From Liolophura sinensis (taxonomy: Eukaryota; Mollusca; Polyplacophora; Chitonida; Chitonidae): 64,000 nucleotides of DNA. The DNA is taken from NCBI RefSeq assembly GCF_032854445.1, contig NC_088295.1, forward strand, positions 32,659,385-32,723,384. Reading direction: 5' to 3'. This document shows, piece by piece, positions 1 through 64,000 of the stretch; the stretch's first letter is position 1, and the number at the start of each line of letters is the position of its first letter. The translations under genes and the position numbers were made by a program. The notes below the pieces were generated by a model. That model saw nothing but the letters and a program-made list of their open reading frames with translations. It searched no databases and was not told the origin of the DNA.

Positions 1-412
1 CGTGTCCCACTCTCTTCCATATTGTCCAGTTCTCTCCGCATAACATGACATGTTCAGTTTAAACAGAACCTTAATATAGTATCTGAACACAACAGAAAAC
101 TATTAAAACATTAAGTATGAAGCACAATGTTTCTGGTGCTTGAACCAAGCACCACGTCTATCTCCAAGCAAATTAAAATTTAAGAATAGATGCCTGGAGG
201 TCTCATTTTTATAAACAACTACTTAAATTAGTACAGTCAACATCAGAATCACTGTCATTCTGATTTTTTATTTCCATATATATACATGTAAAAAACTCTT
301 TGACACAATTTGTGGTTTCACTTGATAATCCCAGCAACATATATGACATACACATGGTACATGTATGTTTTGGTGAAAAATTTAATCGCTTATAAATGCT
401 TAATGGCCTCAC

Positions 413-724
413 CTACAGTTTTAAGATTACTCCTGTTGCTAAGGCCACTGAACTTGGACCCCGATCTGGTGGACACTTTGACAGTGTACTGTGCTCCTGG
501 TGTCAGAGCGGAGGACAAAGCAGGCACAGTGATGGTTTTCTCTGCTCCATTGTGAAGCGTCTCTGCAGTAACACCTTTTATCCCTGATGACACGGGGGTT
601 GATCCTTGTCCTCTATACAGCTGCACACGAAGCCCATCATACCTACCAGCTGACAGGGTAACTTTCACCTCAACACTGTTGGTAGTGATGGACAGAATCT
701 CAACACCTGAGGGAGTAGCTGGAG
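413..724 (-). CDS. FN3-domain exon, array copy 1 (last visible)
   Basis: This 312-bp exon encodes one fibronectin type III domain of about 104 residues. It has a 'gtcctttcag' acceptor and a GTGAGG donor and is phase 1 at both ends, so it can be added or skipped without shifting the frame. The domain runs from PATPSGVEILSITT through SVEVKVTLSAG to the typical F/G end LTPGAQYTVKVSTRSG. The B-strand Trp usual in FN3 is replaced by Val, as in all copies here. The C-terminal part (GLSNRSNLKTV) is the most diverged of the six. It is probably extracellular, and the gene continues to the left of the window. Confidence 0.8.
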
Positions 725-1982
725 CTGAAAGGACAACAGATTACGCTGCAATCAGGATCTTCAGATCTGTCAACATAAATAGTGTGTTGACGTGATTTGT
801 GGATGGTGCAGTGAATGATTCTATAGCTGTTATCTGTAGTGCTATTACGTGTAGGTAGGCAACTAAGCACTGGATTTAAACCTCACATGGCACACTTAGC
901 ATGTGCAAAGCAATAGTCTGATGATCTCTATATAAAATGCAAGCATTCTTGTCTGGCAGCAGTCTATTACTTCCATGATGAGAAATGTGTCAGTGTAAAA
1001 AGTTTACAAGCCATCCTACATGCTGTCACAATTGTTATTCTTCTCTTCTTCTGGCTGACCATTCTTCTGATCTGCATGTTCATTACCATCAGCTCCTAGG
1101 AAAAACATATCTGTTCTTTCTTCTTGTTATCTGTTGAAATAACATAGCTCCGTTGTTCTCTACTACTTTTCTGGTTGACAGTTCTCTTGCTACATAGAGT
1201 GTCAGAATAAATGGCAGCCAGTCGGCTCAAATTAAATGAGACTGTCTGCAGCAATTAAAACATATCTGACTGGATTTAGCAATATAAAATGCTTTATGGA
1301 CGCATGCTGATAAATTTGAAAAAGTGGCTGTGTTTTCTGAACTACACTGGGGTACTACTAGTAGTAATAAACCATGAAACAAAGCTATTTTTCATTTGTT
1401 TTCCATGAATTTCCAACAGTTTTTTTTACACAGCCACTTCCATCAAAGTTTTCACTTCCATTTGATATTCGTTAAAGCCTGAAATTAGTGGCCCTGCATG
1501 TACATGTATGTTGCTACACTTTTGTTTACAGGCAATGCTTTCACACGGGGAGGTCTGTGTGACATGTAGGCCACACACTTTACAATAACTATGCTTTATA
1601 TTGGTGTGAAGGCTGCTTGATCAAAACTTAGAGCTGCTTGTGTTCTACTCTCTTTAGAACTGTTCATGTGCCCAAACATGTTACAAATTCTGTCCCAGGA
1701 AGCATCAATCAGTGCATAATTGGGTTGTTTTCCCTCAATCTGGAATATATATGCGCATTGTCCAGGGCACCCATCTTGGAATAATCAGGGGCAAATATAT
1801 CCGTGCTCTGTGATTGCTCAATATTTGCACACTGAATGGCAAGTCAGCATAGGGTGAGACAAAGGCTTAGATTTATTCAGTAAACATTTTTTCTTTTGCA
1901 CAAAAACATTTGTTATTTTGTACTCACCATTTTGTCTGAAGTAAAATGTCTAAATCTGATCTCTTGTTTTAAAAATGTTTAA

Positions 1983-2470
1983 AAGTGGCTGAAGTGTACC
2001 TGACCACAAAATTATAATCAAAAACTCTCAATGTTTTTATAGTGTATGTGAGGTACATCATTTACTTTTTTGTAAATTTCAAAGTTTCCAAGGTGTTCCT
2101 GAGGTACATCTTCTAAGAGTTGATTTTTTCTCAAAGTTGCTGAGGTGTATGTCAGGTACATTATCTCATGTTCAAAAATTTCTTTCCCAAAAGTTTCTTA
2201 GGTAAACCATTCATTTTTTTTTTAACCTTTCAAAGTCTCTAAGGTGTACTTGAGGTGCATTTTCTACGTGTTGATTTTTTTTTCAAAGTTTTGGAGGTAC
2301 AAGTGAGGTATAGGCATATGGCTGGGGTATACTTGAGGTACAGTACACCTCAGATAATACAGAAGGGGTGTACACCCTATATGCATCTCACACTAAGGAG
2401 TACATGAGGCGTATTCCCCACACATATCTCGTCTATACCTCACGCTGAGGTGTACACCTCATGTTTGTAA
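1983..2470. repeat. GAGGTGTA-rich intron subrepeats with 16-bp palindrome
   Basis: Each array intron contains about eight degenerate subrepeats of 60-70 bp built on 'caaagtt..ctgaggtgta..tgaggtacat', followed by a cluster of palindromes. The strongest is TGAGGTGTACACCTCA, a perfect 16-bp palindrome (2446-2461 here). A second is GGGTGTACACCC. Equivalent tracts lie at about 4772-5268, 7270-7760, 9772-10260 and 11967-12460, with the 16-mer at 5244, 7735, 10237 and 12435. It could be an older simple satellite, a transposon end, or a cluster of protein-binding sites; the sequence alone does not decide. Confidence 0.8.
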
Positions 2471-3211
2471 GGACTACACAGTCTGCATGGGCTACAAATT
2501 CACAACTGTTGGATGGAATATGGACATGTAGTCATAAACTATATACAATAGTCTAGGACATTAACACGGCAGGTCAGATATGAGCTTTGGCACCTACTGT
2601 ATTACATGTACAGTACTAAGTATTTTGGTAGCTGATATATCAGTCCATTTCAAACACAATGCAATGTGCCTCTTTAACATTAAAAAAACAAGTACTTTAT
2701 CTCAAAACAAATTCTTTTACAAGGACTTTTATAGCACTGATAACCTTTCAACAAAATTCAAGTAGCTTCAAGGCATCAAAAACCAGTGGGAATGTTATAA
2801 CTCAATGGGTCATGTTCGACTGTCTTCCAAACACTTCAGTTCTTATCTGCACCACATGACATGTTCAGACAGAATCATGATATAGTATTCAGAAAACTAT
2901 TAATATAAATAGTATAAAGCACTCTACAATGTTACATGAAAATAGTGGATAAAATAAAACCAAATATCACATCTATATCCTTGCAAAAAGATTTAAGATT
3001 AGATGCTTAGGAATTTCACTTTTATAAGCAACAATTTATATTGTTGTACAGTATACTCAGCATCAGAATCAGTCTCATTAGGATATGTTATTTCCATTGG
3101 TACATATAATTAACTCTCACACTATATTTAATTAGTGACATCATATGTTATATTTGGCAACATACATCACACATGTTTTGCGAATCTCTCACATAAACCA
3201 TATGCCCTCAC

Positions 3212-3523
3212 CTACAGTGTCAGGACTACTCTGGCCACTAAAAGCACTGAACTTGGACCCCAACCTGGTGGACACTTTGACCGTGTACTGTACTCCTGGT
3301 GTGAGAGCGGAGGACAAAGCAGACACAGTGATGGTTCTAATCGCTCCATTATTAACCGTCTGTGCAGTAACACCTTTTATCCCTGATGACACGGGGGTTG
3401 ATCCTTGTCCTCTATACAGCTGCACACGAAGCCCATCATACCTACCAGCTGACAGGGTAACTTTCACCTCAACACTGTTGGTAGTGATGGACAGAATCTC
3501 AACACCAGAGGGAGCAGCTGGAG
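3212..3523 (-). CDS. FN3-domain exon, array copy 2
   Basis: This is a 312-bp, phase 1-1 exon with the same acceptor and GTGAGG donor as the other copies. It encodes an open FN3 domain: GVEILSITTNSVEVKV, then YDGLRVQLYRGQGSTPVSSG, then LTPGVQYTVKVSTRLG and GQSSPDTV. It differs from copy 1 mainly in the loop TAQTVNNGAIRTITVSAL and in the C-terminal strand. No frameshift or stop is present. Confidence 0.83.
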
Positions 3524-5700
3524 CTGAAAGGACAACAGATTACGCTGCAATCAGGATCTTCAGATCTGTCAACATAAATAGTGTGTTGTCGTGATTTGTG
3601 GATGGTGCAGTGAATGATTCTATAGCTGTTATCTGTAGTGCTATTACATGTAGGTAGGCAACTAAGCACTGGATTTAAACCTCACATGGCACACTTAGCA
3701 TGTGCAAAGCAATAGTCTGATGATCTCTATATAAAATGCAAGCAATCTTGTCTGGCAGCAGTCTATTACTTCCATGATGAGAAATGTGTCAGTGTAAAAA
3801 GTTTACAAGCCATCCTACATGCTGTCACAATTGTTATTCTTCTCTTCTTCTGGCTGACCATTCTTCTGATCTGCATGTTCATTACCATCAGCTCCTAGGA
3901 AAAACATATCTGTTCTTTCTTCTTGTTATCTGTTCAAATAACTTAGCTCCGTTGTTCTCTACTACTTTTCTGGTTGACAGTTCTCTTGCTACATAGAGTG
4001 TCAGACTAAATGGCAGCCAGTCGGCTCAAATTAAATGAGACTGTCTGCAGCAATTAAAACATATCTGACTGGATTTAGCCATATAAAATGCTTTATGGAC
4101 GCATGCTGATAAATTTGAAAAAGTGGCTGTGTTTTCTGAACTACACTGGGGTACTACTAGTAGTAATAAACCACAGACACAGCTATTTTTCATTTGTTTT
4201 CCATGAATTTCCAACAGTTTTATTTACACAGCCACTTCCATCAAAGTTTTCACTTCCATTTGATATTCGTTAAAGCCTGAAATTAGTGGCCCTGCATGTA
4301 CATGTATGTTGCTACACTTTTGTTTACAGGCAATGCTTTCACACGGGGATGTCTGTGTGACATGTAGGCCACACACTTTACAATAACTATGCTTTATATT
4401 GGTGTGAAGGCTGCTTGATCAAAATTTAGAGCTACTCGTGTTCTACTCTCTTTAGAACTGTTCATGTGCCCAAACATGTTACAAATTCTGTCCCAGGAAG
4501 CATCAATCAGTGTATAATTGGGTTGTTTTCCCTCAGTCTGGAATATACATGCCCACTGTTCAGGGCACCCATCTTGGAATAATCAGGGGCAAATATATCT
4601 GTGCTCTGTGACTGCTCAATATTTGCACACTGAATGGCAAGTCAGCATAGGGTGAGACAAAGGCTTAGATTTATTCAGTAAACATTTTTTCTTTTGCACA
4701 AAAACATTTGTTATTTTGTACTCACCATTTTGTCTGAAGTAAAATGTCTAAATCTGATCTCTTGTTTTAAAAATGTTTAAAAGTGGCTGAGGTGTACCTG
4801 ACCACAAAATTATAATCAAAAACTCTCAAAGTTTTTATAGTGTATGTGAGGTACATCATTTACTTTTTTGTAAATTTCAAAGTTTCCAAGGTGTTCCTGA
4901 GGTACACCTTCTAAGAGTTGATTTTTTCTCACAGTTGCTGAGGTGTATGTCAGGTACATTATCTCATGTTCAAAAATTTCTTCCCAAAAAGTTTCTTAGG
5001 TAAACCATTCATTTTTTTTTTAACCTTTCAAAGTCTCTAAGGTGTACTTGAGGTGCATTTTCTACGTGTTGATTTTTTTTTCAAAGTTCCGGAGGTACAA
5101 GTGAGGTATAGGCATATGGCTGGGGTATACTTGAGGTACAGTACACCTCAGATAATACAGAAGGGGTGTACACCCCATATGCATCTCACATTAAGGAGTA
5201 CATGAGGCGTATTCCCCACGCATATCTCGTCTATACCTCACGCTGAGGTGTACACCTCATGTCTGTAAGGACTACAGTCTGCATGGGCTACAAATTCATA
5301 ACTGTTGGATGGAATATGGACATGTAGTCATAAACTATATACAGCATCTAGGAGATTAACACTGCAGGTCAGATATGAGCTTTGGCACCTGCTGTACTAC
5401 ATGTACAGTACGAAGTATTTTGGTAGCTGATATATCAGTCCATTTCAAACACAATGCAATATGCCTCTTTAACATTAAATAAACAAGTACTTTATCTCAA
5501 AACAAATTCTTTTACAAGGACAATTTATATTGTTGTACAGTATACTCAGCATCAGAATCGGTCTCATTACGATATGTTATTTCCATTGGTACATATAATT
5601 AACTCTCACACTATATTTAATTAGTGACATCATATGTTATATTTGGCAACATACATCACACATGTTTTGCGAATCGCTCAGATAAATCATATGCCCTCAC

Positions 5701-6012
5701 CTACAGTGTCAGGACTACTCTGGCCACTAAAAGCACTGAACTTGGACCTTGACCTGGTGGACACTTTGACACTGTACTGTACTCCTGGTGTCAAAGAGGG
5801 GGATAATCCAGTCACAGTGATTGTTTTCTCTGCTCTATTGTGAACCGTCTGTGCAGTAAAACCTTTTATCCCTGATGACACGGGGGTTGATCCTTGTCCT
5901 GTATACAGCTGCACACGAAGCCCATCATACCTACCAGCTGACAGGGTAACTTTCACCTCAACACTGTTGGTAGTGATGAACAGAATCTCAACACCTGAGG
6001 GAGCAGCTGGAG
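5701..6012 (-). CDS. FN3-domain exon, array copy 3
   Basis: This is a 312-bp phase 1-1 exon that is open throughout. Distinctive residues are YTGQGS, IKGFTAQTVHNRAEKT and SRSKFSAFSGQ. It is almost identical to copy 4 in both exon and flanking intron, the youngest pair in the array. The intron between this exon and copy 4 lacks the ~310-bp segment found near copies 2, 5 and 6. Confidence 0.83.
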
Positions 6013-8191
6013 CTGAAAGGACAACAGATTACGCTGCAATCAGGATCTTCAGATCTGCCAACATAAATAGTGTGTTGACGTGATTTGTGGATGGTGCAGT
6101 GAATGATTCTATAGCTGTTATCTGTAGTGCTATTACATGTAGGTAGGCAACTAAGTACTGGACTTAAACCTCACATGGCACACTTAGCATGTGCAAAGCA
6201 ATAGTCTGATGATCTCTATATAAAATGCAAGCATTCTTGTCTGGCAGCAGTCTATTACTTCCATGATGAGAAATGTGTCAGTGTAAAAAGTTTACAAGCC
6301 ATCCTACATGCTGTCACAATTGTTATTCTTCTCTTCTTCTGGCTGACCATTCTTCTGATCTCCATGTTCATTACCATCAGCTCCTAGGAAAAACATATCT
6401 GTTCTTTCTTCTTGTTATCTGTTGAAATAACATAGCTCCGTTGTTCTCTACTACTTTTCTGGTTGACAGTTCTCTTGCTACATAGAGTGTCAGAATAAAT
6501 GGCAGCCAGTCGGCTCAAATTAAATGAGACTGTCTGCAGCAATTAAAACATATCTGACTGGATTTAGCCATATAAAATGCTTTATGGACGCATGCTGATA
6601 AATTTGAAAAAGTGGCTGTGTTTTCTGAACTACACTGGGGTACTACTAGTAGTAATAAACCATGAAACAAAGCTATTTTTCATTTGTTTTCCATGAATTT
6701 CCAACAGTTTTATTTACACAGCCACTTCCATCAAAGTTTTCACTTCCATTTGATATTCGTTAAAGCCTGAAATTAGTGGCCCTGCATGTACATGTATGTT
6801 GCTACACTTTTGTTTACAGGCAATGCTTTCACATGGGGATGTCTGTGTGACATGTAGGCCACACACTTTACAATAACTATGCTTTATATTGGTGTGAAGG
6901 CTGCTTGATCAAAATTTAGAGCTACTCGTGTTCTACTCTCTCTAGAACTGTTCATGTGCCCAAACATGTTACAAATTCTGTCCCAGGAAGCATCAATCAG
7001 TGTATAATTGGGTTGTTTTCCCTCAGTCTGGAATATACATGCCCACTGTTCAGGGCACCCATCTTGGAATAATCAGGGGCAAATATATCTGTGCTCTGTG
7101 ATTGCTCAATATTTGCACACTGAATGGCAAGTCAGCATAGGGTGAGACAAAGGCTTAGATTTATTCAGTAAACATTTTTTCTTTTGCACAAAAACATTTG
7201 TTATTTTGTACTCACCATTTTGTCTGAAGTAAAATGTCTAAATCTGATCTCTTGTTTTAAAAATGTTTAAAAGTGGCTGAGGTGTACCTGACCACAAAAT
7301 TATAATCAAAAACTCTCAAAGTTTTTATAGTGTATGTGAGGTACATCATTTACTTTTTTGTAAATTTCAAAGTTTCCAAGGTGTTCCTGAGGTACACCTT
7401 CTAAGAGTTGATTTTTTCTCAAAGTTGCTGAGGTGTATGTCAGGTACATTATCTCATGTTCAAAAATTTCTTTCCCAAAAGTTTCTTAGGTAAACCATTC
7501 ATTTTTTTTTTAACCTTTCAAAGTCTCTAAGGTGTACTTGAGGTGCATTTTCTACGTGTTGATTTTTTTTTTCAAAGTTCCGGAGGTACAAGTGAGGTAT
7601 AGGCATATGGCTGGGGTATACTTGAGGTACAGTACACCTCAGATAATACAGAAGGGGTGTACACCCCATATGCATCTCACATTAAGGAGTACATGAGGCG
7701 TATTCCCCACGCATATCTCGTCTATACCTCACGCTGAGGTGTACACCTCATGTCTGTAAGGACTACAGTCTGCATGGGCTACAAATTCATAACTGTTGGA
7801 TGGAATATGGACATGTAGTCATAAACTATATACAGCATCTAGGAGATTAACACTGCAGGTCAGATATGAGCTTTGGCACCTACTGTACTACATGTACAGT
7901 ACGAAGTATTTTGGTAGCTGATATATCAGTCCATTTCAAACACAATGCAATATGCCTCTTTAACATTAAAAAAACAAGTACTTTATCTCAAAACAAATTC
8001 TTTTACAAGGACAATTTATATTGTTGTACAGTATACTCAGCATCAGAATCGGTCTCATTACGATATGTTATTTCCATTGGTACATATAATTAACTCTCAC
8101 ACTATATTTAATTAGTGACATCATATGTTATATTTGGCAACATACATCACACATGTTTTGCGAATCGCTCAGATAAATCATATGCCCTCAC

Positions 8192-8503
8192 CTACAGTGT
8201 CAGGACTACTCTGGCCACTAAAAACACTGAACTTGGACCTCGACCTGGTGGACACTTTGACACTGCACTGTACTCCTGGTGTCAAAGAGGGGGATAATCC
8301 AGTCACAGTGATTGTTTTCTCTGCTCTATTGTGAACCGTCTGTGCAGTAAAACCTTTTATCCCTGATGACACGGGGGTTGATCCTTGTCCTGTATACAGC
8401 TGCACACGAAGCCCATCATACCTACCAGCTGACAGGGTAACTTTCACCTCAACACTGTTGGTAGTGATGAACAGAATCTCAACACCAGAGGGAGCAGCTG
8501 GAG
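8192..8503 (-). CDS. FN3-domain exon, array copy 4
   Basis: This is a 312-bp phase 1-1 exon and a near twin of copy 3 (visible differences include GVQCSVKV for GVQYSVKV and SKFSVFSG for SKFSAFSG). The conserved Tyr of the F strand is Cys here, the only copy where that core position changes. The frame is intact. Confidence 0.83.
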
Positions 8504-11002
8504 CTGAAAGGACAACAGATTACGCTGCAATCAGGATCTTCAGATCTGCCAACATAAATAGTGTGTTGACGTGATTTGTGGATGGTGCAGTGAATGATTC
8601 TATAGCTGTTATCTGTAGTGCTATTACATGTAGGTAGGCAACTAAGTACTGGACTTAAACCTCACATGGCACACTTAGCATGTGCAAAGCAATAGTCTGA
8701 TGATCTCTATATAAAATGCAAGCATTCTTGTCTGGCAGCAGTCTATTACTTCCATGATGAGAAATGTGTCAGTGTAAAAAGTTTACAAGCTATCCTACAT
8801 GCTGTCACAATTGTTATTCTTCTCTTCTTCTGGCTGACCATTCTTCTGATCTGCATGTTCATTACCATCAGCTCCTAGGAAAAGCATATCTGTTCTTTCT
8901 TCTTGTTATCTGTTGAAATAACTTAGCTCCCTTTTTCTCTACTACTTTTCTGGTTGACTTCTGGTTGACTGTTCTCTTGCTACATAGAGTGTCAGACTAA
9001 ATGGCAGCCGGTCGGCTCAAATTAAATGAGACTGTCTGCAGCAATTAAAACATATCTGACTGGATTTAGCCATATAAAATGCTTTATGGACGCATGCTGA
9101 TAAATTTGAAAAAGTGGCTGTGTTTTCTGAACTACACTGGGGTACTACTAGTAGTAATAAACCATGAAACAAAGCTATTTTTCATTTGTTTTCCATGAAT
9201 TTCCAACAGTTTTATTTACACAGCCACTTCCATCAAAGTTTTCACTTCCATTTGATATTCGTTAAAGCCTGAAATTAGTGGCCCTGCGTGTACATGTATG
9301 TTGCTACACTTTTGTTTACAGGCAATGCTTTCACACGGGGAGGTCTGTGTGACATGTAGGCCACACACTTTACAATAACTATGCTTTATATTGGTGTGAA
9401 GGCTGCTTGATCAAAACTTAGAGCTACTCGTGTTCTACTCTCTCTAGAACTGTTCATGTGCCCAAACATGTTACAAATTCTGTCCCAGGAAGCATCAATC
9501 AGTGCATAATTGGGTTGTGTTCCCTCAGTCTGGAATATACATGCCCACTGTTCAGGGCACCCATCTTGGAATAATCAGGGGCAAATATATCCGTGCTCTG
9601 TGATTGCTCAATATTTGCACACTGAATGGCAAGTCAGCATAGGGTGAGACAAAGGCTTAGATTTATTCAGTAAACATTTTTTCCTTTGCACAAAAACATT
9701 TGTTATTTTGTACTCACCATTTTGTCTGAAGTAAAATGTCTAAATCTGATCTCTTGTTTTAAAAATGTTTAAAAGTGGCCGAGGTGTACCTGATCACAAA
9801 ATTATAATCAAAAACTCTCAATGTTTTTATAGTGTATGTGAGGTACATCATTTACTTTTTTGTAAATTTCAAAGTTTCCAAGGTGTTCCTGAGGTACACC
9901 TTCTAAGAGTTGATTTTTTCTCAAAGTTGCTGAGGTATATGTCAGGTACATTATCTCGTGTTCAAAAATTTCTTTCCAAAAAGTTTCTTAGGTAAACCAT
10001 TCATTTTATTTTTAACCTTTCAAAGTCTCTAAGGTGTACTTGAGGTGCATTTTCTACGTGTTGATTTTTTTTTTCAACGTTCCGGAGGTACAAGTGAGGT
10101 ACAGGCATATGGCTGGGGTATACTTGAGGTACAGTACACCTCAGATAATACAGAAGGGGTGTACACCCCATATACATCTCACACTAAGGAGTACATGAGG
10201 CGTATTCCCCACACATATCTCGTCTATACCTCACGCTGAGGTGTACACCTCATGTTTGTAAGGACTACACAGTCTGCATGGGCTACAAATTCATAACTGT
10301 TGGATGGAATATGGACATGTAGTCATAAACTATATACAGTAGTCTAGACATTAACACGGCAGGTCAAATATGAGCTTTGGCACCTACTGTACTACATGTA
10401 CAGTACGAAGTATTTTGGTAGCTGATATATCAGTCCATTTCAAACACAATGCAATGTGCCTCTTTAACATTAAAAAAACAAGTACTTTATCTCAAAACAA
10501 ATTCTTTTACAAGGACTTTCACAGCACTGATAACCTTTCAACAAAATTCAAGTAGTTTCAAGGCTTCCAAAAACCAGTGGGAATGTTATAACTCAATGGG
10601 TCATGTTCGACTGTCTTCCAAACACTTCAGTTCTTATCTGCACCACATGACATGTTCAGACAGACTCATGATATAGTATTCAGAAAACTATTAAAATAAG
10701 AAGTATAAAGCACTCTACAATGTTACATGAAAATAGTGGATAAAACAAAACCAAATATCACATCTATATCCTTGCAAAAAGATTTAAGATTAGATGCTTA
10801 GGAATTTCACTTTTATAAACGACAATTTATATTGTTGTACAGTATACTCAGCATCAGAATCGGTCTCATTGCGATATGTTATTTCCATTTGTACATATAA
10901 TTAACTCTCACACTATATTTAATTAGTGACATCATATGCTATTTTTGGCAACATACATCACACATGTTTTGCGAATCGCTCAGATAAATCATATGCCCTC
11001 AC

Positions 11003-11314
11003 CTACAGTGTCAGGACTACTCTGGCCACTAAAAGCACTGAACTTGGACCCCGACCTGGTGGACACTTTGACCGTGTACTGTACTCCTGGTGTCAGAGAG
11101 GGGGATAATCCAGTCACAGTGATGGTTTTCTCTGTTCCATTGTGAACCGTCTCTGCAGTAACACCTTTTATCCCTGATGACACGGGGGTTGATCCTTGTC
11201 CTGTATACAGCTGCACACGAAGCCCATCATACCTACCAGCTGACAGGGTAACTTTTACCTGAACACTAATGGTAGTGATGGACTGAATTTCAACGCCAGA
11301 GGGAGTAGCTGGAG
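11003..11314 (-). CDS. FN3-domain exon, array copy 5
   Basis: This is a 312-bp phase 1-1 exon with an open frame. Its N-terminal strand has diverged (VEIQSITTISVQVKV against VEILSITTNSVEVKV in the others), while the rest matches the family (YTGQGSTPVSSG, LTPGVQYTVKVSTRSG). The mixed pattern suggests gene conversion over part of the exon. Confidence 0.82.
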
Positions 11315-13206
11315 CTGAAAGGACAACAGATTACGCTGCAATCAGGATCTTCAGATCTGTCAACATAAATAGTGTGTTGACGTGATTTGTGGATGGTGCA
11401 GTGAATGATTCTATAGCTGTTATCTGTAGTGCTATTACATGTAGGTAGGCAACTAAGCACTGGATTTAAACCTCACATGGCACACTCAGCATGTGCAAAG
11501 CAATAGTCTGATGATCTCTATATAAAATGCAAGCATTCTTGTCTGGCAGCAGTCTATTACTTCCATGATGAGAAATGTGTCAGTGTAAAAAGTTTACAAG
11601 CCATCCTACATGCTGTCACAATTGTTATTCTTCTCTTCTTCTGGCTGACCATTCTTCTGATCTGCATGTTACAAATTCTGTCCCAGGAAGCATCAATCAG
11701 TGCATAATTGGGTTGTGTTCCCTCAGTCTGGAATATATATGCGCATTGTCCAGGGCACCCATCTTGGAATAATCAGGGGCAAATATATCTGTGCTCTGTG
11801 ACTGCTCAATATTTGCACACTGAATGGCAAGTCAGCATAGGGTGAGACAAAGGCTTAGATTTATTCAGTAAACATTTTTTCTTTTGCACAAAAACATTTG
11901 TTATTTTGTACTCACCATTTTGTCTGAAGTAAAATGTCTAAATCTGATCTCTTGTTTTAAAAATGTTTAAAAGTGGCTGAGGTGTACCTGATCACAAAAT
12001 TATAATCAAAAACTCTCAAAGTTTTTATAGTGTATGTGAGGTACATCATTTACTTTTTTGTAAATTTCAAAGTTTCCAAGGTGTTCCTGAGGTACACCTT
12101 CTAAGAGTTGATTTTTTCTCAAAGTTGCTGAGGTGTATGTCAGGTACATTATCTCATGTTCAAAAATTTCTTTCCCAAAAGTTTCTTAGGTAAACCATTC
12201 ATTTTTTTTTTAACCTTTCAAAGTCTCTAAGGTGTACTTGAGGTGCATTTTCTACGTGTTGATTTTTTTTTTCAACGTTCCGGAGGTACAAGTGAGGTAT
12301 AGGCATATGGCTGGGCTATACTTGAGGTACAGTACACCTCAGATAATACAGAAGGGGTGTACACCCCATATACATCTCACACTAAGGAGTACATGAGGCG
12401 TATTCCCCACACATATCTCGTCTATACCTCACGCTGAGGTGTACACCTCATGTTTGTAAGGACTACACAGTCTGCATGGGCTACAAATTCATAACTGTTG
12501 GATGGAATATGGGCATGTAGTCATAAACTATATACAGTAGTCTAGGAGATTAACACTGCAGGTCAAATATGAGCTTTGGCACGTACTGTACTACATGTCC
12601 AGTACGAAGTATTTTGGTAGCTGATATATCAGTCCATTTCAAACACAATGCAATATGCCTCTTTAACATTAAAAAAACAAGTACTTTATCTCAAAACAAA
12701 TTCTTTTACAAGGACTTTCACAGCACTGATAACCTTTCAACAAAATTCAAGTAGTTTCAAGGCTTCAAAAAACCGGTGGGAATCTTATAACTCAATGGGT
12801 CATGTTCGACTGTCTTCCAAACACTTCAGTTCTTATCTGCACCACATGACATGTTCAGACAGAATCATGATATAGTATTCAGAAAACTATTAATATAAGA
12901 AGTATAAAGCACTCTACAATGTTACATGAAAATAGTGGATAAAACAAAACCAAATATCACATCTATATCCTTGCAGATAAGGACTAATAAAGATTAGATA
13001 CTTGGGAATTTCACTTTTATCAACGACAATTTATATTGTTGTACAGTATACTCAGCATCAGAATCGGTCTCATTACGATATGTTATTTCCATATGTACAT
13101 ATAATTAACTCTCACACTATATTTAATTAGTGGCTTCACTTGTTATTTTTGGCAACATGCATCACACATGTTTTGCAAATCTCTCAGATGAACCATATAC
13201 CCTCAC

Positions 13207-13518
13207 CTACAGTTTCAGGACTACTCTGGCCACTAAAAACACTGAACTTGGACCCCGACCTGGTGGACACTTTGACACTGTACTGTACTCCTGGTGTCAG
13301 AGAGGGGGAAAAACCAGACACAGTGATGGTTTTCTGGTCTCCATTATTAACCGTCTCTGCAGTAACATTCTTTATCCATGATGACACGGGGGTTGATCCT
13401 TGTCCTCCATACAGCTGCACACGAAGCCCATCATACCTACCAGCTGACAGGGTAACTTTTACCTCAACACTGTTGGTAGTGATGGACAGAATCTCAACAC
13501 CTGAGGGAGCAGCTGGAG
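13207..13518 (-). CDS. FN3-domain exon, array copy 6 (first of the array)
   Basis: This is a 312-bp phase 1-1 exon and the most N-terminal copy of the array. Variable residues are YGGQGSTPVSSWIKNVTAE and NNGDQKTITVSGFSPS. The frame is open. The homology with the other units ends about 90 bp further right (near 13606), so this copy sits at the array boundary and its upstream intron is unique sequence. Confidence 0.83.
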
Positions 13519-13606
13519 CTGAAAGGACAACAGATTACGCTGCAATCAGGATCTTCAGATCTGTCAACATAAATAGTGTGTTGTCGTGATTTGTGGATGG
13601 TGCAGT

Positions 13607-15060
13607 TAAGGATTCCATCACCTGTCACTGTATTGGTATTGAGACAAATATATTTCCTTCTCTAATATAAGTGTCTTCTTGTTCATATAATGCTTAATAT
13701 ATGTAGTAAACATGCAGATTTTTCTGGAATTAAATAGCAAACAGTGGATAAGTAAAATATCAAACAGATAGGGAAGGTAAATATGTTGTAATTGTTGTTG
13801 TTGTAGTAAAGGATTGCTATGTGGATTAATTAATATTTTGCGATGTTAATTACACAGGTAAAATTGAAATACAAAGTAAGGATAACTTGTTACCTATCAG
13901 TTTAACTTGTCGGACACAGTCTCTGTGTATTTCTCACCCTGAACTGGTAGGAGATGCCATTTCAAATGTGCATGGTACATGCAGCGGCCATGTTTATTTC
14001 GCTATAACTCCCTAATAAATAGGTTTGTTTTATTTGAAGATCTACCCATGTTATAGATCACAAAGAGATATAGTAGGAAACAAGTTTTCATTATTACGAG
14101 TCCACACCTTGACTTATCATCAATGACCTGATCACGGACTGGAATATAGCCACCTGACGTAGTGATGAGAAAAAGCCAGTAAACTGCGTTCCTGAACAAC
14201 CAGAGATGATGTATTAAGTTCTCACCAAAAGCTCCACTCATATTATAAATTAGCAATTCGTGTTGCCTAAATTATCACAACTAAGTTCAGTTATAACTAT
14301 ACACTGAAGTCACATCACTTGACTTCCTCAGAAAAACATGCACTGAAAATATTTGTGTTTTGTACATGTAGGTTATAGTTTTGCATTTACCTAATTATTG
14401 CAAAAACAGTGAAAACGCGATCTGCATAATATAATGATTATATGCGAATTAGTAACTACATGTACGCCAAGAACTAGACCACTTGTGAATAATTTTTTCA
14501 TTGCGAAAGCACAAACAAGCTTCGGTGTCAAATCTTGTTATAATTAAAACGTGGCATTTGTTATAATTTAGATGAGTTTATTTGTGAATGTTAGTCTGTG
14601 TAGCAAAATCCTACACGAATGATGGTCGGATCCTACGCCCATCCTACATGGATGATACAAACATCTTGATTGTATGATCGGCGTATATGTGAACATTTTG
14701 CACCCTTTTGTCGTATTTTGTCATATTACACCCTTCCAATGCAGATCCGTGCCAGATATATCGTTAGCATCGAGCAGTACCGTACGCTGAAATGAGAACA
14801 GCTCACATACAGTTTGCACCTTTTTATTGCTCTGCGATCTACAAAAGGAGTGAGCTGGGCCATGGCCGTTGTGATTTTTATACGATCACTAAGATGATAA
14901 TGGTGTAACAGTATTAAAGGTATCATGAAACATGCAATGCATGTAGATAAAAACACCAAATTTGGTAGTGCACAAGAGCTTGCTTGTAGAGGAAGCATGG
15001 ATGCAAAACTTCACCTCAGTATACATGTGTACAGAGGTTTTAAGATAACAATGTTGTCCT
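13607..15060. other. No gene recognised
   Basis: AT-rich unique sequence upstream of the FN3 array. Short open frames on both strands have no domain signature and no convincing splice pairs. Confidence 0.5.
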
Positions 15061-15064
15061 TCAC

Positions 15065-15245
15065 ATTAGTACACCTGGCAACCATAGTCTATTGGTTAAA
15101 AGCACTTGTCTTTCCATGCTTAGCTAGGAAACATGGGGTGTGGGTTTACACCCAGCCACACATAGGGTATTTATAAATTATCCCCATTCTCCCTGGTTGT
15201 GCGGCCTTAGTGAAATAAGTAGTTGACAATGCTGGTGTGGCCATT
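15065..15245 (+). mobile_element. Possible tRNA-derived SINE remnant
   Basis: The stretch 'ctattggttaaaagcactt' followed by 'gtgggtttacaccc' resembles an A box and B box of a tRNA head at the usual spacing. It is followed by a body like that of other molluscan SINEs ('ccattctccctggttgtg'). No tail or target duplication was found, so the call is tentative. Confidence 0.35.
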
Positions 15246-16499
15246 TGCGGAATCTGAAATTCACTGAGGACCACTTGTCTTCCAGCAATATGATGTGCAT
15301 ATCTGTACATCATGTGTGGGAAAACTTGTCAACATCTTGCAAAAGCTTGTCTTACCACAGGCACTTTTCTCTGCCAAAAAAATTGACTGCCATCCGGCCA
15401 TCATCAAAACTATTTTTGTGGGAGCTGCGGGGTAACCCAACCAACCCCACAAATAAGGTCCTAGATAAATAGACAAAATCTGATAAACAGTGATTCTAGT
15501 GTTCTAGTACGGTGTAAAATTTTCTCTACCAGCCTATCCTATTTCACTACCAACAATGATTTTTTAAGGATGGCCTCATATAAGTAAAGAAATCTTGAGT
15601 ATGGCATCAAAAATCAGATAAATAAATGAAGCCATGAATTTTGCAATTTACCTTACAAGGCATCAAGGCCAGAACATCACCCTTGTATTCTCTTGTCCTT
15701 GTATGCAAAATTTGAGCACAATGCAGGAAAAATAAGAGAATAGTTGTACATAGAATATTCATTGACCAATTCATTATTTTTGTAACTGATTGTAATTAGT
15801 AGGCATGCCAGTCATCATCAATGGAACATCTTGTTGTCACTGTAGTTCAGATCTATATAAAAACCTGAGCTTACTACATGTACAGTGTACCTGTGCTTGT
15901 AGTACTTACCGATAACATTTTCAGTAATTATCACACACGTATAAAGTATCTCTCTCATGTCTTTGTGCTTTATATGTATGAAATGCCACCCTGAACATTT
16001 ACCTTAACATTGAATAGACAGAAAGATTGAAAATCCTAGGTTGAATTTGGGTACAATTTGTTAAATAACATGCATTAATGAAAATACTCTTTAAATGCTC
16101 TATTCTCCAAATGCTAGAAACTGTTACATATTAGATAAGTATAGTACAACTATTGTAGAAGTATTCCTTGAATAAATGACAGCGACAGTGAATTTTGAGC
16201 TGGCTTTGGTAAAAATATAGGAAATATAGGAAGTTTCCATCAAATACAGGAAAATATAAAAGGGTCTGGAAAATATAGGAAATGTAGAAACACTCTGAGG
16301 CCTGACACTGCAGTTAGAAACTTTATACATGTAGCTCATCTAACACAAATGACGGAAATCGAGAAACAGATCATTTTAATCAACTAAGAAACAAAAGTTC
16401 AGAACACAATATACAATACATGTACGCCCGAACAAAAGCATTTCTTTAAAATGTGTAAAAGAATACCAGCAGCACTGTGGTGAGTACAACCTGAGGGGA

Positions 16500-17215
16500 A
16501 TCTTCATGGGTGTTGATGATAGGTATGTGGTTACCATGGCAACCAACAAAATGAACAAATGTCAAAAAGAGTCGTGACATATCATTACATCTGTATCTAT
16601 GTATCCACCAAATATTTAAACTGCATGTGGAAAACAAGTAGAGTTGTAACTAATACCCGAAATCATATCAATTTATGTAGTATGTATAGGGATGAAAGCC
16701 AGGTCGTTGTTACCATGGAAACGATGAAAATGGACAAACTTTATGCTTGACACAAGGTATGAATTAAAATTAAATATGGGAAAGAATTGGAGTTGTAGCC
16801 AGGACACACAGTTCATACCTAACTATACAGTAGATATCAGAAAAATAGTGACTGGGTTCCCATGGAAACTGCAGAAATGGACAAATGTGAGTCATGACAC
16901 AGCATCATCTGCGTATGTATGTATCCATAAAAACTTAAAACTCTATGCAGAAAGCTGGAGTTAAATCCTGAACTCGAAATGATATCTATCTATATAGTAT
17001 AGTATGACAACCGTGGAAATGAACATATGCGAGTTACCATACATCGTCGTCTGTGTATGTATCTATTCACCAAAAATTAAAATTTTACACAGAAAACAGT
17101 TGGAGTTATAGCCCTGGCACGAAATCATATCTATTTACATACATGTATATTGTTCACCAAAAATTAAAACTCTCCATGAAAAATCATTGGAAATATAGCC
17201 CGGACGCCAATACAG
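16500..17215 (+). repeat. Diverged tandem repeat, about 4-5 copies of 150-180 bp
   Basis: Blocks recur in the same order: 'ttaccatggaaac..', 'aaatggacaaatgtgagtc', 'atgtatctatccaccaaaa', 'ttaaaactccatg', '..ggagttgtagcc' and 'cgaaatcatatc'. Copies start near 16529, 16710, 16855, 17005 and 17130 and are 20-30% diverged by eye. The repeat does not encode a consistent protein. Confidence 0.6.
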
Positions 17216-18645
17216 ACAGACACGAAAAAAATAATATGTTTTTGTCCAGTCTGTGTAAGGGATATAGCTTGGAGACAGGTCTTAATTATCAGGATCAAGA
17301 AAAATTATTATCAAGAAAAAAGAAAAAAAAATACCTAGAACCCAAGGGTTTAAAAGCAGTCTGGTTATAGGGCAGTGCATGTGCAGGATTATAAAGTGTT
17401 AGCTGCACGAATGTGGATCAACTGATCTAACGAGGCACTGACGTACTGAGCAGTACTGAGCCACAACAGATCTGTGGCTATCCGCTGCAAAACATTAGGT
17501 CACGCATGTCAATTCACAAGCAAGAACAAGAACCCAAAGAATTTGTCAGCTTCAGTGCCTGCCAACGGAAAATATGTACACTTTTAGGCCCTTGCTGTCA
17601 AGTATGGAAAAATACATGACCATCACGCTTAGGTCTATCGAATTAAGGATTACCACTAGAAAACATGAGGTAGTATCACAGACAATCAGGCAAGAGAAAA
17701 ACTGATCTAATGTGGAGTATTTACATGTACAGTGTACATATACATGTAAGCTACAGCATGAGTATAATCATAGCTACATGTAATAAGTAATGGAACAGTG
17801 TACATGTACTGCTTATACAAATGATTAACAGCACAGTGATAAATCAGATTAAGCTTCAGACACTCACGGGGTTTGAGGAGAAACCAAATATAATGAACGG
17901 ATGAACTGCACCTAGGCACAAGCACGCAAAGAAGGCTATCGATTGCAAGGTTTTATGTCCAAGGTACCCACAGGCAAAAAGAAAAGGTTCATAGCAATAC
18001 CATTAAATACCCCTAAAATGTCCCAGTACATTTACCCACCATGACATGCCATTAAAGATCAGTCTAACAAGCTAGATGGAGGGAGGTACATGTAGGTACA
18101 AACAAGCTATGCATGGTTAATGTACATTTACCAACACTATTTAACAGTATGGGAGTAAAATAATGGAGTATTTTGATTGTTCCTGTTACATTTTGGCATG
18201 AGACTAGGAGTGTGAAACTCTGCACCTGTGAACCTAAGAGTGGCACTCTGGATCTAGGGGCATATGTGCTCTGAATCTGTGAACAAAGAGCAGACCTGGA
18301 TCTGTGAAAATAACTGTGGGACTCAGATCTGTGAGGGTAAGTGTGTCATGACAGATAGGAGAAGAAATGAAATGTGAGGAGCTTTCTGGTGCCTATAATT
18401 CTAGTGGGAGTTATGGCTATGTTCAAGAATTGTTCACCGATGCAATCCCATAGAAAAGCCAAATCACAAAGAAAAACACATAAAAGAAAAACACAAAAAA
18501 ACACACCCCCCCCCCATCCCCCCTCAGTAATGACACTACCACAGTGGTCCTGAAGAAGACGTTGTAACACTGGAATATTCAGGAGGAGTACAGAAGTGTG
18601 ATTCATGTACATGTAATACAAGTATAAACAAATCATTATACTCAC

Positions 18646-18747
18646 TATAGGAAGCGGCTTCCACTAATGGAAGCAGGACAAGACATGAGAATCCTGACCA
18701 GTTACAGTTCACATTCATAATCGTCACATTGAAGACACCATCATCTT
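18646..18747 (-). CDS. Candidate extracellular exon upstream of the FN3 array
   Basis: This 102-bp open segment has a good acceptor ('ttgcccactaacag') and a strong GTGAGT donor, and is phase 1 at both ends, so it splices in frame with the FN3 exons. It encodes DDGVFNVTIMNVNCNWSG followed by a hydrophobic stretch and VEAASYS, with two N-glycosylation sequons (NVT, NWS). I recognise no domain. Membership of the FN3 gene is inferred from strand, phase and position only. Confidence 0.4.
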
Positions 18748-18847
18748 CTGTTAGTGGGCAAAAGTCAGAGAACATGTGCAAAGCTGACAAGACGATACAA
18801 GACCAGCTAGCCTGGGAAACTGCAGGGCCCAAGAACTGGCCTTGATA

Positions 18848-19693
18848 CAGGGTTCGCATGGCTGACGGCCAAAAAAATTCAAGGACTTTTCAAGTACTTT
18901 CAAGTACTTAAAATACAAATTCAAGTACCTCAAACGACAGTCATAATCTCTGCTTTCGCATGCAAACTGCAACAACAGGCGCAGCTTGAATACCTTTTTA
19001 GGTCATTTCGTAAGCCTGGTAAAGCCATGCCGTGGCATTCGACCAGTTGGTGCCATAACCTTCAGTCGGTGCAGACATCGCTGACAACCAATCATTGATT
19101 CTTATAAATTTCCCACCATCCATCTAAGTAAAAAGCGCAGCTTTAAATATTTCCGCACGTATTTGTAAACAGCGCTGCTGTCAGTCGCGAGTAGTCCTGG
19201 GCGGACTTGCCCATACTGGAGACATCTATACTTCGGAGACACAATCCGCAGTATGCACGATTGACACTGTTGGCTTCGCGCACAAGCCAGTCCTTGAAAT
19301 CTAGGAACTGCAGCCATTCATCGCTAAAACGACAGTTGCCTGGGATCTCTACTGCTTTTTTCTCTAATACTGTCAATGACTACAGTGTAAGTTCTTACCG
19401 CCAAATCAAAAAATGGCGATCTTACCGCCCTCTTGCAGAGAAAAGGAAATCTGTAGTGGCGCAGAATTATAACCGCATACATACCACTGGCGGCCACTGT
19501 AAGTGCACGCCCGTTGCCAGTTGATTCCCTGATTCTAACCACCGTATAACTTTGTTCAAGTGACACAAACAAAATCAAGTACTTTCAAGGACCTCCACAT
19601 AAAAATGGTCAAATTCAAGCACTTTCCAGTCTTTGAATTACCCAAATAAAATTAAAGTACTTTCAAGGTTTTCAAGGACCCGTGCGAACCCTG
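18848..19693 (-). mobile_element. hAT-like DNA transposon, internally deleted, with BED-type finger remnant
   Basis: The ends form an inverted repeat starting CAGGGTTCGCAYGG, and TTGATA is repeated directly on both sides (18842-18847 and 19694-19699). Subterminal stretches are rich in 'ttcaaggac' and 'caagtactttcaag' motifs. The interior carries, on the minus strand (about 19143-19376), an open frame with FSDEWLQFLDFKDWL, then CGLC and DVSSMGKSA. This matches the BED-like zinc finger exon found at the N-terminus of many hAT transposases, cut off before the distal His ligands. The catalytic domain is absent. It inserted next to, or into the head of, the SINE that follows. Confidence 0.62.
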
Positions 19694-19699
19694 TTGATA

Positions 19700-20060
19700 C
19701 CACAGTTGGTAGAGTGTTCTCTTCGGAGGTGGTAGATCCAAACTCAATCCTGGGTTGGGTCACACCCAAGACCTTAAAACAGGAAGTTGTAAGTTCCTTG
19801 CTTGGTGTTCAGCATTACAGGGAAAGTGCAATGACTGGTTGACACGTATATAGTATAGTATAATGGCTCGGCGGGGCGGCTTACTTGCCTTTGGTAAGTC
19901 GTCTCAGTGAAGCAGGACTAGATAAAAGAGTGGTGGAAATCTGTCATGCCACAAGGAGGCACATTACATGCACTCTAAGGACACCTTTATCGCCATATAA
20001 CTGAAAAATTGTTAAGTATGACATTGAACCCCAAGCACTCACTGGCTCACTCACTCAGGG
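19700..20060 (+). mobile_element. tRNA-derived SINE with LINE-like (TCAC)n tail
   Basis: The head has 'agttggtagagtgttctc' (A box) and a degenerate B box, then 'gggttgggtcacacccaagacctt', a body with 'ggcggggcggcttacttgcc', and a 3' end 'gttaagtatgacattgaacc' leading to 'actcactcactc'. Full-length or nearly so, and mutated. The 3' end resembles that of the I-group LINEs in this window (34640-35440, 48606-49810), as expected if those LINEs mobilise it. Confidence 0.7.
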
Positions 20061-20605
20061 CCCAAGTACAAGTGAGGAGGTGAGCAGGGCAATGATATTC
20101 ACTGTCACGGTTCCCCAGTGTGTGGCATGAGGACTGTTTTTTTAGTGCATGTTGGAAAAGCTGACTCTGGAAGCTCCTGAAGAGAACTGTTGTCAAATGA
20201 GCAAGACGCAGAAATATGTCACATTTGTTCGATCAGAACCTATCCTTCCTGACTATGCCTATCCAGGAGTATGGTACTCCTTGCAGAGAAAATAAGGCAT
20301 TCAGAGAACCACAGCCAATCGCTTTATATTTGAACAAAGGACTTTTTACTGCAAATGGAGAATGAGCACTTGACATGTATGAAAAGCCACATGCCCTGCT
20401 TTCGAATTTCATTGGTGGATAGATCCCTACAATTTCAAAATGTAACAATCTGTACCCAGAAACTGCCACCCAACAACACAAAGTCGATTTATGCTAAAAT
20501 CATGATTGTGGATAAATGTTCATGCGGAGACTGACAGTCTGGAGTGCGCATGGTCAGTTGCTAATACATGTACATGTATGGAACTTGGCTGCTCAAAAGT
20601 TGTAA

Positions 20606-22030
20606 ACTGACCATGGAAAGGGTGGGCCGGGCTAGTGATCATGTGGAGCAATAACCTGATCAAGGAGAGGGTGGGCCAGGCCAGTGATCATGTGGAGCAA
20701 TAACTGATCATGGAAAGGGTGGGCCTGACCAGTGATCATGTAGAGCAATAACTGATCATGGAAAGGGTGGGCCAGGCCAGTGATCACGTGGAGCAATAAC
20801 CTGATCATGGAAAGGGTGGGCCAGGCCAGTGATCACGTGGAGCAATAACCTGATCATGGAAAGGGTGGGCCAGGCCAGTGATCATGTGGAGCAATAGCCT
20901 GATCATGGAAAGGGTGGGCTAGGCCAGTGATGATGTGAAACGATAACCTGATCATGGAAAGGGTGGGCCAGGCCAGTGATCATGTGGAGCAATAACCCGA
21001 TCATGGACAGGTTGGGCCAGGCCAGTAATAATGTGGAGCAATAGCCTGATCATGGAAAGGGTGGGCTAGGCCAGTGATGATGTGAAACGATAACCTGATC
21101 ATGGAAAGGGTGGGCCAGGCCAGTGATCATGTGGAGCAATAGCCCAATCATGGAAAGGATGGGCCAGGCCAGCGATCATGTGGAGCAATAGCCCAATCAT
21201 GGAAAGGGTGGGCCAGGCCAGTGATCATGTGGAGCAATAACCTGATCATGGAAAGGGTGGGCCAGGCCAGTGATCATGTGGAGCAATAGCTCCATCATGG
21301 AAATGGTAAGCTGGGCCAGTGATCATGTGGAACAATAGTCCGATCATGGAAAGGGTGGGCCAGGCCAGTGATCATGTGGAGCAATAACCTGATCATGGAA
21401 AGGGTGGGCCAGGCCAGTGATCATCTAGAGCAATAACTGATCATGGAAAGGGTGGGCCAGGCCAGGGATCACATGGAGCAATAACCTAATCATGGAAAGG
21501 CTGGGCTGGACCAGTGATAATGTGGAGCAATAACCTGATCATGGAAAGGGCGGGCTAGGCCAGTGATGATGTGAAGCGATAACCTGATCATGGAAAGGGT
21601 GGGCCAGGCCAGTGATCATGTGGAGGAATAGCCCGATCATGGAAAGGATGGGGCAGGCCAGTGATCATGTGGAGTAACAGCCCAATCATGGAAAGGGTGG
21701 GCCAGGCCAGTGATCATGTGGAGCAATAGTTCCATCATGGAAAGGGTAGGCTGGGCCAGTGATCATGTGGAGCAATAGCCTGATCATGGAAAGGATGAGC
21801 CAGGCCAGTGATGATGTAAAATGATAACCTGATCATGGAAAGGGTGGGCCAGGCCAGGGATCATGTGGAGCAATAACCCGATCATGGACAGGTTGGGCCA
21901 GGCCAGTAATAATGTGGAGCAATAACCTGATCATGGAAAGGGTGGGCCAGGCCAGTGATCATGTGAGCAGTAGCTCGATCATGGAAAGGGTGGGCCAGGC
22001 CAGTGATCATGTGGAGCAATAACTGATCAT
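20606..22030. repeat. Minisatellite, 49-bp unit, about 29 copies
   Basis: The unit reads approximately 'tgatcatggaaagggtgggc' + 'caggccagtgatcatgtgga' + 'gcaataacc'. It has a period of 48-50 bp over 1.42 kb, with point variants (for example 'gatgatgtgaaacgataacc') and higher-order alternation of variants. Each unit holds two TGATCA palindromes and a GGCCAGGCC block, giving a much higher GC content than the surroundings. No open frame is conserved through it. Confidence 0.95.
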
Positions 22031-22039
22031 GCAGTACAT

Positions 22040-25000
22040 AACAAAGCTTCAAATCCTTCCTAATTTCAGGTACATTTAACTTCTTGCAAGATGCATGGAA
22101 ATAATTTGTAATCCTGTGGTGAGTCTCGGTCACTTGTACCTCATCATTTTGTAGTCCCAGCTAAAATACATGAATGTTAATAGCTGATGAACACGGAGAA
22201 AGGGTGGCATCATAAATACTAAATAAATAATATATACATGGCAAATATGCACAAACCAAAAAAATGTAGAGTTCCCTGTTATACTGTCTGAAAATACATG
22301 CAACACACAGTATATGTACAGTATCTGTATATACTGTGCATGCACATTACTATTATATTTATACATGTACAGTAATCTAAATCAACTACTTTGATGGAGA
22401 AAAGTTGTCAGTCACATATTCTAATTCTTCAACCATTTCAACTGTCTCTATGACCAATACTTTGAACCATTCTGAGGGAACTTTAGGATGTAGATATATA
22501 ATTTGTACAGTTTTAAAAAGTTTACATCTCCACTGACACAAATCAATCATTTTTAGTGACTCCATTGTCCTAATAATTGTATGGATTAATTCCACTGAAA
22601 AAGAAGTTTTTTAGTGGTGGAAAAAGTTGAAGATTTATATCCTCTACTACAGTCTGAGTGTATAATCCTTTTCAAAACTGTGTGTGGATGACGGAGAACA
22701 CCAACACTGGAAATATCAGTTTTTTCAGGATTACACGTAGCACATAGTTAAAATGAAGCCTTTTTTTGTTATTATGATAAATGAGGAGAGCTAGATTATA
22801 CAAAATGAAAGTATATATATATTTACATATTCAAGGTCACCAGGGCCTTTAAAATTTTGGTGACATTCCAATCTGTTATCATTGATTATTGGCTAAAATT
22901 CTTAATAAATCTGACACACATTCAACTGAAAATAAAATAAGATAAAAAGCATTAATTGTTTGAATCTTACTTGGTGTAGGAGTGATGATAGAGGGGACTC
23001 GATCATCTGTTTGTGGTGACGGTGTTGACCCATACACATACCCCTTGTGGGAATACCTGGAAACCAAAGCACACTGTGGGGTTTACTTTGTTATATGATC
23101 AATGAGATATACATCATATATACAATGTAACTCATAGGTGTATGTCCCCATTAAAAGTATTCTGTTTGGCCATGTATAACGGCTAATGAGACAAAATAAC
23201 TACATGTAATAATTATCAAAAAGACAAACCCCAAATATAACTTCTTTTTATGTTGCCTCTTCCTGTAATTTGCAGTTACTTGGAAACTCAAAACATTTTT
23301 GTGTCAATTAATTCATCTAACGATAATGGCATGACTCATGTCCAAAGTCACTTGGAGCGTAATTTACTGAGGCTTCAATAGTGCAATTTAAATGTCCTAG
23401 TGAGTAGCTCGTATATGTACAGTATGAAACTGCGGCATGCATCGTGTGCTTATTAGACCAAGTAAAAACTCATCACCGTGTAATAACTTCAAACAAGAAT
23501 GCCATCGTACATATACCACCTGCCAGTTGGCTCCATTTGTGTACATTATAGCCGAAAAAGCATCATTATAGTACAAGTATGTTCATGTAATGAAAAAATT
23601 AATTTTGTAAATACATATACTTAACTGACTGTCATGAAAATTAAGAAAGCACAAGTTAAGGTTGTAGGGAAGATGTATATAAGGCTTCATGTAAATCATC
23701 GCAGTGCTTTCAGAGTCATTTTTACATTTTAGTAACACGTGTACATACATGATTTCCTGTAGCATTTTTACACTCTGAATTAATGGGCTTCGCATAGGTC
23801 AGAAAAAACAACAAAGCTGTCCACTCCCTGTGATGTTTATAGCCAGGTTATGTCTGTTTACCTCTTATCTGAGGTCAATGCACATGTACATGTAGATATA
23901 GGATCTGTTGGTTTTACTTTCTGTATGCAGTCAATACATGTGCATGTTTTTAGTTACTGATCTCACCAATATGGCCAGTGTCCCCAGAGTGATCCACCAC
24001 TTGTCATGGAACATGATTGGTGACGCTGCTCTCCCCTAGGCTCAATCCACACATTCCAGAACCAAACCAGGAAGTTTTACTACAGCACCTGTGGGACAAC
24101 AGCATGCATGTACATGTACTTATAGGTTAACACCACCAGTATAGTTCTGGATGGGATCAGCCCCACAGTATGAAGGAAAAGAATGAAGATATAAAATCTC
24201 AGTCCATATCAGTGCATATTATACTGTATTTGACCTAACAGTTTGTCCATGAACACATGAGTAAGTTTCCTGTTTTATCTGAGAACTCTACTGATCTTTG
24301 CAGGATTGTCCGGCAGATTAAAAATGCGCATACTAGTGTAAATTACTGAACTGAAAGTTATATTTTATGATCTTTTATAGTAGCCAGAAAAAATTCACTT
24401 TACCGGTCAACATTGTAAGTTAAATACATTTACAGTAAATAATAAGCAAAGTATCGCCGAGGAAATCAAAATAACTTACTTATTTATCACGCTAAGCTAT
24501 TCAGTGAATCAACTAGGTTCATTTACAGTACTTGTAAGCATTTGTACCTGAGCTATCATGTAATTGGAGATTATTTATATCAAACAATGTTAAAAAGCGT
24601 ACAAATATTGTAAATGTTGCAGAAGAGTTTTTGAATACAATTGTGTGACACTTAATAACTGATAGATGGCAATAACATCCCCAGACAACAACCTTGCCAG
24701 ATAAATATATCAGTGCAGATAGATCAGAGCTCCATCGTCTTACAATACTGTATAGGGCACACATAATAAATGTATGGTACAATGTACATGTATACTGTTG
24801 TACATCTAGAACATTGTATACTAAACATGCTGCAACACTTCTGAAGCAGAAAATGGACTGCAGGGGCAATAATATGGCAAACAATCGGTTGAAAAACTGA
24901 AAGGCATTTACTATATAATAAAAGTAAAACAATTTTTTTTAGTAAACAAACTACTTCACTATGCACTCACAAATGTTATTATTGTCTCAATGCTTTATTG

Positions 25001-26920
25001 TTCAGGTTTCATGAAGCTCACTTAAATATTAAAGTTTGGTCCCAACGACCATGATGACATGTTGCAGAGATATAAAGTGCACTTAGCTAAGGGCTACTTA
25101 ACACTAAGTATGCTTCATGACACTGGGCATAGATCATATAAACTTTTCACCAACTTGTATGTCCCACAATATGAAGGCGTATAAGATTGGTATTATGAAT
25201 CAAACAAGCCATAAAAAAGATTTGCCTCTGCAGGAAATTTCAAGTCATAAAAATGGCAGTCCAATGTGAGCAGTATTTATGCTTGTATACTTTATCCAGC
25301 ACTTACATGTACGCCTGATCAACAAGAATATCTCTGACACACAAAATCTCTGCCATTTTATTTAATTATATGCACAAAACATACCCAGAAATGGTCACAT
25401 AACACGAGATTGAATAACTTTTGACAGGCATTTTATAATCTGACATTAGAGCTACATATGACACTTAATGGTGCATCTTTTTAAAATGTCTCCCGGTCTA
25501 GAAGTCCAGCTCTGGGGCTTTGACCTCAGAAATGCTCTACAGTGTGAATTGTTCTAAAAATTATGGCAGCCATTGTTTAAGCCATGTACTATATACAAGG
25601 CAGGCGTTCTCTCTGCTACATGCAAATTAATATTTATATATGATGTATATCTAGTAACAATGGTTTCCTTTAGCAGATTCAAATACTATTAATGTTTCCA
25701 GTAAACAGGGACACGTTGTTAGAATAATAATGTACATGTATATACTTGTACATATGGAAAAAAAAATAGACCAACATGATATAAAGCTAGGTGTCTGCAG
25801 TTACCACAAATTGAACAAACAGAAGGTCTACAATGTGAAGCATTTCCTTTGTGTACGTTTACAGTACACATCCTCACATTAGAGAGCCTGGACATTGTAC
25901 AATAGCTGTTCTAATGCCCACTTGAATGAAGTACATGAAAGAATTGTTATTTTTTTTGCCAAACAAATTTGTTACACCAGAAAATTTACTCATATCCATA
26001 TTTTCATACACGTTGGAATTCAGTAAGAATTCAGATTTCATGCATGTGTTTGAATATAAAGAACCAACTTAATTCAAACAGGTTTAGAACAATACAACAT
26101 TTATACCATTATTATGCAAAGATGATATGCATAAGAGGTCCTAAGTATCCTCTGGCACCATAGAAAAATTGCATATACTTCCAACTGTTCTTTTCTCCTT
26201 TTAAGAAAACAGAAAAATATTTTGAAGATCAAATTTACAAATAACCTTTCACTGAAGTCTGCATAACATTTGTTTTCTTTGCCTTCAACTGTTGTGTGTA
26301 GGTTACAGATCAGTGTACAGTGTGCTATGAAGTACCTCCAATACACACATAACTATTCTGTATAAAGGGCATAAAGAGAAACACTTACCAATTCCTGATC
26401 AAATACACTATTAATGTTATCAAAATTACATAGTGGAAAGAACACTTGTAACTGTTGATTTGTTGATAACAATCCATTCAGCACTTCACCCCTTGTGGAT
26501 TCTTATCAACGAATCAACAGTTATAAGTGTTTTATCCAACTTACACCAGTCACCATCTGTGGATTATTTTTCAATAATATACAGTTTTTCTTCCTTTGTG
26601 TTCTTAATAGGGTGGTGGTGGGGGGCATTGTGGCCACACTTCCTTCACCATGTGAATGCTGTATAGTTCACATGGAACACTGTTTGTGTAATCTTACTTG
26701 AGGGATAACCATGTGAAGTTCGCACTGTGTAGGAGATATGTAAAACATTGATTTGCAGACATGCAATGCTTCATACACTTCTTAGTGTGACGCCACAGGA
26801 ATATTCTAAATTAATATGTAAAAGTGCCGCTCTTTATAAAGCCCCACAGAAATGTCTAGGGCTTTTTTTTGCCTGACTCTGTCGAGAGTAGTGAGTTCAT
26901 TTCAGTCGAGTGCTGTTAAG
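22040..26920. other. No gene recognised apart from one candidate exon
   Basis: Unique AT-rich sequence with many ACATGTAC motifs. An open segment at 22386-22595 (minus) and a Trp-rich frame near 24000-24090 (minus) lack convincing splice sites or domain signatures. The only exon-like element is at 22971-23056. Confidence 0.5.
22971..23056 (-). CDS. Candidate Ser/Thr/Pro-rich linker exon
   Basis: This 86-bp segment lies between a 'tttggtttccag' acceptor and a GTAAGA donor, entering in phase 2 and leaving in phase 1. It encodes YSHKGYVYGSTPSPQTDD followed by RVPSIITPTP, a mucin-like linker. Its phase-1 donor is compatible with the FN3 exons and with the 18646-18747 exon downstream. It may join an N-terminal module to the FN3 array, but the preceding exon was not found. 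Confidence 0.4.
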
Positions 26921-26921
26921 T

Positions 26922-27172
26922 ATATTTATTTATTTATTTCTTTGATTGGTGTTTTACCCAATACTCATATTTCACTTATACGACGGCAGCCAGCATTATG
27001 GTGGGAGGAAACCGGGCAGAGCCCGGGGGAAACCCACGACCATCCGCAGATTGCTGGAAGACCTTCCCATGTACAGCCGGAGAGGAAGCCAGGATCAGCG
27101 GGACTTGAACTCACAGCGACCGCAATGGTGAGAGGCTTGTGGGTCATTACGCTGCGCTAGCGCGCTAACCAA
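26922..27172 (-). mobile_element. tRNA-derived SINE, family 1, near full length
   Basis: Inverted copy: (ATTT)n tail at the left, body 'gattggtgttttaccc', 'tatacgacggcagccagcat', 'aaacccacgaccatccgcag', and the tRNA head at the right ('gacttgaactcac', 'gcgctagcgcgctaacc'). It ends 16 bp before the ATG of the relic at 27189. This family also occurs at 29042, 44373 and 50560. Confidence 0.85.
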
Positions 27173-27188
27173 CCTGTGAAGAATAAAC

Positions 27189-28620
27189 ATGGATGATACG
27201 GACACGGACGAAATTTTTCTGACACAGAACAAGCTTAGAGATGCCCAGTGTGATTCTGAATATTCTGCCTTGCAAGATGAATGTGGGCTGTTGTATGGAG
27301 AAGAGGATTTAGGACATCAGCCATTAAATTGCGTTAACTCTGACAACGAGTCATCACAGTGTGTAGACGGCTTTCAATTGAAAATCCCAATTTGTCAGTA
27401 TGAGGATATTTCTTCAGAAGACGAGTTGCCTATCAACAGTCTTTCTGCTAGATTTAAACGCAGCAAAACTGATTTCCAAATGGAGGCCTATTCACATTTT
27501 CCATAATTACTTAGGTAAATGGAATGAAGTAGTTTATACCGACTCTTGTGTTAGATGTACACGGTAAGCTGTATTTCTACCATATGAAATCTGGTTTTTT
27601 TCCACAATTATATCCTGCAACCACCGCCAAGAGTAAAACAGCATGAGTAAATAAATTTCATGATACACACGACTACTTTAGTACAATTAAAGTTTGAGAT
27701 GTGTGTATACATTCTTACATTATAACTCGGCATTTGTCTTTTTTGGTTTTCAGTGTAGCAAAGTCCATGAAGTCAAAATGTAGATGGGCCGTGGAGCGGA
27801 CTCCTTCCTGGCAAACCCAATGCCAAGCAACTGCTTCAAAGAATTTGACTGTAAGTGCTATAAAGCCTAACCTTAAAGTAATGACAAAGGATGAACTTTG
27901 CTAATCCTTTGCAAATTTCTTATGTGAAGTGAAGAAGGCAAAAGAAGAATATCCTGGCGTGACATTGTATGAATTAGTTGCAAGTTTGCAAGTGCATTTA
28001 GAGACACAGGGTGAAATCTACAAACTCCTTCAGGACATTTCATTTTTGTAAATACAAGACACATTGGATCACGTTATAAAAGAATGCATCAAGCAATGAA
28101 TTCTTATACTTAATCGTAAGGGAGAGATGATATCTTTTGATGAGGAGATCTCGTGGTAGAAAGTGTTAAGAAGTTCCAGTCCTAGACAACTGATAGATAT
28201 GTTGCTATATCTTTTGGGCTTGAACTTCGCCTTACGGGGTGGAAAAGAACACAGACAGTTACATTGGGAAAACAGCCAGGTATCCATAGTGTGAGATTCT
28301 CGTGGCATACAGTGCCTCTGTTATCTCGAGGATTTATCAAAGTGTAACTTGGGAGGAACAACCTATATGAATGAACCAATTAACTGCAACTGTCTTTGAG
28401 ACTTTGAAATAGCTTGAATAGGTGGGTTTTGTACCAGCCACTCGCTGAGTGTAACAGCTGCGACGTAATTGTATTTGCAAGATGTTAAAGAATAAGCCAT
28501 TGGTGAATAACTGGACACTGCAGCAGAGCTGTTGGGGAGTACAAACGCACAAGGAACACCCAGAGAAGTGCTACAAACGATATTATTTGTGGTCACTCTT
28601 TCCATTATCAGCCAGAGAAG
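27189..28620 (+). pseudogene. Crypton-derived (KIAA1958/ZMYM/QRICH1-type) tyrosine-recombinase-like relic
   Basis: An acidic N-terminal open frame (27189-27506) is followed, after a gap ending in a 'ggttttcag' acceptor, by fragments in changing frames. These are WAVERTPSWQTQCQATASK; DELC..FANFLCEVKKAKEEYPG with TLYELVASLQVHLE; GEMISFDEEISW; and LLYLLGLNFALRGGKEHRQL. This order matches the Crypton-derived domain (DUF3504) of KIAA1958-like proteins: a helical N-terminal part, then the recombinase-like segment with the ALRGGKEHR block. Several stops and frameshifts separate the fragments, so it is not functional as it stands. The domain is usually followed by a longer recombinase C-terminus, which I cannot see. 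Confidence 0.55.
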
Positions 28621-29041
28621 CAGCCCATTAAAAAAAAAAAAACCTGACCGATATCCAATATAACAGTATACGTGTATTTTAACAGTTGAGGATACTTTGC
28701 TCTCAAAAAGTATGCTTTCCAGCGGTGGCAGTTATGCATATTACCTTTTTTTGATTATATGTTACTAGATTTACAGAATTTACATATGGAAATACATACA
28801 TGAATGGAAGACTGGCTCTTTTGTTGGTTCTACAAAAGCCGAACTTTACTCATCACGATGGATTATACCTATATAGGTGACCCTAATACAGCATCTGCGG
28901 AGTGAAGTGATTCAATTTTTACAGTGGATACCTTACATGAGCCTACTGAATTTCTGAAATGGTTCCTAACTTATATACGATTTGTTGAAGGAACCTGCCA
29001 TACAATTTATGTCCAGGATGGTATTTGGTAGTAAACAGGTG

Positions 29042-29180
29042 GTTTTATTTGATTTATTTATTTGATTGGTGTTTTACGCCGTAGTCAAGAATATTTCACC
29101 TATACGACGATGGCCAGCATTATGGTGGGAGGAAACCAAGCAGAGCCCGCGAAAACCCACGACCATCCGCAGGTTGCTGA
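29042..29180 (-). mobile_element. SINE family 1, truncated copy
   Basis: Inverted, carrying only the 3' half: 'tttatttgattggtgtttta', 'tatacgacgatggccagcat', 'aaacccacgaccatccgcag'. The tRNA head is missing. Confidence 0.8.
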
Positions 29181-31429
29181 TATCAAGCGATTTTAACTTG
29201 TGCAGTTAATTGTAATAATTTTCAAATTTACTTTACTTGGTTTTATGTGCTTTTTAATCTCTGAGCTATATGTGGCCTTAAACGGACAGTTTTAATTTAT
29301 CATTTCCTGATTTCATAATATGTAAATATAGGCTGCACGACTATATGTCAGCCTTTGCCAGTCTATTATTCAACAAATCACGTTCAGGCGTCCTTTGGGA
29401 AGGGTGATATGGGCTTGCACTATAAAGGTGAGCTTGTGCGCAAGCAGGCAGATAGATTACCCGCTTATGTTTTTATATTTTCTCTCAGGATTAAACAACA
29501 TGTTTACTCAACAATCATGGTAAGTATTCATTATCATTATCATTTTAACATACCATTTCTGTTTTGTGCGTTTATATTTTTGTCATGTTTGTTGAGTATA
29601 CGTGTACTTGCACTACAAGTCACATAGTACTATGTGTCATCGACCTTCATTCAAAATCAAACCATAGATACAGAACTGCTTGTGTGTAATCTCATGGCTG
29701 CTAAGCAGTCCAGCTTCTGCTTCAAAATGAAGTAGTTTAATTGTGACATGACAATGTTTGTAACACAGCCATCCTCATATATTAAGATACGTATAGTCCA
29801 CTTAGGGAAATCTTAACTCAACAAAGTCACTTCCTGGTTGTCCAGTTTGCAAAGGATTTAAAATATATACTTGTACAGGAGTACAGGGGCTTTCCCTTTT
29901 ATACATAGCAAGAGGAAAATTTCAATAGACTACCTTTATTATATAGCTATAAATGTGGTCCAATGAAATCAGTCATATCATACCATGTGACAGTCCTGTA
30001 CTTGGAGCAATATTGGATCCTGGGGAGTCCTATTATTTTCATACTGTACAGGAGCAATGGGAAGGCAGCGTATTTTTTAATCCAGTAAGGTGGCCGCAGG
30101 CGCTAGTGTGAAGCAGGACTTCGATCTATTGCTATGTCAAAAATGTGTACAATATTAGTTTCTAATGTAACGTTATTCTGTCTTTATTGCAACGTCATAA
30201 TGAGCTGGGAAACGAACGTTTGACGTCAATAAAATGACACCAAGGTCCTGCTGTCTGCTGCTTTACTTTATATGCTAAGGCATTTGGGGGCACTGCGGTG
30301 TGTATCGTTTGCTGGCCGTGTTTCCGCAAACATTGACAATGTTGACTGAGGTATATACTCCATTACATGTTGATTACCAAATTCTGCAAAATACTACTGC
30401 CAAGCTCAAAAGGATATTCAAGCAGCATACAGACAGCATTACCCGACCAGAACATGCAGGGAGATCATCCACTACAGGGCAGCTAAAACTGTATGTGAAT
30501 CTTCAGTCGTTATTTGTATGGGAGGTGGAGGTGAAGTCATTGGACAGGTCGAGCTATATAATAAATAGGTCACTGTGAAGTGTTAGGTACATGGACACAG
30601 ACCCCTATTACAACTTCCGTTTTTTGGTAGGGACGATTGTAGTTCTGTGAATTTTAGGGTATAAAGTCTTTTTTTGCTCCCAGGCGTCCAGTTTTGGTGC
30701 ACAGGTGCATGCTAGGTATTAAAATGCTGGAAACTGTCTCAACTTTGAGGAGGTATGAGCTTTACTGATGAAAGTTTGAAATTCTGGGTGAGAGGACACA
30801 AGGTGTGAGGTAGTGATGAGGCTGCGAGTGACGTCCCCTTGGCGTTGCTAGGCACGCCTCCCAGCTGCCGGCATGGAAAGGTCCAGATTTTGACGGTCAA
30901 CCTATGTCAAGATTTTTATGGCTTGTTTCTCCCAGGCTGGGCCAGGTATGCACCAAAGCTTATTGGCCAGTGAATGTTTGGGACTGACCTACAGCGCTAG
31001 ACGTTAACATTGTCACTTATGGAAAATTAATGGGGGTCCGAGGCCACATTATGGAGTGATTTTGTACTCGTCCATGTTGTGTCAGAAATCTACACTGGAT
31101 CCGCATTTCCCTAGCCTATGGCTGCGGTTAGATGGGGAAAATGAATGACATCATGGAAAGAAGGTATAGGGAAATAAAGATCGACCTGAATGGAAAAAAA
31201 GATATTCGAGAACCTACAATGTGTGATAATTATAAGAAATTGTTGTATGATAGACACTAGAACAATATGGCGTAAAACTATGAATATCAACAAAGCGTCG
31301 TTTTTGAAGCTTGCAGCGCTATCTGCCATGAAAAGCATGTGTGCTCCTGCAATAAGTCATGCTGTTATGCATGTGCTTGAAAACTAAGGTCAATTCATTC
31401 AGCAGATGTAAAACAATGAACAGTGTCAG
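29181..31429. other. No gene recognised
   Basis: Open frames at 29355-29627 and 30300-30578 (plus) show no domain, signal peptide or splice evidence. The interval contains a moderately CpG-containing patch at 30780-30900 ('gtgacgtccccttggcgttg'). Confidence 0.4.
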
Positions 31430-31502
31430 TGCATTGCAGTGAGTGCTTAGGGTTTAACGTCATACTTAATTTTTCAGTCATCTGACGATGACAGTGCATT
31501 AG
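31430..31502 (-). mobile_element. SINE family 2, 3'-end fragment
   Basis: Read on the minus strand: 'gactgaaaaattaagtatga', 'cgttaaaccctaagcactca'. This is the same 3' end as the SINE at 19700-20060. Confidence 0.6.
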
Positions 31503-34129
31503 AATTAATAAAAGCCTTTTATGGACTCTTGGACTTTTATGACCATTTTTATTTTGCCACACCAATGGCAGGATTGGATGTAAATTACTAAAGGCAATCC
31601 TTGACTTGAACTCCCTGATAAAATGATGCCATTAAAACTGATATTTCCCCCAATGGATGACGGTTAAAAGTGAGGAGGAAGATGTCCTGAAATCCATTCC
31701 AGAGATTTATTTACTAATCTATGTTTTTGATTATTTTACTAAGGTTGAATTACCATTTCAAGGCGGACATCTTTAGCTGACATCTTACGTGCTCACAACA
31801 ATGTCATGCATGCATTCATTCACAACGTGTTTATTTTGAACAGAATAATTAAAGCAAATTTCAATTTGCTCATAACGATATTCACTTAAGTGGATAAGTG
31901 AAATATGAAGAATTCTTGACTTTCAGTATTGAAATTAATGATGTATTTTCCTACAAATTTCAAAATTCTATTTTAAAATCTCTTAATGCTTTGACGATAC
32001 ATGGTCAATGGACATAAGTATTCATCACTTCCTAGATGGTGTCACGCTGTGACCTTTTCATCAGTAATTTCAATGGGGACCTGTCAAATGCCCTGCAGCA
32101 GGATATTGACATCATTATATTGATGTCAAATGTTCCTTTCCCTGATTAAAGACAGCAGAATGTTACAATAGAAAGTGATACATTGTAACAGAGTTGATGT
32201 TATGCTACAACCTGTTCATGATGTAACAATGGCTTGAGGTCATGCTTCACACTAGCGCCAGTCTAAGCTAAATATTTTCGATGATATTTACAATGGGGGA
32301 TTGTGCTGGCCATTCAGTAGTTTTTATTTTTTTCCCATAAATTTTTCCCACAGTCCTTATAGGCCATAAATTATTATCAATTATCTCAATATATTTCTGG
32401 CCATATATGTTACCATATCTACCACCACTATATATTCCAACACCATTATAACAGACACAGCCCCTGACCCATCAATTTACCCTCCTGCGAGATGGAGGGC
32501 AGAGACGATGGGGACTGTTGACTTCATCATGTCCACATATAAAAACAATTGTCCATTATTATCACAACTTGACTTTCATCAGAAAATATCCCCCCTGCCC
32601 TCCTGGCCATTCGTCCAGTTCCTACTTTCCTTACACCATCTTACACGTTTTTTCTTCACCTCCTCACCAACTGCCATCTTCTTTGAAACTTATCTTATAT
32701 ACCTCACTGGCTGCAATCTTCTTGACGCAGGTTTCTAACAAAATTGATGATCCCTTCCCTCGTTTATATTTTCTGTTACATTTTACAAGCCAAAAAAAAA
32801 GATGTGATCTCTTACTGTCAACATTTTTTCCCTCCCACTTCCGGGCATGTTTTCAATGTTACCCTCTGCTTGACAATTTACTCAAAATACAGCCAATTAT
32901 GATTTATATGGAGTATGAAATGATTATTTTACCATCATTTCTTCCTCCCCTATACTCAGCTGTTTGCCTTTCCAACCCACCTTGTCAAACGGTGTTTACA
33001 AGTAAACCCATAAGAGCAGACGACTATATGATGTCATGAATATATTTATGACAACTTATAGTCTATTTCATATAAAAGGTTTGACATATTTCTGTCTTTT
33101 TTTCTTTTACTGTAAAAATCTAAAGTGCAGAATTTATTGAAGATAACTGAACATAATTTTAAATTTTATCTTTCAATGACCAGACTGCTTTTGATATACA
33201 CGTCTATGAAAATTAAAAAAAAACACTGATGATGCATTACGTGTAACTGTTGATTGCTAAACTGGATTAATTAAAGAAGTTATGATGGCTTTAATCCACA
33301 ACGGCACAGTTACATACTATGGTACAGTCATATGGGCATATCTAGCAAACTGGTTCAGGATAAATAAACATGAAGGCCTACATGTATATTGTACAGAGTT
33401 TTGAAAGGCACTTGCTATGTCCCCTAGTATGACCTAATTTAAAAGTATATTGTATAGAATATCCAGTTCTTGTCAAAGGTAGCAGTGTGTACGAGCGTAA
33501 CTGAATATATCTCAAGAATTTAGTTCTAGAGCTGGCTTAGGCGGGGTGGGCGAACATGCATATAGAGGGTGTGGTGTTATCACGTTAGTATACCTGCACT
33601 GTACACGTAACTATATAAACGCATATGTAGGCCTACCCCGCATGCACGTCAATGATACCCCTTTCCGTCTGTGGGCGCATGCATATACATATGTCACGTA
33701 TGTACCTGTTCGTAGGCAAATGTTGGGTTAACTTAACAGCCATTCAGTATAATATTACACATATTTAACTTATAAATATGTGCAATACTTTAAAAACAGT
33801 CCCTGGTAGTTTTATATTTGCATGTAACATTTGCCGGAAATAAACTCACATATGTGAGTAATCTCATAAATGAAAATGTAATGATAAATAGTGAATATTA
33901 AAGTTATACATATATGAAATGAGCCCATGCAGGAATTTCATCCCCATCATTTTGTGAAAAGTTCTCCGTGTCAGGTTAGACAGTCAGTAGACCTACTTTG
34001 TGAAGACGTTCAGGTATAGCCAATGAAAATAATGAGAGAGAAAGAGAAGAAAAAAACATTCAGTAGAAATTTACCAGTACACATGTAACAACGTTACCGA
34101 CAAAACAGGCATGGAAAAGGCAGTTTTAC
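31503..34129. other. No gene recognised; long pyrimidine-rich stretch
   Basis: Between about 32540 and 33000 the plus strand is strongly C/T-biased, which leaves long but unconvincing open frames (up to 173 codons, rich in Pro, Ser, Leu, Phe). No domain or splice support. Confidence 0.45.
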
Positions 34130-34299
34130 CTTGCAGTTGCAACTGATGACAGAGATACATGTAGGCCAAAAACATGTGGGCAGCCTGTAGAGGTAAGTTG
34201 TCTCAGCAGGGCTTGGGCACTTAATGGACGTGTCACAACCACACGTAAGTCTAAACCTCGTCCTCTTGTTACCACAGGTACCGAAAAATCTGAATTCAT
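34130..34299 (-). CDS. Probable first coding exon of an unidentified gene
   Basis: From the ATG at 34299 the frame reads MNSDFSVPVVTRGRGLDLRV, continues with VVTRPLSAQALLRQLTSTG and CPHVFGLHVSLSSVATA, and stops being coding at a GTAAAA donor after 56 codons plus two bases. Composition, codon usage and the clean donor look genuinely coding, and the region just upstream (34300-34640) is richer in CpG than its surroundings, as for a promoter on this strand. No signal peptide is apparent, so it is unlikely to start the FN3 receptor. I do not recognise the family and did not find its second exon. Confidence 0.5.
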
Positions 34300-34639
34300 G
34301 GTGTATACTGTCAACTAGTGTAGCTATTTCAACCAGGAAGTTAGGTTGTCTATTACGGTGGGCCAGATGTGTCCTCTGTTACACTGACGCATAAGACGCA
34401 ATCGGAACTAGTTAACTATTTTGTCGTCTGCTCGCTCTGAAATACTATACTCTCGTGCATGAAAAACACTTGACGTTGTTGTGGAACCTTGTTCTCTCCC
34501 CTGACCACGCTTTCAAAGCGCGAAAAACGTGTATATAGGGGAGAGTAAGGTACAACACACCCACGCGTTTATTAGCAATCCTCTGTTCTTTACGCTGGCT
34601 TGAGGAACATAGACCAGTGAGGGCTGTGATTTTTTTTTG

Positions 34640-35440
34640 ATTCACTTGCTACATTGCAGGCAATTAAGAATTACCCTTGGCAAACTGTATCTCCTGTGAT
34701 TTTGGAGCCGTTATGGTTGATAACCTCGTTGTACTTTCAGGGCATAGAGGTTTATTTGGCATGGATACCAGCCCACGTGGAAATAGCGGGTAATGAAGAA
34801 GCGGACAAGGCTGCAAAACAAGCGCTCCTGCTGAATAATATATCTGTCTCTTACACATTATCATGTCGAGAGGTGTTCAACGAAGTCAAGTCACACTTCT
34901 ACTCGCTTTGGCAGAATGAGTGGGATACAACGAATAATGGTCTTTTTATTTTCATTTTCAGCCTTCTATTTCCAGTGGTTTGTGTAAGCCTATCTCCAAG
35001 ACGACACGATGTCTTATTTTACAGATTAATGTCTAGTTTCTTACATGTTAACTTATGCCTTTTCAGGATAAACTGTCACCCAACTGGCTGGTGTGATTTT
35101 GTGATGTAGATGAGTCCGAAGTACATTTTCTTTTAAGATGTCACAGATATAATGTAGCCAGAACTCAAATGTTTGCCAAGCTATCACATTATGGTATTTT
35201 TCAGCACACATTACAGGCAGTTCTATGTCCTCCACGAAACAGAGTTAAAGTTTTCAATGAAGTGGCGAAGTTCATTGTTAATTCAAGGCGATTTTGAGTC
35301 GCCCCAACCCTCATCCTGTTTATTTGAGTGTTATCTCTGGTAATGTAGTATAGATTTACTCTTGCAGTTAAGTGTGGCGTGCATCATCCCTTTTCAGGGC
35401 TTGGAAAACGCCAAATTGATAATTTCACTCACTCACTCAC
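34640..35440 (+). mobile_element. I-group LINE 3' end: RNase H domain and (TCAC)n tail
   Basis: The frame from 34660 contains an RNase H C-terminal block: VYLAWIPAHVEIAGNEEADK followed by AAKQALL. A frameshifted continuation near 35110-35295 reads RCHRYNVARTQMFAKLSHYG and ends VFNEVAKFIVNSRRF-stop. The element then closes with a short 3' UTR and 'ttcactcactcactcactc' (to about 35440). It is 5'-truncated, as most LINE copies are; the reverse transcriptase is missing. The RNase H placement fits the I/Nimb/Jockey group; the exact clade is not determined. Confidence 0.75.
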
Positions 35441-35444
35441 TCGC

Positions 35445-37735
35445 TGCAAAATGGACTTTGCGCCACAGCACACGCTCCTTATCGCACCGTCTTTATCGTC
35501 ATGTCTGCTGTTACATATAGCTATTTGTACAACATAAACTTTACTGTCGATGATAAATGTCGACGAATAGATATCCTAGAGACCTTTGATCTGTGATAGT
35601 CCTCTAAGCATGTTTTTACCCACAGTGCTCAGAGATTTTGTGGGTCACCTATGATTACAAAGTTGCATTAGTTTTCACGACCATATATCATCAACCTAAA
35701 AAAAAAAAAAAAAAGACCAGGCGGTAGGCTTAAACGATTGGTGATCTTTCGAAACGTGTTAATTTTAGGAAAATTAATCACTTGGGGCAAAACGGACCTG
35801 GGGAGGGCCAAAACCCGATCCACAGTCCATTTTGCACCGTTGCCTCATATGCTCAATTAAATACCGTAATTTAGGCAAACGCTCTCTTGTTCATTAAAGA
35901 ATAAATACCAAATTGAAAACAACAATCATAGCAAATCAGAAGAAACATGGGGAACCACATTATTTAGGCGTATATAAGCGTATGTGATATAGGCCCTTAA
36001 AGTGTTTAACATATAGGCCTATGAAGAGTGTATAATGTACACTTTCACAGCTGGCTGAAATGATACGGTAGTTTACGATGACAAATGATGATAAAACTCC
36101 CAGCACTTTGCATATTATTTCCCCTCATTCATATTGTAAAATTATCCAAGCTGAAAACATGTCATAAACTGTACGCCTAAATATCGAGTAGGCCCACAAG
36201 AAAACACAACATTTCATGAATATTTTGAACGTGGGACGCAGATATTCCAATCTGGTTTATATTTGACTTATTCTAAAATTTGAACTCTTCAGCAATCACT
36301 GCATGTACTAAAACGGACAACAAAAACTTATTAAGTGCATTGTATTCAACCATTGGAACCATATATAGCCTAGTAGGCCTAAACCATGGAACAGTCCGTC
36401 ACTTATCGCTTCTATTTTATATTACCGGTTAGTGCATGACAAGCTGCTTAACCACAATAGCATGCACACAAAACATTTTATTTAACAAAAAAACCAGAAC
36501 AGACAAAAGAAAATGAAGGAAAAAGTACCAACATGAGTACCTGCTATATATACATTTAACACATTTAACAAAGTAGTTTATAGTGATCTAGCATAGTGCA
36601 ACCTCTGACCTTGCTGACCGTGTGATCCTTGTATAATTCATTTATATATTGCTATTTAGACAGATTTACGTATTTTAATTATCCATGGATATGTTTTAAT
36701 TAGCTACAAGTATATATACTTGCACCACCTTTGTAATTTTATTTAATATATCTATATGTGAGAATTGAATTCATACAATTTCAGGAAAATGAATTATATT
36801 AATAATGAAATATATATGAATATCATGGAACATTTGTCTGAAATCATATTGGAATTCATACAGGTGCGTATTATATATTTTACTTTAAAGCTGAAAAATA
36901 TATTAAAAATTAATACCATACATTGCCTACATATTAAAAATTAAAACCAAAGTTACACGTCTGAGTTTATGTTTGTGTTATGAGCCGAGTAAACCCATTT
37001 CTACTCCAGCCTGAGATGGTGTTAAGGTGTCCTTTCTCACAATACCATCACTTTATATGTAAATGCAGGCAACGCTTAGTAATCAACAAACTGAATTCAT
37101 TATCTAATTCTTTCTAATTCATTCTAACAACTCTTTTCTTATACGTTAACATCAAGTATGTTTTATAGTTAAAGTTCATCTGCTAAGTAAATGTGAAAAA
37201 AGGTTATGGAAAACATTGTATATAGAAGTGAAAAAATTGATATTTGTGCCTTTTTCACATCGGTATGCATGTGTGTGTCTACTACAGCTGTTGTACAGTT
37301 ATTTATATCATTTGTGGCTATGAATATTACACGGTGTGTGTCACAACTCGTTTGTTTACCCCATTCAAAAGAAAAGAGTAATACCAGTACAGAGTTACGT
37401 GTGAAATGTCTAATGCCTGTTTTGCCCCCGATGAATATGGCTTAAAACGAACTTTTCTCATCTCAGCATTTTTTCACCTATACTCTCGCAACCGTCGACA
37501 CATGAGGTTCCTGGCTATGTTTATAATGAAAGTTTTAGTAGTACGTTTGGGCCTACCTTGGCCTATACAAATCAAAGATATGGATAAGATAGGGTTTAGG
37601 CGCAATTAACCATATAGGCTACACATCACGTATTATAATAGCGCCAATAACCTGTCACAAACTGGCCATGCTTTACCATTTTTCTTGTGAGATAAGAGGT
37701 AAAAGTGTCGGCATTACAGTATTACATCACTTGAA
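35445..37735. other. No gene recognised
   Basis: AT-rich unique sequence with a poly-A run at about 35698-35714. No domain-bearing open frame. Confidence 0.5.
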
Positions 37736-38925
37736 ATGTTCGTTACTAGTGGTAACCAGAATATGAAACCAGAGACTCAAGCAAGAGACTGCAAAAAATC
37801 TACCAAAAACCGGCAAACATCCAGAAGTCAAGCCAGGGTTGACATTCTTGGAAACGCTCTCCTGTCAGAATTGAAGAAGGCCAATGAAGAAACAAATGAA
37901 AGAAGAGGGAAAGTGAATGTTTTGAAGTCAAGTGTTCATGGTAAAATCATAAAGAAGTACAGAAGCTCAAAAACTGGGTTTGGATGAAACAAAATTGGGA
38001 TAGTTCGGCAAAAGTGGGTCAACGTAACTGAACAAAACAGAAGTCGGATCCAGCAGAAATATAGACAGGAAGAACTGGCGTTTTTTTTTTTGAAGAGATG
38101 ACAGTCGTTCACAACTTGGGAAATCTGATGTGAATAAATCTAACAGACAGAAAACACAAACCCGAGATCTAACCGACTACCTATCAACTCATCACGCAAA
38201 ATTTCTTTCAGAAAACCCATCTTTCTAGATTTCAATGGCAATGTTTTGTAGAATGCGTCCGAAGCAAATTTTGTTAACAAGGTTTATACGGCGGAGAGTT
38301 GCCTGTGTACTTAAACACCAAAATATGGCCGTTGAACCCACAGCTATGAAGAAGGGGGATGTAAAGGTGTCCACAAATCCGGAAGCTTACATCGTCCGAT
38401 TGTGGCCGACTTTCTAAACGAGAAAAGTGAACTGGAACACAAAAGTTTCATTGTTGTCTTTGACGAAATTTCATATTCCACAGTGACTGTTCACGCTATA
38501 TTGAATGTGATAATACAAGAGGTGAAAGCGATTGAGCATCAGATACAAGCTGTGCATTACTAGACAGATGGTCCCACAAGCTGGTGCCAAAATAAATAGA
38601 TATTTTCTACAGTGACAAATCATGAAGAGATTAACGAGTAGAAAGCACAGTGCAGTTTGTTCCAGGTGGGTCATGGCAAGAGACCGTGTGATGGTTTTGG
38701 TGGCACTAATAAGACAATGGTTGACGAAGCCAACCGCTCTGAGAACGTTGTCATTCAGGATGTGATGATTTGTTTCAGATGGGCAACAAATTCCAACATG
38801 GTCCCTGATAAGTTTCTGTTTATATCAGGTTTGTATGCAGCTGTCAGACAGATTGACCGAAGGAAATGTGGTAGTGCTTCGAAGGACATTTAGGGTGCAT
38901 GCGGTGACTGGGTTAACAGACCAAT
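37736..38925 (+). pseudogene. Transposase-like relic of the 'GHGK-PCDG-GG' family
   Basis: Fragments in shifting frames follow one order: a basic N-terminal block (37736-37987, with SQARVDILGNALLSELKKAN); MRPKQILLTRFIRRRVACVL and KHQNMAVEP (38250-38340); then EHKSFIVVFDEISYSTV, HYxTDGPTSWCQNK, FQVGHGKRPCDGFGG (near 38665-38700); and finally VHAVTGL. I know this arrangement from a large family of uncharacterised invertebrate proteins that behave like transposon genes; the acidic residues in VVFDE and YxTDGP would be candidates for the catalytic core. Many stops interrupt it. I cannot name the superfamily with confidence. Confidence 0.45.
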
Positions 38926-38929
38926 AATA

Positions 38930-41380
38930 CCAGGTGGCAAATTACAAATCTGCAGATACCAATTTTCAATAACAACATGATCGCTTTCCAAACATATGTT
39001 GCCCACCAACACTTTAGAAAATGCGCCATCCCTCCCTATAAGTGAAGAATTTGCTGGAAATTGATAGTCATAATATTTTTCTGGATTCAAAATATACACA
39101 AAAAACACTTATGTTGTATTGACATAAACTTGTGTTCTTCCCAGCAGAAGTCTTGTCATACTTGAACGAGTATATCTTGTGATGAATTAAAACAAGGTCT
39201 TGTGATGAAAGAATTGAAGACATGATGTATAGAATGCTATACACAATACTTTGTTGCAAAATACACAAGTTTTTGTTGTGTTGCATAAATTATTCCTCAT
39301 TTTGGTTCAGAACAAATTTGTGATCTATTATTTTTGTAACACAAACATGTATACTTCACATGGCTCAATTTTAAGTTCACATTTATTTAACACGTGTTGG
39401 GGTAGGACATTTCTGTGATGAATGAAAACAACACCAGTTGTTGTGTTAGATTTCGTCACAACTCTTTTTTTGTGTATAAAGTCATACATAATAATACTAG
39501 AACATGGTTTCCTGATATATGTGTAGCGCTAGAACTGAATCAAAAGCACTAAACGTACAGAGTTGTACCTTGCATGCGGTAAACGATGCAGCCTGAGGTA
39601 GATGAAAAAAAAAAAAATGTTGTATAAAATTTTGGTTTTATTTAATCTGTGTTGTGGAAAAGAAATCGAAAAGAAAGATTAAAAAAAATTATTGAATTGT
39701 AACACAACTGACGAACTCACGCAGGCCTTATAAGCCTGTGCTGCCAAATATCATCAAGGATATATGTAAATGAACAATCCTCACGTTCATGTTGTCATGA
39801 ATTCCTAGACGTATATATACTAAAAAAATGTTTGGATTTTCACTATGTTTTTATAGTATTTATCCGGTTTCATAGACCTGTAATCTGTTGTATAGACTAC
39901 TCAGTCTCTAAACTATATATACTTTTACATGTCATGGAATATAGGTATATAAAGCGGTTTTCAGGGAAACGCGAAGAGGTTTTGTTAGAACGCTAAATAT
40001 AGACCACACTGCTCTATAGACGGTAACGCACACGCTGTTTTGTACGCTGTAAAACGTATATTAGCGTTTTAGCATTTTAAAACCTGAGTATACAAAATAT
40101 ACAGGGGCGTAGGCTGGTAGAAGGGGGTGAGGGGGTGCAGACGCACCCCCCAGCGAGGCCAAAAAGTTCCGCTCAAGTCGACGAAAAAAATATTTTATCC
40201 CATATTTCTTACCTAGATATCAACATTCATTCCACAGATATTTGCTGTAGCCTGTATAGACCAATATTTTAATTTCGTACCAATTTATTAAATAGTATAT
40301 AGGCCTATTTAGACATGTTCTGTTATGTGATCCATTCCACATTGTTCCCGGTGGAAGACGACATGTTTTACAGAATTACCTCTCTTGAATCGTACCGCGC
40401 TTGCAGCAGTAACCATTTCCGTCTGGTGGACATGACAGATGCCGCAAACAACAAATTACACTGTAATTTTACAGTGAAAAGTGATGGCAGTTTTGTGACC
40501 AGTATTTTCACTTTAGATTTACAAAATGTGCTGTTTAATAGTTACACCCAAAATAGTAGTATATTTCCATATATACCATTGTAAATAATCAGTTAGCTCA
40601 ATGCAAATTAACAAAATGTACATATCTACCAAGAAAACCAGTGTACATTTGGAGCAAAGTGCGCTGTAAACCGCTACAGTTTCACAGACAATGCTGTAAA
40701 TACACATCGACTAGATATACCATGGTATATTAGCAATAATTTCACATTATATCCACAGCCGTTGCATTCATATTACTGGGTCTACATGTATAGGCAACAT
40801 AGTTTCAGCATATAGCCCAAGCCGCTACAGGTGTATATAGTGGCTGTCTTTTATTAATATACTCAGACACTGGCCCACGAAATCTAGCTATACAGGCGCA
40901 TATGATATAAACCTCCTGCCCTGCCAAACAGCCTCAAACACTTTATTATCTACTGTAACGTACAAAAATTGGTTAAAACCGTATAACAGTGTCTAAAAAA
41001 GGCCATGGGTTCATGATTTCCGATAGGCCTGTATTGCCGGTGGTTTATGGCATGGCGTTTTCTGGTATAAGCCTATTCTCATGATGTGCAAGAGACTCAC
41101 TAAAAGAAATACGCGTTCGATATAACAATATCATCACGCACGACTATGCGTAATAGAGATAAAGTGAACAAGCAGTTTTAAGTAAATGGTCTCCCCTACC
41201 ATGCGTAACGCTCAAATTACTTTAGAGTTGTCGTCCAGGGTCTAACACCTACTGGTGTAATATGGAAACATCTATGGGGCGGACGTCTTACGATCAAAGT
41301 AACCATCTCCCCCACACTGAAGCTAACGGCATGTCATATAATACTTCCCAAAAGATATAGCTACCAGATCAGCTTAATCA
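38930..41380. other. No gene recognised
   Basis: AT-rich unique sequence. A Cys-containing frame at 40315-40584 (plus) has no recognisable domain. Confidence 0.45.
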
Positions 41381-41399
41381 GTTTACGGGAGTGAATCAG

Positions 41400-42065
41400 C
41401 TAGTTTACTCTCGTTATTCAACATATGGTTGCCAATGGTGACGGTATTTCTGAAAGGATTCGTGTCAAGCCGGAATCCCGATCAACTCGGCAAACTAAAC
41501 GAGGGAAAAGCAACAGGCTAAGATGGCATATAGACTATAATTTTATATCAATCAGTGGAAGCTTGCAAAACATACCCATTTTTAGAAAGGTAACCAGCAA
41601 TGATCGATCTTTGTAACTAAAGACGAATAACAATATTGCACCTGCTTTCAAAAGTACTCGAGAAGCATGTTCAAAACAACTTCAGTGAGCATGTCGATTA
41701 TAATAGTCTCATTGACGGAAATAGACTTGCCAGACTGGTTTAACATCATTGATTGACTCTTACTTTTCATATCGATTGTTGTGAACTTACTGACTCAGGA
41801 TGTACTAACCTGTAGAAGGCATTCGACATGATAAACACCAAGTTATATTGGGCAGGAATGTGTTATGTTGGAAAAGCTTAAAGTTTATGGAGTTCATAAA
41901 AGTGTAACCAAATTCTTTTCATTCTTGTCTGCTTTCTAGAAAGCAAGTAACGAGTTAGCTTTAACGTATTTCTTTTGAAGCTGATTGTAGTGCTGGTGTC
42001 CGTCAAGGTTCTATACTTTGGCCACTTCTGTTTTTATTATGTATACTTTTACAGACGTGGTGTAC
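41400..42065 (+). pseudogene. Non-LTR retrotransposon reverse transcriptase relic
   Basis: Degenerate RT palm in several frames: RITILHLLSKVLEKHVQNNF with SEHVDYNSLI (fingers), a KAFDMI remnant of the motif-A region, and DCSAGVRQGSILWPLLFLL (the conserved 'GVxQGS..GPLLF' block) near 41985-42035. Stops and indels are frequent, and it lacks the YxDD box. This looks like a CR1/Jockey-type RT; its relation to the RNase H fragments elsewhere is unknown. Confidence 0.55.
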
Positions 42066-42723
42066 TATGGACCTGTAGTTAGACAATAAAACGCTCGGTA
42101 CGGCTGCAGGGAAAATGTAGAAAAAAGAGAACAGAATTTATAGAGTTATACCATAAACACGTGTTGTAAAAGCAGTGACAAAAATAACTATGCTAGTACA
42201 CACCAACCAAAAACCAGTGCACCTTAGTCGCAAATGTAAGCGTCAAGTCCGACATTCATATATACCATTCGTAGTCCGTAAAGGGCGTTCCAAGTCGATA
42301 ATCGCAAGATCCATTTCCAAAACAACGTTTAACACTAACTCCCAAAGACAAAGGTATGTAAGAAATTATACAAATAAGAAACAAAGCCGGTAACACACAA
42401 GGGGGAAGCGGTCATCAGTGATGCCGGGCAGACAATGAATATTCCAGGTATGAATTCTATATCAAAGTTCAAATTCGTAGTCCGTGAATGAGTTCCATGT
42501 CAAATAATAATTAAACAAGTATCTCAGTCGCGCTTTAATTGCAACTGTTCATAAAGGCATCATGCTGATGTAATGAGCATGGCTACCTTTACGGCCCCTA
42601 GCCCCAGGTTAAGCGGTATTAGATACAGTTTGAAAATGACGAGCGTTACAGACCCTAACCGATCAGATTGTGATTCAAAAGTAATGGACGATTACGTCTT
42701 TCCCGTTAATATGTAAAGATCTC

Positions 42724-42870
42724 ATGCTACAAGAGGCGCCATCTATGATGTTACACATGACATACAAGATAGACGGTTACACTGGGCAACCAGCGCCATC
42801 TATGTTGTTAAATACCATGTACGTGGTAGGGATAACAGCGCCGTCTATGTGGTTGATCACAATACAGATC
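42724..42870 (+). repeat. Short tandem repeat, three copies around 'cgccatctatg'
   Basis: The motif 'agcgccatctatgttgtta' and variants recur three times at intervals of about 55-65 bp (near 42736, 42792, 42838). Confidence 0.45.
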
Positions 42871-42920
42871 ACCAGAGGTTCTCAACGCTCTGTCCATACC
42901 TGCCAACGACTATGTTATAC

Positions 42921-43514
42921 TCAATTGTAAAATTTGAGAAACTTAGAATGAAGGCGTTTGATGGAGTATCCTTGACAAACTAGTTTTTGAACTAGCAACT
43001 TGTGACGCGGATTAAAGTCATCACAATTAACGCAAGATCTGGCAAATGCTACAACGCGAGATATGTATACGCCATATGCAGGACCCTTTGGTATATTGCT
43101 ATCTAAATAAGGATAATTTACAATATCAAAATTGAAATCATCCCTTTTGTCGTAAAGGCGGCGTGAAAGGAGACCTTGTTCGTCTTTGTACAGATATAGA
43201 TCCAAATAAGATGTACCATCAGGACTATCTGTTGTCTCCTTTAAATCCAACGAAGGCGGATAGATTTCCTTCACCGCTTCAGCAATATGGGGATTATTTA
43301 ACGCCAGTAGATCATCAATATACCGCTTGGTAAATGAACAGGATCGACCTTTGAAGACATTACTTTTAAGTAATTTCTGCATATAGTCGTATTCATATGA
43401 AAACAGGTATAGGTCTGCCAAAAGAGGCGCACAATTGGTACCCACTGGAATACCTATGCACTGTTGGTAAATGGTATCAAGACCACTCGTTGCACTTGAA
43501 GGAAACCTAACCAA
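42921..43514 (-). CDS. Reverse transcriptase fragment, probably Penelope-like element
   Basis: An uninterrupted frame of almost 200 codons with clear RT motifs: GIPVGTNCAPLLADLYLFS, then KRYIDDLLALNN holding the catalytic YIDD box, then SYLDLYLYKDEQG, LYDKRDDFNFDIVNYPYLDS, and a thumb region GVYISRVVAFARSC. This block order occurs in RTs of the Penelope-like type and relatives in many marine invertebrates. Motif A lies upstream and is not recognisable, and no GIY-YIG endonuclease is visible downstream, so the copy is truncated at both ends. The intact frame suggests relatively recent insertion. Confidence 0.6.
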   Translation of the reverse strand: MVRFPSSATSGLDTIYQQCIGIPVGTNCAPLLADLYLFSYEYDYMQKLLKSNVFKGRSCSFTKRYIDDLLALNNPHIAEAVKEIYPPSLDLKETTDSPDGTSYLDLYLYKDEQGLLSRRLYDKRDDFNFDIVNYPYLDSNIPKGPAYGVYISRVVAFARSCVNCDDFNPRHKLLVQKLVCQGYSIKRLHSKFLKFYN

Positions 43515-44372
43515 AAGTGTGGTAAATGAAAAGTATGTAGTCAGGTTTACAACTGCAGAACGATTTACAATACCAATCTAGACAGCATCGTCAAGAAGGT
43601 TAAAAGGAAAATGCATCATCTATGCCGCTTAGAGTCTTTCATACCATGCTTTCCTGGACAATCCTTTAATAGCTTTATCCTTCTACATTTAAACCATTGT
43701 CAAACGTTATGTGGAAAGCGCAAGTCTGCGTTGAGTTTGGGGAAACAGTTTATCGACAGTAGTGTATCGATATTCAGACGTGTCTAATATACTAGATATG
43801 TGGACCTTTTAATGTTTAAACATAAGGTGGTATGAACTACGTACTAGATGTGATACACCGGATTTAACATACGCGTGTCTTTCCGACATCCACACCGTTG
43901 ACTGCCTGTAGTTCTACTTCCAGGTGACTAGCTTCATTTTATATTATTTATATGATGATTTTATTAATGAAACTGTTTTTTGGGAACTGTGGAAATTGTT
44001 TTACCGGCTGACGGTTTGATGTGTGATTTGGATACTTTGCTTGCTATAGAAGCATTCTTGCCGGATAGTTAACGTGTGGCCAGAGTTTCTGTTAGACAAA
44101 ATATTGGCGATTCAATATATATTGCCGGTGCCACATAGAATGTATTCAGACTTGAAAAGAAATAGTCTGATCGCTTATGGTTCCTTCAAGCCTAAATGGG
44201 CAATCACAGTTGCTCCCTATTACGACAAAGTTTGCAGTTTCCCTCAACGTGTAACCGATTGTCAACCTTGACAAAGGGAAACATCTCAACCAGTGTAGAC
44301 TTTCTGACACCTCATCAGATGACCATACAGTAGCTCGCTGGTAGATTGGGGCGCATTCCTTTATCATATCAG

Positions 44373-44590
44373 AGGGCCTCCGTGCCTCAGGCGCGGTCGC
44401 CGTGAGTTCAAGTCCAGCTCATGCTGGCTACCTCTCCGGCCGTAAATGGGAAGGTCTGAAGCAACCTTCGGATGGTCGTGGGTTTCCCCGAACTCTGCCC
44501 GGTTTCCTCCAACCATAATGCTGGCCGCCGTCATATAAGAAAATATTCTTGAGTACGGGCGTAAAACACCATTCAAATAAATAAATCAAT
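44373..44590 (+). mobile_element. tRNA-derived SINE, family 1, with both ends
   Basis: Forward copy: head 'gggcctccgtgcctcaggcg' and B box 'gtgagttcaagtcc', body 'ggtcgtgggtttccccgaac' and 'ccataatgctggccgccgtc', tail 'caaataaataaatc'. The head seems to have lost part of the A-box to B-box spacer. Confidence 0.82.
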
Positions 44591-44599
44591 TTATCATAA

Positions 44600-46791
44600 C
44601 AGGAATTGGTCCAATTTCGTGTGAATAGGCGTATCTCTGTTTGCGACACGAGCAGCTTGTTTTAAAAGACTGCAAAAACCTCTCCACTTAAGGGGTAATT
44701 TGATGTAATCTAAATCCACGCGATTTGTCTCCCTTATTACGAGAATAGCGGAGGTCAGTGTTTGTAGTACCTGGTCCCGACATCGCCCATAGCCAAATGC
44801 ACAAGTGGGGCGGTTCCAAATCCGAGGCTTTTAATAATTGGATAAGCCTTTGTGGCTTCTGTGAATCCTGTTTAATTCCCATATGTGGACAAACACTCAC
44901 CAAATCCAGTTTTGTGAACGTCTATCCAGAGGCAGAATAGGAGGCACTACTTGGCCCGGTCACGGATGACTGACCCACCGATGTGCTTCTATGTACATCA
45001 TTTTCCCCTATACTTATACATCCTAACAAGCTGGTCACCAAAAACGTTTCTAAATTGCTTATAAAATGATCTATGAGCACGTTTTATTGACAGCCGTAGG
45101 GCCTATAAGACTTGGTTAGGTTGTTACAGTGATCTGAAAAGGCCGTGCTTTTAATATGATTTTGCGTAATTTGTAATAATTTCCGATCGATTGATAAATA
45201 TAAATTTTCGTGTGGACGTAGACAACATACTGTATCAACTTATTGACTGCTGAAGTGAATTGGAGGTCGGAAGCATATTTTTACAGAAATTCAGCATTAA
45301 AAATCTATTAGACCCTCAGGCATTAACTGAGAAAAACAGTTATGTGCAGGGTGAATTTGTGTATCCTCATACTGAATTTAAAATCAGCTGGATCTGTACA
45401 TCAGTTTTGCATAATTAATGATTAGGCCTACCTGGATTCTGGCCTGTGGGTCAGGTGTTCCGCAAGCTCATAAACTTGAAAACTAATTATAGGAAAATCA
45501 TGAGTCACAGGTTAAATTTTTGTATGCATATGACCATCTGACAAGTGCGACTTTCTAGATCCGTTGGTCACGATTCTATAACTTGCTCATGTATGTATCT
45601 AGGACATTAATCCCATGCAGGGAAAATCATGAATCTGAAAAGCTGCATCGAATATGTGACACAATTACTTCGGGTCGGTGCACATATTTTCGTCTATCAG
45701 ACATAAAATGTTAAATGATATCCTCGGCATACACTTTAGTACAGAGGTATATGCTGTATGATTATCAAAAGCAGGGCGGAGGAGCATCTCACTTTTGTTT
45801 TTACTATAACTCATCCTTTTTTTAGCCAAATGTAATGAACGACACAGCAATCTCACTTGAATAGCATGTTTGCGTTGATCTATTGCATACAAGTTCAGTC
45901 TGGTGCAAGGTAACTGGAATTTGTCTTAAATAGATATTATAAGGCAGGATATAAATTCGTTCATGCGTGAGCGCTTTTAAACTGTTACACACACAGCAAC
46001 AGAAAAGGGAAGCATCTTAATAAAAGATTTACCTACTTTTAATTCATAAATGAAGAACTGAATAGAAATATGAAGAATTACATTTAAAGAAATACTTTCT
46101 CTGCTTATTGTTTTCATGTAATTTACACTTCTTCAGAATTCCAGGATTTAGCGTGTTTGTTTGGTAAAGTGGTAAACTATAAGGGGTATACAAGTATACA
46201 AGTTTATACAAGTTATTTGATGCAGAAAAATGCAGTAGTAAAAAGTTTCTCAAATGACATATTTAATACTATGTGTAGAACAAATAAGTGATAACTTATT
46301 AACGCTCAACTGTGTTTCGCTTAGGCAAATGTATCACAATCACTACATGCCAATACAAATGAAATAGTCAGTGATACTGATGATTTAGTTATATACATAG
46401 ATAAACCTAAAGTCTATGGCACCTGTAGCTAAGGCGACAAGATACTTGTTACACCCTGCATACGCAAAAAGGACATTTGTTTGACATTTTATCTTATTCC
46501 CCAAAATATTTGATAAAATTCAACTTTTGATTATAAGTTATGTGCCCTTCGGTAGCCCAGAAGACGTCAAATCTTTGGGCCAAGCCCATTTTAACCTATG
46601 GATAACATTGATACAGTGACTATAAATAGTTAAATTTCATTACAAATAACTCCCAAAATTTCACAAACGTATAAAACTTTACAAAATATAATATTGACAC
46701 TTGTTGTTTTTTACACTCACATTCTCAATTTATGGCATTGCCCATAAGGGGTAAACCGAATACCTCAGGACAACATTTTAATATTCATTCC
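44600..46791. other. No gene recognised; region 3' of the receptor pseudokinase
   Basis: AT-rich unique sequence following the receptor stop codon. An ATTAAA-like hexamer lies just downstream of the stop on the minus strand (near 46777-46782) but is too close to be convincing as the only poly-A signal. Confidence 0.4.
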
Positions 46792-46866
46792 TTAGTAGCT
46801 GCTGTCTGCCCCCGCTTCTTCAAAGGTGAAGTCAAGACTTTCGTATATTCCAATGTTCATGTATTG
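46792..46866 (-). CDS. Receptor last exon: C-terminal tail with phosphotyrosine motifs
   Basis: 75 bp including the TAA. It reads QYMNIGIYESLDFTFEEAGA-DSSY. YMNI fits the Grb2 SH2 consensus pYxN, and IYESL is another plausible SH2 site. Tail exons following 'HVQ' with this size are common in receptor kinases. Confidence 0.82.
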   Translation of the reverse strand, partial: QYMNIGIYESLDFTFEEAGADSSY

Positions 46867-49800
46867 CTGAAACGTAAGAACAAGGATAGAATGGGTAAAT
46901 GACTGATGTGACTGATATACTTTCAGTCATTTTAGAAAAGTGGTATCCACTAAAGGCATGTTGTAACAGTGAAATAATACTTTTTCAACATATGTTTGAT
47001 AGCCGCCATTGTGTGAGTGAAAAATTATTCATCATGGCGTTATGCAACAATCCAATAAACAAATAAATATTTTTGATAAATGAAAATACTTGTGGAAACT
47101 TAATTCATCTTCTTGGCAACGATAATTTTAGAGTTAACCTGTTAACTTTAACAGAAAGTCTGATATCTGAGAGATGCTAGAATGTATTCTGTTGTCACAG
47201 CAAATTATTCTGTTAAAAAAAAATACAAATATTCCACTGATTCAGCACAACCATTTTATTAGGCTAACATCATATTATGGTAAATATGACACAATATTGT
47301 AATAACAGAATACATTCTAGCATCATTCAGACGGCAGACTTTCTGTTAAATTTAACAGATGAATTGTTTTGACTTATATGGACTATGAAAGTTCTGTCTC
47401 ATACTAATTTTGGATAGTGTGTTAAATTATTTGTATGACATTTCGCACAGGTTATCAGCACAATAGTTACTCCAAGAGAAGAAGAACAGCCCATATCTAG
47501 ACAGAAAGTTCCACGAAATAGATCTTTAGTTTCCAAACTAACCCCACTCAGTAATTTGGAACTTTTGGGGACAACACATCAAAGCGCTTGTGACATTCAG
47601 TATTCCCACTGTTGGGCCTTTTCATAATATTTATACTGACAAGACGTCAAGGGATCAGACCAGGGGAAAACATATTGTTCCCCCCTGTACAGGTGTATAA
47701 GAGGACTAATGTAAGATTCTCCACTAAAAACGTAAACGTGTACCTGTACGTGTGTTGTCATATCGGCCAGTCTGCATGACAAATCCTGAAAGGTAGGTCG
47801 TTCTGCAGGGTCGTCTTTCCAACACTCTAACATTACAGTGTATCTGTGAGGGTAACAGAATGACCATGTTATCAGCAAATCTATAAACTTGAAAGATAAC
47901 TAAAATATTCATGAACAATGGGTTATGAAAATATAAAGTAAATGAACAAGCACTCTGGAAGTCTATATTGCTTTTAGCATTAGCGGTTTGATCCCTCAGA
48001 ATAATGGCTATGTTATAGTCTACAACGGAAACGGCCATCATTTTGTCCAAATTAGGCGACAATGTCCGAATCCCGAATTTGAACTGTAGCTTGTAATGAT
48101 ACCGTCGTGCACCAAGTATTATTGATCCTGTGCGATGGACCGTTTTGGAAAAATATACCAGCAGATGTTTTGTAGCTTACGGACAGATGGGGTCCCCAAT
48201 GGCACCGGTAGGAGGTAAGTACAGACTTAAATAGGACCACGGGAACAGCGATAAGCACTTATATCAACAAATTCAATCACGGCAATATTTAAGCAAATAT
48301 AACGCTTACAATGGAATCTGGCAGGATTTAGGGCAGGCCAGACGACAGTTTTGGATGAGAAGGTGGCGTATCTCCTTGGACTTCATCTTCCCATAAGGTG
48401 TCGCTCCGTAAGTCATGATTTCCCACATCAATACACCAAATGACCACCTGTGGAAGACAATAACCTACGCCTTGATATATTCCAGATGGTCAGTCAGTCT
48501 GAAAGGTGATACTATGAGATAAAGCCTAAAAAGGACAGTTTGGAAATCAAGGTACAAACTATATACACATCACAGGCTACTATATTGTGTATATAGTTTG
48601 TACGTTGAGTGAGTGAGTGAGTGAGTGAAAGTTTTAACGTCGCTTTCAACAATATTTCAGTTTTATCGCGACAATAAAACGTCAAATAGTCGATCTACTA
48701 CGGATATTTCATTTACTATTCAGTCAAAAAGGACACCAGAAGTCACATAACAAACACAGACGGTAGTTTAAAATTACAGCTTTCCTGCCATACCAATGGC
48801 AGAGAGAAAGTCAAAAATAGTATCACTTTCTACAGAATTGAAAAGTTCTGAAAGAGAGCTCACGTGATAAAAGGAATCTCGTACAGGAGCAAAGTCGCCA
48901 CAGTCAAGCAATATGTGCTTGACTGTGAACCGTTGATCACAAGCAAAGCAATGAGGAGCATCTTCTCCTTTTAACAAATACCCATGCGTAGCACGTGTGT
49001 GACCGATACGACACCTCCTCAAAATGCAAGAGCGGAGACGATGCCGTGAAAGGGAAGGCGCTGGACCAACAAACTGACGAATATCATGCAGTTTGTTGGT
49101 TGTCTGGCCATCCCATTGAGCCTGAAACAAGCGCTTGATATAGGAGCAAATAAGTGAACGCAAGTCCGAATATGGAACGTCAGTTTGGGTAGTAACGGAA
49201 TGCAAAGCCGCCTTCGCGGCTTCATCTGCAGCAGTATTCCCAGGGATACCCATATGCCCGGGCAACAAAAGACAATGATAAAATCTTCATTAAGTCGTTT
49301 AAACATCTCCCTGATAGACAGAATGTCTGGATGTACAGGCGAACTAGCCCGAATTGCCTGGAGGCAGGAAAGGGAGTCAGAGCAGATGAGAAATCTGCTA
49401 CCTCCTAGCTCTGGAATGGACCGAAGTGCGCACAAAATTGCCTTGGCTTCCGCAGTAAATACAGAACAGGAATTTGGAAACCGAGTTGAAACGGTTCTGG
49501 GTCCAAGGACAGCGGCAGAAGCCACGCCATCATCATTCTTGGAACCATCAGTGAATATGCGGTGATAAAATGGATACTTTGAACACATATTACTAAACTC
49601 CTGCTGGTATACTAAAGGGTTGGTGGAACATTTCTTCAGGGAGGAGAGCGAGGTATCAACCTGAGGCTCAGCACATAACCACGGTGGATCTTCCTGGATG
49701 AGTTTGTACGTTGATTTTCAATATCCCATTTCAGAGAGTTGTTTGGAGTTAAACGTGAAAATCCACAGTACCATTCAGACAAAGTAACCGCTTTTAGGGA

Positions 49801-52800
49801 CTGCAACTGGTTTTCACAAAAGTTTAGTAACTTGCCTTGTTTGGTACATTATGGACTAAAAGAGATCTTAGATCAAACAATTGATTACACACTTACGGTA
49901 TGAAGACGTTATTTGAGCAAAACGCTTTTGCTTAAAACAGAAGAAAACCTAAAACAATGACACTATAGGCTAAAAGGAGCATATTTTTTATATCTGGTGG
50001 TGCCATTTGCATAATTTTGCGATTTTTTCTCCCCATACACGTAAAGCCTGAAAACGGCAAAGCTGGCCTAAATCGCTGAGCCCATCGCGCCCTCCATCTT
50101 TAACATCTTGAAATTTATGCTGGGAGTGTGTTGCCTCTCAGCCAATGAGAGTTGTTAAAACTGTCTGATTATCCGTGTAAACATGGAACGTACATCCAAC
50201 ATTCCCGTTTCCCCATGGTCAAACGGAAAACGACCTGTACGGTTCGCTACCTTTTGGGAAGAAGAGTTCTACCGTAAATGCACGAACTGCACTTTGACGG
50301 TTTCCGACGGCAATTCTCCTCCTAACACAAAAGACTTCAGGACTAGTTCTTATGCAAAATGGAGTCGCCCACAGCGTATTTTGGCGCGGACTTTATAATT
50401 TATCAACTTGAGGTACATATTAGAATTTTTTTTAGGGCATGTACCTGCGAGGAAATGCATACTCTTTTCATTGGTATTTGTTTGATATTTAAATTTTCTT
50501 CTCCTTTAAGTAAAATAATTTAGGCACATTAGCCCAAACTGAGATTAACACATACGATCTGGGAAGGTCTGTCACCAACCTGCAGATGGTCGTGGGTTTC
50601 CCCTGGGCTCTGTCCGGTTTTCTCCCACCATAATGCTGTCCGCCGTCGTATAAGTGAAACACCAATCACAAAAATAAATAAATTAACACTTTTGAACAGC
50701 TGGTTCATGACTGTCCTTCTTGCCCTTTTCATGACGTACAACGTCTGCAGTAGACTTCAAAGGGCAATTTCATTATGAAATGTCACACATTAAGTCCAAC
50801 TGTGACATACGGTAACTTCAAATAAAAGCCCTTACACTTCACTCTGTTGTGAGTAGACCTTCCCCTCCAGAGTCTCAACAGAAGCCCATCTGCAGTGTGG
50901 AAAGGTGAACTAGAATGAAAAATTATTTTCAGTATGAACGTAATAATACTGTAAGACAAAATGCATGTATTTCTTTGATACAAAAATTGCTTTACCCTTC
51001 AACTGAAACTTACCATTAATTTTTCAATTGCTAAAAATACAAAACAACTTTGCTAAGCTGAGGATATACCTGGCGGTAATTATTTGCTTACTCTTTGATT
51101 TTGCTAAAGAAATCCTATCAAATTTACCTTAGCCACATCTTTTGGTTCGAATCCGACCGGCCTTGCAAGCTGGAAGCCAGATATCTTTGCCGTCAGGTCT
51201 CCACCAACCAGAACGTTCACAGCTCGTAGGTCTCCATGAAGGATCTATGCAGGAGATTTAGCAACGGGAGCTTACTCAGTGCTGACAAAAACTAGGGAAC
51301 ATTTTGTCGACATAGAAGTATGTTTAATGCTATTTTCAGCTTGGTTGAATTATGGCATTAAATGTTTAGTGTTCTACAAATTGAACTATCTGGACAGTAA
51401 TGCAAAATGAACTAAAAACAACACATGTTTTGGACATTCTGATTCGTCCTCGCTTACTAATACTTGGATAAACTTGGCAGAGATTAAGTGTCGCACCCAC
51501 ATAAAGTTCATGGTGGTTGCAAATACATAATGGTTGTGGCACTTGACCTGCGTTTCACCTATACCTCTAGCTGTGATAGATGCGCCATACCCTCGGCCAC
51601 ATTTTCAGCAAAGAGCAAGAGATTAGCTTCTGTCAGTTCTTTATTTGATCCACTTCGTCTTTTATCCCTCAGAAAACTCTGTAAATCGCCCCTTTCTTCA
51701 AAGCCGTTGATCAAGAAAACGGTGTTATCTGAAAATTGGAACACATAGACATCATTAACTAGTTATACAGACAAAGTTATCTAAAAAGCTACGGCTGTCT
51801 GTTATCACGAAATGAACCTGTATACAAGCCACTCAACACGACTAAACAACCAACATCCTCGGGTCATTTCTTTATACCTATTATAATTTGTAGAAGAAAT
51901 TGCAGCCACGTGTTGAGTTAAATGATATCAGTCGAGTTTCCGGCAGGATAAAAAACCTGATTTAATAATAGGTAAATATAATATAGTGCCAATTTTCTTG
52001 AGGATGGCGTAAAACGCCATTCAAAGAAGTAAGTAAATAATATGGTGTCAGAACACAAGCCCACCCTGTTCATGCAATGCACGTTTTCATTTGTGCTTGG
52101 ACGTTAAAGACTTGACAAACAGTGATGTGCTAACGTATGGCAAGACCAGGCTCTGTTCACATGAAAGGATAGAGGTGACTTTAGTGTGATTGCTTGGCCA
52201 TTTTCGAACTATGGTGTTACTGATAACACCGGTGAGTGAGAATATGAGACAAGGACTTACCGTCTTGTATGGAGTAACCTAGGAAGCACACGACGTGTGG
52301 ATGGGCTCCAATATTCCGCATAATATCTATCTCTGCCTTACATCGCTCAAATGGATTGGCTCCTTTAATGCGAAAAATCAACATATTGTAGCCATCAATG
52401 CACCGCATATTTACTCTAACGCAATTAATTGTGTATTGTGGCTTTCGTGGGTCAACAGCTTACCAGGTAGGATGAGGGACTCTCCATCAATAAGTGGTTT
52501 TAAACAAAGATTACTAAAATGTCTACGATATAGGTTTTACATTCCCCATCTAAATTTTTATGCAGGAATGATTTGGTATTGATCTCTATGATTTTTGTAT
52601 ATTGTGTGATTTAACTTTTTACCTGTCGTGGAAATAAAATATTTTAAACACCTACAAAAAAGTTTATACTTTATTACATTTTACCTGTCGATAAAATAAG
52701 ATTTTTTTTAACACTAACAAAGATTTACACTTTATTTTTTCGCTTTTTACAGAAAGTTCTGTGTTTCTGATTTTCTAATGATATTGGTATATTTATAAGT

Positions 52801-55800
52801 ATATTGTTATTGTTTTTGTGTTTGAAAGATTTGAGACGAAGGGCCCACCCTGGAAGCAGCCACTCGGGTTGAGGGAGAGTAGGCATCCTGTTCAAATAAA
52901 TTATGTATACCATTCTATACTTAAACTGTTTAAAGTATGGTATCACTACTGATGTGTACGTAAAACTGAGAGATCCAAGCTAGTTCAATTTGTGATAACA
53001 ATCTACATCTACAGCTACAGGGGGCTGCAGGACTGAGCCAAAAGGGTAGCTTGTTTTTATTGATTTTTTTACTTTCGTGTATTTTAAACTGAACTCAAGA
53101 GTGTGTCACTTTTACGACAATTTGTCACATAGAATTGAAAATTGGTATGTGACTTCACCGTGGCAGATTATGTACATATCAAGTTTTGCGATCTTTTGTT
53201 CTTTTTCAGCGAAACTACGACCACTTATGGTTGGTCAGTTTTGTAAAGTAAAACCTAGTAAATTGCTTTAAGGAAAGAGGTGATAAGTCATTTACTCTTC
53301 GGGGTTTTGGTAAACTTCGTTTATTTTCAAGAAATTTATGTTCAGAATTTTGTTGTGGTCTTGAACATAATTATTACTCTAACGTCTCAAAGGGATGGAC
53401 TCATAATAACAACTACAGTACAGGCTTGTTTTCCTATGTGAACTCTTTTGTCTCGAAACAATTGCATCAGTTAAGATGCTCATAATTACATGAAAATTTA
53501 CCTGTGATTTTTCTGATGGCGACGCTCCTCTGATGCCCATCAGCCTCCTGAAGTGTTCCTTTTAGCACTTTATGTTTACCTTTGTTCAGATTTTCATTAG
53601 AAACTCTCAGACGGAATGCTGATATCGCAAGTTGATTAAATCGCATACCCTCGTATTTCCCCTCTGATTTGTTTGGAGCCTGGAAAGTGATCAAGTGATT
53701 GAAAAAGAGATTTCCCGCTCAGAACTGAGCGAATATTTGTAATTTATAAACAGATGTTTTCAATACCGACTAATACTGTCGCAAAATGTGAGTGCGGGTG
53801 CATTTCGTGACCATGCTTTTAACACCGCTCATCATTCTTACTGCATTTTTTCGGTTACTTTTCTGCACAGATTAGAAGCTGACGTTCAGTCAGGAGGGTT
53901 GTCATGTGGACACCCCTACCTGGTGGGGGGTGGTGATCGGTTTTATCAGGGCTCAGTCAGTCCGGATTTTGCTGTTACGCACATGGGATATTATTTAGTA
54001 CATTATATGTAATAGTGTAATATCAAAGGCACATACATAAAAAGGGAAAAGTGGAGCAAGATGGACCCTCGGGGAGAAATGGGACAGTTCTCAGATACAC
54101 ATAATACTCGTGCTGCCACCTATGTTGCCGCGCCGAGAATCAGAACGAGGACGATGTAAAACAACAACAACGTCGTTATTAAAAGCACACGTGGACATGG
54201 AGTCATGCTAGCGGCCCTTTATGAATTTTGACCCGCCTGATGTAAGGTAAGCACATTTTTAGCCTCCCTATGAGCATAATTTACCTTGAGATATATTGCC
54301 ATAAATATATTCGTCTGAAACTTTGCATAATGAGCTATCACGAACAAGTAAATAATGTAACATCAGAAATGGCATGAATAATGCATGCAAAACGCTACTG
54401 AAGCAGTTAATTAGCGATTAGGTATCCGGAAAGTCAGCGCACAATTTGGTGTACAACAATCAACTCTTGGCCGAAGGGTGAAAGACACAAACAAACATGC
54501 CTAAGGATCGTCCAAAGTACTGTGACGTTTCAAAGTAAGTATTCTAACAGGTTTAGTAACTTTACACCTTTTCAAAGGATAGACTAATCATAAAATTCTT
54601 CTTCAGTTATATCTCTGGAATATTACAAAATTAATTAAATGTGAATTGTTGTCATAAAATCGGTATAAAAAATGTAAAAGTTATATATCTAACTATCTTG
54701 TAAAATAATGGTACATAATACAGAATACCAATCTGGGGCATGTTCTACAAAGTATGGACAATATGACGACGAAGGTTGATGTTGTCATAGTTATCACAGT
54801 CCCAACTTTGAGACTGCTTCGTGGAAATGGTCTCAGGGTCGCGTTCTACAAAGTTGCTCCGTGACAAGGTATACCCTTAGTAACTTTGCAACTGCTTAAT
54901 AAAACACGGTGCACTGTATAAAAAAAGAGATGCATACTTCGAAACTTCGAAAAAGTGGCGGTTAGTCCAACTTGACCAACCTTTACTATCTTTAGCTTTT
55001 TGCGTTCTTTTGGGATTCATGTTTACCGTTGTTTTGAAAATGTGTCATGATATTAGTAATCCAGAACGCCATTCATCTGCTGGCGATATACGAATGTATT
55101 TTTGATGCTTGGAAACTCTGTATTATGAATATGTCAATCCATACTATGGGGGTAGGAAAGTCTGTCAGTGACACTGTTTTGTTCTGGCACTGTTTAAACC
55201 CTGAGTTTCTCCCAGTACCAACGCTTAATTGAACACCACAGTTTTGTCGAATCATTAATTTGTAACTAGTTTTTCTTTCTTATCTTCCAGACCGTTTTCT
55301 CGTCTCCGATAGAGCAGGATCTTGTTGATTATATCCTCAACATGGAAACCATGATGTTTGACTTGACAACTTCAGATGTCAGAAGTCTTGCATTTCAAGT
55401 GGCACATGAGAATGAAATAGCTAACCCATTAATGATGAAACTTGCAAAGCTGGTAAAGGCTGGCTATGGTGTCAGTTTGGTGTCAGCAGAAAGAGGTCAA
55501 CTGGTCACAGTAGAAATATGCATTAGCGTCACTGGGACATTTATTCCCCATTGTTTGTCTTCCCAATGTTACGCATGAAGATGGAACTGATGAATGGCGC
55601 ACCGCCTGGTTCAATCTACGCTTGCCATAAAAGTGGGTGAATGCAGATGGACATATTCACAACATGGTTCCAGCACTTTATTCGATTTTCTGGTGCTTCC
55701 AACGACAACCGCGTTCTACTCATTCTGTATGGGCATGCTGCTTACACAAAAACATACAACTGATTGATTTGTCCAGAGAGAATGGGGTGGAGTTACTATG

Positions 55801-58800
55801 TCTACCATCACACTGCTAACATATAATGCAACCATTAGATGTCAGTTTCATAAAACCACTATCAACCTATTATGACCAGAAGTTAGAGAAATGGCTACGC
55901 AACAACCCCGGTCGAGTAGTTACTACCTTTCAAGTTGCTGATCTCTTTGGTCAAAGCAGCCACAGCTCAGACGGCTGCGCACGGGTTCAGAAAAACCGGA
56001 ATATTTCCCAGCAACCGAAATATTTTCCAACCACACAAGTTTGCTGCCGCAAAACCAACAGATATTTCAAATCTAAACCCCCAAACGGTCAACCCATCGA
56101 TCAATTTAGATGTTGTTGAAGGTATCCCAACAGTTACAGCAGCTGATGAGTCCGTTTCAGGCGTGACCGTAATCCAGGGAGCTCTGGTTGAGCCGCAACC
56201 CACTCTGCCAATTCCGTCAACATCTGGCAGACAGGATGAGTCCATTCACTCGTGACCGTAATCCAGGAAGCTCTGGTTGAGCTACTACCCACTCTGCCGA
56301 TTCCGTCAACATCTGGCAGACAGGATGAGTCCATTCACTCGTGACCGTAATCCAGGGAGCTCTGGTTGAGCTATTACCCACTCTGCCGATTCCGTCAACA
56401 TCTGGCAGACAGGATGAGTCCATTCACTCGTGACCGTAATCCAGGAAGCTCTGGTTGAGCCGCAACCCACTCTGCCGAATCCGTCAACTTCTGGCAGACA
56501 GGATGAGTCTAATTTCTGTGTACCCGCAATCCCGGAAGTTCCAGAGACTCGGTCCAAAAATTCAACCTTTTCCAATGCTCAGCCACTCTCTACGCCTGTA
56601 TCGTCTTTCATGAGGCAGTCCTCTGATACCAATTTAGTTTTGCCATGCTACTTGTCACCATTTGACATTTCACCCCCACCCAGACTTACCGTCAAACAAA
56701 CTGGGAAACCAAATGTCCGTCGTGGCAAGGCAGCTATTCCCACCAGCAGTTCACATAAATCCTTGCTTCTTGGTAATAAAGTCCAGTCTGTCAAAGCAAC
56801 ATCTAATTCACGTCCGCAACGCAACAACATCAACACAAGGTAAAGGAAAGGTACATGAGGCCACCTTCCAAAATCACTGGTTGTGACTTATGTGGCCAAA
56901 ACCTCTGAAGTTGCAGATGTAACACACCCTTCACTGGAAACTGACACAGAATGTCTCTATTGTTCTGAACTGTGGAGCACAAGCACCAATGGAATGATCC
57001 AATGTACAATATGTTTACAGTGGGTACACCAAGCTTCCACTGGCATAGATGAGAGCGAGGATGCTTTAAATTGCGAACTGTGTAACTAATCAATTAAACT
57101 GGAAACAATACCATGATATTTTTAACGGTGTGCGTTGTTACAAGTGTCAATACAAATACCAAAATTTGTTTGTTGTGCTGAAACACGTGTTGATTCCTTA
57201 ATTCATACGTTTGGGCAAAAAGGGACAGACCAAAATTTTATTTTATGTCGGAATTGTCCACGCGTACAAAACTACAGCTATCAATAAATGACTGATATCG
57301 TGTCCGTTCCTCACAAATTCTCTGTTCTTACACAGCTGCTTTCAAATTTAGCTACACACAAGTACGTGAAGTTAAGTCTCCCATCTTGCCCCACTTTCCC
57401 CTAACCAATAACCAATATTTAAATTATCCTTCAAAACGAAAAGAACAGCATCTTAAATATATTACATAAGATAGTTCTGGTAACAACATAAGATAGGCCA
57501 TCAAAGCATTACTATAACAACAACTGTCTTACTGGTTTCATTGTCTCATAAGGATCCATATTCAAGTCTTCAGCCCTAGGCCTCTCATGACGACGCCTGA
57601 AAACAAATATCAAAGATCACTTCACACCCTATCAATCCTTCTGCCGAAATTCCCTGGAAAAAGTTATGGCTGAATGTACAAATTTTAAATAAAAAATGAC
57701 CCAAATGTCACCAAATTACTTTCAACTCAGATTACAAAATCACTTTGAACATGCAAGCATTAAAATAAACCAAGTCATCTGTTTCCTGATTTCCTGAGTA
57801 TGAAAACAATTTTGAATGTAATCTAAGTATATAAGTACATACATACAAGTATAAGCAGAATCCTAGTGGGGAAAATGCTGATCAATGCTAGCTAGTACAT
57901 ATAATGTACAAGGGGTTCATTACAGACACTGATGTACATAATCATATACACATTTATATATGTTATCTGTAATTCTGTTAATTATTTTTCCATAAAATAT
58001 ATTTCAATGTTTATTGAATGTAGTTTATACACAAATGGGTTCAGCTTGCATGCGATGAATTAAATTCCAGCCAATAAAGATAGCCATAATTTAACCAATC
58101 GGATGAGATCTGAAACAGCCAGTAGTTTCACAGTAATTTCAGCCAATACTATTTCAGTAGCAGGGTGTTGCAGCCAATAGATGTAGAGTGGCCTGATGAG
58201 TTTAGGAAAGTTTTCAGAGCACATGGTTCAATTAGCCAGTTGCAGTCTGCATTTGAGGATCCAACTTGTCTACTGCATTGAGCAAACCCTCCTACATCCC
58301 CTTAGCACCTCAACTCGATGAATATTTCAGAACTTTGTCAGATTTGTCAGCATTACACTTCGATATACAGTAGTGTGAACGCGCTATTCATATTGTATGA
58401 TCTTAGACCGCTGTCTGAGCAATAACATGGACCAAGTAATAGCATATTACAAGTGAACCTCTGTTCACAACTACTAACATAAGTGAACCGCTTTTCACAA
58501 GCAAGAGCAGGGACAGTTGTCCTATACTAACATCTTTTACTAACAGGGACCGCAGTTCTATACTAACATGTGAACGCGCTGTTCACAGTCATTTACTAAC
58601 ATGAACCGCCGAGTAAAGTTGTTCACAAACTCTTACTCTCACTAGGATGTGGAGCTACCAGAATTCACTGATAGGACATGCACTTATATTCATTTTTCAT
58701 GTCATCATCATTGTATCCAGGTTGTGAGTTCACATTGTTACCTATTGAATTTTGCATGTCGGCTCATATGTTTATCCATGACAAATTATTCAACTAATAA

Positions 58801-61800
58801 AGATGTCAAACGGACTTCATTTTTGTTTTGTTGTGTATAAAAATCATTTTATTAATTTCTGCTGTTGAATACATACGTGTCCTTTTGTTTCTTCTGATGT
58901 TTAGATCGCACTGTGATCACAACAATAACGGCGAGAAGAATGATTATCGCCAGGCCACATGACACGCTGACAGCAATGGTTATTGTCTTGTAATCCTTTT
59001 CCTCTGCAACATCAGATATAATCAGATCTTTAGCTCTGTGAGCACTCTGCTATGTGTTTAATACACACATTTATTCACCGTTCATAATGTCATATATTAA
59101 TGTCACATTATGTCACATACTGATTAAGGGAATAGACGCTGACATTTTACACTCAAGGGGTATTGTCTCTATTTCATTTGATAAATAAAAAAAGCTTTCA
59201 AAAAGGTATATTAGTGCGCGCATATCTTTAATTATAATTTATAAGAATGATAAACAATTCTAATTATTAACAATTGACAATTCTCTAATTGAAACAAACA
59301 CAAAGAACATGGCCAGTTTTAAATTATTTATTAGAATAACTATAGCAGTACGAATATTGATACAGAATATAAGTTGTACATATAATACATTATTTATTAT
59401 GCTAACTGTTCATAAATAATTTAGATCAACACGACTAATATGTTCATATTCATCAAAGATATATCAACCTTACACTATCTACAAGTCCCCATTCTACACA
59501 CGGGCAATAACTGTGGAAATAACTGATAGACGCAACCCGCACAGCACACACACACCCGGACATCGTTTCTGTCATGTTTACAAAGTTTCAAGGCATTGAC
59601 AAGGTAATGATGACGGACACACGGATGGATGAACTAAGTCACAAACAGAGAGACAAGCAGACAACCTGATTGCTGTATCCATCCATATCATATGAGGAGG
59701 AGATAAAAATGGCTAAAATATCAAAAGCTTACGCACAAATCAACCTGATTTTCAAGCCTGAACTAAGATTTCACAATGTGACCAGCACAAAATTTGTTCT
59801 TACCTAGGACTAAATGGAGTGCAGCTTCACGGCATTACCAAGACAGTATCAAAACATAATTTTATCCCCTCAATGTAACATGTACTAAAATGATATGGAA
59901 AAGACATGAATATGAACTTTCCTTTTTATAGAATACGACTCGAACCAGTTCAACATGCTAAAAAACAAATCATGATTTTCATGTCAAATTTTCTTCCCAT
60001 TAATTTAATGGCTCTTGTGCCGGGACACACCACATCATCCCGAAACCATCTACATACATGTATATGTATCATCTATGCTTGTATTTTTTATCCCACCACT
60101 TTTATATCTCTCCTTGTTTATGTGGCATGTCGAAGAAACCAAAATCTCTCCTAGTAAGCTGAATCATGATACGAACAGTGCTGTCAAAATTTTGATTATC
60201 ATTTGTACAATCAATCATCATGTTTCATGATGATGTCTTTTCAACTTCATCATCTTCAACTTCCTCTACCTGGCACAAAGAACTGTTGGCATCTGCTAAA
60301 ATGAAGAAACACAGCAGCTATGCACACCTTTGTATCAGCCTTAATTTGCAGATTTGTGTACTATCCAAAAATAATAAAATTACTTCTAAAAGAGTCAACA
60401 GTTGCCAACAAATCCCTCAAATAAAAAAAACAACAATATTTATTATTGTTATAAATTCCTATTTGGTACCCACAGGGGAGCACCACAAAATATAAGAACA
60501 TAACAATGGCTTCAGAAACTCAATAGTACATATAAAGGTACTAACCTTGACGAGCTTTCAGTATGATCTCTGCTCTGAAAACGCGCCTTAAAACGGGAAA
60601 AACAGCAATCCCTATATTGTACTAGGTTTTGACCGTTTATACAGAGTTTACATTTTCCTCACAAAATATGATTATTAAAATATGTACCTATTATGGTTTT
60701 ACTTTGAAACTTTGATAGGTAAAACTGGCATCACATAAATTTTGAGTAATATGTCTAGAGAAAAGATTTTTACAGCAAAAATGATACCAGTTACCAGATA
60801 CCTGGTAGTAACTTGACATATTTGTGATGTTATATATTACATACTAACATATTCCATAGATTTGTGGTTTCTAAAACACAAAAATTTAGGTGGAAAATAC
60901 TGCAGACAGAGAATCAAATGATTTTTCAGTAAGCAACTCTGTCCTATTCTATTATTTATTTATTGATTTGGCAGATTTATAGTGCCACTGTAGCAAATTT
61001 CCCACTTTTATGACAACTGTCAGGGAAATGGTTGGAGCCTGAGGCAAGCCAAATACCCAGAGCAAACCAATGGTAGGCCTGCTGACTTAAAGCCAAAACT
61101 GAAACTGCCAGAACTGCATTTAAACTTGTGCTCTCATCTGTCAAGTCTTGTCATCAGATATACAGTGAGCCAGCGCTTCTGAGGAAGCAAGCCAAGGCTG
61201 GAGTGTAATTGCTTGGGGAAAGCATTAAGTGCCAATATTTTCTAACACCATACTGAAGAGAAATAACAAACCTACTGTATGACTGATGCCAAGAATTCAG
61301 TTTCATTTTATGATCTAAACTATATATATCAGTGTTTTGGAAAGACAAAATATGAAAAGCATTTGGCCTAAAGTCAATTCAGAGATGTAGACATACCTTT
61401 GGTTCTATATCCCCCAACATACTTCGTCTCAGTGCATCCCCCTGCAGTACAGGAAAAGGCTTTCACTCTGTAAGGACAAATCCCCTGACTATTCATAGCT
61501 GTTTGTAATGTATATATATATATAAGCCTTTAAATGTGACTTTACACAAAGGATTATTCTATAACCCTTGACCGTTTTCCTATTACATAAGAAAGTGACC
61601 AAAGACTATAAATGTCACTTTAGACTCCAATTTATAGCAAACAGAAAGAAGAGACATTACAATTCACCTTTAACTCCCTCTTTCAACCTAAATAATCCCT
61701 CCCTTGATCTCTTTCACCTAAACAAACCTACTCACATTATTTTCTGTGCAGTCTGTAACCTTACACTTTCTGCTCACCAGGTGTATGTATTGGTTATCGA

Positions 61801-64000
61801 CAACTTGATCACCTAAAGAGTTACCAATTAAATTCAGAATGCCAATATGAAGAAATGATCAAAAACAAAACTGTGGATTTTTATGCAGTCCATACCTACC
61901 TACTTCAACAGCGAGACAGGCATTTTCAAAATTATATATGATTTACTTCCCACTTCAATGATGCTTTACCTGCAATCCATGCCTGGAAGCAGGGGACCGT
62001 TACAGAAACTGTCCACACCTTTTGTACTACAGTTTGTGTCTTCTCCCACAGTTAATGTAATAGCTGCTTCCCTCTTAGATCGACTACCACCAACTTGAGG
62101 GGTGGAAACAGAAAGAATGAAATTAATTTAATGTCCAACTATATAGGATCAGTTCCTAGAATAAAGGCTTAACTAAACATAGTTTTAGCTACGGGTCGAA
62201 AACAGTTATACAACAGCAACACATCACATAAGAAAGTGGCGACAGCAGTTAAACTGATTTTGAACCTGTTTGATTAAAGTTGTTGAAACTTTTAATAGTT
62301 TTGTTTCTAGTGTCATAAAACCTCTGTAAAGTTTCTTTAGACTGGATGCTCTTTGTCTAAAAATCAGATACAATGTACTGGCTCATACTGGCAATTTCCT
62401 GACATGGAGTCAAAAATACTCACTTTATTTTCAAAGCATCTCATAAAGTAGAGCCTTTCTGGATCAGCCATATTCATATTGACACATATGAAACAATCTG
62501 AGGATTCTCCATAACCTGTGCTTTATGTATCACTGTCTTATTTTCATCATGAAAAGGTTTTTTATTCAGCTTTAAAGTAACATGTTGGAATATATATAGA
62601 GAAGCTTATACCTGTCTGAAAAGACCAGCCTAAAGGGGTAGCTCTGTAGGGAATTTGGAAATTATCTTCGTTGGCTTTGTACCAGTTGTTAAACTCTATA
62701 AAATGGTCAGCTTTCATATTAGCCACTGTGCTGGAGACTACAACAGAGAAAGGTAAAACAAAAAAAAACAAAAAAAAGCAAACTGAGTTCTGTGCAGGAT
62801 AACTTATCAGGCATTAATCAAAGCACTAAACAGAAGTTAATCTATCTATGACAACCGACAAACTGATCTATTGAATTTTCAGCATTGGAGAGAACATATT
62901 TTCTAGCATGTTGACCAAACAGGATTAAAGTTTCTGTAATGAAACAAATCTGACACCAACTAAATGTGTCTTCTGCTTCAAACAAAACATATATGTTAAT
63001 TGGATAATTAGCATAGTCCTACTTACTTCATTGAGGACACTTAAGCACTCAAAACTAAAACATAAAATTTCATGTTTAGTACCATAAATCTGAAATTATC
63101 ACCTAGTACACATCTTGGCAATAATTACCTGTAGATTCATTGCTTTGCACTGCATCAACCACAAGGCCATAGTCTGTGATTTTTCCATTGGTATCATTTG
63201 AGAAGAAATCTGTTGTGATTGTGAGAGAGAAGGACCTGGCACTCTCTGGTTCAGACAAGGAGGGTTTGGTGTCAGAGCAGCCTATCACACAGCCGGTCGG
63301 TTGTGGTGGATCTGAGCAGAGAAAACCAGCACCATGATAAAAACACAAACAGCTATTCAGTGTCGTGCTCAAGAACACTTGACTTGAATATACATACATG
63401 TATGACAGCAGTCAGTTCCATTAATGGAGGAAACAGCAGTTCACAGGATAAACCACTGACCTTTGGCAAGTAACAAATACACTTTCCCACATGCGATGTA
63501 TAAATTCTCACTTTATTGGTGAAGGGCAATTCCAAGTGCTGTACTTTCTTAGAATAAACGTTCACTGTGATTACCAAATCGGAAATGTCCGGTGTAACTT
63601 TACTGAGGTAAGCTCAGATAAACTCAAGGATTTCACCAAAGGAACAAATTCCAGGAACATTAATTACCTGTATCAACATTCATGCCATCACAAATTCAGG
63701 GAAATACAAGAAAACAGATGTATTGTACATACCAATGATGCTTTTACTAAATGACTGTCACTAAGCTATTACATGGGTACAACAAATGAAATGAAACATG
63801 AGAGGAAAATCATCACATGCTCTAAATGTTCGGGTTAAAATGCTGAACTTTCACTTTATGAAAACATAAGCTATCAGCCACAATGTTGCAGACCACAACT
63901 ACTGAATTACATGAATCCTCATTTAAATGTAGATGTTGGAGAATGTCCTCCATGTCTGCTTTTACACCAAATCTGCACTTACTTCCAGCAGGAGAGTAGT
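46792..64000 (-). CDS. Receptor tyrosine pseudokinase gene, 15 visible exons (5' part outside window)
   Basis: Exons run 63983-64000, 63129-63311, 62612-62737, 61970-62093, 61397-61467, 58877-59003, 57533-57596, 53502-53679, 52261-52362, 51565-51728, 51128-51244, 50836-50909, 48310-48447, 47744-47843 and 46792-46866. All use GT/AG borders and all phases match, giving one continuous frame to a TAA. The product is a type I membrane receptor: extracellular FN3-like and membrane-proximal modules, one transmembrane helix, short juxtamembrane segment, a full protein kinase fold and a 25-residue tail. ATP-site motifs are lost (no GxGxxG, VAIR, HGD, GFQ), while fold residues (aC Glu, HxDxxxxN Asp and Asn, WSFG) remain. 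I expect a scaffold or allosteric partner rather than an active kinase. Large introns host a LINE, a pogo element and a MITE. Confidence 0.85.
47139..47358. mobile_element. Foldback MITE of 220 bp in a receptor intron
   Basis: The two ends are inverted copies of about 60 bp: 'ctgttaactttaacagaaag' ... 'gatgctagaatgtattctgt' on the left and its near-exact reverse complement on the right, with about 100 bp between. The outermost 16 bases (CTGTTAACTTTAACAG) are themselves nearly palindromic. No coding capacity. The autonomous partner family is unknown. Confidence 0.75.
47744..47843 (-). CDS. Receptor exon: end of kinase domain
   Basis: 100 bp, phase 2 to 0. It reads YTVMLECWKDDPAERPTFQD, then LSCRLADMTTHVQ. 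'M..CW..DP..RPTF..L' closes the tyrosine-kinase domain. Confidence 0.9.
48310..48447 (-). CDS. Receptor exon: kinase helix F-G region
   Basis: 138 bp. It reads WSFGVLMWEIMTYGATPYGK, then MKSKEIRHLLIQNCRLACPK, then SCQIP. 'WSFG.L.WEI.T.G..PY' is fully conserved with active receptor tyrosine kinases. Confidence 0.9.
48552..48603. repeat. Perfect 17-bp inverted repeat with 18-nt loop
   Basis: GTACAAACTATATACAC at 48552-48568 and its exact reverse complement at 48587-48603. It ends exactly where the tail of the inverted LINE begins, inside a receptor intron. Confidence 0.8.
48606..49810 (-). mobile_element. I-group LINE 3' end in a receptor intron
   Basis: On the minus strand an RNase H domain begins FYHRIFTDGSKNDDGVASAA, continues FTAEAKAILCAL and LICSDSLSCLQAI, and after one frameshift (near 49265) reads LPGHMGIPGNTAADEAAKAA. 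A Cys/His segment (CFACDQRFTVKHILLDC) follows, ending at a stop near 48774. The 3' UTR ends with 'gcgacgttaaaactttcact' and (CACT)n. The reverse transcriptase is missing by 5' truncation. It sits between the receptor exons 50836-50909 and 48310-48447, in the same orientation as the gene. Confidence 0.8.
50560..50692 (+). mobile_element. SINE family 1, truncated copy
   Basis: Forward 3' half: 'ctgcagatggtcgtgggttt', 'ccataatgctgtccgccgtc', tail 'aaaaataaataaatt'. Lies in a receptor intron. Confidence 0.78.
50836..50909 (-). CDS. Receptor exon: P+1 loop to SEV
   Basis: 74 bp, phase 0 to 2. I chose the acceptor 'tttcattctag' because it gives phase 0; a nearer 'ctgcag' would break the frame. It reads FTFPHCRWASVETLEGKVYS, then QQSEV. 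This corresponds to '..(K/R)WMAPE.L....Y...SDV' with APE changed to SVE; the Glu that bridges the lobe is kept. Confidence 0.8.
51128..51244 (-). CDS. Receptor exon: degenerate catalytic loop and DFG segment
   Basis: 117 bp, exactly 39 codons, phase 0-0. It reads ILHGDLRAVNVLVGGDLTAK, then ISGFQLARPVGFEPKDVAK. The HRDLAARN loop is HGDLRAVN (catalytic Asp and Asn kept, Arg lost), and DFG is GFQ, so the Mg-binding Asp is gone. No Tyr occurs in the activation segment. Confidence 0.87.
51565..51728 (-). CDS. Receptor exon: kinase hinge to helix E
   Basis: 164 bp, phase 1 to 0. It reads NTVFLINGFEERGDLQSFLR, then DKRRSGSNKELTEANLLLFA, then ENVAEGMAHLSQLE. 'ERGDLQSFLR' corresponds to the '..GDLxxFLR' helix D of receptor kinases, and 'AEGMAHL' to the helix E end that precedes the HRD loop. 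Confidence 0.86.
52261..52362 (-). CDS. Receptor exon: kinase helix C and strand b4
   Basis: 102 bp, phase 1-1. It reads ANPFERCKAEIDIMRNIGAH, then PHVVCFLGYSIQD. The Glu of helix C (KAEIDIM) and the 'GAHPHVV.FLG' block are conserved, which places the exon unambiguously in a tyrosine-kinase fold. Confidence 0.85.
53502..53679 (-). CDS. Receptor exon: kinase N-lobe, strands b1-b3
   Basis: 178 bp, phase 0 to 1. It reads NKSEGKYEGMRFNQLAISAF, then RLRVSNENLNKGKHKVLKGT, then LQEADGHQRSVAIRKITG. In an active receptor kinase the first part of this stretch holds GxGxFG; here there is NENLNKGK. The b3 VAIK/VAVK lysine is arginine (VAIR). Both are direct ATP contacts. Confidence 0.83.
54415..57089 (+). 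pseudogene. pogo-like DDE transposase with C-terminal PHD-like finger, inactivated
   Basis: A helix-turn-helix of psq type (IRKVSAQFGVQQSTLGRRVK, about 54436-54482) precedes a GTAAGT donor at 54535. The frame resumes after 'tatcttccag' at 55291: TVFSSPIEQDLVDYILNMET. Next come a shortened middle, ERGQLVTVEICISVTGTF, and, after a frameshift, LILYGHAAYT where DGHAAHT is expected. PLDVSFIKPLS follows. The first catalytic Asp falls in the deleted middle and the second is Tyr, so it is dead. Near the 3' end (56960-57089) a finger CLYC...CTIC...H...CELC resembles a PHD domain with one zinc ligand replaced by Ser (HQAS). Internal 89-bp repeats lie between. Confidence 0.7.
56144..56510 (+). repeat. 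89-bp tandem repeat inside the transposase gene, 4 copies
   Basis: The unit 'gatgagtccattcactcgtg' ... 'ccgtcaacatctggcagaca' repeats at 56144, 56234, 56323 and 56412 with a partial copy at 56501. The first unit is 90 bp; later ones lost a base and read into TGA, so each copy carries the same frameshift. The loss therefore predates the copying. Confidence 0.85.
57533..57596 (-). CDS. Receptor exon: juxtamembrane segment with YETM
   Basis: 64 bp, enters in phase 2 and leaves in phase 0. It reads RRHERPRAEDLNMDPYETMK-P. YETM fits the YxxM consensus for the SH2 domains of the PI3K p85 subunit if phosphorylated by a partner kinase. Confidence 0.78.
58370..58640. repeat. Cluster of short palindromes, GTGAAC...GTTCAC type
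   Basis: At least five imperfect copies of 'gtgaacgcgctgttcac' or 'gtgaaccgcttttcac' are separated by 'actaacat'-type spacers within 270 bp of the intron next to the transmembrane exon. The pattern suggests a decayed small satellite or a hairpin-type element. Confidence 0.55.
58877..59003 (-). CDS. Receptor exon: transmembrane helix and stop-transfer
   Basis: 127 bp, acceptor 'ctgatgttgcag', donor GTATGT. It reads EKDYKTITIAVSVSCGLA, then IIILLAVIVVITV, then RSKHQKKQKD. A hydrophobic segment of about 24 residues is followed by a basic stop-transfer cluster, so the N-terminal side is extracellular and the kinase side cytoplasmic. Confidence 0.88.
59010..60945. other. Receptor intron, no further feature recognised
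   Basis: AT-rich intron between the transmembrane exon and the last ectodomain exon. Short open frames (for example 60220-60495 plus) show no domain signatures. Confidence 0.5.
60951..61200 (-). mobile_element. SINE, third family, in a receptor intron
   Basis: (ATTT)n at the left, then 'gccactgtagcaaatttccc', 'aactgtcagggaaatggttg', 'gagcctgaggcaagccaaat', and a possible tRNA-like head at the right ('ccagcgcttctgaggaag'). Orientation is minus. The body differs from families 1 and 2. Confidence 0.55.
61397..61467 (-). CDS. Receptor exon: end of ectodomain
   Basis: 71 bp between a 'ttgtccttacag' acceptor and a GTATGT donor. It completes the Arg codon and reads VKAFSCTAGGCTETKYVGGY-RTK, the last strand of the membrane-proximal module. 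Two Cys could form a local disulfide. Confidence 0.75.
61970..62093 (-). CDS. Receptor exon: ectodomain with CNGPL motif and furin-like site
   Basis: 124 bp, enters in phase 1 and leaves in phase 2. It reads GGSRSKREAAITLTVGEDTN, then CSTKGVDSFCNGPLLPGMDC. The block 'C.....FCNGPL.PG..YR' is the conserved end of the R3-phosphatase-like module (the Tyr before Arg is Cys here). RSKR at the start is a consensus furin-type cleavage site. Confidence 0.8.
62612..62737 (-). CDS. Receptor exon: membrane-proximal ectodomain, part 2
   Basis: 126 bp, phase 1-1. It reads SSTVANMKADHFIEFNNWYK, then ANEDNFQIPYRATPLGWSFQ. The spaced aromatic residues (W, Y, W) match the middle of the same ectodomain module. 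Confidence 0.78.
63129..63311 (-). CDS. Receptor exon: membrane-proximal ectodomain, part 1
   Basis: 183 bp, phase 1-1, acceptor 'ttttctctgctcag'. It reads PPQPTGCVIGCSDTKPSLSE, then FSLTITTDFFSNDTNGKITD and YGLVVDAVQSNEST. The 'F...FS...G.I..YGLVV' pattern is that of the membrane-proximal module of R3-type receptor phosphatases. Two N-glycosylation sequons (NDT, NES) are present. Confidence 0.8.
63983..64000 (-). CDS. Receptor exon: end of an FN3-like domain (partial)
   Basis: Only the last 18 bases are inside the window, ending at a GTAAGT donor in phase 1. They read YSPAG, the usual end of an FN3 domain before a phase-1 intron. Confidence 0.55.

Follow-up and report, generated by a model that had tools for sequence, protein, structure and literature searches.

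Whether a receptor kinase domain that lacks much of its ATP site is decaying, or is kept for something other than catalysis, is the question raised by a 64,000-nucleotide stretch of the Liolophura sinensis genome (NC_088295.1, positions 32,659,385 to 32,723,384), hereafter the window, whose own numbering is used below. The minus strand of positions 46792-64000 is predicted to carry the 3' portion of a single-pass receptor gene of the FN3 type. This gene is copy B of six pseudokinase copies (A to F) arranged in tandem within 0.43 Mb.

Exon chain and kinase motifs of copy B

The kinase part of copy B comprises eight exons (K1 to K8) that run from 53679 to 46792 on the minus strand, 948 nt in total with no internal stop codon. 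All seven introns are GT-AG and the exons join in phase, so that both the coordinates of the first-pass annotation (first kinase exon starting at 53679, stop codon ending at 46792) and its chain of eight in-phase exons are borne out. Exon K1 (53502-53679), placed by its GT-AG boundary, its frame and Pfam PF07714, carries the juxtamembrane end and an N-lobe without a Gly loop (NENLNKGKHKVLKG), followed by VAIR. K2 (52261-52362) contains helix C with its Glu (KAEIDIM), K3 (51565-51728) the hinge and helices D/E, and K4 (51128-51244) HGDLRAVN and ISGFQ. The end of the activation segment lies in K5 (50836-50909), where WASVE replaces APE and no Tyr is found upstream of it. K6 (48310-48447) encodes WSFG and the C-lobe, K7 (47744-47843) the C-lobe end (ERPTF), and K8 (46792-46866) a tail with QYMNIGIYESLD and the stop codon, which aligns with the tail of TIE2. 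The juxtamembrane (JM) exon (57533-57596, also on the minus strand) encodes DLNMDPYETMKP, a YxxM motif invariant in all six copies. Two boundaries required a choice: the K2 acceptor is TTAAAG, and for K5 the CTAG directly preceding 50909 was preferred, since the CTGCAG acceptor that lies 20 bp deeper would break the frame. When the exon boundaries of copy B were projected onto the other five copies, AG and GT were retained in every one.

The domain scores 206 bits with PF07714 (cut-off 23.1), and is therefore a kinase domain and not a chance frame. Copy B has no Gly loop, reads VAIR, HGDLRAVN and GFQ in place of the canonical motifs and has no Tyr in the activation segment, exactly as first listed, and it retains the C-lobe, the helix-C Glu and the catalytic-loop Asp and Asn. 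Receptor pseudokinases are recognised by the loss of at least one of the VAIK Lys, the HRD Asp and the DFG Asp; here the Lys and the DFG Asp are gone. Further changes in copy B turn APE into SVE (WASVE) and SDVW into SEVW, and copy A reads GLQ where the other copies read GFQ.

With the Gly loop, beta-3 Lys, HRD Arg, DFG Asp and activation-loop Tyr gone, we infer that the domain does not phosphorylate, and it probably does not bind ATP. An alternative is that it binds nucleotide or acts as a weak kinase through non-canonical residues, as some pseudokinases do. The catalytic Asp, the loop Asn and the helix-C Glu, present in six of six copies, would fit such an activity, but the Gly loop, the beta-3 Lys and the DFG Asp are missing from the same six, the HRD Arg and the activation-loop Tyr are absent too, and we consider it very unlikely. 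The initial description of a domain that had lost all ATP-site motifs holds for these losses and is slightly too strong with regard to the retained Asp, Asn and Glu.

Selection on the six-copy family

The motif losses could also mark a decaying pseudogene, in which the kinase drifts and the frame has stayed open by luck. Decay does occur in the cluster: four more divergent sister copies (G1 to G4) have decayed, each with a stop codon in the catalytic loop, the TM exon of copy C is frameshifted by a 1-nt deletion, and copy F ends one codon early. Against this, the kinase frames of all six copies are open, with AG and GT kept and the motif losses in common, and 265 of 315 aligned columns are invariant among them. 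The dN/dS of copies A to F is 0.35 in the kinase part (bootstrap 0.21-0.58), that is, not near 1, and 0.45 overall (0.29-0.68), with nearly zero synonymous change in K1 and K3. These ratios are only moderately low.

The copies recombine with one another and are therefore not independent. The neutral expectation was obtained by simulating evolution along the intron tree, with the rate taken from the introns of the copies themselves. The kinase introns of copy B differ from those of the other copies by 10.0% on average (35 comparisons, 3.2-16.3%), and kinase exons differ by 0.6-10.8%. At the intron rate, 14.5 indels and 10.2 stop codons would be expected in the kinase coding sequences, against no indel (P(0) = 5e-7) and one stop observed (P(at most 1) = 0.0005), the latter in the last codon of copy F. 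A neutral pseudogene was rejected on dN/dS together with this simulation, and decay of copy B is very unlikely. Because the kinase dN/dS is 0.35 and the frames are open against a clear neutral expectation, copy B is, as judged from sequence, a maintained pseudokinase under purifying selection. The first-pass interpretation is thus borne out in part, in that selection retains the kinase fold; it had overlooked the tandem family, its decayed relatives and the phosphatase-type TM and ectodomain described below.

In the predicted splice chains, the TM, JM and kinase exons of copies B, D, E and F keep one phase and contain no internal stop (F being one codon short), and the same is true of copy A, using a TM exon of its own. 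Given its frameshift, copy C either encodes no full receptor or carries an assembly error at the TM exon.

The phosphatase-type outer half and its junction

The TM exon of copy B (58877-59003, minus strand) is of the receptor-phosphatase type and shares 93.7% DNA identity with that of P1, one of three receptor tyrosine phosphatase genes (P1 to P3) interleaved with A to F in the cluster. The P1-like tract (58839-64000, minus strand) aligns in two pieces with 94.6% and 95.6% DNA identity, introns included, and runs on past the window end. Four ectodomain exons with approximate bounds were placed on the same strand, namely ec1 (63127-63309), ec2 (62613-62744), ec3 (61972-62106) and ec4 (61395-61482), with ec4 holding the last piece of a PTP_tm-like domain. 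Two types of ectodomain occur in the cluster, the B-type in P1, B and D and the C-type in P2, P3, C, E and F. B-like ectodomain exons at C1:32572651-32574426 are followed by PTP exons on the same strand, and so are the C-like ectodomain exons at 32.785 and at 32.961 Mb.

P1 to P3 all contain WPDFGV, HC and SAGVGR[ST]G, and their catalytic motifs are intact. Against single-domain PDB chains, the P2/P3 phosphatase matches PTPRB best, followed by vascular PTP 1/PTP10D and PTPRJ. FN3 exceeds its cut-off of 25 in three of five ectodomain pieces (25.6, 32.3 and 41.8 bits), and PTP_tm exceeds its cut-off of 26.3 in one of the five, a C-type ectodomain (27.4 bits). The PTP_tm score of copy B itself is 15.7 bits, under the cut-off, so that for B the assignment rests on homology to P1 and to the C-type ectodomain. 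This architecture resembles that of the R3 phosphatases (PTPRB/VE-PTP, PTPRJ and Drosophila PTP10D), which have FN3 repeats and a membrane-proximal PTP_tm domain, and differs from it in that they carry a phosphatase where copy B has the pseudokinase. A PTP query found no match within the window. Copy B is accordingly not a member of the R3 phosphatases by its predicted domains, and bears the outer half of such a receptor. According to PMC5336234, the juxtamembrane FN3 is larger in PTPRQ, PTPRB and PTPRJ, and protostomes have a single ancestral R3 gene; the accessible part of that paper does not contain the string 'mollus'.

The change from one homology to the other falls near base 57660 (57630-57690, minus strand), where copy A matches only on the 3' side and P1 only on the 5' side. 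The junction lies at the same base in all five of B to F, within the intron that separates the TM exon from the JM exon. Copies B to F are therefore predicted chimeras, in which a TIE/RET/FGFR-like pseudokinase is joined to the ectodomain and TM of an R3-like phosphatase, and copy A is a predicted pseudokinase receptor with its own in-phase TM exon. The decayed copies G1 to G4 also bear remains of a phosphatase-type ectodomain, so that either architecture may have come first, which counts against the explanation that we favour below; the junction was sought in them and is not visible, as they are too diverged.

Kinase relatives and a proposed phosphotyrosine scaffold

Among 60 of 1606 PDB matches listed for the family profile, TIE2 is the best single family with 151 bits, and its alignment extends across the kinase and on into the C-terminal tail, where YVNTTLYEKF is paired with YMNIGIYESL; RET and FGFR3 follow in the same list at about 144.5 bits, 6-7 below. 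With copy B alone as the query, RET (150 bits) is ahead of TIE2 (144). By these matches the pseudokinase of copy B is best described as TIE/RET/FGFR-like. TIE2 is an active kinase, and TIE receptors have an Ig, EGF and FN3 ectodomain, with FN3 adjoining the membrane in TIE2. Unlike copy B, which has lost both motifs, the matched TIE2 kinase chains keep DFG, and 2oo8 and 1fvr also keep HRDL; furthermore, the TM and membrane-proximal ectodomain of B are of the receptor-phosphatase type. No Ig or EGF domain exceeded its cut-off in the scanned ectodomain pieces, which stop short of the 5' end of the gene.

We rejected ROR and PTK7 as orthologues, because the genome has a ROR-like gene (395 bits to ROR1) and a PTK7-like gene (217 bits to PTK7) of its own; neither name appears among the 60 of 1606 PDB matches listed for the pseudokinase family. 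A close canonical sister was not found among the scored candidates of the genome-wide list, from which one may have been missed: beyond the cluster, no match is longer than those to two C7 genes, at 34-35%, one of them ROR-like and the other similar in appearance, and short-exon matches of 50-53% at C7:22.63 Mb look Src-like by eye (HRDLRAANVLV). The window gene was not among the matches listed in a genome-wide PF07714 search.

The motifs YETM in the juxtamembrane and YMNI...YESL in the tail are invariant in all six copies, and the juxtamembrane residues adjacent to YETM change fast. The tail was not read as ITAM or ITIM, since by eye its spacing and flanks do not fit. The pseudokinase domain most likely works as a phosphotyrosine scaffold, in which another kinase would phosphorylate YETM (a PI3K-type YxxM) and the tail YMNI/YESL (YMNI being a Grb2-type YxNx). 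The paired phosphatases would share a ligand with the pseudokinase receptors, or adhere through the same ectodomain, and would dephosphorylate or sequester the scaffold tyrosines. We consider it fairly probable, as a whole, that copy B is such a chimeric, selected scaffold, phosphorylated in trans and opposed by paired phosphatases.

A different role would be that of a dominant-negative receptor or decoy, whose tail is a folded plug without phosphotyrosine docking and whose ectodomain binds ligand or heterodimerises with P1 to P3, lowering their activity. Receptor phosphatases can be controlled by dimerisation, the ectodomain DNA of copy B is about 95% like that of P1, and P1 to P3 in the same cluster retain their catalytic motifs, all of which would suit a decoy. 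A plug, however, would have no need of tyrosine motifs held invariant amid a fast-changing juxtamembrane, and copy A, whose TM exon is its own, retains the pseudokinase; this role thus seems rather unlikely, if worth keeping in mind.

The scaffold reading has a partial precedent in ErbB3, PTK7, ROR, RYK and EphB6, where a dead or impaired kinase domain sits in a single-pass receptor, as in copy B, and in ErbB3 the docking Tyr are phosphorylated in trans. To our knowledge, none of these receptors has a phosphatase-receptor ectodomain, and PTK7 and ROR further differ from copy B in having their own counterparts in the genome. Given the tandem family and the phosphatase-type TM and ectodomain, the likely mechanism moves from an ErbB3-like pseudo-RTK to a pair of pseudokinase and phosphatase receptors. 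The near-matching ectodomain and membrane anchor suggest receptor pairs that may respond to one signal in different ways. Paired immune receptors, whose activating and inhibitory members share ectodomains, offer an analogy in their neighbouring genes, near-identical ectodomains and different cytoplasmic tails; unlike theirs, the tails in this cluster are a phosphatase and a pseudokinase, and the ectodomains of B and P1 give no sign of diversifying selection (dN/dS = 0.46). More tentatively, phosphatases and dead receptor kinases might share one evolving set of ectodomains, swapped by recombination within the cluster. A phosphatase and the phosphotyrosine scaffold on which it naturally acts would then both respond to one ligand; the setting might be adhesion, allorecognition or immunity.

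Most work on receptor pseudokinases has dealt with solitary members of old families (ErbB3, PTK7, ROR). Here, a tandem family joins a dead-looking kinase to the outer half of a phosphatase receptor, beside phosphatases that share that half, and the cluster offers a way to test how pseudokinases come to be retained, namely as docking substrates that are each coupled to a phosphatase of their own. Among the matches listed in a search of titles and abstract openings of open-licence literature, no mollusc receptor pseudokinase or pseudokinase/receptor-phosphatase chimera was present, which does not prove absence. An oyster kinome paper names a Tie kinase, and its accessible text uses 'inactive' once, for receptor guanylate cyclases (PMC4883820); nothing on such receptor pseudokinases was found in the accessible text of PMC8662651. 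VE-PTP, an R3 phosphatase, associates with TIE2 in vertebrates (PMC5146956), and the fusion of a TIE-like pseudokinase with an R3-like ectodomain would place both halves of a VE-PTP/TIE2-type pair in one locus.

A minus-strand pseudokinase domain

Copy B, the receptor encoded in the window (C1:32659385-32723384 of a 609 Mb assembly), carries a 315-residue receptor tyrosine kinase (RTK)-like domain plus tail on the minus strand, formed by eight exons (K1 to K8, 53679-46792) with GT-AG at every intron and no internal stop. The Pfam profile PF07714 matches the kinase domain at 206 bits (cut-off 23.1). The in-phase splice chain proposed by the first-pass annotation was thus borne out, and every motif loss it listed is present (no GxGxxG, VAIR for VAIK, HGDLRAVN for HRDLAARN, GFQ for DFG, no activation-segment Tyr). 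With both the HRD Arg and the activation-loop Tyr gone, loop phosphorylation would probably no longer switch the domain on. The main news on B lies beyond 46792-53679, the interval to which that annotation referred.

Among PDB sequences, the family profile scored 151 bits with TIE2, around 144.5 bits with FGFR3 and RET, and around 136.6 bits with MET; a tandem EGFR construct tops this list by adding two domains of 118.6. The B sequence alone ranks RET (150 bits) above TIE2 (144 bits), and the alignment of TIE2 with the pseudokinase family extends through the tail. Orthology with ROR or PTK7 was rejected, since the ROR-like and PTK7-like genes of this genome are separate loci.

The K5-K6 intron holds an open frame resembling the RNase H part of a retrotransposon (49019-49717, minus strand), and the intron upstream of K1 holds broken open frames resembling a DNA transposon transposase (55270-56843, plus strand) and a short repeat array near 56130-56560. 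Minus-strand open frames of 116 aa (390-740, 3189-3539, 13184-13534) and 113 aa (5687-6028, 8178-8519, 10989-11330) recur, which suggests a repeated element.

Tandem copies and selection

A whole-genome protein search located the same kinase exons at five more places on C1 (32.643-33.076 Mb), which were modelled by projecting the window's exons onto their DNA. The six copies (A to F) share an identical set of eight kinase exons of equal lengths, with AG/GT at each boundary and open frames throughout; the stop of copy F comes one codon early. The other five proteins are 91-94% identical to B, and 265 of 315 alignment columns are invariant across A-F, including the changed residues of the ATP site; the one exception is copy A, which reads GLQ where the others read GFQ. 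Also invariant in all six are YETM in the juxtamembrane (JM) region, which we take to be a PI3K-type docking site, and YMNI, presumably a Grb2-type one, and YESL in the tail. The frame is open through the transmembrane (TM), JM and kinase exons in five of six copies, in A via its own TM exon. The TM exon of copy C (C1:32820349-32820471) lacks 1 nt that is present in B, D, E and F and is thereby frameshifted, which points to a broken receptor, a soluble one or a mistake in the assembly. Four further relatives that were located (G1 to G4) are decayed; only part of their exons could be recovered, and each has a catalytic-loop stop directly after HGDLRA, HGDLSA or YGDLRT.

The dN/dS check suggested in the first-pass annotation, run as pairwise NG86 on A-F, gave 0.35 for 269 kinase codons (bootstrap 0.21-0.58), 0.45 for all 315 codons (0.29-0.68) and 0.41 for the tail (0.08-1.84). 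Measured against the other copies, B shows a mean divergence of 10.0% in kinase introns (range 3.2-16.3%, 35 comparisons) and a divergence of 0.6-10.8% in kinase exons. At the intron rate, derived from five aligned introns whose tree has a total length of 0.263, neutral evolution would be expected to leave 10.2 stops and 14.5 indels in the kinase coding sequences of A-F, versus 1 and 0 observed. The kinase ratio and the open frames support the earlier reading that selection keeps the fold; the interpretation as a whole is only partly supported.

Synonymous change among the six copies is near nil in K1 (53502-53679; dS 0.002) and K3 (51565-51728; dS 0.009), in contrast to nearby introns, where B and the other copies are about 10% apart, and this scarcity counts against the selection reading. 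The ratios of K1 and K3 themselves (26 and 1.9) are unusable because dS there is almost zero. A further point against it is the rapid change over the initial 22 codons of K1 (dN 0.087), nearly all at amino-acid sites. Copy D is a mosaic, with B-like TM-JM and JM-K1 introns (97% and 95%) and kinase introns resembling those of C and E (93-98%, as compared with these two and not F); recombination is therefore active, and the copies are not independent. Two adjoining tracts of copy D (C1:32883008-32886957) each match the membrane-proximal region of the phosphatase gene P1, representing an internal duplication.

Phosphatase-type ectodomains and the chimeric junction

The TM exon of B and four exons of its membrane-proximal domain (ec1 to ec4) were located upstream of the kinase exons, and a genome search with them returned 35 matches, every one inside C1:32.57-33.08 Mb. 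No pseudokinase exon was found downstream of the matches near 32.572, 32.785 and 32.961 Mb; a PF00102 search identified receptor tyrosine phosphatase (PTP) exons downstream on the same strand (32563167, 32780278 and 32955482). All three regions (P1 to P3) contain PTP exons and keep WPDFGV, HC and SAGVGR[ST]G, with the predicted active site split by an intron. Compared with single-domain PDB chains, a P2/P3 composite matched PTPRB best (162 bits), followed by vascular PTP 1 and PTP10D (154 bits each) and PTPRJ (150 bits); tandem-domain chains (PTPRS etc.) outrank these through summed scores.

FN3 was above cut-off in three of five ectodomain pieces (two from B, one from C), and PTP_tm scored 27.4 bits on the C-type ectodomain, above the cut-off of 26.3, and 15.7 bits, below it, on the B-type. 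Over 179 ectodomain codons, 7 synonymous and 11 non-synonymous substitutions separate B from P1 (dN/dS 0.46); this ectodomain is conserved and gives no sign of diversifying selection.

Introns included, B matches P1 DNA at 94.6% over 58839-61503 and 95.6% over 61628-65290, with 93.7% in the TM exon and 82% over 57660-57790. Likeness between A and B runs from the stop codon to 57660 and resumes only from 65.8 kb outward. In all five chimeric copies (B-F) the A match ends at A:32648929 and the P1 match starts at P1:32569718-32569721; a more permissive scoring scheme lets these matches overlap in C, by some 30 bp, and A and P1 compared directly at the junction show no likeness. The TM exon of A is its own and in phase with JM. 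At the DNA level, B-F therefore combine a phosphatase-type TM and membrane-proximal half with the pseudokinase, the point of fusion lying in the TM-JM intron. Upstream of base 60861 of the window, copy C departs from B, and the ectodomain exons of C, E and F resemble those of P2 and P3 rather than the B-type, which implies at least one additional ectodomain exchange. Phosphatase-type ectodomain remains also accompany the decayed G1-G4. The most 5' fetched kilobase of B is 90% like A, and the P1 sequence compared may end short of there.

Possible signalling and further phosphatases

At the sequence level, these comparisons show a dead-looking kinase that is maintained, with losses shared among its copies, as a chimera with a phosphatase ectodomain beside phosphatases bearing the same ectodomains. 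The pseudokinase domain would bind no ATP, another kinase would phosphorylate its docking tyrosines in trans, and P1-P3 would counteract or sequester the phosphorylated sites. A passage of PMC5146956 describes association of the vertebrate R3 phosphatase VE-PTP with TIE2, and one in PMC5336234 states that RTKs are most of the known R3 phosphatase substrates.

A receptor phosphatase outside the cluster (C1:51344370-51352012) combines PTP exons with PTP_tm at 42.5 bits, over the cut-off, and is possibly an R3 gene. Many PTP-domain exons also lie in runs on C7 (5.8-6.3, 17.2-20.4 and 29.8-30.1 Mb), C15 (0.04-0.73 Mb) and C3 (24.25-24.51 Mb), and tyrosine phosphatase genes seem to form several large tandem arrays in this genome.
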